Shown here in pieces: positions 1-64,000 of a DNA stretch of 64,000 nucleotides. The stretch lies in assembly GCA_021234155.1 (NCBI GenBank), contig JAJEKV010000237.1, positions 496,001-560,000 on the forward strand. The letters are read 5' to 3'. The position numbers and the translations under genes were made by a program. Under the pieces are notes generated by a model. That model was not told the DNA's origin. It ran no database searches and saw nothing but the letters and a program-made list of their open reading frames with translations. Numbering within the stretch: position 1 is the stretch's first letter; every line of letters begins with the position of its first letter. This stretch comes from Isoetes taiwanensis (Eukaryota > Streptophyta > Lycopodiopsida > Isoetales > Isoetaceae).

Positions 1-1274
1 TTTCGTTTCCATTCTATGGGCTGGGTAAGTTGGTGTCTGTTGCTCAGCAGTCGGCACCAGCCGGTGGGCTATTTTCCCACTCTGTCCTGGCGTATGGCGG
101 GGACACCCGTCCCTCTGTCCCATAGCTTAGCCTTCCACCCTTTGCACCATCTACTCCTGGACCCCCCTATTTATCTGGTTTCTGTTTGTCTCTTCTTCGT
201 TTTCGTCACGTCTCTCGGGTTGATAGATTAATAGGGTTTCACGTATCCGCCCAACTTCTTCTTTTCACATGTACTGGTAACAGGTCGCTTGCACACGTCT
301 GCGTTAGTACCTATCCTATTCCTCCTTGCAATTATATCTATACCTTCCTTAATACATGACTACCTCAGTACAACCTGTATAGTACATTTACACACCTCGT
401 CATATTACTATATTTCTATTATTATATTTCTTTCGTCCTCTATATGGGCCTATGCCCGAGGAGTCGTTGCCACCTTACACATACGCCCTCCCTTACCTTC
501 AATCGTATTTCTACTAACCTGCTATATGCATCTTCCTAGCTTCATATACCTGTATCCTATGTTTAATTTTGGCAGCTAGCGATTCCAGTTTGTGCATAGT
601 TTATCGGTAAGCTAGCCATCCCCTAACTGAGCCCTTGGTACCCTTTCCTGATTTACTAATTTACTACATATCACCCAATATGGTTTCGTATAGTCACCCC
701 CGAGATGTGTGCAGACATTCCCACTTACAGCTGTTAGTTCGCTGATTTGGTTATATCCTATTAGATCACGAAACAGATATGGGATATGTCTTTTTGCTTT
801 AGGGAAAGAATAAGCGACATTGGGACAGAGTTACTATGGATAACATCCGATGCTATGCTTACTGCAAAAATTATACATTAACAGGAGAGTTCTTCTCTCA
901 CTTACATTTCTTAGCTTTTCACCAATTCTTATCCAAAATCATTTTTCTCACACAAACAAACAGGATTTGTATCCCTTCTGATCGGGAATACTTACCTGCA
1001 TTGGTCTGTTACAGTCAGATGCTGATGCCTATTATCTATTCATAGTGCCTCCTTGAAAGTTGTTGCAGTTTCTGAACCTAACTATCTGAGCAACGGATTG
1101 TTTTGAACCGACCACAGAAAAGAGTAGAGCAAGAAGACAAAAAGATATAAAAGGATAAAAAGAGAAAAAGATAAAAAGATCAAAAGATAAAAAGAGTATA
1201 ACAAAAGGAGAGCATGGCATGCATCTGCCTGGGCCTCCCTCCTTCTTTCTTCTCCTCCCCTGATTTCATGCTTA
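1..1274. other. gene-free AT/pyrimidine-rich stretch
   Basis: I see no supported gene here. The open frames are short, lack recognisable motifs and follow the pyrimidine bias of the strand. A purine-rich low-complexity tract at about 1120-1205 is made of repeated AAAAGAT-like units. Confidence 0.5.
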
Positions 1275-1847
1275 TCAAACTCCTTTCCTGACCATAACTA
1301 ATTTTTTAACTTCTTTTCGGAAGATGGCTCCCCGATTTTTTTTAACTTTTTCGAGATTCCTCCCCATGTACGCCGGGCACAAAAAATCGACGGGGTTCTT
1401 CTCACAGCAGTAAATACAAACCTTACCGAAATCACACACCAGAAGATTGTGTTGATAACTCGAGGATCTTTGTATGGCGGCATGAACCTGCAACCTATTG
1501 AAGCACTGCATGGTTCGATCCATGTCCTGGCGCCTCACCGAGTCGTTCTTGTCGCTTAATACTCCGAGTACTTCAAGCAATCCTAGGGTATATTGGCTAT
1601 CCCGCATGGACTGCGTGTGGTGAATTCTGTCACAGTACAGACAATGCACTCGGCCGCAGCTGATGCATGATGGCAAACCTCTGCTCAGGCACATACATTT
1701 GTCGAAGCAAATGCACCACGGATTAAGCTCCTCAAGCTCGGGATTGAATGGCACTGTTAAGTTGCCTGGGGTGCCGGAGTTGGGGCGCTTCTTGCCGACC
1801 TTCTTTTCTTCATCTACATCCACAAGAATCTTCTTCCCCCTGTCCAT
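1275..1847 (-). CDS. unrecognised Cys-rich protein, 190 aa
   Basis: This is an uninterrupted 190-codon frame with an ATG at 1845-1847 on the minus strand. I do not recognise the family. The N-terminus (about residues 1-30) is Lys-rich. Residues about 45-77 hold closely spaced cysteines in CxC and CxxC pairs, including CISCGRVHCLYC, followed by two histidines, which suggests a zinc-binding module. A second group (CDFGKVCIYCCEK and a later Cys) lies at about residues 138-155. The C-terminus is basic. The spacing resembles RING or B-box-like zinc fingers only in general and fits no exact consensus. No neighbouring gene on the strand gives context. It could be a real single-exon gene, one exon of a larger gene, or a transposon-derived ORF. 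Confidence 0.45.
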   Translation of the reverse strand: MDRGKKILVDVDEEKKVGKKRPNSGTPGNLTVPFNPELEELNPWCICFDKCMCLSRGLPSCISCGRVHCLYCDRIHHTQSMRDSQYTLGLLEVLGVLSDKNDSVRRQDMDRTMQCFNRLQVHAAIQRSSSYQHNLLVCDFGKVCIYCCEKNPVDFLCPAYMGRNLEKVKKNRGAIFRKEVKKLVMVRKGV

Positions 1848-2477
1848 ACTTGATCCTGAGCTGGGACGGATGTTGAGACTTTGCCGGGCGCTTCCTTGCT
1901 TTCGGTGAATTTCGAGGGCCTCGGAGGGCGCTCAGCGGCCGGGAGAGCCCTGAGTTCTAAAAGGGCTTTCATCATTACTCTTTTTTTCGTTGTAAGCGGT
2001 TATATATAGTATTTAGGGTATTTAGGGTTTTTTAAATCTGTCGGTTTCCCGCCTACTTAATTCCGGTAGATCGCCTTAAATGCCGATCTTGTCCTATCCT
2101 CATCCCTAGAGTTTTTCGTCTGCGAATCCCGCCACACATCCCTAGTCCGGATAGGTGATATGTGTACCTTTCCCTATTTTCACTATACTACTCATTATTA
2201 TGGCTATCTCAGATTTTGTCATGATCACTACTACCCGTCTTGTCCGGTCATAGTCGTTAATTAATTCGATGTTCTATATTTTATATATTTCTATATTTCT
2301 ATATTTCTCTATTTTCTATTTCTATTTCTCTTTTTCTACCCTTTTTTTTTTTTTTTCCCTCACTTTGTCTCCCCACGTGTCGGATCCTTTCTCCATTTGG
2401 ATAGTCGTCTGGTGTCATCTCGCCACGTTGCCACGTTTCCTCCCCTTTATTTCCAAATTCCTTTTTCACGATTTCTA

Positions 2478-2517
2478 ATTTCTTTTCTTTTCTTTTCTTT
2501 TCTTTTCTTTTTTTTTT
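2478..2517. repeat. (TTTTC)n simple repeat
   Basis: Five-base pyrimidine units TTTTC are repeated in tandem, ending in a poly-T run. It is a microsatellite with no coding value. Confidence 0.8.
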
Positions 2518-2878
2518 CTCTAACGGTTCCGAGATTTTGAATCGCCCGTCGCCGGAACCTTGAGCTCCCCCTTACCGATGTTCCCCTTTTATTCTCCAAT
2601 TGTGCCTCTTGAATTGCCTGTTTTCGGTCCTTATCTATCTTAAATTTCAAATTTTCTACAACAACTGTCTGTCATGATCTATCAGCGGTACGCCCTGTTC
2701 ATACATAGATATCTGGCTGTTCTTTCCCGGCCAGAGCAATCATACATTTGTATACTACATAACTTATTTCCTAAGAAGGATGAACATAATCTAATCCTAA
2801 TCTTTTGAGAAAACTAGCGTATTAAGAACCATGAGATCTGGGAGAGATGCACTTAGCTAGACATTTCCGTCGGATCAC

Positions 2879-2923
2879 CCATCGCCCCGTCGCCCCCATC
2901 GCCCCCCGTCGCCCTCGTCGCCA
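2879..2923. repeat. GTCGCC/ATCGCC short tandem repeat
   Basis: An irregular array of six- to eight-base units built on TCGCC is GC-rich inside AT-rich flanks. It looks like a degenerate microsatellite. Confidence 0.6.
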
Positions 2924-3160
2924 CTAACTCCAAGCGTGGAGTTCTCAGATTTGATGACAATTGGAATGTCTCAAATATTAATTACTAAAAAGCACAATAA
3001 CATCAAGACGAACAAATTATTCCCATTGCAAACAACTATGAGTACATTTTGTAATCTCAATTCCCTGCCAATTCAAAGAATTTGGAGCCTTATTCTGGCC
3101 CAGTATGCAGTATTTCATGGTGAAATTATACACTAGTTCATCCCATAAGCAATTGTCATG

Positions 3161-3947
3161 CTAAACTGAAGTGTCCACTAGAGAGATAGTTGTGTCTTGA
3201 TTCTCTTTGCTCTGTGATTTACAAGTGAAGTAGAACACACTACTCAACATACAATCAACCAAGCTGATAAATGTGTACATCCCTATAAGAAGGGGGGCTT
3301 CCCACATCTTTGAAGCCGCATCTATCTTATAACCGTATCCAGGCACCCCAATCATCCTGTACTGGAATAAACTGTCCACAGATGCCATGCTTAAATTGTT
3401 CACGACAAACAGAAGAATGAGTTCTTCCTTTCACCAAAGCATAGGCTCTAGACAGTGCCTCCACACCATAGCAATCTTCTAATATAGATATTACAAGTGA
3501 CAGATTGCACACAATCATGAAATGAGCAAATGCCACAGAAAATATTATGGCAACCATCACAAATGCGAGGAAAAACATCTTGATTGTAAAAACAACCAAT
3601 CCTATGAACAGAGCAATAGAAATAAGGAATTGAAATAGTATGATACAGATCCAGAAATATGTTGTTGCAAGTCTCTTCCACAATTTGGGAACATTAGAAA
3701 GAAATCTCAAAAACACCAATCTTCTGCCAGTATAGGCCATTGCAACTCCACAAGAAACCATTAATTTGGCAGTTAAGCCAAACAGTACAAAAAAGGGCAA
3801 TTGGAATGTATTGGCCACAATGTTCTCTGGAACTTTGACATAAAAGATCCTGAATGATGGAGTAAACCAAAACCCTTGTGATGTAGCAATAAGTTCTAAC
3901 TTGCTTGCCGAATACCTGCCGGTTGTTACTGGTGCTTCTTGACCTCT
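3161..3947 (-). pseudogene. multi-pass membrane protein, partial and frameshifted
   Basis: Two overlapping minus-strand frames read as one protein joined at about 3400-3405. The upstream part contains several long hydrophobic segments (for example LWKRLATTYFWICIILFQFL) and then SILEDCYGVEALSRAYALVKGR. The downstream part continues with a hydrophobic stretch, MIGVPGYGYKID, another membrane segment and a hydrophilic tail ending VDTSV. The arrangement of a VPKLWKRL-type motif, a SxLEDxYG motif and a KGR loop, then two final helices, resembles an uncharacterised family of plant multi-pass membrane proteins. The family assignment is from memory and is not firm. A single-base indel in an A/G-rich run (AAAGGAAGAACTC) explains the shift. 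The frame is open upstream only to 3947, no good ATG is present, and the N-terminal third is missing or lies in another exon. Confidence 0.5.
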
Positions 3948-6393
3948 TCAATCTGCTTCTGCAAGACCTCACAGAAATAAGGGAAGAGGATGGGAATCCC
4001 CACCACAATATTCCTGGCTACTTATTTAGTGGGAAAAAAGATGAATGAGCCAAACATGACTTGTGATCACATGCTTTATTACAAGACTGGTTACAACATA
4101 CAGATAAGAATGAAAAATATAACCTAAGGGATGAAAGAAAGAAATGTGAAACACCAACCCTTCACTTGCTTGGCTTGATTGATGCTTAACTTGCTTACTT
4201 GCCACCATATAGGCCAGAATTGCTGAATCCTTAAGAAGGACTGCCACAGATTCTCAGTCGCATTAACAGCTTTTTTTACTTTGGGCACGAACATGCATGA
4301 AGAACATGCTCAAGACTGCTGCAGAGTCCTTCATTTTAGACAAATACCAGACAACCAAGAAAAACTCTAACAAAAAAGGCTGCAGACGATCTTGCTTGAA
4401 TCACAATGCACGGCAGATAAAAATATATTTGACGCGCAGGGTCCATTGAAATGGCTTTCTAAAAGCCATGGCACCAAATATAATGTTGCCAAAAATGCTT
4501 ATCCATATCTATCATATCTTAATCTGAGATTTGGATCACTTAAACTTTGGAGAGAGCGTCTGTCAGTTTGCATAATCCCTGGTCATTCTCTGGTGTGATC
4601 CATCTTTGAGCTCCATGTCTTTTACAGTTTTGACTCACAGAGAAGACACATACATAAAGACTCAACGAAAATCTGGCTTCAACGCCAGGAACAAGCACTT
4701 CATGGATTAGCTAAAGAGCCAAAGTTTTCAAGGAAAACGGAATAGAGGCCTGATGTAGAAGTAAATTCAAAGATAGGAAGAGAAACAAAGTCTGGGATTC
4801 ACCATTTTGAAGCCCCGCAAAATCGAAAACATGGAGAGTGGAGGCTGCCTTCAAGAATGGAAATAAAAATCTACTGGGTGAATAAAGTGTGCACTGGATG
4901 AAGCCAGATTGAAGATGAACCACGATGCTCTACCATGCTGTGCGAGGGCCTGTATGGTACTGGATAAAGCTGCTACTGCCTATTTCCACCATCGCCATTT
5001 TGAAGCAACGATCAAAATGATATAGAAGCCAGAAGAATATAAGCTGCAAAAAATCTCTATTCAAAGGAATAAAATGGAGGACTTAAAGCGAGAAACCTAA
5101 GAGTACCTGCAAATATGAGTATTAAGCTTTGGATATGGCTTCAATTCCGGCAGACTTCTACCTCAAAGCTTTTCCCCTCTTTTCCAGCAGTTTCGGACGG
5201 TTCCTATGAGCAGGCATTCATAATCTGCCATGGCGAGAATTAACAAAAACATAGAGTAGTAGATAGATAAAATAATAGGATTTTAGCCTAGAAATCTGCA
5301 GTAGATTCCTGCTTCGACCTAGCAACCCTAAAAAAAACCAGACCATACCCTAATCCACACAACCCTAAAAAAACCCTAAAACTAATGGGAGGATATTCAC
5401 CACATGATTTGCCCCCTTTTCTAAAATCAACGGCTAACAAAAGGGTGCACTCTAGAAATACTATTTAGTACACCTGGATGAATACGGCCACCAAATCATA
5501 TGAAAACCTTAGAGAAAACAGTACAAAAACACAAAAAAACCCCTGTTATAATGCTAGATATTCTCTTTAAACATTTCTATTATTTATTGCAGATTACATC
5601 TGTTTGAGACATAGTGAGATAATATTGTTCATAGAAAAAATTTAGAGGTTCTGCTACCAGAGTTGCCAATGTATGTCCATGAACCATGCTTATGCGAGAT
5701 TGCTTAATATTAGATATTTTCATATGTTGCCAAGGTTAGCACTTATGTTTAGAAGTTCAGATCTAGGAACTTTTGATTTATTTCCAACCCATTGTTCAGA
5801 AGTTCTGGCATTGTGATACTTCATTAGTGTCATCCCATTTGTTCAGCTTTGGATTTCACTTAATTACCATCCTATATTAAAGAAAGAATATTGAATTTGC
5901 ATTTCTTCACTGTAGCAAGGCAAGTAGTTCTTATATTGTATTAACAGTTTTCAAGGGCTACAACAATGTAGATTTTTCCAAGGACATTTTTATTGCATAG
6001 CAGATGTTGCAGCACCATCCTTAGAAGTAAGTGTAAATGCATATACGAGGAAATAGTCTTTGCAATGCGCATTTTGTGCACATTAGCCATCGCATTTCGT
6101 GCAAATTAGGTCCTTCTATTTTTCTTGCTTACTAACATGTTTTAAGCTATATCTCTAGAGGAGCTGTGGCAATCCATACACACCAGGGGATCTTTTCACA
6201 TTCGAAGAATCATATCTATTCTGATAAGCCTCTTTGAGTGGCGTATGTACTGCCAAATATAATTCGATTTTCTGCCTCTAAAAGGTAGCCACATTTTCCC
6301 TACTCATTCTCTAATTCTTTTCTCTTTAAACATAAGGGACTCGGTGAAAGAAAAGGTTCAAGTGAATATTTTCAAATGAATAAGTGTAAGTTA
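3948..6393. other. gene-free AT-rich stretch
   Basis: I find no gene, RNA gene or clear transposon here. Short A-rich runs at about 5325-5390 and 5530-5545 are present. A conserved-looking 30-residue frame (VVGIPILFPYFCEVLQKQ and on) lies just upstream of the membrane-protein fragment but in another frame and ends at a stop. Confidence 0.4.
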
Positions 6394-7155
6394 AGAATAG
6401 AATAGAATAGAATATGATTTTATCGTCCACGGAGACCAACTGGCCTATGGGACCCAAGTACAAAGAGAGAGCAAAGCAGCGATTACAAACCGGGATTAAA
6501 ACCCCCACCAAGGGTTTTTGGGGAAAAATCTTAGTAGCAATAAGGATGCCGACATCTTTACTGATTATATACATAATCACAAGTACGGTGAGGTTAATGT
6601 GGGGACGGGGGGCATAAGCGAGTCGGCGTGATCCATTACCTCGGGAGGTACGATCCCAACAAGCCCTCTGAGGGCGTGCTCCAAGTAGCTCATGCAGTGG
6701 CCTGATGGGGCACAACTAACCGAGCATACCGGAGCCCGGATATGCTCAGACACGGACAAAGCCCCGAGGGCGTGACTTTCATCCTCAATGGCCGCTGGAC
6801 AAGATCGACGGACTCGCCTCACGCTGCTCCCGAATCCATCTCCCCCGCCTCAATGCGGAGGTGGTGTGCACCGCGCGAATGGAAGCAATCACCTGGCGCT
6901 TTTTCATGGGTAGATGGGTGCTGGCAGTAGTGGTGTGGGCCCCTCGTGAGCATGGGATTAAACGCTGTCGATAATTTGCCACCTTGACATGTGACATGGC
7001 CTCAGATCCCAAAGCTTGGCCATGAAGCAAGCATCCAAATCTCGCTTCAAGGCAGCGTTCCTTCCGGTGTATGCACTAGTCCACATCGTGTGCCCGCACA
7101 TTCCATCTTGAGAACCACCGGGCTTGCTTGTCTTTCCAAAGAAGCTTTTGAGTCG

Positions 7156-8439
7156 CTATGGCCCATCACCACCGCCAAAGCAAGGTTGGGCAGCGGGCTT
7201 CATCCATAGCCACCACCTTCTCGGAAGTAAATAATGTGACGTTCCAAAAGCTAAAACCCTCTCTGTAATGGAAGGAAGCCTGCCTCCCGGAGCAAGATCT
7301 CGATATGGGACCATGGATTTCACTCCCGGTGGTTCGGGCCAAGAAGGCCTTCTACACTGCTCTAGATCGCTCCAAGTGGTGAGGGATATCACCGCCCCCA
7401 CACTTACGGGCCCCATAGAGGAGGACCCGGCTCAATCAAGGCCCTCGAACAAGTGTGCCGGGTGATCCCATGCATACTCTGCCTTTGTGACTATTGTTTT
7501 GCATTGCATACGTGGCTTTCCAAACCCAAAGGGACCGTAGCCCCGATGGATGCATCCCAAAATGTGGTAGTAGAAAACTCAATGCCCAAATACTTATAAG
7601 CGGAGCCACCTCCACTACCCCGCCTCGTAAGTGAACGAGGGAAGGCGTGGGTGCCGGATGATGGGACCAAAGACACCCTCGTCTTGGCCAAGTTAACCTC
7701 ATGCCTGAATTGGCGAGAAAGTGTCCAAAGCATCCGTGGCGTTGCATGTTCTTCCGGGTATATGCGAAAGCATATGAGTTGCCGGATTATGTGTTGTGAT
7801 CAATCGAAGCCTCCCCGCCATTCTTCTAGCTGGTCAATGTACAAGCCGAAGAGCGCCAGGGATAGAGGGCAGCCCCGCGCACCCCAATGCTACTAACAAC
7901 GGGCTCCCCGACAAGTGTGAGACGACCGGAGCAAGCCTCGTGATAGTCTGTGGATATAGCATTCCGCAAGTCGACAGGGGTCCCCAAGCATAACTTATCC
8001 CAGGCACCGTGTCAAAAGCCTTTGGAAATCCACGGCAACAAGATGTGTGCTCAAGCGTTGATTCCGCTATCCTCTATGAGTGTTCGCAGAGTGAAGATAT
8101 GGTCAATAGTAGAATGCCGTGGGCGGAAGCCTGCTGGAGAGAGCCCGCACTTTCCATCCTCGCCAGAGTGTCGGGCCGTTGCTCAAGAATCCCCAAGCAA
8201 CTTGGCAAAGACGTAATCCGACCATAATGGTAATGATAGTTGGTCGGGTCATGGGGGTCCCCTCGCTTGTATATGGGCACAACTCTACCGGGTAGTCCCA
8301 AAGGCGGGGGAGCCTTCTTGCAATGCCCCTCGTTGAAGAGGCCGGAGAACCGGCACCATTGGGGGCCCGGCCCACTTGAGAAGCTCTGCCAGATACCATC
8401 CAAATCGGCCGCCTTCAGCATTAGGCGCTGCGTGCCCAT
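7156..8439 (-). pseudogene. LINE reverse transcriptase, fragmented
   Basis: Reading the minus strand, RVVPIYKRGDPHDPTNY (about 8220-8300) matches the start of the LINE RT domain. It is followed, across frames, by AGFRPRHSTIDHIFTLR, a GVRxGCPLSPALFGLYID segment near 7850-7885, VNLAKTRV and YKYLGIEFSTTTFWDASI near 7550-7720. QKAFLARTTGVKSMVPYRIL in the C-terminal region near 7290-7400 corresponds to the plus-strand fragment at 21491. The near-universal RQGCPLSP motif is frameshifted because the expected CAG (Gln) codon reads CG, and the YADD catalytic region is not recognisable. The frameshifts are consistent with decay, but some may be sequence errors. Confidence 0.65.
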
Positions 8440-9264
8440 TATGACATCCCTTCAGAATGACCCCGCTAGGCCTGTCTGCGGAGGGTATCGCGCCCCGGCT
8501 TCCCATTGGGTCATCAAACCGCCGCAAGTATCTCACCCATTGTTAGGGGTAATATTTCTCCGTGGGTCATGCGGCAGCTTACTCAAGACCTTTCTCCAAA
8601 AGTCCTTTAGGGTGGCGGGTCTAGTAGACCAAACATCTCATTCTCGAAAGTTCGCAAGGTACCGGGCTTTCTTTGGTCTTGAGGAAGGAGCAGAGATTGA
8701 CGACACCGGGCATGGGCGAATGGTGGGGTCCAAAGACTTGGCGGAGCCATCGCTTTCAGCCCCCGGCATTCGCCATCGAACCTGATTATGGGGAAGGTGG
8801 TTGCAGCCCCGTGGATCGCCGAGCGCCTCTCCCAAAGCATCCGCCCCTACCCTCGTATGAGCCGGTTCACCGGGGACGTCACGTTGAAGTGTGGGGAGTC
8901 AGCAAAGACTCCCAGGGCAAGCTCAAGCATCCTCGCATAGAGCGCCGCGCATGATCATAGTCCGTGACGCAACCGCGGGTACATGGGGTGTTGGGGCAAT
9001 GGGTGCTCGGCTTGTTCGCCAATCTATCTCGCAAGAATGTGAGGCCGATGGCTGAGCTACTTCCTCCCCGACCACTTGTCCCATTAATCGGCAGTGATCA
9101 AGTGTAGGCATTGCTCGTCTGCTAGCACGTAATCCACCACACGGGTGTGCCCCTCGGTTCTCCCGTCTACAAGTGAAGCGGCCGGAGGGCCATTTGTATA
9201 GCCCATTGCAAATGACCAGTCAAAGATATTTGCCAAAGAATAAAGTTTGCCGGCCATACCGTTG

Positions 9265-9522
9265 TCACCTGGTCATTATCCGACGCCCTTGGCCAAACCA
9301 TCTCTCGGGTCCATTTGCAACACATCCTCGCCTAGAGATGCGAATTTGGGATCCGCTTTCCAATGCAGGCGGCAGATTGAAATCTTCAAGCAACATGACC
9401 TTGCCCAATTGTTCAGACGGGCCAGATGTCATCATATAGATCGACATAGGGCTCCCGCTCATCCACATCCAAGTGCGTGTGGTAAAAGTTGCTCTCAAAG
9501 ATGGGAAGTAGCAAGCCGCCAC
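9265..9522 (-). pseudogene. LINE endonuclease-domain remnant
   Basis: The minus-strand frame contains LEDFNLPPALESGSQ. This matches the GDFNLP metal-binding signature of APE-type LINE endonucleases, with the Gly-Asp replaced by Glu-Asp. It is preceded by AACYFPSLRATF. The remnant lies upstream of the RT pieces on the same strand, as expected for LINE ORF2. The rest of the endonuclease (towards 9930) is too broken to trace. Confidence 0.5.
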
Positions 9523-10439
9523 AAAGAGAGGGCTGCCATCGCTGTTTCAGACTCGCATCCACTGTGTATCATAGCTCAGCTTTTGCACGAGAGAGACCTG
9601 TGGCGCCCCCTACTGTGATACGGTGCACTCACCGTGATACAAACATGAGTTCTTTCCCACACCAGCTCCACGCCGATACGTGGGCCCTCCACATATCACC
9701 GCACTGCGAACGAAGGTCGATTGGGGAAGAGTGAAGGTGTCATTCTACCCCGCCTCCCTCGTGGCCTACCTAGTCAAGGAAGCGTAAAAACATACATGTC
9801 AAGAGCACATACATCAACATCCCGTGACCATCTCAAGGATGGTCCTCCTCATATCTGCATAGACAAAGATCGCACATCACATAGGGGATCCTACCCAAGG
9901 CTCGGACTCAAAGGATAACCGACGGCTTGGGTCTCCGTGAGTTCGCTGGTGCATGTAATTCATGGCAATGGAATTGGCTGGCATAAGAACATGGCATAGG
10001 GTTGTCCACTCCATCCGCCTCTCCCTGTGCACACTTTGCAGAGTAGGCTGAAAAGTGTTGGGACTGATCAGAGCCCTCGGCGGATGCATAGCCAAAGGGG
10101 CTATTCCCCGGGTCTCATCCTCCCAGTCCCGATGGGGCAGGTAGGGATCAATCCCTCCAGAGATCTACATGCTAACTCAAGGTGACTAGAGGGCCACTGC
10201 CCGTATTCGTGTGAACCCACTGGAAAGTGTACACCACTTCACGGCAGCACGAGCCCATGCCTTACCCGCACTCGGTGGTAAGCCATTAGACCTAGTCACA
10301 ATGATCCCGGTAGGCTTTACACACCGGGGGGATCGCTCAAGAGTCAGGACATGAGCCTCCTTCTTAGCCGCCCGCCCCTTCACCCACAACCGTGTGTGGC
10401 TCTTGTACATTGTGCCTAATCTACAATGTGCTAGAGAGG

Positions 10440-11030
10440 CTACTCTAGGAGCATCAACTACAAGCTTTAGGGCCTCTACCCCCTTCCCAATACAAGGAGT
10501 TCACGTAAATACATCATCCAAATATATCACGTAAGAACTAAAGAACTAGATCCAATCATAGAGTTAGGTTCTTTAGTTAGTGTCCGAGATCTAAGATCTA
10601 GATAACTACTATGGGCAATTTAATAGTCTAAACCTACTGATTCTATGACTAGAAGACGGTTTAAGCTATTAAATTGACCAAATACCTGATCCTTGAGTGG
10701 CTCCTCCCGACCCGAAGTTCAACCATCCCGCCGAGCTGATCGAATTCGTGGAAACCGATGGCATGAATTGGCTTTTGGCAGCCGTGGGAGGCGGTTTTGG
10801 CTCCTGGGGCAGCCAAAACTGAGCTCTAAAACCCTAAGGACAAAAAAACTAGCAAGCTAGGGTTTTCCTACCCTAAATAGACATGGGGTTTAGGCTAGGG
10901 TTTCCAATTACCCAATTTGGCATGTGGGATAATTGGAAAGGCCCCACTTGCCTTTAGTGGCTAGGTGGCAAAATATGCCAACATGGAAAGGTGTGCCTCA
11001 TTAATGTGCACATGTGCACATTAATAATAT
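10440..11030. other. AT-rich spacer with nested inverted repeats
   Basis: No gene is seen. The arms AACTAAAGAAC (10536-10546) and GTTCTTTAGTT (10568-10578) are perfectly complementary. CAATTTAATAG (10616-10626) pairs with CTATTAAATTG (10666-10676), and the second pair extends to about 19 bases with two mismatches. The palindrome AGATCTAAGATCT lies between the two pairs. The block separates two GC-rich segments. Confidence 0.5.
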
Positions 11031-12330
11031 ATGAACACTCCTAGCAAGTTGCCCCTAGGGCTACTTACCCGCTATCCGTTATGCATACACGCCAATCGGG
11101 TGGCGGTACGCGTGACGTGGCAAAGACAATGTACGCCCCGGAGCGATATCGTCTTTGGAACGCCACAAGACCGATTGGGCCAAAGTCGCCCGGGTAGTAA
11201 CACGCAATTCCTCCGCGGTCCTCGTTGGGTGCACTCATTGAAGACGCGAGTAGCGCTTAGTATCCCGCAAATCAGGTAGCTCGTGACCAAAGATGTTCCC
11301 ATGTTTCCATGAGGAAGATAAGGTCCATGTCCATGGCGACGGAATTGAGATCTGCCCCCTTCGCCATGGGAAGCCACGGCAATTCCGGGGATACCACGGC
11401 AGGCACGATCCCTATTTAGCGGCAGTGCATCGCCACTTCAGTCCCGGTGGTAGTGGTGGTCCTGTGGGAAGCGGAAGATGTGGGATGCTTGTGCCGGGCT
11501 GGGCCCCTCGGAGGGGACTCGAGGGGCCGGAGTGCCCCGCATCCCCGTTTGGCTGCTGAATTCCCTCGCATCCTTCCCTGACCAGCCCCGCCTCTCCATG
11601 TCCGGGCGGCAGCCCCCACTTTGGCCGCCAGGAGCTTGCAGATATGAGGGGGCGGTAGACACCGTGGTTGGCAAATTTATGGAAGCGGGACGCAGGATGT
11701 GAACCGGTAGAGCAGAGACACCGTGAACCCTCGCCCCCTGATCCGTGCCGAGGTTGAGGAGGCTAAGGCCACGCGACGAGGAGCACAGCCCTTCCGCCGT
11801 GAGGTTGAGGAGGCCGCCACTATGAGATAAGGAGTCCAGCCGCTTTGAAAGCAGCCGCGTAATCGAAGCGCCGAGTAAGGATTTAGCACGAGACGGGAGC
11901 TACAGAGCTTCGGGCCGCCGCTGCTCAAAGAAGGCAAGGGCCTCCATGCCGCAGGCACATGAGCAACTCCGCCCATTGCACGGAGATGGCAAGACATGAC
12001 AACGCCCCCGCAAGAGCCGAGCCCATACCCTGGAGAACGTAAAACCACAAAGAAAGAACACACCAACCCCGCGAACCCACCAACATATTGTGGTGTCAAA
12101 CCGAACACCGGCTAGCGGACACATCGGATCACGCCGGCCGCCACCACCCAGGCGCCCGGCCACCCTTCACGCCCACCCACCTCAACCAACACACATGCCC
12201 CCCCGAACTCCCAGAAACGAGACGCAGGAGCCGCAATGTGGTATCGCGAGGCCCGACGGAGGAGTCGGGAGAACATCTCACTTCCCAACTCCAGACACAG
12301 ATCTTGGACCGGATGATGAGGAAATGATAG
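11031..12330. other. GC-rich block of unknown coding
   Basis: This stretch is strongly GC-rich compared with its flanks and has open frames on both strands, none with a motif I recognise. By composition it resembles the LINE at 6394-10430 and may be a retroelement 5' part (ORF1 or gag-like), but I have no domain evidence. Confidence 0.3.
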
Positions 12331-13623
12331 CTGATTATAGGTAGATATATGGCATGTTGACAAACTAATGGTGAAGATAAGGAGCGGTAATGTATTGTTA
12401 GTGAGGCATAGGGGTAAAGGCGGCTGCATGGCAAAAATGAACCCCTGGGAAGCAAGTCGTTCTAGATACAAGTGCATTGAAGAACACAGTGGCAAACTAC
12501 AACAGTGGAGTTTGAGGTTGCAAAGGTTCCATCCCTAAGGTAATGGCAATAAACCAAGGGGATTGTTAGTGGGAACATTGAACAAAGCCAACCAAATGAA
12601 AATAACATATCGCCTCGAGCTCATTTTCTAACTAGAAGATGAAAAAAGATAAGACCTCCAAGAAACGACAGATGAGCCTATAGAAGAAGAATGGAGTGTT
12701 CTGATCACAATACAAGTCCCAAAAATAAAAACCGCCATTAATCTAGCAACAACAGTTTATCTCCTATGTGCACAATGATGGTCCACCATAATAATGCACA
12801 AAAAATCATACAAATCAATTTTTAAAGCACGATAGATGTGCCATGCAACAAGGAAGGAAATGCCCAAGAGAATACAACAAGTTAACTCCAACAAATAAAA
12901 AGAAAACAACAGTATTAGAGGGACTGAGTGGCAATCGAGTTTAAAGTCGAGGTTGAGGTCAAAGGCATAGCCAAAATGGATAAAGAGGGCAAGCACAAAT
13001 GACTGGGTTAAAAACCACGACTCATTGAATTGGCAGCGGTCAAGCTTGTTCTAATATGAGAGGATAAAAAATATAAGTTGGCAAGAGGAGCCCAGTTAAA
13101 GCTATCTATTATGAAAGGATAACAACATAAGTAGACGAGATGAGGCCCGCGAAAGCGAAGTATGAACGATGACTACAAGATAAGAAGCATACATTAGCGG
13201 GAATATTAAACTCAACCAACTAAAGCTAAAAACAAAATGGGTTAGCGGGAATATTAAACTTAACCAGCTAAAGCTAAAACCAAAATGGATTGACAGTACC
13301 ATGGCTCGAACCCTCACCCATAAGATGACGAACCTACACCTTAACACGTCAACCGTCTATTATCTATGCAAAATATAAAAAGCAATCAAAGGATTCCATC
13401 TGAAAAAACAACCTGGACCAGTGATGCATGCGAGAAACGTTACTCCTTCAATTGACATGCATAAATCAGCCAGCATGCATGAGGCAATTGTGCTAAAGAA
13501 GACTGAATCACGCCTGCAAAATGCATAGAAATCTGACAAAGCAAGATGAAGACTTCTCAGATGCCTGAGCTGCCCAAATCTCTATGAATTGATTTTTGAT
13601 GTTAGCAGAGCTACATGCGCTTA
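12331..13623. other. gene-free stretch with a 48-bp direct duplication
   Basis: No gene is supported. A unit starting TTAGCGGGAATATTAAACT occurs at 13194 and again at 13242, a 48-bp period with few differences. Confidence 0.5.
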
Positions 13624-16337
13624 GAGTATATCCTTGGTTAGTTTTTTTTTTGAGGGACGTCAAGAATTTATATTATGTAAAGAAGAAAATACACAGGGAA
13701 GGATTAGATGAGGTGGAAATAATCCCCCCAAATCCTATCCTTCTCCTCACCTGGTAAGTTAGAGACTTGAAATTGATTATATAGCCTAGACTTGACTTCT
13801 TGGAGCAAAGATTGAGCAGTAGAGAACTTCCCATGAAAGATGACCTGGTTCCTTCTCTTCCAGATTACCCAACAAATGATAGCTCTACAAATGTTGAAGG
13901 CGACCTTCTTAACACGAGGCCAATTAGTTGGAAGAAGACCCAACAATACTTGTTGGCTACTAAGGCGATGTCGAAAACATGACCGTGTCCATGCCCAAAT
14001 ACATTGAATGTCGGCACAAAGGTAGAAGCAATGCTCAATGGTTTCCGGCACAATTACAAACCCGCAGAGTGGGCTTATTGTCGGCTTGAATGAGTGAACT
14101 TTAGTATTCGGCCCTAAGTGCACGATGCTTAATCCGCAGAGAAGAACTGGACCGCTTGGGAGGGATACTCTTACACCAAATGGAGCTCCAAACCTTCACA
14201 TATTGATCCTCTTCCACCCTAAGCCGCCAGTGGGAAGAAGGTGGCCGGGCCCGGAAGCCGCCGATATGCATAGCTACTCTTGACAAAGTTTTTGCCAAAC
14301 AAACTGGTGGGGGTAAGCACCAAACCCTCCTCCGTAGCAAAATTGGGGACCAGAGGAATGTTATCCGCAATCGCCCGCACAGAGAAGTCGCACCAACGCA
14401 TGCCAAACTTACGATCAAAACCATCCCATGAAAGGAGACGACCATTCTCATACCACGCCTCCAAAGAAATGACTCCAGCAGCCCTCCATCTACGCTTGGT
14501 AGCAGGGTGCATAGTAGCAGCGATGGGGAGATGAGGCATGGGAACCCACAAGAAAGGAGAAGAGGTCTGGGACCAATTGGCAGGATGAAGGGAAATGAGA
14601 GGCCTAACTGCATCCCAAGCTTTAAGCAGTCCCTTCAATAATGGAGAGGCCTGAGGAGTGGGAGCAAGGGGATACAATAAAGCCCAAGGCAAAGGGGGTT
14701 CAATACCTAATTTACCAAGAGCTCGCGGAGTGCCGCAGACCGAGCAATAAGACGTGTGCCTGAAGACCGATGATCATTGCAAATAACTTGCCAGATAAGT
14801 TTAGAAGCCAGCAGCTTGCCATGTAGAGCTAGATCAAGCATCCCCAAGCCGCCATGGTTCTTAGGGCGGACACACTTACTCCATGCAACTTTAACTACCG
14901 CCCCCAACTCATTACCGCCCCATATGAAATTACGCACAAGTGCAGCCATCTCCTTGAACTTACTAGCGGGTGCAAGAAGCGCGGAGACCGCATAAATGTG
15001 AGTACTGCAGAGCACTGACTTAGCCACCTGTATCCTGCCTGCCATTGACAAAGAAGCTCCTCGCCACCATAGGAGGTGCCTCTGAAGACCCAATAAGACT
15101 TGATCCCATGCCTGGGCTAGAGAAACGTCCATACCAAAAGGGATTCCGAGTAATCTAGTCACCTCCCCAGCTGGTATGACTTGCCATGGGTAGCAGTACA
15201 AGCAATTGGGGGGAGGAGTGTCTAGAGCCCAGATTGCACTACATTTTTGCCAATTGAGCAAGCACCCTGAAGCCAGAGAGAAGATATCCAGGAGCTGCTT
15301 AGCTTTATCAAGGTTGTCCTCATTAGCCTTTAGTAAGAGAAATGTGTCATCTGCAAACTGATTACAGATAACTTGAGAACCATCCGCCAACTGCAAACCC
15401 TCAATGAGGTCATCATTTAAAGCACGACGAAGAAGCTGAGATAAACCTTCAGCCACAATGGTAAATAGGAATGGAGCTAGGGGGCAGCCCTGCCTAATGC
15501 CCCTACTCACAGAAAATATCCGCGAAGGCTCACCCTGGAACAGGACCGCTGCTTTGGCAGAACATAGGAGCTTCCACACAAGAGAGCAAAAGGATGGTCC
15601 AAAACCCAACCTAGGCATGATCCTCAAAAGAAAATCCCAGGAAACACTGTCATACGCTTTGGCAAAATCCGGCCAGATATGCGACTGCTGTTTGGAGGCA
15701 CGTGCCCAATACATTCCCTCATATATTTGTTGCAACATTGTTCAAGATGTGTCCGCCTCGGTAGGAAACCCGCTTTGCTCCTCACCGATTGAAGTGCCAA
15801 GAATAGCTTTGAGTTTCTCAAAGATAAGCTTTAGCAATAATCTTGTAAACCACGGCAACAAAGTGATCGGCCTCCACGAGATATATTTCGAGGCTCCTTA
15901 ACCTTAGGGATGAGGGCAATTAAGCCAGTGTTCAAAATTCTATCCAATTGGTGAGACTGCAAGAGCTCCTGATATGCTTGCCAGACTAGAGTTGATGACC
16001 ATTCCCATGAAGCCTTGAAAAACTCAACTGGAATACCATCCATACCTGGACATTTGTCGTTAGCCATCATTTCTACAGCAGATTGAAGATTGTCAAGGGT
16101 GAGAGGAAGCTCCATCTCTAGTTGCTGCGTTGGGGAAATAATAGGTTGGAGCTTGGAAAGAACGATGCTCTTCGCTTCCTCCTGGAAAGGTAGGTTCTTT
16201 TCTTGAAAAAAGTGAGCAAAGTGTTCTGCTAAAAAAGTTTTAAGCTGGTTTGGATCAGTCACGCATTGACCATCAGATAATTGAATAGAGGATAGAGCTG
16301 ATCTTTGACGTTTCAAACGAGTATATCCTTGGTTAGT
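13624..16337 (-). mobile_element. 5'-truncated LINE with 19-bp target-site duplication
   Basis: The 19-mer GAGTATATCCTTGGTTAGT is present exactly at 13624-13642 and 16319-16337. Between the copies is a minus-strand LINE. Its poly-A tail appears as a T-run at about 13642-13651 directly against the left copy. Coding pieces run in order from right to left: RT fingers, RT palm, thumb or connection, and a zf-RVT/C-terminal region ending GDYFHLI near 13704. Truncation at the 5' end within the region before the RT domain is typical of incomplete target-primed reverse transcription. The exact, long duplication points to a fairly recent insertion. Confidence 0.92.
13704..16318 (-). pseudogene. LINE ORF2 (reverse transcriptase and zf-RVT), broken
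   Basis: The order of motifs is clear. KCPGMDGIPVEFFK and LNTGLIALIPKVKEP (about 15900-16080) form the start of the RT domain. DFAKAYDSVSWDFL, SRGIRQGCPLAPFLF and QFADDTFLLL (FADD at about 15344-15357) are the palm motifs. LSMAGRIQVAKSVL and HGGLGMLD follow in the connection region. The C-terminal part (13704-14123) has a Cys/His segment IEHCFYLCAD and WVIWKRRNQVIF, the plant zf-RVT pattern. The reading frame changes at about 15740-15830, 14700 and 14120, so no single protein is made. The endonuclease and ORF1 are absent because of 5' truncation. Confidence 0.88.
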
Positions 16338-17165
16338 GCTACTACTTTCTAGAAGTCTGCATAATGGGAGCTCTAGAAGGAAAAGACCAAGAACATGAAT
16401 GTACAAGGAGAACAACAATTGTCTTTTAGACACTACATCTTTACATGTCAAGCTCTCTTTCACATGAGCATTATTGATTTCGAACCCCTATAATGAGAGC
16501 TGGTTGAAAGAAAGACCATTATTCTAGGGTTTGATAGCTTCCTTTCCACAAAATCCCTCTCTACTGAAATTACTGACCCCTCTTTTGCTCCTTCTGCCAC
16601 TAGATGTCTTGCAATCTTGAACATGATGCCAGAAAGGTTGATGAATGTATGTTCCTAGCCATAGTCATTACATCTAAGGTGGCTCCAACACCTTATCTAT
16701 TCAAGAAAGTTTAATGACGAATTTTGGTGCTTTTGCCAAAGCCACCACTTTCTTATAGGTACGTGCTTTCTATTCGAGAGGTAGCTAAATGCCTGGTACA
16801 TAACCTATTGCAAGTTCAACCCAAATAAATTACCTACCAAAAGACTAACAACTTCATTGCCATTACAATGTTGTGCATCCTTTATTATACATAAATCCTC
16901 ATCATATATTCATCCAAATATTAAAACTCCATTACAACCTCGTCAAATTACAGACACCCTCTAAGACCAACTATTCTAAGGTCTACAAGGGCCAATTCAC
17001 TAAAACATCCTTACGACAATGTCTTGAGGCCTACAAATGCAAAATTGCATGCTTCCTTCTACTATCCACATTTGCTAAAACCCGGCAACGCCGGGCACCA
17101 TAACTAGTCCCTAAAACAATCGATTAAGTTGTTATAAAAAAAAAAAAATATACATTCAAGATAAA
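16338..17165. other. gene-free stretch containing a Helitron 3' end
   Basis: No gene is supported between the LINE and the SINE-like repeat. The plus-strand Helitron terminus at 17081-17107 lies here; its 5' end was not found. Confidence 0.5.
17081..17107 (+). mobile_element. Helitron 3' terminus
   Basis: The perfect hairpin CCCGGC-AAC-GCCGGG (17081-17095) is followed after eight bases by CTAG (17104-17107) and then T. This is the Helitron 3' end: a short GC hairpin about ten bases before CTRR, inserted before T. The same terminus recurs at 34394-34421 and, inverted, at 38411-38439. Confidence 0.7.
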
Positions 17166-17171
17166 AAATAA

Positions 17172-17475
17172 TCGCATTAGCTCACTGGGTATATTGGTTA
17201 AAGTAGTCTTAGTTAGGACATTGAATGATTTTGGTAGAGATTCGAGCTCCCGTATTTCATATTCTAAAATCTTAGGCAAAGTCATATGGAGGTTCGATAT
17301 TCCCTCAAAACCTTAGGCGAAATCGTATTTCATATTTCAAAATCATAGGCACCTCCAATCATAAATGACTATAAGCGAAACGAGAGGTGCCCAGGGACTC
17401 CAACATACGATCTGGGTCATAGGATCGATGAATCTGACGACTGTGGTAGTCCAAGGTGCACCTCATACTCTTTCT
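17172..17475 (+). repeat. tRNA-like SINE family, copy 1
   Basis: The head TTAGCTCACTGGGTATATTGG resembles an RNA polymerase III A box, and GAGATTCGAGCTCC resembles a B box. A body with CATATTTCAAAATCATAGG and GGGTCATAGGATCGA follows. The same order is found at 50625-50935, with partial copies at 50203 and 50488. I infer a tRNA-derived SINE; A-to-B spacing is longer than in a real tRNA. Confidence 0.55.
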
Positions 17476-20430
17476 AGCCCACGTGAACTCCTGTAGATTG
17501 GAATAACCACCCACCTGCAAAAAAAAAAAAAAAAGGGGGGGGGGGGGGAGGATGCATTCATGTCCTCTTGTCTTGGGGCTCCTATTTCTTTTCACCTCTC
17601 TCGTTCCTCCACTTATTCCATAATCCAGTGAGCTTCCTTTTGGTTAATCTCACTTGATCATCAAATAGCATGTGTGGCATCTGGTTACATATAATAATGT
17701 GCCATCATCATAGTCAGGCATGGTACAATTCACACCTCGTTATTGAGCTTAAAAAGGACTCGGGTGGTGAGATAGAGTATAGACCAAGGTAAGCATTACC
17801 AGTTAATAAATCTCGCCATTGTCTCATTTAAAAAAGGCAACATCTGCTTTGGGGATTTGTCTAGATAGTTCCCTATCATATAGTTGGGATATAGAACATG
17901 TCTCCACACTATTAGTGAATTAGAACCTTGCCATGACAGTCAAAGGGGTTTGTTCTTGGGACTTTTGAAGATCTCAATATGTTAAGCTCAACAAGTTCTG
18001 CTCCTTTTAAGCAAGTGATCTCATTTTGCCCTTTCAAAGTTTTGCTGGAGATTCTTGCTAAACTTGTGACTCTTTCAAGTCAACATTTACCTTACTTTGT
18101 TATTTACAATACCCCCAACAAGTAGGTTGTTGGTATGCTATAGCATGAGTATCTTTCGTATTCTGGCCATATAATAAGTAAGTATTCATATATGAGGTTA
18201 TTGCTCCTTAGATTGGGGTAAAACCCTGAATCAATTTAGGGTTGGGCCTAATATTAGATTGGTCATGCTAGATATATGGCAAATTCCACTTGGCCAATCG
18301 ATTCATGCCAAGTGGCATTTTAACAAAAGATAATTAATTAAGTTAGCTTAATTGTTAAGTTAGCTTAACTAATTATTTTCTATTATTATATTGTATAGCG
18401 TTGTATGTAGATAATGCGGACCTATAAATCCCTACCAGTATGCAACAACATCTAGATGCCTCCAACAATTTTTGCCAAAATACCTCTATGCAACTCAATT
18501 AGCCAAAGCTAAGGTTTTGGTCATTTTCTCTTGTAGGCAGCCAAGACCACCTCATTTCACATATGACGGTCAAACAATGGATGTGGCACAAACATCAAAC
18601 TAGCTTGGTATAGATTTTACGATCACTACGCACTGGAATACATGTATAAAAAAAAGGAGTCACTTCAGGTTGGAAGGCAATATGTAGCACAATAACAAAT
18701 GGTTTCATTTATATTTTTATCTGTTTTTCCCATGGTTTTTATATGATTTAATGATGGTATCTGATGAGACATACTAATTAGTACGTCTAGAGTGCCCATG
18801 CTATCACGTTATTTTTTGTGACATTTTCTAATGGTTACAACTATGATCACTAAATATCCCTAATCGAATATGCAAGCATCGAACAAGGTTATTGGGTTAT
18901 TTGAGTTTTGAAGGTTTTTGCTCCTATATATCCTTTCAGGTCTTGGGGCTTGGAGCGACCACGAAAGCAGGATCCGGCAGCATCCTTTCAGGTCTTGGTG
19001 AGGCAAGGGCGCAACCACGAAAGCAAGATTCGGCAACTTCAAGGTCTGTTCTTTAACCCTTTTTTCTATCTGCATGTCTATTTCTTTACGGGCAGGGCCT
19101 TAGATCTATTTTCTCTGGTTCCATGGTTCAGGTGCAGTTGGTGGCTAGCAGTAGGAAAGAAAATAACAGACCTCATATCCGCAAACCTCATGCCGGCAGT
19201 TACTGAGAGAAATGTATTTATGGGCCTTGTAAGTTCTGAAACCTCCAACACGTTACCATGCAGAATTATATGCACCTGCTGGCAGTTTGAATCAAAACAT
19301 TATTGATTGATTCCAAGTTTATGCCACCAGAGAAGATAATCAATTGCCTTCCCTGAATATTAAATCCAGGGGATAATCAGCTTAATGGATGTTCATATAT
19401 TGCAGAAGCAAGAACGCCTCACTTTCAGTTTCCCACAATATTCTGCAGAGCAATTAAAAACAAACTTCTGATCGAATATAGAAGTTGAAGCTTCTACTAA
19501 TGCTATCCTTACATTGCTTATAGCTAACTTCTGCAAACTTCCGCATAATTAATAGGCCCGCAAACACAATGAGTAGGTCAACTCTATCACTCATTCTGCC
19601 TTGAAAGCATCTCTTATGTAAAGTTCGGAATCCTGCTTATAGTTCCATGAGACATAACTAGCCAATGCCACGTCGAAAGCCATAGATAAAGTTTTGGGAT
19701 ATTGCAATTCCCAGTATGGAAACGTTTCATTACAAGTCTGCAGAGTGGTAAGCTGCTCAATCTAAGCTCTGTATTTTGCAGCTTATGTGCTTGAAGGCAT
19801 GGTCATGCACTGATAACCAAAACACTTGCTAACATGCAATTTTGAATTTTTGGATTAAGACATGCCATTATTGCCCTTTATATTATGCTGGATAATTTAT
19901 ATTGTTAATCTGGAATCCCAGTGGATATGAATCTCAGATTTTGGAGAATAAGGCATCTCTGACATGGGACATAAGAAGTATGCAACTAAGGCTTCTATAA
20001 AGTTGCATTTCCATGGAGCAGATTAATGCTTGGTTTGAATTGCACAAAGTCCATGTGAATTCAAATTAAAACAACGGACAAGTTATATCCATCCGTGTTT
20101 GTGGTATGTATGCTTGCTCAATGTCATATAGGAAAGCATATATATCTTTTTCCTAATAAACCTATTACGGGCTATATGGCTATCTTCTGGAGCAGACTAA
20201 ATTTAGGTAATGATGGAGCTTTCAGACATTGCACATTTAGCACATTGGCAGATGCTTGGATCACAAGCAACATTGCAATTTATGAGAATATAATACATTA
20301 CTTATTTATTGTTATTTTACTACATGTTGGAGAAAGTGTACTGTAAAACTTATCTTGTCAACTCTGAATATTGCATTGTAAAAAGACATAGAGGTTTTAT
20401 AGTTCTACACAAGGTATGTTGCTATCTCTT
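17476..20430. other. gene-free AT-rich stretch
   Basis: No gene or complete transposon is recognised. A mononucleotide A-run followed by a G-run lies at about 17519-17548. A short local duplication of CCTTTCAGGTCTTGG occurs at about 18930 and 18985. Confidence 0.4.
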
Positions 20431-20434
20431 TATT

Positions 20435-20650
20435 TCCCTAAGGGCTCGAAGAGCCCAATTTTTTTTTTAAAAATATAGCAACCAACACATAACTACTGTT
20501 AACATTAATTAACACAAACTAGTACATCCAACAATTCTAAATTAAAATCCCCCTAAAACCCCTTTCGGTTTGGGTGTATATTCACACGAGGGATGACGTA
20601 GGATAGCGAGAGCCCTTAAAACCATATAATACATGTACAAAATTGATACC
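20435..20650 (-). repeat. dispersed repeat 'A' with terminal hairpin, copy 1
   Basis: Read on the minus strand, this sequence contains GGGCTCTCGCTATCC, then CACCCAAACCGAAAGGGG, AGTTATGTGTTGGTTGC, an A-run and the hairpin GGGCTCTTCGAGCCC. The same elements in the same order occur on the plus strand at 50985-51150 and, as the end only, at 55410-55462. It is a repeat family of unknown class. The terminal hairpin could be a 3' end signal. Confidence 0.55.
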
Positions 20651-20804
20651 ATTCAGTACATTGCCTCAAACCTTATAGTATTTTGCAAACCTCTTTATAC
20701 AGTATTTCAAAATTTGTACAAGCAACCCCACAAACGAGGATCGTTGTCTATGGTCAAGATCAAGGAATAAAGGGCAAATATGTCCATCCGGCATCTCTTG
20801 ATGC

Positions 20805-20880
20805 CCGGAGCAAATCTATGATGGGCCCCATAGGTCGATTCGTCTCCATGGACGATAAAGTCCTATCCTATCCTATCAAG
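20805..20880 (+). mobile_element. 3' tail of a LINE (same family as 6394-10430)
   Basis: GGGCCCCATAGG ... ATGGACGATAAAGTCC followed by (CTATC)n-like units matches, on the plus strand, the 3' end of the minus-strand LINE near 6410-6470. Only the tail can be recognised, and no coding sequence precedes it clearly. Confidence 0.6.
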
Positions 20881-20887
20881 CACACTT

Positions 20888-21487
20888 GTTTTTTTTTTTT
20901 TTTGAAGAACGACAAACTTTATTGAAACTCTAAGCCAAAAGCAAAATACAAATGCAGAGGCGGGAATAAAGTCTCAGAGGATAATCATGATCCACTGAGT
21001 AGAACCACCAGCCTATGCATAAGACAGGACACTCAAATAGGACTCAAATATCAACTGTCGCTTGGCAGGAGCAAGCGAAGAACAATGGTATGCCTTAGCG
21101 ATTCTAGCTTGTGCGTCCTGGAGGACAACTGCAGGAGGAATATCCAAACCCTGAAAGATACACAGTCTTCTGCGCTTCCAGATGGACCACAACAACCATC
21201 CTGATGCTAAATGAAATGCTTGGCTCCGCAACTTATTCCAAGCATCTGGATAAATAGCCAGAAGCACTTGCTGACTTGTCAATGTCACATGAAAAAGAGA
21301 AAGCAGCCAAGACCAAACAGGCTGGAGATGAACACGTAAAAAGAAACAATGCTCAATGGTCTCGTCCCTTTGCTTGCACAGTGGGCAGAGTGCTGACACT
21401 CGAGGATCGAATATGTGGACAAGCACGTTCACACGAGGGCATCTGTGAAGAATCTGCCACCAAAGCACTTGTTTTGGGTGTTGGTTG
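20888..21487 (-). mobile_element. heavily 5'-truncated LINE with poly-A tail
   Basis: A T-run at 20889-20903 is the poly-A tail of a minus-strand LINE. The coding end that follows (21013-21486) reads FNQHPKQVLWWQILHRCPR, then a Cys-rich CPLCKQRDETIEHCFFL segment and WLLWSIWKRRRLCIFQG. This is the zf-RVT tail seen in the LINE at 13704-14123, and the two tails belong to related elements. The frame is intact from 21486 to its stop. The element breaks off where the next, plus-strand LINE fragment begins. No convincing target-site duplication was found. Confidence 0.8.
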
Positions 21488-21490
21488 AAT

Positions 21491-21880
21491 CAATCCTTCT
21501 CTACGGTGTAGAAGTATGGGGTTCTATGATATCATTGATACTAATCCGATTTCGAGCACGTTCAGAAAGCCTTCTTGACTCGAGCTCTTGAAGTTAAGTC
21601 CCAGTCCCATATCCTATTCTTATGCAAGTGACAGGATTTCGTCCCATCAAAGTACTAGAAGGGAATGCTATATATATTCTATTTTCAAAACGTGGTCCGA
21701 ATGGGGGACATGCAGCTTCTAAAACTTGCATACACAATGGTTGTGGATCCATAGCACCAAATGCTTCAAAGCCATTTGATTGAGGCTGGAACCTTTGTAT
21801 CTAAAATTGTTATGCATGAATATAAAAGTAACAACTTCATCTAGCTCCATGACATCGTTTGATATTTCCATCTACAATGA
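21491..21880 (+). pseudogene. LINE reverse-transcriptase C-terminal fragment
   Basis: The plus strand reads ILLYGVEVWGSMISLI, then across a frameshift QKAFLTRALEVKSQ and PYPIL ... GFRPIKVLEG, then MGDMQLLKLAYTM. This matches the region after the RT palm of the LINE family at 6394-10430, whose minus strand reads QKAFLARTTGVKSMVPYRIL at 7290-7400. The fragment has no start, contains stops and ends without a recognised tail. Confidence 0.6.
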
Positions 21881-22116
21881 TGACGATGTACAGTCTATAG
21901 CAAAAATCGAACACATTAAAACAAATGAGTCCAGCTTTTACAAAATGCAGTGAATAACATGACAAACACTTTATCAATTTTGCAGTCTACCTTCACTCAT
22001 ACCTCATACATCCTTTCTAAGCCTTAGGTCAAAGCATGGAGCTAGGGGATCATTTTTGCGCCAGTCAAGCACCCCCTAAGCTCCTAATGCTGAAAATTTT
22101 ACCTATTTTTATCTTT

Positions 22117-22190
22117 TTGGGTTGCCCCTAGGGGGCAAACCCTAGTTTATGTGGGTTTGTGGCATATTCAAGTATATGCCGGCATATACC
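22117..22190 (+). repeat. dispersed repeat 'B' with palindromic head, copy 1
   Basis: TTGGGTTGCCCCTAGGGGGC opens a near-perfect palindrome that closes with AAACCC. TTATGTGGG and CATAT/TATATGCC motifs follow. The same sequence opens a second copy at about 62807. Its class is unknown. Confidence 0.5.
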
Positions 22191-23414
22191 TAGGATATGA
22201 ACTGGCGGTCAAAGCAAGCATATCTAGATCGAAAAAATGGGCAAAGTGGCACTGCCATGGCCGATCGAGAAGCCGCATGCTGCAGCGGCGGTCCTTCTGC
22301 CCATGCCACAAGACCTACATCTGATATGGTTTTTCAGCCTTCGGTCAGGACTTGCCAATCAATAGGCCCATGGCAAGACATGAAGCTCATAAAGTTCCTA
22401 TCAATGAAAACCTTTCAAATTTTGAGATTGTTTGATCATCCTCTCTATATAATTGAGTACTAGCATTCAACCGTCCTATTAGTTATAACCAACTACCTGA
22501 CATCCCTGCCCCCAAATCCTATATCCTTATTGGAATGGAACATGGTCCTCTTATTAGCTTGAAGCCTGGGTGCTGCTGCAATAAACTGCAGATGGCGTTG
22601 ATCCTTGAGCTTACATCCCTATTAAGATGTTTGATGATCCATGCTCCAAAACGAAGGAAGTTCAGACCAGGCAGCAGCATCTAACCTCTTAACATGATTC
22701 ATGGCTTCGGTTTCGCTGCTTCTTCTGCAGCATGTTGGATTTTCACAACCAAGAGGAAGCTGTCAGTCAGGAGGCCTCTTGCTAAGGAGCCACTTGGCTT
22801 GCAAAGCAAACGCAACAAAAGACCTGTAAATCTCAATAAATCAACATTTAAAATGGTTTGCCGTTGTACTCAAAACTTTGAGAAATAATTTTTGAAATCA
22901 ATGTGGGATTGGGTTTTGTGCAACAACTATCACAGTCTGCAAGAATAAGACCGGAATATAGCATGCTTTCAGCACCTACATCCAGCTACAATTGGATTTC
23001 CAATCCTGATAGCATAAACCTCATTAACCTCCTTCATGTTTGAGGGGTGCCGTCTAAGACAACTGTCCACTTTGATATTATCTGATAGAATCTGTGTATT
23101 TGACTACAAGCACCGCATTTATTTTAATGGTTCTGAATTGGCCAGGGCTTGGAGAATTTGTATTGAAATGTAAATTGTAATTATTTTTGTTCATTGGATA
23201 TTTCAAATAGGAATGAAAGTATTTAGATGTCCAAGCTTTTCTTTGCAGTAGAGAAAACGAGTCCTCCATTTCCTTTAGATGTTTCAGCAAAGTGTTATAT
23301 GTGCATCTGTGCTATGTATTCTGACAGGAAAAAAAACCCTATTCTTTCTATGTCCAAAAGGTTCAAGAAAAGTTACTAATAGTTATTATGTAATAAGAAA
23401 AGGTCGAGAGCGAA

Positions 23415-23578
23415 CTGTTTCACTGTGAAATAGTCTGGTGAGCCGCCAAGCGGCGAGCCAACTGTTTCACCGCGAAACAGCGAGCTCCGACTTTTGTTTT
23501 ACATAAAAGTCAAGGACGGCGACATTTTAGCCCGCTCAATTGTTTTTTCCGGCAATAAAAACACCTGTTTTTCAGGTG
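23415..23578. repeat. cluster of five short hairpins
   Basis: Consecutive short inverted repeats are: CTGTTTCACTGTGAAATAG (23415-23433, imperfect), GCCGCCAAGCGGC (23442-23454), CTGTTTCACCGCGAAACAG (23462-23480), GACTTTT...AAAAGTC (23489-23511) and CACCTGTTTTTCAGGTG (23562-23578). Four have perfect stems of five to seven bases. The function is unknown. Confidence 0.6.
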
Positions 23579-24049
23579 ATCGAGAATAGAATGATTACAG
23601 GTTTAAAATGTTGGTTGAAAAAGTGCGAAATGTCGTCTTATTGACTTTTATGAGTGATGAATATATCAAATCTTCAATTGACCATTGGCCAGATTCACAC
23701 AAGTATTAACTTTCCAGGATGTATTTTAATGTCTGCTTGGTGGAGAATTCCATTCCAGGAGCTTTGGTGCTGGCCAATCTATGTAGGTCTTGTGGTATGA
23801 TGTCTTGTGGTATAACATCATTGTGCTGGCCAATTTAAGGCCATGTATTAAGGCATGGTTAACTAGTGAGAATTCAATCCATGCATATGAATATGACTCT
23901 CGCTTTCACATACATTTTATAAGTCGAAATCCATATTAAAATCCACACGAAGTCTTATAACAATGACATTCTTTGCAATATCTTGTTTTGAGGTTTTGAC
24001 ATAGGTTTTGCATGCATGCCTATTCTGTGGGGATGATTTGATTTGATAG

Positions 24050-24596
24050 TATACTCGATAAAATTACCAAAGTACTGGAGCCTTCTCTAACACAAAGATC
24101 ACGAGAACGTCGTCTCCACACTGCACGTGAACATGTTGCAGACATATGCCAAGTTATCAGGGCGAGTATGAATAGCCCTCATTCTAGGTGAGTGCCAGAT
24201 AAAGGCATTTGGTTATTAAGATTTGCATTGTGATTCTAATTCTTTTATACACATTTTATGCTACATATCTGATGTTGATATTGAATGGCTCTCTAATGGG
24301 TTATTATATTGGGTCTTCACTCAAAGGCTTTACAATGAGTTTGTTTCACGGTATACAATGTTGTAGATGATGATCCATCACCACGTACAGAAGTTATCGC
24401 ATTCGCTAGAAGCCTGTTAAAGCAGACTGACATGTTTACCATCGACAATAGCAGGAGGAAAAATGGGAGCTTGATAGATTCCATTGCCGAGAAAAGAGTA
24501 TCTAACCAGAAAATAAAGGAAGAACTTAAAGTCAATCTATTGTATCCTTCGTATAAGACTGGTTTGAAGTCTATTTTTGAGAGTGGAGCTTTTTGA
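24050..24596 (+). pseudogene. NAD(P)-binding Rossmann-fold (SDR-like) gene, last two exons
   Basis: The first exon (about 24050-24187) reads SILDKITKVLEPSLTQRSR and then REHVADICQVIRASMNSPHS. It ends at a GTGAGT donor. The second (about 24350-24596) reads VYNVVDDDPSPRTEVIAFAR, then EKRVSNQKIKEELKVNLLYP and ends GAF-stop at 24594-24596. The order (HVADICQ, YNVVDDDP, KRVSN-K, LLYP-Y--GL) matches the C-terminal half of plant extended-SDR-like proteins related to bacterial YeeZ. The upstream exons with the nucleotide-binding Gly motif were not found. The second exon is preceded by TTTGTTTCACGG where a TTTCAG|G acceptor is expected. It could be a gene fragment, or the tail of a gene with distant 5' exons. 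Confidence 0.6.
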
Positions 24597-24863
24597 TAAG
24601 AAGTCTTGATGGGTCGGGTTTTTTCTAGATACAAAATCATTCTGCTGTTTATAGAGATAAATATCTCAAATGAGTTAAGTGTAGTGACAAGATAAAACAT
24701 AAAATGTAATGCCTCCCGGGCAATGCCAGCATTAGCAATACTAGCGGACCGAAGCTACAGCAAAGATCATGTCCATGGACCTGTGGTGACAGGCCCAAAA
24801 TATTGGTGGCTTGTGGGCACACCACGCGTTGTCTATCTAATGCTCGTAAGAAATGTAAGGTAG

Positions 24864-25947
24864 TTGCTAATAATCAAACTATGTTTTATGTATACGCACA
24901 AGCAGACGAAAAATTCCCAGCTTGAAATTCCAAGTGAAGCTCTCAGTTCACCATCTTTTAAAGTAGAAAAAAACTTGGGAACGTCGGCATCCTCGTTCAT
25001 TCAGCCACTACAAAATAATTTAAGAGCAGCGGCGGTCCTTCTGCCCATGCCAATGCAAGGGCACATCAATTCGATGCGCGGCCTCGCCAAGCTCCTGGCA
25101 TCGCAAGGATTCCAAGTTTTTTTAATAAACGTACAATCGTTTTGCCTTCTCTCCGCTTCCTCAAATCCCCAAAAACCAGCGGTCCCGCATCAAAATCCTT
25201 GATCTTCTCCCCCCGCAAGGCCAACCCCTTCCACAATGCCAAAATATGATGGAAACCATCATGGACGCCATTGAAAAGATGCGCTCCCTCTTTGATCGCC
25301 TTCTGGTGGATCTTACCCTTGATTTTGGCTACTCTGTCTCCTGCATTGTGGTGGATTCTTTTGTTTCTTGGGCTCAAGATGTGGCCGATCAATTCTGGGT
25401 CCCCAGAGTTGCATTTTGGACCTCTTGCGCTGCGTGTGAGGTCGTCTTTTGCTACCTTCCTCGCCTTATTTCTGAAGGATATGTTCCTCTTGAGTCTAAA
25501 GAGCATGGAGAGGATGATTTGATACCATTTATGAACGGGATGTTTCCACTGAGTCCAAAGGACCTGCCAGTATCACTACACACGACAAATCCCCTCATAG
25601 AGTATCTGAGGGACATGTACTGAAGGGCATCAGAGGCAGCATTCAACCTGGTAAACATTGTAGAAGAGTATGAGCCTCAAGTTGTTGCCTCAATGTCCAA
25701 ATTTGTAGGAAACTACATGGCAGTAGGACCCCTGCATTCCCAAGAGCCAAGAAAACTAGGCAAAAAAGAACAGAGATGTCTAGAATGGCTAGACACAAAG
25801 GAAGACAATTCAGTCCTCTACATAGCCTTTGGAACAGTCACAAATCTAACTCTTTCAGAATTTGAAGCCCTGAGAAGAGGTTTGTATATGTACTCATATT
25901 CATGCTATTTAGCCTCTCTGGAAGGTTCAGCCTCTCTGGAAGGCTAA
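24864..25947 (+). pseudogene. UDP-glycosyltransferase (UGT) fragment
   Basis: The N-terminal piece reads AAAVLLPMPMQGHINSMRGL, the sugar-acceptor domain start of plant family 1 UGTs with its conserved His. A frameshift follows near 25130. The frame resumes at 25246 with MDAIEKMRSLFDRLLVDL, then CIVVDSFVSWAQDVADQF and FPLSPKDLPVS, up to a stop at 25621-25623 where Trp is likely. It continues with FNLVNIVEEYEPQ, VGPLHS and VLYIAFGTVTNLTLSEFEAL, and ends before the PSPG box. About half of a 450-500 residue UGT is present, and no PSPG motif was found downstream. I read it as a pseudogene. A second exon after an AG|GTTTGT donor near 25880 cannot be excluded, but it would not repair the upstream breaks. 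Confidence 0.8.
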
Positions 25948-28696
25948 TTGGAAGAAATGCAATTGTTTGACTATTATACATGAGAAGTTTGACTTGCATA
26001 CTTTGTACACAATGACTGTCAAACATTGTGCATGCAACTTTCACGCTGATGCTTTGCAAGCAGATCTTCCGAGAATACTAATACGAAACCAGATTCATAT
26101 ATCAAATTCATGGCCAACATAGAAGAGCATGAAATGGAGACGATTCTAATTTATAATACAATGAAAACATATGTTTTTGGAGTAACAACATATTATGACT
26201 ACAGCCACATGGTAATTGTCCTGAGGAGGGTCATTTCGCCCAGTAAAGGCTCTAGGCAAGCAGGCCCGTGCACCGCCAAGTCTGGAGCCACGAGTGTGCC
26301 GCTGAGTGTGGCGGCATTACCGGTGCCTTTACTGGCGAAATGCCCGATTCAACGCAATTACATGATGTAATGACCTTAGAGTTCATATTACGAACAAAAA
26401 TGTCGAGTCCAAATAGACAATGAGCACCTTCTTGCGCTAAGAAAATGACAACCTGCATTCATATCATTTACGTGATTCCACACAAAACAAACAAGATCCA
26501 ACACAAAAAAACGAAACATGAAAACACACTTTCGGGCCACCAAAGGGCAACCCCTCGTGCGCAGCACCTTGTTTTCTATAACTCTGATGAAGATGAAATT
26601 TTGTATTCCATGGCATAATATGAATGCGTTTGAGGGAAAAATATAAAAAAAAAGTAAAAGAAAAATATTTTTCAAAAATACAAAGAAAATAGCCCGAGAA
26701 AACACCCACTAAGCACCATGTATCACTGACACAAAAAGTGTCCCCCTTTGCGAAAGTCCTTACAAACATCGTTTTATTTGTACATTAAAGAATTCAATTT
26801 TTATGAATATGTGTCTTTGTATATACTTCCACTTTTGCCTGCAATTTATCAAATGCAATCCGCCCCATCAATAGCACATTGTTTTCTCTAGTACATAAGA
26901 CATGAGAAGGCCTCAACAAAGCCAATGAATCTAAAAATGCTTTTTTTAATGTTAGCAACTCTAAATCATGACACTGAGCAGTAATGATTACTATTAAGAA
27001 AGATAATGGCCTACCCTCACATTTAACACCTCCTTTACGTAATAATTTGAAGTACATTGTCTTGTGGTGATTAGAAACTTCATCTTAGCTGATATGTTCA
27101 CGTCAGTGCTCAAGAGCTGCAACCAAAGAAGAGCATACATATTACATAATAAATGATTCAAAATGGTGAGAAAATCAACTTCAATAAAGAGTCTAGCTAA
27201 AATGTCAGAAAATAGTAGTGCCATGCTTCTGCCTCTTGTAGAAAAATCGACAATAAGGACAAAAAGCTAGCCTTAACTTACATCAACCAGTTGCACGCAT
27301 CTTAGAATCATTAGTAGGCACAAAAATTAAAATGAGATGAAGGTAAATTATCAAGTAGGGCATTCATTTTTCAGATTCTCGGGATTGAGCAGCTTAACAA
27401 CCCTACCATCAATGGATTTTGTCCTAAAATTGATTCATGAATCTTGCAATCAAGTAACCTGCACAAAAGAAAACTTTTCATAAGAGCCTCCTAGCCAGCC
27501 AAAAGCAAATTTTTTGATTAGACTTTTGGCCGTCAGAACTAGAATCCACTAGATTATCATTGAGCCCTCTTTCGACATTGGAGCTTCCAATCCTCGATAT
27601 TCTCCGCTGGCAAATTACTTGCAAAAATAAGTTAAAGGAAATAACAAAGAATGTTTAAGCATGTATTAGCATATCCGCGAAATCTTCCAATCCACCATCA
27701 AAACGTGGGTTTGCCAAAAAAAAAAAAGGTATTAAACGCGCTGTAGGTTTCTCGACGTTACATGCCATGTTGTCGTTGATTGATTTAGGAACTATTAAAT
27801 AAGGAAAAAACAGACTAGCAAAGATTAAGATGAGATTGGTATATTGATAAGTTTTGTAAGGGGGCAATCCAGTCCAAGCTAATAAAAGTTGCTTTGACCA
27901 TGCCTTCTTTAGAATGTGCTACAGATCCAATAAAAAAGCTTGAAAGAATGATATGGACAAGGCAAAATGGTAGGCACTACTACCTACTACACTGCATGAA
28001 TAAATTTATTTGATGGGTATGGGTATGTGTAACGGTCCTGGCCACCTCATGGGTCAATATACATATTTAAGTACATAGATACATGTGCTTAGCATGCATG
28101 CAACATGAGTCCATATAAGCAAGGGTTTTGCCTCTTTGGAAAAAAGATTATTGCAGAGCATGAAGGCAGAAGGAGCAATTTCTGGGCAGTTTTAGTGGCC
28201 AAACTTTGGAGCATCATATCTCGGCGACCCAAGTTCCTTTTTAGCTGTTTTTTTTTTTTTTGTTGAAAATGTCTTTGAATAAGCTTTCCGGATTGGTCTG
28301 ATAGGTCAAAATCTCGAGGGAGCCTTCATAGAGTTGTCAAAAAAACCCCTAGCATATGTTTGTTTTTAGCTAAATACCCCTCCCATAAAATGTTTGGATT
28401 TCTTATATTTGTAGCTCCTATCGATTTTTTACGCCATATTATCATTTAAAAACCCCCCCCCAACGGTGTTCGGATTTCATCATATTTGTCGTCCCCCTCG
28501 ATTTTATATGGCATTTCACTAAACTGTCGTGCCCAAAATCATAGGTTCAATGCTTCATTGTAAAAGAGACCATGATCTCTGTAAAGTTAGTGGGGAAAGG
28601 ACCCACTTCAGCCATGTACAGTGGTGGGGGCAGATCTTATCATGGTGTGTTGTGTCCTATAAACTCCTTGAGCTTCCTGTGGACGTTAAAAATCAA
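25948..28696. other. gene-free stretch with a small foldback
   Basis: No gene is supported. The stretch holds the GC-rich foldback at 26232-26342 and poly-A or poly-T runs at about 26649 and 28248-28261. A C-run lies at about 28453-28461. Confidence 0.45.
26232..26342. mobile_element. 111-bp foldback element (MITE-like)
   Basis: The left arm CATTTCGCCCAGTAAAGGC (26232-26250) pairs with the right arm GCCTTTACTGGCGAAATG (26325-26342), with one unpaired base. The interior also contains complementary CCGCCA/TGGCGG segments, so the whole sequence can fold. It is GC-rich in AT-rich surroundings. It could be a tiny MITE or a structured RNA source. Confidence 0.5.
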
Positions 28697-28760
28697 TCCG
28701 TCCGTCCGTCCGGTCGGTCGGTCTGTCTGTCTGTCCGTCCGTCCGTCCGTCCGTCCGTCC
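28697..28760. repeat. (CCGT)n tetranucleotide repeat
   Basis: CCGT units are interrupted in the middle by GGTC and TGTC units and then resume. This is a microsatellite; the open frames across it are artefacts of its periodicity. Confidence 0.9.
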
Positions 28761-28802
28761 AAATTGGATATGCCATTAAAAAGTTCATCATGTACAATTT
28801 GA

Positions 28803-29034
28803 TGTAGCCTTTGGTCTAGTGGTAACACACTAGTTCCTTAGCAATGTGTTCTCGAGTTCGAAACCGCCCAGAATCGCACTCGGTACTGTTGGGGGTCAAA
28901 TCCCAACAGACGCAATGTAAGGTGGTTGGGGGCAGGACCCAACCGAGCAATGTAGTGTGGTGTGTGGTCACATGTCCAGTTGGATGCTGCCTAGTGGCGT
29001 GACGTTAAAACTACTACTATCTATCTATCTATCT
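28803..29034 (+). mobile_element. tRNA-derived SINE with (CTAT)n tail
   Basis: TGTAGCCTTTGGTCTAGTGG at 28803 matches an RNA polymerase III A box in a tRNA D-arm context (TGGTCTAGTGGTAA). GAGTTCGAAACC at 28854-28865 matches the B box GGTTCGANNCC with normal tRNA spacing. A tRNA-unrelated body of about 150 bases follows and ends in a (CTAT)n tail at 29011-29034. No acceptor stem closes, so it is not a tRNA gene. No clean target-site duplication was identified. Confidence 0.75.
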
Positions 29035-31850
29035 TTAATGTTGCATCTATACTCATACTTTTTCACGATAGACAACATAAATTCAAATATATTCCTGCTT
29101 GCATTGTGGCAATTTATCAATCTTGTTAATTTGGAAATTTTGGTGTGGAGAAAAATATTTTTGGATTTTTTCCTGCCTGATTTCCTAAAGGTTTTGGGAT
29201 TTTTGGCACCTGAAAAGAAAAATCGTTAGTCCAAAAATCGGGAATTTTGGAATTTTTTTTGGCATGATTTCATCTGCCCTTTCTAATCTTCAGGGCATCG
29301 ATTTGCTCCTTTCTGTTTTAAGCAGAGCAACAGGCGGGGGATGCCGCACTGGTCATGGCAGCATGGATTGCGGCCTTGCACAATATCTCTGAGGGTTTTA
29401 GTTTTATAAAAGGGAAAAATCGTTTGCTGGAGCTTTCACCTGCAGGTTGAGATGGAGCTTTCACTCAAGGGCATCAAGAGGCAACCAAATCAGAGGTATT
29501 TCGATTGATCCAATTTCGTTGTATATTATAGAGAAAAAATCTGAGAGAAAAGATCTGAGACAAGTTTGCATTCCAGGTATAGTTTGAGGCGAACCCATTT
29601 TCTAAACCACAGCTCAAGATCAAGGCTATTATCTGTTGATGCATGTACTTTCCGCAGTAAAATGAGTAGTAATCTGCATAATTTTCATTTTGCATTCCAA
29701 TCTGTGACAAGTAAAGGCAAAAGCTTTAAGATGTCAGTCTCATCTCCTCCAGACACGCTAATCTTTTTGCTATTCCATTTTTGACATCTCCTCCAGACAG
29801 ATCCATTTTGCTACTCCGTTATTTGTCAAGGACATTCTTTCTCCAATTGCATGTAAGAAGCTCTTTGATGCTGGGAGTTTGGTATGCAAGACGTTGTGGC
29901 AACTATGCCACTGTGCAGATATTCTAATAATATGCTCAATTTCTATTTGATTCTACAGGTTATGCCATGGAGAGCATGGGCATGCGACTTTGTCCAATTA
30001 GCAACATTTGCTTTTAAAGGGTTAAGCCTTATGTGTTTCTGAAGGTTGGGAACTTCGTAAAGAGTATTAGACACAACTCCTTTCTCATCAATCCTGTTTT
30101 CTTAAAGGTATGGAGCCATTTTTGCACTAATAATGATAATATTGTTATACAACCTAAGGTCTATGTTGAATGTATTAACATGGCTCTATATAGTTCCAAT
30201 GGATAAAGAAACCACTTCTAGATTTGTTCAATTTATCCTTAAATTATACTGACTGTGCATTAGGGATCATTTGTTTTTTCTTATTATTTCACTACATTCT
30301 CTCTCTTTCTGCCTCTGTTTTTTGGACCACATACCCATGCTTGGCTTATTTTATTGCATCATATGTGCTATGGTCATATAATGGTTATTGTTATTAGACA
30401 GAGTCATAGACATGGCCTCTAATTTTTTTGATTATGGTGTAATTAGCAAGAAAGCATTTCGTCTCAACTATTTAATTAACACATGGCTCTATTTTCAGAA
30501 ATCAACACTAGAAGATGATATGCAAAACGACAATGTGCAGAAGAATACCGTATACGCAGGTTACTTTCAGATCCATAAGTGTTTCCTAAAAAGCTTGGGA
30601 AGTCATACAGTAGAAGTGTGTTCCGTATGCAAGCAGTGTTAATGAGAAAAACTTACGAAAGATGATTAACTGCCATAATTTTGCAACATGTGGAGGCAAG
30701 TGTACCCCTGTAAATAAATTCCACAGTTTATCTGCTAGAAGGGACATTCGTGTGACCATCTTTCTATTAATCAGTTAACTTCCATTTTGGTTTAAGTGCA
30801 GAAGCTGCTAAAGGTAGTATTACACAAAGCTATACGACTTATTTGGAGCGATACATGTATCCATTTGATTGCATTCTCATTTATGTTAAGACCAGGTATT
30901 GCAATTCAATGCCCATATCCTGTTTCAAAAGGTGTGGATATCCACTTTTTGTGCAATTGATTTATGTTCATGCTGACCAGCCATTCAACAATAAAATATG
31001 CTTCAGGGCCATTATTGTGTATTATTCAGCTGAATGGTAATTTAAGATGACACTTGGTATATTGTATATCAAATGTAGATCCAGATTTAACAAATTGTGA
31101 ATCTCAAGCTTGCCTCACTGTTTTTCTTGAACTTCTTTCAATTGGCAAATATTCATGGTCATTGCTATGTGTATTGTTGTCAAACGTCTCTAGCGCGATG
31201 CATTTAAGTGTTCTTCTACGCATCTATATTTAATGTAGTTGGATCTCACATTCTACTTGACTGGTTATAGCCTCTCTACTGCAAAATGCAGTGATGTCAT
31301 TTTCTGTGGTTGAATTGATGATCCATTAATTGATGTTTAATTACGTTTATTATAGCAGCAAAGTGTTCTTGAATACCAGATATGTCTTACTTTGGTTGAA
31401 ATAAAGTAAATGAATATAAATTGCAATTAACTGCTTTACCTTTTGGATATGGGAATGGACCACAAGTAGAATCAGTTTAATTCAATTAATATAGAAAGGT
31501 TCCAAGTAGATTATGCATCATCTAAGCTCTTTGTTTATGATCTGTTGTTTGATCTATAGGTGATCTTGAATATTCATCTTCAAAGAACGTGGGCTCTCAA
31601 TTTAGTTGTTTTTCCAGCCCAACTTCCTATTATAGGAACTCTTGGTGCCTCTTCAAGAAAAGCTATAGTTAAAAGAGTTGGTTACTTCTATGTCTGCCTC
31701 AAACTCTATCTGATATGATAAGATAATAAGTGGATGCATCAAGCGTTTATTTCTATGAAACCTAATCATTCCCTATTTGCAAAAATGGCAGTGCAAGCAT
31801 AGATCCAATTATTTCCTCAAATTCTATCTCCATGTTCATCACAATAGCTT

Positions 31851-32150
31851 GAATAGAATGGTGCTAAGCTTATCCCGAAGGTTGAAACATAAAACATCTT
31901 TGATAATAATATACATTGCTGGGAAAACCTTCTACTCAATGTGCCTTAATATTTTCTTGCTAATATCTACACATCAATAGCTTGACATTTTGCTGCTTCA
32001 TCACAGTAGCTGAATAGACCTATAGTCAATGGTGTTAAGCTTATCTTGAAGGTTGAAACATAAAACATCATAATAATATACATTGCGGGGAAACCTTCTA
32101 CTCAACGTGCCTTAATATTTTCTTGCTAATATCTGCACATCAATAGCACA
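31851..32150. repeat. two-copy direct repeat, about 130-160 bp
   Basis: The sequence from GAATAGAATGGTGCTAAGC to ACATCAATAGC (31851-31981) is repeated at about 32012-32147 with small indels. Among the differences, CATTGCTGGG in the first copy reads CATTGCGGGG in the second. Confidence 0.75.
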
Positions 32151-32278
32151 TATTGGCATGTGCATTTGGCATATGTCATGTTTCCATTGTGTATATTATA
32201 ATATTCACAACAACATGATGTAGATGCTCATACTTGCCATCGCATGGAATGTGTTACATACCTTTTAAAAGTTCATAA

Positions 32279-32599
32279 GGGTGAAAGCATGTTAGGGTGT
32301 CCCTTAAAAAGTATTATTTAGTGACTAAAAAAGTACCTAAAAAGGTACCCAGGACTGGGTACTGGGTACCTGTGTAATATGTCAATAAAAGGTACATTTT
32401 AGAACTTTTATATATATTTTGGGCTTAGATAGCATTATATTTATCTTACCTTTAAATATTAACACGTCCTTGACTTTTATTTTGGACTTTTGTACTAGTT
32501 TTAATGAAAAGAAAAATGAGAAAGTACCCAGTTCTGAAGTACCTAGTGTATGTACTTTTGCAGGTTCCAAAAGTGGTACACCCTAACATGCTTTTACCC
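32279..32599. mobile_element. 321-bp TIR element (MITE, possibly Harbinger-like)
   Basis: The 22-base termini GGGTGAAAGCATGTTAGGGT+GT (32279-32300) and its complement (32578-32599) differ at one position. The flanks carry ATAA on both sides (32275-32278 and 32600-32603), which gives a candidate TAA or ATAA target-site duplication. No coding capacity is present. The TIR plus a TAA-type duplication suggests a PIF/Harbinger MITE by inference. Confidence 0.75.
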
Positions 32600-34393
32600 A
32601 TAACTATATGATGTAGATGCAAACCTTTGCAGCAAGTCAGCTTCCCTGTCATGTCAAAGGTCCATAGATACTTCCATCGTTGTAAATTTAAATAGCAATG
32701 CATATCCATTTAGAGCATGCTATGATATTTTGAATGGTATGTACGTTAGACCATATTGTTAATCCAACAAGTTGTATATTTTCTTCTGGTATATGTTGCT
32801 TTGGCAGGCCGAGGTGATTTTTTTATAAGATGTGAAATATTGAAAAAGGATATCAACTCGCTCATGCATAATGACTTATTCTCTGCATGCAAAGACATTA
32901 CCTAGCAAAGTATTTGCCAACAACCCTCGCAAGGTAAGCTCCAAGGTTGACATTTTGGATTACGGTGATGAAAGGCGGACTTTCTATCAAAGCGATTTCT
33001 ATAATTTTGTAAATCAGTACTCTCTCAAATGGCAAGCTCCAAGGTTGACCTTTTGTATTAGGGTGAGGAAAGGCATGCTTTGTGAGCTAAGCTGGAGCAC
33101 TAAGTGCGAATTTATGCATCAAGAATTAGATTCGTTTCTGGAAACAATATGCCATCCTTTCTTTGTGGAAATAATATGTCAGGTTCAAAGGCCTTTACAG
33201 TTAGTATTGCAACTCTACTTCTTCTAACAAATCCACGTACTCTATCATTCTATTTATGTCTCATTGATTTAGCTCTGCCTAACAAGGTGTCACCTAAATT
33301 GCTCAGTAGAAAACCGCCCTTGCAATTGGGTCGTTGCGCTTACGGGTGTCGAGTTTTCGAAAAGATTAATGTTTTTTGACATTTTCTCAAATGAGTTTTA
33401 GATAAAAAGTATTGCAAGGCTGTAATTCATTGGCGCAGCTGCTGGCATAGGGTTAGTCGATGTTTATGAGAGTTTTAATGGTCAAATGGCGGACACACGA
33501 GATTCATCATCTTTTATGTGCAACATTATACTCCTCTGGTACATGCAAGATTGAGGTCTTGATTGCCCAAATTGTCAATGTTATAAAATTCCTTCATTCA
33601 AATGTCACCATAAAATCAGTATAATATATCCTAGAAATTCCCTGCACATTTATATAATTCATCTTCTTCAAATTTATGAATATACAGACACCTATAAATT
33701 CCATTTCTCCGCTTGCATGATGTCTTTTCCAGTTATGTTATAAGCTTTTGAACCCTTAATAACTTTTATTTTTCAAACTACAAGAGGTTTGATTTATTTC
33801 ATGAGCAAGAATTGCTAAACTCCATTTTAGAATATGAATGAAAAGTAGGAGAATTTCTTACTCTCCCTCCAATGTACAATGGTGCATTTGAATGTCTATA
33901 TTTTTGTTGCTACTATAAACACATACATGCTTGGGAATACAGAGGAATCACTTCATTGTAAGAGTTGCCCACATTCTTTTTCTCTGTTCAAATCTGTCGA
34001 TGAAAACCATAACATTACATTCTATTTTGCATGGGAAGAGGACAACAGAGGGATCACTCAATTGTCAAAATTGAAAAAAGAAGGAAGATTCTCATGTTGA
34101 AACACGAGTACATTGGAAGCTTCAAGCCAGTTGGCATGTTGAAATACGAGTACATTGGAAGCTTTAATGGAAATGTCCATAGTTTTATATATGAAATACA
34201 TTTGGCAGGAATGCAAATTTTATGCTTCACTGTTGCTTCCACAATCTTCAAATGCAAATTTGCATGATCCAATTTTGAGTATTAAACAACTAACTTGGAC
34301 AATAATTTAGAACGAGCATGATTGACAACCCTACATATGTTTCTAAGTCCTATACCTTATTCACATATGATTCTATAATAAAATTGTATTTAC

Positions 34394-34421
34394 GCCCGGC
34401 AACGCCGGGCACCATAACTAG
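34394..34421 (+). mobile_element. Helitron 3' terminus
   Basis: The perfect hairpin GCCCGGC-AAC-GCCGGGC (34394-34410) is followed by ACCATAA and CTAG (34418-34421), then T. From the hairpin to CTAG it is the same as the terminus at 17081-17107. Upstream sequences are unrelated, so only the terminus is shared. Confidence 0.7.
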
Positions 34422-37400
34422 TCTATAATAATACAGCTTTGTGTTATCTCACGACTGATTTGAATTATGGATTGAATTAATCTACATGGTGGAAATTTTA
34501 ATAGACCAATTAATACTTAATGCTTTTGCATTCCAACTGAAATCCAACAAAAATAGCTTAAACAATAAATAACACCAACATGGCAGTTTGAATAATCCTA
34601 TATAATCTGAAGCTTATAAACTTGCGATGGTTAGAAAACATTCACTTTTCTGTTAGACAATCATCGATCACCATATCGAGACCTAAAATCATCAACTAAA
34701 CTAAATGATTGCCTTGAAATCCCAAAACTTAATGGGCAATCTGAGGCTCTGAATCGTACGAACTATGTGTGAGAAGGTTCCAATTCATATCATATGGCTT
34801 CCTCCTCTGCCAACCATAGATCCCCTTTCATGCGTGTACCAAAATTTTGAAAGAAATCTGCATTTCTATTGGTAGGTGTATAAACGAAAACCCTTTCATT
34901 TACGCATGTGGTTTTTTGGGTCTTCTAGGTGACACTTCCTTGGTCGAAATTAATCCATATGAGAAAGTTATGACTTGTGATGCTAGGTCAGAATTGACTG
35001 CATTTGTATGTTCTTCTGCAATTTGATTTTTGGAGCTAAAAGTCGATCTTTTGGGGCGCAAGCAATTGCAAGGGGTCCAGAGGTCCATACATGAAGGAAT
35101 TCTTCAGGTGGGGTTTTGCTATTGATTATTTGAGGTGCTATGAGCTGCCGTGATTAGTCTTTATATAATTTTTGCATGTGAATATGATAAATTATGAATT
35201 TGTTGGAGACTCATAAAGCTATGAAAGGTAACCAGTGAGTGGAAACATCTCTGGAAGGGCTAATTTTGCACCAGGAAGGTCTGAAATTTCTTGGGAAGGG
35301 CCGATATGGGCTTGAATCAATGGATTTAGAATGTCTAAAACCTTCTTTGTTGGATGTCTACAACATTTGGAATTAACCGATCACAATTCCGTTTCTGCTG
35401 TTTATATTTATTTGCTTGGTTTAGTATTTTGTTGCTAATATAAAGAGTTAATTAAGGAAAAAACCATTCGTATAGGGCCCCGTTGCCTTGCATGTGGCTG
35501 AAATCAGCAAAGATTGCCACAGATTGCTTGAAATAGTCACAAGAATTGTAATAATAAGGGAATGCATTACTTTGAATGATTGTAATGTAACTAAAATAGT
35601 ATGAAATATAAGGATTAGTAACTCTAAAATAGTAAAGAACATGACAGATTGACCTTTGAGATGGCTCTTAAGTAGATCACGCTTGACACGAGTAAAGGAG
35701 AATATGAGCACCTGGGTAGATAATCAGTAAGTTGAACATGAAGCTCAAGCATTGTGCCATCCGAGTTGTTTTGGCTTATAGAGATGGAGCTATGATTCAG
35801 GATCATGTGGGAAGGATTACATATAGTTACAATCATCAGATTATATTGATTTTTAAGTTGGAAGTGTTGGCCCTGTGAGTAAGAAAAAGTAAGTATCATG
35901 GCAATAGATAAACGGAATGGGATGTTGTATTCCTCATGGGCAAAATGGTTCTAAGTTAATTATAGATTGGGAAATGTTAGTATCTCTATTCGGTGAAGTA
36001 CCTATGTGTTGGATCTACATCAATATGACAGCTAGATTTGATACTTCCTCGACATATTTAGATCCTCATCATGGTCTTCATCAGTAAGTTAGCTACTTCA
36101 ACATGGTTAGGTTGTATGGCCAACCTCGACAAGGGGCAAGAGTATAACTTAGACACATGTAGCACATATATAATGAATACCACATGTCTTGGTCTTTGCA
36201 GTGTTCCACTTTGTTCTTGTATATGTTCTTGGATCCTCCGGGGTTGGACTTCCATGTTTGGTGGCCTGAGTTGTTCCGGCATTACTCATGTCATTTGTGT
36301 TTCTTTGATACGTTCTTGTGATTCGTGACGCCGGGCGTGGCATCTGGGGAACGTGCAGGTAACTCTTGTGACCCCATAGTAAGAGGTCCTCCAATGCCAA
36401 ATGTGGGATGTGGAAGGGTATGTGCATACAAGGTTCACCCCACCACTCCCGTTACAGGGCTTGGAATGTAAGCTGACTGGGCATTTCTCTGTTAGCAGGG
36501 TCTGCATATAGGCTGGCTGAGCTTCCCATTGTTCTGGAGCTATGTTTATATATTTTGGTATTTTGGCTATGTTCTTTGCTTCTGATGCTTATGTGTTGTA
36601 TTTTATTTGATCATGTTGTCATTGTCTAACACTGCACTCACATAGGATCTGGTTGTGCTTATGTTCTTGTTAACCAAGATTTTCAAGATGTTTTCATGCA
36701 TGCTGTGGAAGCCAGGGATCCCCACTTAGTCACGAGGACTAACCCCAGTGAGTGCATGTGCAGTGAATAAGCACGTCAGTAGTCGAGCGAATGGAGATAG
36801 GGATCCTGGTTGAGTGAAGAGCTTCTGGGCTGATTTGCTAAAGTTCAATGTTATGCCATCGATCCGAGCCATCGGATCGGTATTCTCGAATGGGCGAGCA
36901 TGCATCTCTTACATGAATGCATGCATTGCATTTTCTGGGGCTCTGGTTCATTTGGGGATCGCTATTTCTTGCAGATTCTACATCGACTTCTCATTGGCAT
37001 TTTCTCCTCTCTCAGCAATTCCCTTGACTCTTTTTTTTTATACCAAGCAGGGGAGGGGCTTCTCCTTGCTAAGTTTGATAGCTTGGCGTCCTTTTCCATA
37101 TTAGAACATGTTCTTCCCCGATCTTGTCCCCTTCTTGGCCATCCTTCAACCTTCGACCTCGATCTTGTTTTGATAAGGAAGTTCTCTTTTTGTCGGGAGC
37201 TTTTGTCTGTTTTTATGCAAGCTCTTGTTCGAGAATGCCATCGATCCGAGCCATCGGATCGGTATTCTCGAATGGGCGAGCATTCTCTGAGGCTCTGGTT
37301 CATTTGGGGGTCGCTATCTCTTGCAGGTTCTTCATCGACTTCTCATCGGCATTTTCTTCTCTCTCAGCAGTTCCATTGACTCCCACCCACCCTCCCTTAA

Positions 37401-38410
37401 TGTGTATATTATTGTAAATGTTGTTTTTTGTCGCGTGGCATGTGTGACCAACCCCTCGCTTTTTCAAGGTTGTTGTTTTCTTATCTTTGTGTTCTAGTTT
37501 GTTGATATGCAGGTACAATGGGATGCGCGACTCCATCTTCTTCAGGCTTCGTGGGTTTCTTTGTGGGAGTATTTTTTTGCAGCCTTACGTTGTGTCCAAG
37601 CCCCTTGCCGAGGGCTTACACTAGAGTTTTTCCTCGAAAACCCGAAAGGGCGAGGTTTTTCATCCCGGCGATAAGCTCTCGGCAGGTACACTTAACCAAC
37701 ATCTGTAGAATTTTTTTAGGGTCCAGATGATATAACTAGATATTCCCTGTGTTTTTTTGTTATGGGCATCTTGCAAATGTGCAGCTACTCACTCTCAACC
37801 ATTGTCGAATTCTGCTGAGCTCATGGCCTTTATGGCATCTTCATAAACAGAGACATGCTCTTTGTGGCGTCTCCATAAACAGAAACATGCGACATGTTGA
37901 TGTCTCTAAGAAAGAAGCTTATCCCCGGGATGAAAACCTTGTCCTTTCGGATTTTTGAGAAAACCCTAAAGATAAACAACCATCTAAGAGATCTTATACA
38001 CAACTGGAAAGAAAAAGGACCCTCATGCCTACAGGCCTTTTTGGGTTTACAGATAACTTGTAGAAGAAAATCCACATGCAGGTGTGAGGTGCTAGCTATG
38101 AAGGAACATGTTTGGAAGCAACTCCTTCACCAATCAAAATCGCAAGCACGACCGCGTCCTCCTGCAAAGAAAGGCACGAGTAAGACAAGACCCTGGGCCC
38201 ACTAGTACCAAAGGCCATCAACTCTAACTAGCCGACCAGACTCCAATGCCAATATAATAAAACCATGCCAGACCAAGCATGAACATAAGCCACCAAGGCT
38301 CTAAAATCATTAAATAACCACCAAGGCTTCAAACTATAAACCAGCCACCACGGCTTTAAATCATAAAACAACCACCAAGGCTCCATAACCAATAGTCTCA
38401 TATTAATATA
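34422..38410. other. gene-free stretch with a segmental duplication
   Basis: No gene is supported. A duplicated segment is at 36853-37032 and 37235-37382. Two tandem CATCTCCATAAACAGAAACATG-type units lie at about 37823-37890 and are related to the foldback at 43927. Several open frames in 36-38 kb show no motif. Confidence 0.4.
36853..37382. repeat. duplicated 150-180 bp segment with a palindrome
   Basis: The segment starting ATGCCATCGATCCGAGCC occurs at 36853-37032 and again at 37235-37382, separated by about 200 bp. At the second copy the sequence TTCGAGAAT ... ATTCTCGAA with inner CGATCCGA/TCGGATCG forms a nested hairpin at about 37229-37273. Confidence 0.7.
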
Positions 38411-38439
38411 CTAGTAACGTGTGCCCGGCGTTGCCGGGC
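38411..38439 (-). mobile_element. Helitron 3' terminus, inverted
   Basis: On the minus strand this reads GCCCGGC-AAC-GCCGGGC, ACACGTTA, CTAG (38411-38414), then T. It is the same hairpin as at 17081 and 34394 in the opposite orientation. Confidence 0.65.
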
Positions 38440-39554
38440 ATAGGTAGCAGTCAAGCACTGGCTGAATTTTAAGTTGATATTGGTTTGGCACGACCTCTAT
38501 AAGAAAGTAGTGCTACATAGCTATGACAAAATGACTTGCTACTTCGCGTGTAAGGAAACATGAAGACCATTCATGGTTTGCAAATTTGTATGTTGTGATT
38601 CTTGGAATAATGTCCTATGGGTGGGGCCTAGGTACATGTTAGTAGGCAAGGATGTAAAAACACGCCTGTCACGAGTATGCAAAATTATGGGTAAGATCCT
38701 ACATATAATTGAAGGTTGATATGCCAAGTAGTAAGGGTTTGAATTCTGTATCTAGTTTATTTGGGATACTACATGAATTGCGTATTTGGTTGTAACATAT
38801 AGCATACGTTACGTGAATTGCGTAATGGAATCACGGGACCTATGTATGACACATCAATTCTAAACTCGAACAACATATGTAGACAATCATTGTTTGTCTG
38901 CAAAATTCTCCCTAGACTCAAGTCCTAAGTCTTTACGAAACACTATAATGATCAAAAGCAAACTTCGTGAACTACTATGTACACATTTAGCCTTGTATCA
39001 AATCGCATATTACAGCTTGCAGACTATTGTTATCTACTCTATTATCAAGTTAATGTAAAGCCACACTTCTCGACAATCATTATCAATCTCGTTGCAGAAA
39101 CAACAATTCCAAAATAAAACACGTTTTAGATCTGAAATAGAGAGAACTCCAAGATACAACTTTGGCATCTATTTTTTACATTGTATATGCAGATGATTGA
39201 TTAAGTGAAAGTCATCTTTCTAGTCATCATTTCAATCTTTCAAAACGACCATAGTTTTGTAGTCCTAGTTGTGTAGGCTAAACTTCGTACATGCTTTTGG
39301 CCTTTAGATATCTTTGTGTGAGTGCCACCTAGAACTGTAAATCAAGCAGCTGCTGCAGACCGAGCCCAACACGCCACCTAGAACTGTAAATGAAGCAGCT
39401 GCAGATCAAGCCCAACATGTCTAAAATGTTGTGATTGCTCAGCCCACATCTACATCATTTAGTGTAAAATAAAGTTATGTCAAAAATATGCTAGATACGT
39501 TCCATCATCTGTTCTATTCATTGGGTAGTTGAAACAAATGGTTGAAAACAAATG

Positions 39555-39705
39555 AAGCAAAATCTTTAATGGTACAAATTGAACACTGAACTGTGTTTCT
39601 TTCGTAACAAATAGGGAGGCCAATTTAAAAATGTCTTTAATGGTACAAATCGAACACTGAACTGTGTTTTTTTCGTAACAAACAGGGAGGCCAAATGAAA
39701 AATGT
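39555..39705. repeat. tandem duplication, about 78-bp period
   Basis: A unit containing CTTTAATGGTACAAAT, GAACACTGAACTGTGTTT and CGTAACAAA-AGGGAGGCCAA occurs twice in tandem with few differences. Confidence 0.7.
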
Positions 39706-41990
39706 CTTTTTCTTATAACAAATATAACAAATAGGTCGATCTTCTTTCCTTGATTTCATTCAGTACATGTGACCGGAAGACCAGATTCTTTTGTTGCGGA
39801 AGACCCAATTCTAATTATGCATGTCAAACAGAATTGATTTATTTTCACCACCTGGCCAGTACCACTATTCATATCATACATGTTTAAGATTCTATTATAA
39901 GAACATTCACTATTCACTGTACTAATATTTAACCTACTACTAACCACGCATTCCTGTAAGTATTATCCTGTAGTAAACATTATGTTGCATCAAACCTGTC
40001 ATAAACCTGTATCTAGATACATATGCATCACTGTAGCTCTTATCACATCACTGTAGCTCTTATCAGTGATGCCTGAATTCCTCCTTCTCTTAACCTATAA
40101 ATATTATTGTATCTAACCTGTAAGAATAAAACATGCATAAAATAACCAATAAAAAATTTGTTGGGCAACATATGAAGTAAATTTGCAAATTTAAATCAAT
40201 TATTGAGAACCTTGACATTGTTATATTGTATAGATCAGGAAGAAAGATATGCAAAATGATAGGACTTCGGGTATGAATACTAAAAGTCAAAGCAAAGAGT
40301 AGCTTGCAACCTTAATTTGCCCATCCAAATCAAAATATATTGCTGCCTTGGTAGATGATCATTTCCCCGTGTAACTTATATGGGCTTCAAACCTGCCAGT
40401 GGAAGCAAGAAACAAATAAAGATGCCAGTCAGTCTAAGCTAAATCCTACCTAAATTCATGGCGCATGCTTTTAAGGCAGTAAGAAATGTCATATGGTTCT
40501 CTTCACCATGGGCATCGTGGGCTTGTATGCCACTGTCTTCCAGTTTTTCAAACACTCTAGAGCTAAAAATTGGATTCTCCATGGTTGTATGTATCTAGCA
40601 ATCATTGCATAGCATAAAACATCATGTCATATTGGCATATTGTAAAGACATGACAGGCTTGGCACAACTGTCCGCACTTGGCATAGATATCAGCCAAGGT
40701 ATTTTCTATAATTGTACCAGATTAAGACCATTGAACTGTGATCTGATCTATTATGTAATTTGCCCCAATTCATTATAACCTTGAAGCGACAGTAATTACA
40801 AAGTACGGAAATTCAGAAGGCTATAAATCAGATGTCTAGAAGATAAACCTAGCTCTAAATTATTCGAAGAGTCGGACCAAATCTTCCTGGGCAATAGATC
40901 TAAGCACCAAATTCATCATCATAATAGAGTTAGATTTTTTCTAGTCTGCAAAATAGCACAAATCTACCTGCTAAAAACCTGCAAAACTAACCTTGGGATG
41001 TATTCATCCATAAAATACCAGCAGAAAACCCCATGTTCTTCATAAAAGTAGTGATCCAGACATGGCCAACATAATTAGCTCTTCCACAGTTGGCATCCAT
41101 AAAAACGTTTTTCCTGCAGGTAGCATCTCAATATTAGCAGAAACATAAAAAAAATCAGATTCAGAACGAATTTAAGGCGCATCTATCATAACTTTTTAGG
41201 ATTATAAATTTTGAAACAGAAAAGTTTAACCAAAAGCATTCATCAGGACTCTGATAACATGGCAATCCCCATATCCAAGATTCTATATGAAGCTCCAAAG
41301 ATCTCAACTTTCCACAGATTATGAAAGCCTACTACGATTGCCATTGAACGGAGTCTAGTGCCACCAAAACCTTCAGGATAATGACTTACCACTGCAGACT
41401 CAAATGAAGACATGAAGACAGAAGTTCTGAAACGAAGGTCTGCCAAAACTCGGAAGAAGTCTTCGTGGCCTGCCCGTATGCCGAGATTGTGGCAAAGTCC
41501 ACCTCTTCCAATATCGCATTTGGAAATCATAGAGAAACCCGGCGCACAGCTTCTACATGTTCTCCAGATGTCTCTCCTCCAGCAGAAACCTATGGAAAGC
41601 TGTAAATAAGGCTGAGCAGAGATTGAAGATGTAGTTTTGAAACAAAATTGTTAGCGAGCAATGGCATTACTACTTCACAATTATAAGGAAGACCTACATT
41701 CAACACAGGTTCTGTAGAACTTTGTCTATCTATTGCTCCATTATTGCACATGACTAACCCCAATTTCTCAGATGCATAAAGAGGAGAAGGAAGAAAAAAT
41801 ATTAACATGCATATGGAAAAATAACATGCATAGTCAATGTTAAAAAGGACAATACCAGTTGCTATCCTGCATAGCTTGGCAGATCACGTCACTTGTGTTC
41901 AAATCGATAACAAAAATGGGTAACATACCTAAATGCAAGTTCTCTACTTAGAATGTGAAGTCCATCATTGCTCTCATCCTTCTTACTATT

Positions 41991-42202
41991 ACATTATTGT
42001 AGAAGAAGTGAGGACAAACTATTTGGAATACTCTTATGCATGCTAATATTTATGCAAGAGACTAATCTTTTACCTGGCCAATCTGACTCATACATTACAT
42101 TATTGTAGAAGAAGTGAGGACAAACTATTTGGAATACTCTTATGCATGCTAATATTTATGCAAGAGACTAATCTTTACTCGGCCAATCTTACTCATACAA
42201 TA
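41991..42202. repeat. 106-bp tandem duplication
   Basis: The unit starting ACATTATTGTAGAAGAAG occurs at 41991 and 42097. The copies are identical except near the ends, where TTACCTGGCC reads TACTCGGCC and ATCTGAC reads ATCTTAC. Confidence 0.85.
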
Positions 42203-43926
42203 TCTTCCATCGTAGACATCTTGCATGCATGAAGCCTATACATCGAGTCTCAGATACACTCATGGAAGGAATGTAGAGCCAAAATAATATCTATACAAAT
42301 AGCACAAATTCAAAAAACAAATATAAACATCTGGACGGCCTATATTTGCCCATTTGTTTGTTTGACCCAGATAATGCTTCTTGCACATAACCCCTAAAAT
42401 CGTAGTGATATCATGCAAAAAACCATGTGCAGATGAGAACAATCAGAGATCGAGTCATTTGGAATCACATCTCTCCTCCGCCTATGCGATCGCAGTGCAC
42501 AATTACCACATGTACCGGGGACATGAGAGATAAGGAGGACCCCTCGCTATAGACGGGTCACCCTAGACGGGTCACCCTAGACGCTTGACACAGAACATAA
42601 ACACGCATGTAGTCTACAGACAAAGAGTCTACATTGCAGTGAGCAAAAGACATAGGAAGAGAGGTAGACAACCTAACAACAAAACCAATGTGAAGAATAA
42701 GAACCATCAAGGAGAAGATTGAAAAAGGACAAGAGTCCACATTGCAAAGGAGCAAAAGACATAGGAAGAGAGGTAGACAACCTAATTGGAAAAAGGAAGA
42801 AGCAAAACCGAAATCCACATATTATTCGTGTAAATATCCATTAAAATATTCAGCCCCAACAATTGTGTTCCTATGAGTGAAGCTAGATCCGAAGACACAT
42901 TTTAAGCTACAACTTTCTTCGTCATTAGAAAACCATGAAAAGGCAAGTTTAATAATACCTAAAAGATCGAAGCTTCTTTTCTCGTAAAAAATGGCATAAA
43001 TTATTTACCCAGATAGTGAAAAAGTTAGAATCGTGAGAATCGACTTGAAATTGACAAAGAACAATCAAAGAACACATGCAACAAAACAAAGAAGTCTTCC
43101 ATGCCAAAATCGTAGCTCAGATCTTCATGTTGTGCTCATGCCGCTAAAAACTGGGGATCGATAAGAGCTCCCAGAATTGGGCAAAGAGCTAACAGGCTTT
43201 CATCAATTGGCAAAGAGCATGCAATAGCAAGGCTACCAACCATTTCTTTACCTGGCAAAGAACTCTCAGCACCGAGACTACCAACACCAGAACTACCACG
43301 ACCAACCATTTCAATGTTTTTTATAGCTCCAGAATTTGCATGTGCCCAATTTGCATGTAGCTCCAAATTTACCACCATCCCTATCGATCTCCCGACACAT
43401 GAAGAAGATCTAGCCGTCTCCTCACGCGTGAAGAAGGCAATCCGAAGTCCTCGAACCCCTAATTTTTAGTCCAGTATTTTTTTTTTCATTCTATCTCATT
43501 TTTTGTTCATCTGAAAAAAATTCCGGCAACCAAAAAACCCCAAACCATAGCAAAGTAATCTAAAAAAAAAATCTAAAAAGTTTTTGGGGTGCCGGAAAAA
43601 CCAAATTTAAACAATAGATAAGCCATCCAGGCTCCATAACCATAGCCAATATAGCAATAACCAAAGCATGTCACACTGGCAAGGTGAAACAAGAGAGGTG
43701 CAACTGGCCTTTGTATCAGCAGAAAAGTGGAAAAGAGAGGGAGGGGAAGTAAGCTCAGGAAAATTTCCAAATTGGAGATACGCACAGAAGCGTTGATGTG
43801 AAAAACCTACAGGCCAACCTAGAAATAGGACGAGAGCTAGGCAGTTGCTAACTGCTCGGGACACTTGTCCCCTAGTTCTAGAAGTCCATTTACCATCTAT
43901 TGGTTGAAAACGAAGGTAAACGTGAC

Positions 43927-44100
43927 TTCTAGAGCTATAGAGACAAGGTGGACAAAATGGCCTTTGTGGCATCTCCATAAACAGAAACATGCTACAAAGA
44001 GGCAGAGAGCAAGAGAACACCCTCTTGGGATCTTTGGCATGTTTCTGTTTATGGTGATGCCACAAAGGCCATTTTGTCCACCTTGTCTATAGCTCTAGAA
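43927..44100. mobile_element. foldback element with 65-bp arms (MITE or hairpin RNA)
   Basis: The left arm (43927-43992), starting TTCTAGAGCTATA, is the near-perfect reverse complement of the right arm (44036-44100), with one two-base bulge and one mismatch. The spacer is 43 bases. A partial copy of the arm (CATAAACAGAAACATGC) lies in tandem near 37823-37890. The size and symmetry suit a MITE. A transcript would form a long hairpin able to feed small-RNA processing. Confidence 0.7.
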
Positions 44101-44360
44101 GAATGAAAAGTCTAGCTAGCTTTTGTCTGTATCCATGCGAGGCCTTATTCGAGAATCTCTATTGAGAATGTTGAATTAATTGATGTTAACTTTACATGAT
44201 TACATAGAATTCATAAGCATTTACCCAATAAGTTTGGAGTATGTAATTTCAATTGTGCAAAAGGAAGATTCAATTCTTCACCAATACTATCAACCTAGAA
44301 TTAGTGCAAGTTTTGATAAGATCCCGAGTTGCCAAGAAGGTCAACTTGGCAGGCTCATCA

Positions 44361-44515
44361 CAATATGGCGACAAACGCAAGGCACATTATGAGAAAAATA
44401 GCCAAGAGTACCACCGGATCCCATTTTGATGCATAACCATTAAAATGGAGACAATATGGCGACAAGCGCAAGGCACAGGACGAGAAAACTAGCCAAGAGT
44501 ACCACCGGATCCCAT
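44361..44515. repeat. 91-bp period direct duplication
   Basis: CAATATGGCGACAA-CGCAAGG begins units at 44361 and 44452. Both units end AAGAGTACCACCGGATCCCAT. Confidence 0.75.
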
Positions 44516-45365
44516 GTATTTTCATGCCGGGCACGCAAATGAACGGCAATGGAGCCTCTTACTCACGCTAAATAATGCAAATCCACTTTTCAATCTGGAC
44601 CCTCCAAATGGCACATCAAAGGCATATTCATAAACCCAAGGTTTGCCCTTCGGCAACCCAAAAACAATTTTGAGGCCTTTTTGGCATATAAATAGGATAT
44701 TCAAACAAGCAAAAAGGAAAGTCAAACCATTAAATATGCTGAGAATATGTCATAAGATGCCCAGAGTAGGTTCTTTGATTAACGAATTGTTCCTTGGCAA
44801 GCCAAAAACCTCCTCTTCCATGTATGACCATAGATTATATGCACATATATATCAATGCAAGCAGAAGTATATACTTCTAGGTTTTTGAAACCGAAGGATG
44901 GGAGACATGTGGCTTCTTACATGCGAGTTGAGTTTCCAATGTACTTGTATTGAAAGGATCTAGAGATACCAATGATGTTCAAAGGTTTGAAGAGAAAAAT
45001 ATTTCAATGGAATAATATTGCACAGAAAGCACGCATAAAATCAGACAAAGAGCATTTCTTGGTTGAGAAAATGCCTCGTGTCTTTTGAGTGAACTGATGC
45101 ATGCTGCGAAAAAGGCATAAAGTTCAATGGCTAGGTTTTCATCACGACATGCATATCCAATGGCACAGATCTTCCCATCCCTTTTCGCACGGGCTAATCC
45201 TCCTTAGGCACCAATTCGTCTGTCCTTAATCTGTTTCTTATAAACTTGGTGCTGTCAGGATCAGGCAAGCGCAGCCCAAATCCGGTAGCTGGCCTTTGCT
45301 TCCGGAGCTAAATTCTTGAAACCCATTTAATTCCTATATTGATCTGGTGCTCTAGATTGCCAAAT

Positions 45366-47850
45366 ATGGCTGCAGATTTGTGCGCCAATCTTGGGTCCGT
45401 CCGATTTCCGGCCGAAGGCGACCTTCCTGGGTCACAGGTCTTGAGCAGTAGCTCAAGTGGTTATTTCCATGGCTTTTGTCGTTCTGCATTCGTGCCTAGA
45501 AAGTTATACAAGCAGATCGTGCGTCGGAATGGTATTGTTATGGAAGCTAAAAATGAAAAAAAGGAGAACATACAGGCTAAGGAGGAATGGATCTATCCTT
45601 GGCCGTTCAAGATGACCCCAGATGAAGAAGATCAGCCCCTGAAAATGATTTGTAGGTTCAAACCTTTGCCCAGTAAGCCCAAGCTTGTGACTCTGCCATT
45701 TGAGAAACCAATTATCGAATTGGAGAACAAAATTGAGGAGGTATGCTTTAGTTCTGCGGAATGCATGTATGTCTTGCATATGATTTTTTTTTTTGTTTTT
45801 GTTGTTTGAGTCTCTCTACATACCTCTTAAATGTATGAAGTATGGTAGACTTATCAATTCAAGCCTTTTTGACATACATTGGTTATTGTATCACTCAGGT
45901 AAAGGAGCTGGCCAGCAGGACAGGAATGGACTTTAGCCAGCAGGTTAAAGAGCTTGAAGAGAAATATGATCAAGTATGTATACACTGTAAATCCTACAAT
46001 AGTGCACAGGTTAAAGCAAACTTACCATGTCTGTTTTTTTTAGGTGAGACGTGATCTATACTCACAGCTAACGTCTGTGCAAAGGCTACACTTGGCTCGC
46101 CATCCTAATCGCCCTACCTTTATGGAGCATGTCCTCAATATGACTGATAAGGTATGCATTGTTGCGCTTTGAATCAGCTCTTATTATAATGTGTCCCATG
46201 TTGGCTCAACTCTGCACACACCACCAGTGGCTAGAATTACATGGAGATAGGGCAGGATATGATGACCCAGCTATGGTCACAGGGATCGGAATGATGGATG
46301 GCATGAGTTTTATGTTTATTGGACAGCAAAAGGGAAGGAACACAAAAGAGAACATTTATCGTAATTTTGCAATGCCTACACCTAATGGGTAGGGCCTCTT
46401 TAGCATTTGATTCCTTATCTAGATTGTTTGACGTGTCTTTGGATCTTAGTGTGCATTTGCCTTTTGAAGGTATCGCAAGGCTTTGAGAATGATGCGGCAT
46501 GCTGAGCAGCATGGATTTCCTATCCTTACATTTGTTGACACTCCTGGTGCATATGCAGGAATTGAAGCCGAAGAACGTGGTCAGGTACAGTACATATGAC
46601 CACTATGACTTGGCAATCAATGTTTTTTGACTTCATATTTTCTCCAGGGTGAGGCGATTGCTACCAATCTGCGAGAAATGTTTGGATTGAAGGTTCCAAT
46701 TATCTCGACTGTCATTGGTGAAGGTGGCTCTGGAGGCGCACTTGCAATTGGCTGTGCTAACAAGATGCTCATGCTTGAAAATGCTGTGTACTATGTTGCC
46801 AGGTTTGACATCAGACACCTGTAGTTGCAAGGTTATTACAGCATTTACTGTGTTCATAACCGCACATACGGTGCTCATATAATCACTGTACTCATTCTGC
46901 ATATATGGTTGTTGAGAACTCAACTTTTATTACAACTAATTGCTAATATCTTACTGCCTGATATGCATTTATGGAAGTGATCGATGCGTTACATTTATGA
47001 TGGATTCCTAAAAATCGTTCTTCATCTTCCTCTATATATTTTTCTTAGAGTAGTTTTGATGAGTATTACCGGTATTATTGCTTAGCCTATGGTATACAGA
47101 GCTAGCTTTGCTATGTACATTTATTTTCTGCCACTGAACATTGGCAGATTTCTTTACATGCAGCCCTGAAGCTTGTGCAGCTATCCTTTGGAGGACAGCT
47201 AATGATTCACCAAAGGTTCATATAATTGCTTTCTCTTGCTTTTCTCTAGTAACTCAAGATAATTTGGTCCTTTTTTGCAGGCTGCAGAAGCATTGAAAAT
47301 AACATCAAGTGACCTTGTTAAGCTTGGCGTTGCAGACGAGATTATTCCTGTAACTATCATTAATTTCTGATTAACTGCATGCTTTATCCTGAGACCTAAT
47401 TTGATTGGTTTGCAGGAACCACTTGGAGGAGCTCAATACGATCCTGTAACAACTGCAAAAAATATGAAAGCGGTCATATTGAAGCACATGGATGTAAGAC
47501 TTCGTCCAATGTCTTTGGCTGAATTATTAAGTATATATATTTAACTGCAAGAAATTATACAGGAACTTTTGAAGCTCGGTCCAACCGCTTTGGTGCGACA
47601 ACGAGCTGCAAAATTTAGGGAAATAGGTACCTGGGATGAAGTTAAAGAGATGGATCCCCTTATTAGAAGGAACATGAAGCCCAGTGATATTCCTGAACCT
47701 GAAGAACTTAAGTTATTAGGTGAAGCATCACTGTCCGTGGATCCCATGGATTCTGTGGATTCTTCTCAGTTCTTCAGTGCGAAACTTCTGGCCGAGTTAC
47801 AGCAATCAGTGAATTCTTCTGTCAATGCTGCAGTGACACCAGACTTGTGA
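45366..47850 (+). CDS. CAC3: acetyl-CoA carboxylase carboxyltransferase alpha subunit, plastid
   Basis: This split gene encodes the alpha subunit of the carboxyltransferase of the plastid heteromeric acetyl-CoA carboxylase. With the beta subunit (usually plastid accD) it moves the carboxyl group from biotin to acetyl-CoA, giving malonyl-CoA for fatty-acid synthesis. Ten exons join in frame: 45366-45740, 45899-45973, 46044-46151, 46228-46388, 46470-46584, 46648-46802, 47164-47215, 47281-47349, 47416-47493, 47563-47850, all with GT-AG introns, giving 491 residues. The first about 60 residues ([11 protein letters not shown], Ser- and Arg-rich) look like a transit peptide. Family motifs include [46 protein letters not shown] and [18 protein letters not shown] (oxyanion region). 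After the catalytic domain only about 95 residues follow, unlike the several-hundred-residue coiled coil of angiosperm proteins. The start is the ATG giving a typical transit peptide; an in-frame ATG at 45339 is less likely. Confidence 0.95.
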
Positions 47851-50200
47851 GTCATAGGTTATGCCCTCTTGTAAGGGATTGTAATTTATATACGGGTCTT
47901 GTGGCCCCTTTGATCTTGAGGATTAGAATCACCTTTTATGGCGTTTCTGCTGGCATCAGTCGAACCATCAAGGTAGCCATACCAAGGTTCTATCCTGAGT
48001 GATATTTTTGAAGATTGTGATATCACACTTTCCATTAAGCACGAGAATAATAGTTACGGAAGGCTGAGACCTTGTTTCACTATGTGAAGGATAGTCTTTC
48101 TACTTACTAGCTCAGTAGTGGCATCTTTAGTCTTCCATCAAGCCACTCATTCGAAATGCTTTTGCAGTTGTATTTTTACTTGCAAAATATAGTTAAATGA
48201 TTTCATTGGGGAAGTAGATAGCTAGGAACTCTGGAATGAAAATGCCTTTTATGTTAATATTTGAACGACTTTTGTAATGATTGCCGTGAAACTTCATGCC
48301 TTGTCTCATACTGTTACGACACTTCATATGCTGTATCAGGGAAATGTAAACCCAACACTAGTTTAGTGGAGTTTTTTATTTTTGAAGGACGTCCCAATGG
48401 GATTTGTTACACGATTTTTTATGGCCCCATCCATGGAAATTGATTCCTGAAAATTATTTAGTTCTCGGTTCTTCCAACTCGTTTGCTAGGGGAGGTTCGT
48501 GGACCAGTTCAGAAGCATGGGCTAAGCAGAGAGAAACAATTGCCAATTAAATTACGTGGCATGCTTTTGGTTGGTTTAATGTACTAATGTGCAAGGCAAA
48601 GGATATAATTGTCAAATAAATTACGTGGCTCACATCACGTTGAATGTGCAAGATAAAGAAAATAATTTTGTCAACTGCTAACGTGCTTTCAATTTAATGT
48701 ACTATGTGAACTCCTTAAAATTTTTTGGGTACGTAGTACTGGAACAATAGATAAGCATGCTTTCTTTCATAATGGTATTGGCTACGTAGTACTCGAACAA
48801 TAGATGGTCTTCTTTGATTTATGTAAATAGCGTTCCAAAAATAGAATCATTTACTTAAAGTTCAACCATCTTTTCCATCCACTGCAGCCAATGTGTTTAG
48901 ATTGAGACAATAATTATGTGTTGATCCATTATTGAGAACTTTGATCTATTTTCGTATGTAACATAATTGGACCCGTCTAGAAGGAATGCAAAACCTAGTT
49001 TTCCATGATGTTTTTGTTTGACTGTAGAAGCCAAGATTGGCTCAAGTTGATTATGTGTTGACCTAGTTTCCATGATGTTTTTGTTTGATCCGCGCATGCC
49101 AAGATTGGTTCAAGTTTTGGTCCATTGATTGTCCTCCAATGACCTACATTGGTGATGGGAAAAGTGGCTAACTACTATAGCTACCAACATTAACTATACA
49201 CACTATCATGATCCAAATGCAATCAATATATCTTATCTTATTATCTTATCGCAATCAATATATCTTATCTTATTATCTTATCTCTTCAACTAACATATCA
49301 AATATATTGGGTGGTAGCACAACATTAAGTTATATACCACGAAGGTAGCGGTCAAACCTTTCATTTATGTGAAGGGCGAGCATGACAATTCAACCGTGAG
49401 AGCCAATGGGATGTTGGCACGTGGCAAAAATTCTTTTTGCGAATCTCTCTTGCTTTCGTTGTTGGTCTACATTCTGTACTTTCTGCTTCATGTTTTGGAT
49501 TTCGATCTGTCACTGCTCCACATTCTGAAAGAGCACAATCGTGACCGGCCAATTGACAGTGATCTATGGCTAGAAGTGGCTTGCCTATCCTTCATGCTGG
49601 GCGCTGGGCCATTTCCTGGTTCATTCAAAGAGTCCTTCGCTTAACGGCGTCATTGATCAGGCCCTTTTCCTAGGCCAAAAAAAAAGGGCTAGAGGGCCAT
49701 TTCCCCATACAAGGTTCTCATCCATGCCCAGACACCTACTTGCCTATCACAAGCTTTAATACAAGTGGGAAATTGCTCGTGGAGAGCGAGAAGTCTTCTC
49801 TTTTTCCTTGTATCTTAAAATTGCTAGGAAAATCCCACCCACCTATCTTGCAAGGTTTACAAAAACATGGCTCTTTTTCAAAATCACTTTCAACGAGTTC
49901 CATGCAGTTCTCCTTATGGCATCTAGGCATCCATGCACTTGGCAACATTGTTCATCGTATCAATTCATGCACTTATAGATATGGACTTAAGTCCAAGAAG
50001 CACCTTATCGCTAAAAACATGAATATGTTTTCGATGGATTTGTGAATGTGTCCATGCTAAACATGACTTTTTGTCAAGATATCTAATATCTATCGAAGGC
50101 AATAGTTTTAACATATCAAGACTAAAACCTTAAATCATTTATGAAGTACGATGTATGCAATGGTTATCCGTAAACAGGGCACCATCCTTTGCTTCAAGAG
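47851..50200. other. gene-free stretch downstream of the carboxyltransferase gene
   Basis: The first few hundred bases are presumably the 3' UTR, but no definite poly-A signal was chosen. Short duplications occur at 48730/48783 (TACGTAGTACTGGAACAATAG against TACGTAGTACTCGAACAATAG), 49010-49120 and 49236-49285. Frames at 49369-49644 and 49740-50045 lack recognisable motifs. Confidence 0.45.
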
Positions 50201-50202
50201 AA

Positions 50203-50355
50203 AGGCGAACCCGTATTTCATATTTCAAAATTATAGGCACCCCCAATCATAAATGACCATAATTGAAACAAAAGGCACCCAAAGGTCCCAACCTACGATT
50301 TGGGTCATAGGATCGACAATCGGATGACCATGGTAGTCTAAGGCGCACCTTGTTT
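50203..50355 (+). repeat. SINE-like family, 3' half only
   Basis: This contains CATATTTCAAAATTATAGGC, AATCATAAATGACCATAA, TGGGTCATAGGATCGA and GGCGCACCTTG, in the same order as the body of the repeats at 17172 and 50625. The tRNA-like head is missing. Confidence 0.55.
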
Positions 50356-50487
50356 AGAATATATAGCACAATAATAGGGGGTTCCAGGGGGATTTAATAA
50401 CAGGGGATTCTAGGGGGATTTGATATAGATGTATAAATAACTATTTTTAAAACCATAGACCATACCCATTTAATAGGAAAAATAATC

Positions 50488-50545
50488 ATGTTAGCTCGCT
50501 AGTTGTATTGGTTAAAGCATTCTTTTTAGAATGTTGATATATATA
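50488..50545 (+). repeat. SINE-like family, head only
   Basis: TTAGCTCGCTAGTTGTATTGG and the following bases match the tRNA-like head of the copies at 17172 and 50625. The sequence diverges after about 55 bases. Confidence 0.45.
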
Positions 50546-50624
50546 AATAACAATTCCTGAAACCATAAATCATACATTTAAAATAGTGACTGGTTTTTTA
50601 TTAGAAAAAAACGCGACTTTAATA

Positions 50625-50935
50625 ACATTAGCTCGCTGGTTGTATTAGTTAAACTATTCTTACTAGAATATTGATATATTTTGTTAGAGGTTCGAGTCGC
50701 CATATTTCATACTCTAAAACCTTAGGCGAAGCCGTATAAGGTTTGAGTCATGGTATTTCATATTTCAAAACCTTGACGAACCCCCATTTTTCAATATCAT
50801 AGACGCCCCCAATCATAAATGACTATAATCGAAACGAAAGGAGCCCATAAGCGCAAACTACGATCTGGCCCATAGGATCGACAGACCCGATGACTACGGT
50901 CGTTTAGGGTGCACCTCATTTAGATAATGTAGCAC
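50625..50935 (+). repeat. tRNA-like SINE family, copy 2
   Basis: An A-box-like TTAGCTCGCTGGTT (about 50628) and a B-box-like GGTTCGAGTCGC (50689-50700) are followed by the body shared with 17172-17475, ending near GGTGCACCTCATTTAG. I infer a polymerase III-derived SINE. Confidence 0.55.
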
Positions 50936-50984
50936 TAAGGTGGATAGTATGGTCTCTTATTGTACCAACAAACCCTTTGATTTG

Positions 50985-51150
50985 GGTTTGGTTTGGTTTG
51001 TACATGTATTATAAGTTTTTAGGGGCTCTCGCTACCCCCCGTGTGAATATGCACCCAAACCAAAGGGGGTTTCAGGGGGATTTTAATTTAAAATTGTTAG
51101 ATGTAATGGTTTGTGTTAAGTAGTTATGTGTTAGTTGTTATCTTAAAAAA
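50985..51150 (+). repeat. dispersed repeat 'A', copy 2
   Basis: This has GGGGCTCTCGCTACCC, GTGTGAATATGCACCCAAACC, AGGGGGATTTTAATTTAAAA and AGTTATGTGTTAGTTGTTAT, matching the minus-strand copy at 20435-20650. The terminal GC hairpin is absent or diverged here. Confidence 0.6.
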
Positions 51151-51199
51151 TTTTTACAAAATACTTGCTAGGGTCTAATCTAGCAAATACTATACTTCA

Positions 51200-53360
51200 A
51201 GAACTAAACCTAGTTAGAAATTGAGAATTTGTCTGTCCTGGTTTAAACCAGGCCCACGTCCTTCATCTGGCATACACATATGGTGAGGTATTACCCCTAG
51301 CATTCTCTAGTACAAGCCAAATTAAAGGTTCACATAGTAGAGGGCTGAGATTCCAAACCCCAAGACTATGCAGCCCCAAAGCATTGGCCCAAATACATGA
51401 TACAGCATTACACCTAGCATTCTCTCGTCAAGGCCAAATTACTGGTTCACATAGTAGAGGGCTGAGATTCCAAACCCCATGACAATGTAGCCCCAAAGCA
51501 ATGGCACAGATATATGGCAAGGCATTACACCAAGAGTTCTACAACAGTAAATAATTTGTGGAATAAGCTGCCGCAAGGTGTTATTCCCAAGGTAAATTAC
51601 TAGTTAAAGTCATGTAGAGGGAGTACACAATAGGGAGCTGAATCTTCAAACCCCAATACTAAGTAACCCCACACTTAACTCACAGATATATCAACAAAGC
51701 GTTGAACGTTTAAATAGATAAACTCTACTGTAGTGCAATGAACATTTAGAATCAGGATTTAAATAGACGTGTTTTTTCAGAGTAGATTACTAGTAAAAGT
51801 CATGTAATGGGAGCACATAATAGGGAGCTGAATCTTCAAACCCCAATACTAAGTAAACCCACTCTTGACTCACAAATATATCAACAAAGCATTGAACAAA
51901 AGGCATGACCTCCAATGATTCCACGAAAAAAGGAGGTTAAATATCCTCAAAACCTTGTTTACCAAGTGGAATCAATATGGCAAATTTGTTAGTATCCGTG
52001 ATAAAAAAAGGATATATGAATATTAACATCCTTAGAGGTGACCCTCGGGCTGTGAGATGAGGAATCAGACCCCAAACATGTGGTTTTAAGGTTCCTTTAT
52101 CAGACCAGTAGTTCAACAGTGTATACTAGCACTATCTCTCATTAGTATAGGCAGTTGGTAAATTTTTGGCACAAAGGAGACTCAAAAGGTTAGAGTTGGA
52201 CCATGATTCCATAAGCAATAAAGCCATTATAATCAGTTTATGACTTTTAAGGATGATCCCATCTAAGTAGTGAAGATGAACACAACAACTGGAGAAACAC
52301 AGTTTTCATAACCTTTTTTTTACAAAATTGTTTTTCAATTTTTTGTTTTCTGATACATTCCCTTCTAGCTATAGATCTAGAAGTCAATCCTACAAAAGCA
52401 GGCCGGATTCCAAATAATATGGCCATGTAAGACAAACTGTAGCAGTGTATTCAAAACGTGCATCACTAAAAATCAAATTGCTTCCTTAAGTTTTTTCGGA
52501 AAAGAGAACAAGATACTAAAGTTATCTGCATAAGAAGATGAATAGTTTCTTGTTGCAGATTGTCAGATCTGCATTCCATTTCAGAAGTACTCCAAAGATA
52601 TGTGTAGCCCAAAAACCTTCAAAGGTAGGTTTGCCAAGTTACCTGCAGCCAAACCAGTCACACGTTAGCCTGAAAAGGGTAAGCATGAAGTAGCTAGCAG
52701 GTAAGCGCAGACAAACCATGTTTTTATCCGTTTCCTTAAAGTATGAGCAAAAAAGCATTTATTTACATAAGCTGAGGGTCTATCTCCCTTTGTTAATAAA
52801 CCAGAGTGGAAGGGATTAAGCCTCTAGTCAATAAGAGATTAGAAATACCACCTTAGCATAATCATGTCCAATCATTAGCAAAGTTTGAGAAAACTTAACA
52901 GATTTGCCCTCATCATTTTTGCTTGTAATGGCAGCATAACTTACTGTCTAATATTTATGATGTAACAAAAACAGCATATTGACCATGCCAGAAACCCAGT
53001 ATATGCTTAGATTTTACAGGTGATTTCTGATCAGAGCTGGTCTGATGAATCAGTAGTTCAACAATTATCTAAGTCTAATTTATCATGCAGTAAAGTATTA
53101 TAAATTTCTGCTGGTGTTATGGTAAGACTATGTGAATGAATCCCTAGCTGGGAACGGTAAACAAAAACTGAGTATAAGTTGTTAAACTGGTTCTGATCTG
53201 TACAATCATGATTTCCAGCATGGTTAATAGCCTATCTATTATTAAGCTGAATCAATATTTCCGCTTTGTATGAAGAGAAACTTGAAACTAAGTAAAAGTA
53301 GTTAAGCTGGTTTTGAACTATTTATACATGACTTCAAGCATGGTCTAGTATAAAGCCTGA
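51200..53360. other. gene-free stretch with direct repeats
   Basis: No gene is supported. Direct repeats occur at about 51300-51480 (units with TTCACATAGTAGAGGGCTGAG) and about 51590-51900 (units with GGGAGCTGAATCTTCAAACC). Some of this may be intron of the minus-strand gene whose exon lies at 53361, but no further exon is visible. Confidence 0.45.
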
Positions 53361-53756
53361 TCAATATTTCCGCATTAACATTATATATGAAAAAACCTGA
53401 GTTTGATCGTCTCCAGGGTTAACTGCGGCATCCATATTGGCGTTCAGGTCCATCACAGTCGGATTGTTGTAGACTGGTTCAGTATTTTCCAAGTTGGAAG
53501 CACGCATGTTAGCATTTCGAATAAGAAACCTCTTGATTATGTTTGCTGCCTGTGCATTCCGGTTTTGGCCAGGGGAAGAAGGACGTCTTGGCCCCATCTG
53601 AATGCCTCTTCCCCTAATGTTCCTCGCTCTAGGAGGGCGTCCAGGACCACGTTTTTGTCCCATTGTTTTGAAAAGCAGAGTTAGTAGCAGAGTGATCACA
53701 AAGGCGCCGGATACGCTGATTTCCTTAGACAATGGAATGCAAAAATGGGTGTTCAA
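53361..53756 (-). CDS. hypothetical basic protein or exon with AT-hook-like motif
   Basis: I do not recognise this frame. An ATG at 53661-53663 begins MGQKRGPGRPPRARNIRGRG, which contains a GRP core like an AT-hook and is strongly basic. Upstream in the same frame is a hydrophobic segment (SGAFVITLLLTLLFK) that could be a membrane helix if translation starts further upstream, but no upstream ATG was found. An Asn-rich acidic tail (about residues 60-100) ends at DDQTQ, where a CAG|GTTTTT donor is possible, so this may be one exon of a split gene. Its neighbour upstream on the same strand is a retroelement RT. Confidence 0.3.
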   Translation of the reverse strand: MNTHFCIPLSKEISVSGAFVITLLLTLLFKTMGQKRGPGRPPRARNIRGRGIQMGPRRPSSPGQNRNAQAANIIKRFLIRNANMRASNLENTEPVYNNPTVMDLNANMDAAVNPGDDQTQVFSYIMLMRKY

Positions 53757-54592
53757 GAAAAATCGTATGTCTCCAGATGTCCTTCCCGCCTAAAAATTTT
53801 ACCATTAAAGTCTTACCAAACCCCATTAATGTGAGGTGTACTGTTGTCAGGGATTTGCTGCGACCCAACAATCCAAATGGGAATAAAGATTATCCTGCTG
53901 CCTCAAGGTGTTACAGTAGAAATAATCTACCATTAGTATTTCCTATTATAAAGGTTCCATGTATAGTCATCCAAGTTTCAAAAAGGGACCATGGATTGTA
54001 AAGAAAAAAACTATTATGCATATCAGTGCCAGTATGTTAAGTGTTACTCTAGGTCACAAGCATCAAGAAACTTGCGCAAGTTCTAAGCATATATTTTTTG
54101 GAAACCTTTATGCATCAAGCATTTTGATACCAGCTCAAAGTTTCACTATTGGGGCAACTCAATAATTAGAGTGGAAGGCTGGAACAAAGCCTGTAGCTTC
54201 TAAGGTAATCAAGAGTGAAATCTACCTGACACCATCGTTTATTATTGGGTCTTATTTTATGTCCGAATTTATCGTCTCCCAACCAATTATATGACGAAAT
54301 GTGTGAGGTCGGTCAAAGGGATGATATGTGTCTTGAGTAGCTGGTTAAGCACAGTTTGAGAACAACCACAGGGTTTCTAGAACACCACCTGGATGAGGGA
54401 GTGCGTGAAGCCGACGCTTCAAAAATTAAACCTACCTCCTGCCGCTAGCAGAAAGGGTCCATAGTTATTAAAGCAATTTATTGCTAGGCTGAGTAGGTAA
54501 GGTGCCTAGCAATGTTGCTAGGACCCTACTCAGCTAGTAAGATGTGTTAAAAGACCGAGCTCAACAAAAATTATAACCATTATGTCTAGCTG
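53757..54592. other. gene-free stretch
   Basis: I see nothing supportable here. It separates the small basic ORF from the reverse transcriptase and may be the 3' part of that retroelement. Confidence 0.35.
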
Positions 54593-55412
54593 TTAAGACA
54601 AACGCATTCGGTTAAACAGATCATGTAAAGTGATAGTGAAATACCTGTGATATAGGTGTTTGATAACCTCTTTGGGATTGTATGCCAGTCCAGGAAAGTC
54701 CTGCTTCAGTATCTTGCATACGTTTCCAAGAATTGTTTTTTCATCGAACCCATTTTCAATAAATTGGGCTATGATGCATTTCAGATCTGTAGCACTAATA
54801 CAGTTGCTGTTTACGTAAAGACACGGCATCACTTGAGAGCAAATTACCTTACTAGCTTGAAAATAAGGTCTGCATCCGTCTGCCATGATGAATCTTTTTG
54901 CTTTGAAAGGTAGGGCATCCCTCTTGTCATACTTGTACGTACAATAACTCCCCAATGAGGCATCCAAAATCCTGATTTGCATATTTAGGAAGGAGGCAGA
55001 GGTACCAATTCTGCTGTACTCATCATAACCAATGAAGTCCTTAGTTTCTTCTTTGATTTCAATAAAGTTGAGATTATAAAGCCAAATATCCTTGTCTTTA
55101 TCAAAAAACTCTTTTGGGTTGCCACAGTTAATAAGTAGGAGATCGTCCATATATCTAAAGGACTGTCGGAATCTCGCAATGTCTGAATAACGGCCTTCAT
55201 CTGCTAGTTTAAGTATGAAATTGACTTCATACCATGCCAGATAAATATTACACCAGCTGGGTGAGCAGGAGAAGCCCATGGGTATGCCGCAGATCTGTCT
55301 CCAAGTTCTATCATCATTACATAACCAGCAGTTTTTTATTAACCATACATTCATGTCCACCAAGTTTTTGCAGGTCATTTCCTTCCAACAATCTGGCTGC
55401 TTACTCTTTGTA
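54593..55412 (-). mobile_element. retroelement with unusual reverse transcriptase, 5'-truncated
   Basis: This is a 261-residue open frame containing RT motifs. GIPMGFSCSPSWCNIYLAWYE is the primer-grip/B' region and FRYMDDLLLINC carries the catalytic YMDD. The C-terminal thumb-like part reads ADGCRPYFQASKVICSQ and FIENGFDEKTILGNVCK. The B' motif differs from LINE (QGCPLSP) and LTR elements, and it more resembles Penelope-like or domesticated rvt-type reverse transcriptases. That assignment is tentative. The frame stays open upstream to about 55412, where it meets the end of repeat 'A', and the fingers domain is lost. No GIY-YIG endonuclease was seen in the downstream 800 bases. Confidence 0.6.
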
Positions 55413-55462
55413 GTTATGTGTTAGTTGTTATCTTAAAAAAAATTTGGGCCCTTCGGGCCCTA
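55410..55462 (+). repeat. dispersed repeat 'A', 3' end with hairpin
   Basis: AGTTATGTGTTAGTTGTTAT, an A-run, and the perfect hairpin GGGCCC-TTC-GGGCCC (about 55447-55461) form the end seen inverted at 20435-20490. The junction with the reverse transcriptase lies at about 55412. Confidence 0.6.
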
Positions 55463-55862
55463 ACAAAAACAAACATTTCTGCACTTAGTTACACGTTGAC
55501 CAAATTGTTAAAGAATACAATTTTGCATATATAAAGCACAAGTATCTAGAAAAGACCATTGTTATTCTCGTCCGTGTCAACTTCAAATTTAAGAATGTGA
55601 TTTAGCATTCTCTCTAGTACTCTCTTTGCCAAACTCCCACCCCTTACTCCAAAACTATAGCGTTGTACAATGTTCAAAATAAAGGATGCCACTCCCAAGG
55701 TAAACAAACCACTAATGAATTGAACAATGCCACGCCGAAGCTAAAAAATCCACTATAGCGTTGACAATCAAGGGCACTTATAGCTTCATCCAACAAAAGT
55801 ATGCATGCATGTTATCATGGAAAGCATTACAATTCATAATATATTCTTCATATATATGTTAT
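55463..55862. other. gene-free AT-rich stretch
   Basis: No gene or repeat class is recognised in this interval. Confidence 0.4.
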
Positions 55863-56048
55863 CAAACATTGCACGGGCATCCTGCAGAGCTCTAGGTTTA
55901 CCATAAATCTGAGCAAGCTAGTTTCCTAAGATTGCATTGCACGGGCATCCTGCAGAGCTCTAGGTTTACCATAAATCTGAGCAAGCTAGTTTCCTAAGAT
56001 TGCATTGCACGGGCATCCTGCAGAGCTCTAGGTTTACCATAAATCTCA
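55863..56048. repeat. 68-bp tandem repeat, about 2.6 copies
   Basis: The unit starting GCACGGGCATCCTGCAGAGC occurs at 55871, 55939 and 56007. The copies are nearly identical and the third ends within AAATCTCAGC. Confidence 0.9.
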
Positions 56049-56194
56049 GCCTAATCATTGATGTAAACTTTGATCATGAATAGTAGAAAAAGTGCTATAC
56101 AGAAAAAGATTTGAAATAGCATTACATTTACAATCAGGCTCCACGGTTGAGGCTCCTTGCAATCTTCCACAACCACCATTGAAACCACCAGTGA

Positions 56195-56909
56195 AATACC
56201 TCATGTTTGTGATGTCTTAGGCAGTAAATAGTTGCATGGCAGTCAAGTATATAGGATTCATACCATCTTCAAGCATCCTGGCAAGTCAATATATGGCTGT
56301 ATTAACATCAGAATCATTCATGGCTTTTTTCAGTGCATCAAATAATCTGCTTTCTGAATCATCTGTTTTACTTGCATCTTCCCTACAGCAGATCCTGGAT
56401 CGATATAAAGCTTCTTGAATATCAGCCAGAGTGACAGAGATACTTGTTTTCGCATACTGTGGCACCATGCCATTGCCATTACCTCTAGGTAGCTCTAATC
56501 CAATTTCAATTCTTCTGCTGCTCATTGAGGGTTTGGATTAGATCAGAGACTTCTATTCCATATTGAAATCTCTTGAAGGGTCTGCTGTAATCATTTGATG
56601 CTAATTCCCTCAGTTTTTCCATTATTCTCTCAGCAGATATTTTCCTCATTGCAGCAGGACCATAAGGTTGCATCATTGAGTTATTATTCTTGTAGATGGC
56701 TTCTGATAGAACCATTTCTAATACATTCAAAACCACTGCAGCATCTCCATCTGGAACCAGAATAAGAAAATCTCTTCCATTCTTCTCACTCTTCACGTCT
56801 GCCACTAAACTTTCAGCAAGTTTACGAAGGACACCCTGTTTTTTGACATTCATAGCCCTCTTAACAATTTTTTTCAAGTGGCATAACTGCAGCTTGTTTG
56901 TACTGAATA
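56195..56909 (-). pseudogene. WRNIP1/RarA-type AAA ATPase, C-terminal exon, broken
   Basis: The exon starts after a TTTTCCAG acceptor (intron end at 56910) and reads VFSTNKLQLCHLKKIVKRAM, then LVPDGDAAVVLNVLEM, which matches the sensor-2 (DGDAR-LN-LE) region of RarA/MgsA/WRNIP1. After a frameshift at about 56520 it continues SVTLADIQEALYRSR and LFDALKKAMNDSDVNTAIY. A TGA replaces the usual Trp, and LARMLEDGMNPIYLTAMQLF follows. This is the family's [20 protein letters not shown] segment. Members act at stalled replication forks. The N-terminal AAA part is not contiguous, and the tetramerisation domain downstream is lost after another stop. It is a fragment or pseudogene, though single-base errors could account for some breaks. 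Confidence 0.7.
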
Positions 56910-56986
56910 CTGGAAAATATGCTAACAAGTCTAGAATTATAACCCTGTAAGGACTATTCACCATAGACAAGCAAATCACAACCTCT

Positions 56987-57522
56987 TTAGATTTCGCATG
57001 AGGAACAAGATGGTGTACTTACCCAATCCTTCTCCTCTGGACCTGGGTCCAATGACAGATACATTTTCTTGCGGAGCCATGGAGTGATAAGGAAGAAAAG
57101 TAAGTAAGTAAAGTACAAAATCAAAGGATAGCCATCTACATAGCCTTGATGGTGTGCAAGAGGAACCAAAATAAGCCATGCCAATGTAGTTAATAGAACA
57201 CAAAACTGCCCATATTGGTTAGCTTTCTTATGATATGCTCTGTAAGTACTTACAAGAGCTGCAATTCCACAAGGCCATATCACTAAAAACCAAGTAATAG
57301 ACATCCAAATAAGAGGATCCAAAACCACAGAAAGCGTCCATGATCCAAATATCAAACCAAGGGCACCGATAGTAGCATACTTCACAGCCATAAGAGCTGT
57401 CACCTTGCTAAGACTATCAAGCATTTGCACCCAAAATGGGCGGTCATCTACTGGTTCAAAAATATTTGTCCATGGATGCACGGGATGAATATCTGGATAT
57501 TTGGGCTGCTTGGAGTTTCTGT
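56987..57522 (-). CDS. multi-pass membrane protein, possibly EMB2759-like, partial
   Basis: The frame reads NSKQPKYPDIHPVHPWTNIF, then about four hydrophobic segments (ALMAVKYATIGALGLIFG; WMSITWFLVIWPCGIAALVS; FCVLLTTLAWLILVPLA; LILYFTYLLFFLITPWL) with the signature PCGIAALVSTYRAY and GYVDGYPLILYF, and ends near EEKDW. A GTAAGT follows directly; it may be a donor, or the frame may run on to a stop at 56987. The pattern recalls a plastid membrane protein known in Arabidopsis as EMB2759, but I cannot confirm this. Upstream, an acceptor-like TTCCTCTTCAG precedes the segment and a P-loop ORF lies just beyond it. Confidence 0.45.
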
Positions 57523-57547
57523 CTGAAGAGGAAGCACAAACACATAC

Positions 57548-57686
57548 CCGGGTTCTGTGCAAGCTGCTGCTGCTGCTCTTGTTTGCTTAACCTAAAAAGG
57601 GATTTCACCACGGTGGTTTTGCCGGAGCCAGGAGGACCAACGAGACAAAAGCAGGAAAAACTATCACTTTTAGAAAATCGACGCAA
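57548..57686 (-). CDS. P-loop-containing ORF or exon, unknown
   Basis: The frame contains CLVGPPGSGKTTVVKSLFRL, a Walker A-type motif (GPPGSGKTT), followed by KQEQQQQLAQNP. It ends at a GTATGT donor-like site (57547). The start is unsure. Removing the 25 bases to the next CAG joins it in frame to the membrane-protein ORF. It could be an exon of an NTPase gene; the Walker A by itself does not identify one. Confidence 0.35.
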
Positions 57687-57795
57687 TGATCGACGATATT
57701 AGGGTCAGAACTAGAAGCGACAGAAGGATGTAGAGAGTACCTGGATGAATCTAATAAGCCAGACTTTTGCTCAGACTTTTTGCTTCTAACCGGGA
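57687..57795. other. short spacer left of the Copia element
   Basis: Nothing is recognised here apart from the upstream open part of the P-loop frame. Confidence 0.4.
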
Positions 57796-57800
57796 TGCTC

Positions 57801-58043
57801 TAATGATAAACAGAAACTGAACACGAAAAAGCTATCTTTCATTGAGAATAATTCTGATCTTATACATCTGTGGCGGTGCTACAAATAGCAGCCTCACCGT
57901 CATGCCTAAATTCAGGAGCACTCAATGGAAGTCCCTAAATCTATGGAACTAAAACCCTGTGTAAAACCTAGTGTCCACCAAACTGTTACCACAGTAAAAG
58001 ACAAACGTCATTCTTGTCAATGGTTAATACAATATAACCAACA
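57801..58043 (-). repeat. Copia 3' LTR, 243 bp
   Basis: On the minus strand it begins TGTTGGTTATATTGTATTAA and ends TTTATCATTA. It is equal in length to the right LTR and flanked on the outside by TGCTC. Confidence 0.93.
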
Positions 58044-58054
58044 CTCCCCCTCAA
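58044..58054 (-). other. polypurine tract
   Basis: On the minus strand TTGAGGGGGAG lies directly upstream of the 3' LTR. This is the usual priming site for plus-strand DNA synthesis. Confidence 0.85.
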
Positions 58055-58205
58055 GTATGACTTTGTCTACAATGTTACATCTCTGCAGACAAAAGGAATT
58101 CAACAGCATATGCTAAGTACAAAAGACTGAACTTAAACAATGCTTTTGAAAGAAACTACTCTAAATGCTTCAACTTAAACATAGCCTTCATGAAACGTGA
58201 CTGCT

Positions 58206-58493
58206 TCAAACTGGAATCATCCCCATCTCTTCAATACATTCATGAAACCTTTTCTTCGGGATTGGTTTAGTGAACACATCTCCTGTCATAAGATGTGTGC
58301 TGAGATGCTGGATGTCCACCTTCCCTTCATCTACTTTTTCTCTGCTGAAATGGAACTGGGTCTCGATATGTTTTGCCTTAGTAAAGTTGTTGGGGTTCTT
58401 TACTAGGCTCACTGCTGCCTTATTATCATTCAGGATCAGAGTTGGCCCCCGCGATGTTTCGCACCTATTTCTTTCAGAAGTCTTCTGAGCCAA
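58206..58493 (-). pseudogene. Copia RNase H, C-terminal part
   Basis: The frame reads RGPTLILNDNKAAVSLVKNP, then AKHIETQFHFSREKV and GDVFTKPIPKKRFHECIEEM. These are the Copia RNase H DNxxA and KHI--r-HF-RE motifs and the standard polyprotein end. It is the last coding piece before the polypurine tract. Upstream (58500-58860) the linking sequence is broken. Confidence 0.85.
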
Positions 58494-58859
58494 ATGGCTT
58501 CTTTAACAAATTTGCACAAATTGCCATATACCGGATTCACATGTACTAACCGGCCAGAGTCTTCGCTTTTTTTCTTTGCACTAACCGACAACTCCCCTTG
58601 TACCGAAAAGCCGATCGCGAGATTTGCGGGGGTAGCTCTTCAAAGATGATCGGCATCAACATGACCGGATAAAAGAAGCTTGGTAGGATGTGAACCTTGG
58701 TAGCAAATCCCGACATGAGGAGTGGCTTTGAGATACCTAAGGATGCGTTCCACGACCGCCCGGTGTGAAGGACCGGGACTTTCCATGAATTGGTCGACGG
58801 TTATGACACTCTCGGCGATGTCGTATGGTGCAAACCATAAAATGCATGAGTGAACCGAC

Positions 58860-60154
58860 TATGCTTCAGAGGGCACATCCAAAGCATCTATGGTGTTTGT
58901 TTTTAGAAGGAGATTCAAATGTCAAGGAGCAATTAATAGGCGGAGTGCCTACCTCCCGACATTAGTCCATCTTGCATTTTTGAAGAAGAGAAGCAATACC
59001 CTTAGATCGATGAAGAGTAATGGTGTGAGCACCTCATCACGGAGAACTTGCATCCCTAAAAAGTATTTCAGCTCACCAAGATCATCATGTGGAACTTTTG
59101 AGCAAGACTTGCCTTCATTTCTTTGTGATCAAAGATTGCTGATTGGATGCTAAGATAAGGTCATCTACATAGAGGACAATAAGAAGAAGGTCAGTGCCAT
59201 GCCTCTTAACATATACATTCCAATCTGCATTGCTCCGGCTAAAACCGTGAGAGGTGAAGAATGCATGAATAGTTTTGTACCACAGGCGAGGGGACTGTTT
59301 GAGCCCATAGATGGCTCGGTTAAGTTTACAGACCTGTTCTTCTTTGCCTGATACCTGATAGCCTGGTGGTTGCTTCATGTACACTTCATCATCAAGCTTG
59401 CCATGCAGAAATGCAGACTTCACATCCATTTGCTGCAAATCAAGGTCCAGGGCTGCAGCCAAGGCAAGTACAATGCGCACAGATGTGAGCCTGGCCACAG
59501 GGGCAAAAGTCTCACTATAGTCAATTCCAGCCTTTTGTGAGCAACCTCGGGCAACTAGTCTTGCTTTGTAACGAGACACCTGATTGTGTTCGTCATACTT
59601 GAGTTTGTATACCCACTTGCTGGATATGGCTCTTCTCCCTGCGGGCAGGTCACACAAGGTCCACGTGTGATTCTCAAGTAAGGAATTAAACTCCTCGTCC
59701 ATGGCTTGCTTCCAAGAAGGATGCTCTGGACTAGTAAGAGCTTCATGAAAGGTCTGAGGTTCTTCCACCGGGGCAAAGATTTGTGGAAGGCAATATAAGA
59801 GGAGCTTTTAGGCTTTTTACTCTCAAGATAGGACAACATTCGATCCGTAAGCTTGGAAGCCCTGTGAGACCTTCTTGGTGCATGCTCGACTGGTTCAACG
59901 TCAGGCTCTGATTCAGGTTCAGAGGGGAGATCAGCTTCGTCCATGGGAATGTCGGCATCAAGGACTTCATTTGGATCAGAATCCGAGTCTGAAGTTTCTC
60001 CTTCAAGATGGGCAGGAGAGAGAGGATCTAAGACCAAAGGATGGCCACTGGAGCCAATGCTGAAATCAGTTTCGTTGAAGCTAACACTGCGCCTGATGAT
60101 CATCTTATTTGTGAGAGGAACATACAGCTTGTAGGCTTTGGACAAAGGTGTCAC
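58860..60154 (-). pseudogene. Copia reverse transcriptase
   Basis: Frames 59555-60154 and 59115-59768 read, in order, a Ser/Glu-rich linker, HPSWKQAMDEEFNSLLENHT, WVYKLKYDEHNQVSRYKARL, then DLQQMDVKSAFLHGKLDDEV, the conserved IYGLKQSPRLWY and LLIVLYVDDLILA with the catalytic YVDD. These are the Copia RT palm motifs. The frame breaks near 59770 and after about 59115. Confidence 0.9.
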
Positions 60155-60265
60155 CAGAAACCTCTACGAACATACAAGGGATAGATCTAGCAGAAAGCTT
60201 ACCTTGTTTCCTTTCAGCTTTTGAGAGATGTGCATAGGCAGTGCACCCAAAAATCTTAAGACCAT

Positions 60266-61195
60266 CTACTGAAGGCTTGAAGCCAGACCATGCTTCCTCA
60301 GGTACACAATCGAAAATGACTTTGGTGGGAACTCGATTAATAAGAAAGAGCTAGGCGGTACTAGCCGCGCCAGCCCGTAACTTATATCTGAAATACCTTT
60401 AGAGAGAATCATGGAGCGAGCACACTCCAGAACAGTGCGATTTTTCCGCTCGACAACACCGTCTTGCTGATGTTCATGGGCTACCAAAGTTTCATGATGG
60501 ATGCCTTCTCCTGCAAGGAACTCTCCAAATTCACCATTTATGAATTCTCCCCTTGGTCGGGCTTCGATACATTTCACCTTTCTTTCTTTGAACTTTTCTC
60601 GCGAGCTTTCCAAACTTTAAAATGACCAAAGACTTCATTTTTCTTGTGCATGAAATAGATCCAATTCTTCCTAGTGAAATCATCGATGATAAGTAAGAAA
60701 TACCTGGAACCTCCAATGGATCTTACTCGAGATGGGCCCCAAACGTCCATATGCACCAGATCAAGAGCATTGAATGCTCGATTAACCTGTTTTTTTTTGT
60801 AGGCTTTTCTACTAAGCTTTTCCAAAGCACAGCCTTCACAAATGCCATCTGGAGACTTTATTTTGGGCAGGTGTCAGAACAAAGTTTTGGTCTTTCATTT
60901 GCTTAAGCAGCTGAAAATTAGCGTGGCCAAGCCTCTCATGCCATATTTGATTGGGGTCAGTCCTGGCTGCATTAAGGGCTGTGTGCTCCCTGCTTTTACA
61001 CCAACTAAGCTTATAAAGCTTGCCTTCTCGTTCTCCTTGAGCAAGAATGGTGTGGTGTTGATCTCTGATCAGGCATTTGCGCCCACCAAAAGTGACATAT
61101 AGTCCTGCATCATCCATTTTTGAGATGGAAAGCAAGTTAACTTCTAAATCAGGGACATATAATGTCTCTTTAAGACGGATGTTCCCTGTGGGCAA
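60266..61195 (-). pseudogene. Copia integrase
   Basis: The frame 60836-61195 carries IWHERLGHANFQLLKQM, the H-H part of the GAG-pre-integrase domain. Frames 60574-60825 and 60266-60613 carry NALDLVHMDVWGPSR (first catalytic Asp), YFLLIIDDFTRKNWIYF (second Asp) and GIHHETLVAHEHQQDGVVER (the P-QN-GV-ER end with the catalytic Glu). At least two frameshifts and one stop break it. Confidence 0.88.
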
Positions 61196-61296
61196 TTCAA
61201 GGGTTACTAGACCTTTGCCTCCAATTTTTAGTCTCCCTTTCCCAATCTTAACTTTCCGTTATTGAAACTTTCTTCCGTGGAAACAAAGGCATCCTT

Positions 61297-61512
61297 TTAC
61301 CGGGTCATGTGGTCGCTATGCCGCGAGTCAAGGTACCAAGTGCCTTGCGAGATTTGTGCAATCAGTCCATGATGAAGCACATCCCATGGATCCAGATTAA
61401 ATGAAAGCATTAGTTTGTCTGCTGTGCACCTGATCACAGTCATGACGCTCAGGTGAATCCAAATAATACAAGCAACTAGTGCCTTCAGAATTGCCATGGC
61501 AGCCATATCCAC
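61297..61512 (-). pseudogene. Copia protease remnant
   Basis: ISQGTWYLDSRHSDHMTR corresponds to the Copia aspartic protease start W-LDSGASDHMT. The active-site Asp is kept, but the following SGAS reads SRHS, so the catalytic triad is destroyed as written. Confidence 0.7.
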
Positions 61513-61739
61513 TTTGTTCCTTCTTATGGTTCCAAATTCTTCTCAAGGGCAACAAAAGCATGTGCAATGAAAACCGAGGGATCCTTTGCTTGAGGAGTAT
61601 TACGATTTTTGATTCACTACTATCTTCACTCTCCCGAGATGCTGCGTGCCCTCGAGCCTCCTTTTTCTTTTTCTTTGGTTCTTCTTTCTCTAATATCCTT
61701 TGCTTTTTTTTTTTTTTCTCCTATCGGGTTCTCCAGTCC

Positions 61740-62514
61740 TTTGCAATATGACCAATCTTATTGCAGTTGAAACATTTTCTTGTTTCATTTTCTTCAGTTC
61801 TGCCAATTAACGCAGCTTGCCCTTCTTTGGCTGAGGATGCTTTTTTGCCCCCTGCTTGGTTCATCTCTTCCATAAGGATCTGCTGGCACGCCCATTCAAG
61901 TTGGGCGTCGCTCGGATGAGCCTATTACGTTCTTCACATTGTTATAGCTTGAAGGTAAGCCTAGTAACAATGCACCCACAATTAGGTCATCTTCAATGCC
62001 CTTTTCCATTCCTTCGGTTGAGTCTTTCTTTGCTTTGATCTTGGAGATATACTCCTCTGCTGATGCATACTCCTTTAACTTGGCAGTAAAAATAGTTGCG
62101 TACAAGTTAGCTTGCTGAGAAAAATGTTTTCTCTTGTAGATTGCAACCAGCTGATCCCAGGCAACCTTAGCACTTTCCGCTGATTCTACCCGAGCAATCA
62201 TTGTGTCATCAAGGTACCGCATCATGCGGCTCCTTGCTTCCCGATCTTTTACGCAACCACTTGAGCGAGCTTGCCTTTCGGCATCATTCTCCCTCGTCTA
62301 ATGCTTCAACCTTGTCTTCAGCCTTAGCGGTTCCTTTTGAGACTGAGACGGCAGTGGGAGATGGTACCTTTGGTCGTGGTTCATCACCAGACACGATGTG
62401 CCATAGCCCTTTTGCTGAGAGCTTCCCCCGAACTTTTATGAACCAATAGAACTTCGTTGGAGTGTGATAACTTTTCGATCCTTCCCATTTCCTCTCGAAG
62501 TTTGATCGATGCAC
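61740..62514 (-). pseudogene. Copia gag with zinc knuckle
   Basis: FYWFIKVRGKLSAKGLWHIV (about 62350-62460) and AWDQLVAIYKRKHFSQQANL with a LLLGLPSSYNN end are typical Copia gag (UBN2-like) segments. Further on, CFNCNKIGHIAKDW at about 61740-61790 is a CCHC zinc knuckle whose last Cys is Trp. The frame is broken at about 62230 and 61890. Confidence 0.85.
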
Positions 62515-62534
62515 TTACTCACAAGAATCGTTAC

Positions 62535-62545
62535 GCTCGATACCA
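62535..62545 (-). other. primer-binding site, tRNA-iMet type
   Basis: On the minus strand TGGTATCGAGC directly follows the 5' LTR. It matches the initiator-tRNA-Met PBS TGGTATCAGAGC except that the CAG reads CG (one base missing). Confidence 0.8.
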
Positions 62546-62788
62546 TAATGATAAACGTAAAGCCCGAACACGAAAAAGCTATCTTTCATTGAGAATAATT
62601 TCGATCTTATACATCCGTGGCGGTGCTACAAATAGCAGCCTCACCGCCATGCCTAAATTCGGGAGCACTCAATGGAAGTCCCTAAATCTATGGAACTAAA
62701 ACCCCGTAAAACCTAGTGTCCACCAAACCGTTACCACGCGAAAAGACAAACGTCATTCTTGTCAATGGTTAATACAATATAACCAACA
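62546..62788 (-). repeat. Copia 5' LTR, 243 bp
   Basis: It has the same ends and length as the left LTR, and is flanked outside by TGCTC (62789-62793). Compared with the left copy, almost every CAG/CTG is replaced by a CG-containing variant. Confidence 0.93.
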
Positions 62789-62793
62789 TGCTC

Positions 62794-64000
62794 GGGACTT
62801 TTTTTTGGGTTGCCCGGGGGGCAAACCCTCGCTTATGTGGGTATGTGGGCATATCCAGTATATATGCCAAGATATGCCCAAAGATATACCGGTGATGCTA
62901 AAAACCGGCCGGTGTGCCCGTAAGTGTTAGGTCGCCGCCGTTGTCGGGTGGATCTTTGGCAAACCGCTAACCGGCTGGAAAAACAGCAAGATCCACAAGC
63001 AAGAAGCAGTCCATGCCATATTCTAAGCATGAAGATTTTGTGGATTCTAAGCATGGGATTTTGTGTGTGTAGGTGGATGCCCTAAGCCTTCTCATGGTCG
63101 TGTTGGTTGTGCAACCGGAAAAATCCGGTCGGCTTTGGTCGGCGGTGGCTTCCTTTATCTCCGACCAAAGCAAAGGCGGCTATGGGAAAGCATCGGGTCT
63201 CTAGGATTGCAGAGCTTGAACAGCTATGAAGCATGATCATATTCTTCCGAAGGATGGCAAAACGTGGAGTCCCTAATTGATCTTTCAAGCTGCGCAGCAG
63301 ACAATCGGCTGTGTACTTTGAATTCCGTTTTGAATTGATGTAATGTTTGCTTTTAAATGATTCTTCTATCATGAAAACGTCCATTACATGCCTTTAATTT
63401 CTACTCTTGGCCATTTCTTGAAGAAGTCTCTTGGCATGCTAGTCATGGGCAAATTTGGATGTAATAATGCAGTGGCGAGATGTAATTGCACATGTTTGAG
63501 ATTTTTTGTTTGTAATTGTTCTTCCAGATGCTTCCACACGCACTTAGTATGTCTAGCCTAGAGAGTTTACAAGTGCTTGAGCCAGTTCACATCATACACT
63601 TATTGGTATTTCAATGCCATCTTCGGATGATGTAATGCTTACATTTCAAACGGACCTCTTAAGAAGTCGGTTCAAGAAGTGCGAGTTGCGGCCGACCCCT
63701 TAAGAAGTTGATTGAGAAACCCTTGTACCGCCAAGTGGGAAGTTCCTCTTTGCTTACTAAAACCCAGTTCTTGATGCGGGTAATTTGATGCAAGGAATTC
63801 TAGATTTGAACTAAAGATATTTCTCTTATCCGCTTGTAGTTCACATTATGGCTTCAATGAGCATTTTCATTTGCAGATTCGATGTTGCAGAAGTTCTCAA
63901 TTTTGTGGTCTTATATTTCATCAAGGATTTAACTAAAGCGGCTGTTCTACGCAAGGTCGGTTTACGCACGCACCAGCTTAGAGTAGGCGGACCAGATATT
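62794..64000. other. gene-free stretch with repeat 'B' copy 2
   Basis: No gene is supported up to the window end. Near the start (about 62807-62870) TTGGGTTGCCC...GGGGGCAAACCCT, TTATGTGGG and CATATCCAGTATATATGCC match repeat 'B' at 22117. A short local duplication of CTTAAGAAGT lies at about 63658-63712. Confidence 0.45.
62807..62870 (+). repeat. dispersed repeat 'B', copy 2
   Basis: This matches 22117-22190 with a few differences, two of which change CTAG-containing sequence into CG-containing sequence. The Copia element is inserted just to its left. Confidence 0.5.

Follow-up and report, generated by a model that had tools for sequence, protein, structure and literature searches.

Long terminal repeats of an Isoetes taiwanensis Ty1/copia element differ almost only at CAG/CTG, most likely through an assembly artefact

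The two long terminal repeats (LTRs) of a Ty1/copia-type retrotransposon in the assembly of Isoetes taiwanensis differ from each other almost only at CAG/CTG, where the right copy carries CpG. Judged from the assembled sequence, this difference most likely stems from an artefact of the assembly and not from the biology of the element. Very probably, consensus errors from native-DNA nanopore reads, in which methylated CAG/CTG would have been called as CpG, remain uncorrected in the right LTR and in further short patches. The evidence is local: it comes above all from the LTR pair, then from the primer-binding site (PBS) and from blocks along the element, and weakly from one integrase site.

Results

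The element covers positions 57801-62788 of the window (the whole stretch of DNA that was analysed, 64,000 nucleotides), lies on the minus strand and measures 4988 bp (Table 1). Its LTRs comprise 243 bp each, as the original prediction had stated, and TGCTC forms the target-site duplication on each outer side. On the minus strand, the Pfam matches follow each other 5' to 3' as Retrotran_gag_2, zf-CCHC, Pol_BBD (E 4.9e-08), gag_pre-integrs (E 5.9e-10), rve, SH3_retrovirus (E 3.4e-12) and RVT_2; the integrase core rve stays below its cut-off (E 0.0074), and Pfam gave no match to RNase H among the element pieces tried. In copia elements, the integrase precedes the reverse transcriptase. This order, with gag in front of it, is found here together with an LTR pair, a short target-site duplication and a polypurine tract at the 3' LTR, which places the element with Ty1/copia. 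A PBS of the tRNA-Met type is in place at the 5' LTR, but its sequence differs from the conserved one at the CAG. Scanning viral_contigs for relatives of the reverse transcriptase piece returned none. A similar layout is described in the passages of PMC3852365 on the Jatropha elements Jc8 and Jc9, which share a length of about 5 kb, short LTRs, the polypurine tract GAGGGGGAG and a PBS adjoining the LTR without spacer. By our reading of a table in PMC3852365, their LTRs span 210 and 161 bp, respectively, as compared to 243 bp here. In contrast to what those passages give for Jc8 and Jc9, the PBS of the present element departs at the CAG and its reading frame is broken at many places.

Table 1. 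Coordinates of the element, its parts and the patches discussed in the text (positions are those of the window).
Feature	Position	Strand	Remarks
Left target-site duplication TGCTC	57796..57800	.	Sequence
Left LTR (3' LTR of the minus-strand element)	57801..58043	-	9 CAG/CTG, 4 CpG
Polypurine tract GAGGGGGAG, abuts left LTR	58044..58052	-	Sequence; same tract in Jatropha Jc8 and Jc9 (passages of PMC3852365)
Internal patch, CG-rich and CAG/CTG-poor	58450..58856	.	3 CAG/CTG, 25 CG; CAG/CTG share of CA/TG 3/54, p 0.027
Reverse transcriptase piece, RVT_2, E 1e-65	59118..59807	-	Pfam; within CAG/CTG-rich stretch
gag_pre-integrs, integrase core (below cut-off) and SH3_retrovirus pieces, three frames	60108..61258	-	Pfam
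Stretch without CAG/CTG	60511..60704	.	5 CG, o/e 0.86; takes in integrase Asp to Arg site (about 60548-60568)
Small patch across frame change	61231..61370	.	1 CAG/CTG, 7 CG; share 1/18, p 0.34
Copia-type gag (Retrotran_gag_2, E 1.5e-21) and zinc knuckle (E 1.2e-05), two frames	61724..62297	-	Pfam
CAG/CTG-poor, CG-rich patch: gag start, PBS, right LTR, outer flank	62178..64000	.	26 CAG/CTG, 80 CG
PBS TGGTATCGAGC, adjoins right LTR	62535..62545	-	Sequence; Jatropha copia form TGGTATCAGAGC (passages of PMC3852365)
Right LTR (5' LTR of the element)	62546..62788	-	1 CAG/CTG, 13 CpG
Right target-site duplication TGCTC	62789..62793	.	Sequence

Alignment of the two LTRs gave 17 differing columns, of which 13 are substitutions and 4 are gaps. 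Merging changes that lie within 4 columns of each other yields 8 events; splitting the first event into its CAG and its CTG leads to the nine differences that the original prediction had counted, eight of them on a CAG or CTG of the left copy. All six sequence pairs quoted there are present in the sequence, while a two-base gain before one CTG had been passed over. Only one CAG/CTG out of 9 in the left LTR, the CAG at 57889-57891, is kept in the right LTR; the other 8 are changed. Seven of the 8 merged events touch CAG/CTG, compared to 1.36 expected under random placement, and only 1 of 200,000 random placements of 8 events reached seven (p 5e-6), so that the claim of a pair differing almost only at CAG/CTG is borne out. 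Substituted columns tell the same: 12 of 59 columns within 2 bases of CAG/CTG are substituted vs 1 of 182 elsewhere. The differences are in this way restricted to a methylatable motif, as expected of a methylation-linked error. Other CA/TG triplets (CAA, CAC, CAT and their complements) are changed in 2 of 28 cases in the BLAST alignment and in 1 of 27 in the global alignment. The sole merged event off CAG/CTG is a T/C difference at 57900 / 62647; an artefact leaves both this difference and the intact CAG at 57889 unaccounted for.

CpG is present in the right copy at every one of the 8 changed sites, in agreement with the CG-containing variants that had been predicted for one copy. At 7 of these sites it lies inside the aligned triplet or is offset from it by one base, and at the eighth it adjoins a two-base gap. 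Overall, CpG rises from 4 in the left LTR to 13 in the right, while CAG plus CTG amount to 9 and 1. By our own count, 3 of the 8 sites differ by a single transition and 5 carry extra substitutions or indels: one CTG is preceded by two extra bases, and another has lost two bases.

To decide which copy is altered, the PBS serves as the main reference. On the minus strand it reads TGGTATCGAGC, while in the passages of PMC3852365 all nine Jatropha copia families have the form TGGTATCAGAGC. The deviation from TGGTATCAGAGC falls exactly at CAG, within the same patch as the right LTR. A PBS altered at its CAG beside the right LTR suggests a change on the right side, not on the left. A second and weaker reference is the integrase piece at 60269-60616, which has Arg where the solved integrases 3dlr (E 0.28) and 3oyi (E 0.71), both weak matches, have the Asp of SDQG, which we take to be a catalytic integrase residue; these two alignments were examined among 16 matches listed. 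By both references, it is the CG-containing state that appears altered.

Along the element (57801-62788), CAG/CTG events and CG events are grouped into alternating blocks, with a runs z of -3.93. The controls gave -0.87 for CAA/TTG, -2.19 for CAT/ATG, +0.37 for CAC/GTG, -0.70 for these pooled and -1.07 for AAG/CTT/GAG/CTC. A two-state segmentation marked the patches 58450-58856 and 62178-64000. The latter crosses the element end at 62788 and runs on into the flank, and so does not belong to the LTR as such. For 14 stretches we compared the share that CAG/CTG make up among CA/TG, with p values uncorrected. It was low at p < 0.05 only in 58450-58856 (p 0.027) and in the flank 62789-64000 (p 0.034), while the stretch 59070-60500 is rich in CAG/CTG (54/225 of CA/TG, p 0.0055). 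The share was not significantly low in the right LTR alone (1/28, p 0.073), in 62178-62545 (6/49, p 0.56), in 60501-60720 (2/26, p 0.30) and in 61231-61370 (p 0.34). CAGG/CCTG amount to 0/29 in 58450-58856 and 62178-64000 together vs 46/198 in 56000-58449 and 58857-62177 (p 0.001), a contrast that was noticed post hoc; a preference of the surviving CAG/CTG for CAGC was not significant in the two sets (12/29 vs 53/198, p 0.12). The segmentation also flags 1318-2935 and 6586-12266, where CAGG/CCTG are normal (9/34 and 30/109) and which may simply be GC-rich.

Several further tests added no support. Clustering against CG is stronger for CAT/ATG than for CAG/CTG, both across the window as a whole (z -11.8 vs -9.2) and in 57000-64000 (z -4.34 vs -3.71). 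A count of stretches of at least 200 bases that lack CAG/CTG was tried as window-wide proof and rejected: the window has 29, where 100 first-order Markov sequences averaged 3.47 with at most 9 in any one, but this count is not relied on because control triplets cluster too. In 500-base bins, CAG/CTG make up less of CA/TG as CG o/e increases, which is a weak effect (rho -0.27, p 0.002). Among 18 further repeat pairs in the window, which are mostly diverged or short, changed CAG/CTG gaining CG were not in excess (6/49 vs 40/225 for control triplets); the pairs 31835/31997 and 41981/42088 show one similar site each. For a test of the polyprotein frame, 15 pieces were chosen by eye from 116 ORFs, and 12 of the 14 junctions between them change frame. 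CG is not significantly enriched at these 12 frame changes (p 0.19); one of them coincides with a homopolymer of 14 bases, and some are located in stretches rich in CAG/CTG.

Discussion

The LTR difference would most likely have arisen as follows. The C of CAG/CTG in plant transposons is commonly methylated. In human DNA, 5-methylcytosine occurs mainly before G. A basecaller trained mainly on 5-methylcytosine in this human-type CpG context would take the methylated C of CAG for the C of a CpG. It would keep the C, place a G after it and distort the following bases, sometimes with bases gained or lost, and CTG would be the same misreading on the opposite strand. A misreading of this kind predicts the form seen here. 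Such an error would recur across reads and survive the long-read consensus. Later polishing would then have mended the left LTR and the reverse transcriptase and missed the right LTR, the right flank and some internal parts. The sequence itself shows the specificity for CAG/CTG, the CpG that results, the blocks along the element and the altered PBS; the platform, the methylation, the training effect and the uneven polishing are all points that we infer. Transposon CHG methylation normally spans the whole transposon body. Together with the alternation every few hundred bases, this would point to uneven correction of the assembly and not to uneven methylation. The original prediction had favoured a base-calling error at methylated CHG; this is supported as the best explanation, one that we still infer. 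Our confidence in the artefact is slightly tempered, since a number of patches fall short of significance when taken singly and the pattern is not in excess among the remaining repeat pairs.

Precedents for parts of this scenario exist. Passages of Wick et al. (PMC6591954) report that default ONT basecallers were poor at Dcm sites, with errors at CCAGG/CCTGG making up about 70% of consensus errors, of which Nanopolish often fixed only about 70-80%. There, a methylated C is followed by A/T and then G, the same context as in methylated CAG/CTG, and the errors likewise persist in the consensus and are blamed on training data without the mark. In contrast to the present case, in which mark and platform are putative, those passages of PMC6591954 concern bacteria and describe no CpG products. 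The passages of PMC10687267 on untrained modifications similarly describe nanopore mismatches that recur at modified motifs and are not removed by polishing. However, they deal with Listeria strains and other motifs, and Illumina reads and demodified DNA were at hand there. A passage of PMC9749173 proposes that accuracy was probably lost through differences in methylation, and a passage of PMC8514461 gives CHG methylation a large role in silencing plant transposons. Among the matches listed in our literature search, we found no description of plant CHG errors that yield CpG.

Other explanations need to be weighed against such errors. If ordinary CpG decay had taken place, the right LTR would be nearer to the original and the left LTR would have lost its CpGs through deamination of methylated C. 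Steps from CCG to CTG or from CGG to CAG count as CpG transitions, and 4 of the 9 CpGs present only in the right LTR fit one such step in the aligned triplet. The other 5 cannot, and the alignment has four gap columns, while deamination would proceed by single C-to-T or G-to-A steps at CpG without indels. Decay would also leave CAA/TTG, CAT/ATG and CAC/GTG, whereas all nine right-only CpGs sit at the eight changed CAG/CTG sites; moreover, the supposedly better-kept right side carries the altered PBS. Because five of the eight sites carry extra substitutions or indels, we regard decay of the left copy as very unlikely to be the explanation, and the original prediction was right to call it inadequate. 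Sequencing error unrelated to methylation, such as low coverage or generic nanopore noise, would fit the several frame changes outside CG-rich patches, including the one at the homopolymer, but noise would not single out CAG/CTG. As the source of the LTR difference it is highly improbable.

A real mutation process in the plant, acting on methylated CHG (CAG/CTG) of the right LTR and flank with error-prone repair that leaves CpG and small indels, would draw on the same CAG/CTG specificity. Since LTRs are identical at insertion, the changes postdate it, which counts in favour of such a process. However, deamination of methylated CHG yields TAG, CAA, CTA or TTG, none of which contains CpG, and we know of no mutation domain that fits blocks of a few hundred bases inside one element. 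A process of this kind thus appears extremely unlikely. Least probable of all is that the right LTR comes from another subfamily, brought in from a diverged relative by gene conversion or recombination, or joined on by a chimeric assembly. While the patch does run on over gag start, PBS and LTR as such an exchange would have it, it also enters the flank and the target-site duplications match on both sides; furthermore, subfamily differences are not expected on CAG/CTG alone, with only 1 of 182 columns differing elsewhere.

Implications

Should the right LTR indeed hold methylation-linked consensus errors, LTR pairs in such assemblies would look far older than they are. In the present element, divergence is 13/241 columns (5.4%) vs 1/182 (0.55%) off CAG/CTG, which would change the insertion date about tenfold. 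Errors of this type could also break transposon reading frames and hide tRNA primer sites from annotation, and the false CpGs could mislead analyses of CpG decay. The signature, CAG/CTG lost and CpG gained, can be searched for in LTR pairs of finished assemblies without reads. In such assemblies, the ages of LTR pairs and the numbers of CpGs call for checking against accurate reads, while each error site would, if the artefact is real, be a trace of CHG methylation.

Further features of the window

Within the CG-rich patches (58450-58856 and 62178-64000), none of the 29 CAG/CTG sites takes the form CAGG/CCTG, compared with 46 of 198 in the neighbouring stretches (56000-58449 and 58857-62177), a contrast that was spotted after the fact. 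This gives a hint that the proposed error, the nanopore consensus calling of methylated CAG/CTG as CpG, depends on the next base.

Two tandem duplications were found as well; in each, the copies differ at a single site, where one has CTG and the other a variant that contains CG, and the alignment is displaced by one base close by. Besides the primer-binding site of the Ty1/copia-type element itself, a further primer-site-like string, TGGTATCGCGAGG, lies at the border of a CG-rich segment and may represent another element with an altered CAG.

Coordinates of the additional features
Feature	Position	Strand	Evidence
Primer-site-like string	12239-12254	plus	
Non-LTR-type reverse transcriptase	14710-16487	minus	RVT_1, 2.4e-19 (Pfam)
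Tandem duplication	31835-32155		
Tandem duplication	41981-42216		
275-aa ORF	54596-55420	minus	RVT_1, 0.0006, under its cut-off (Pfam)
199-aa ORF	56990-57586	minus	resembles membrane protein, judged by eye

The non-LTR-type region comprises two long ORFs, and the break between them (15741-15831) falls within a 238-base stretch devoid of CAG/CTG (15688-15926). The 275-aa ORF is perhaps a retroelement of a different type. For the 199-aa ORF, located 215 bases from the left LTR, a Pfam search gave nothing above cut-off. A gene near the left LTR might be the reason for the correction or lower methylation of this LTR.
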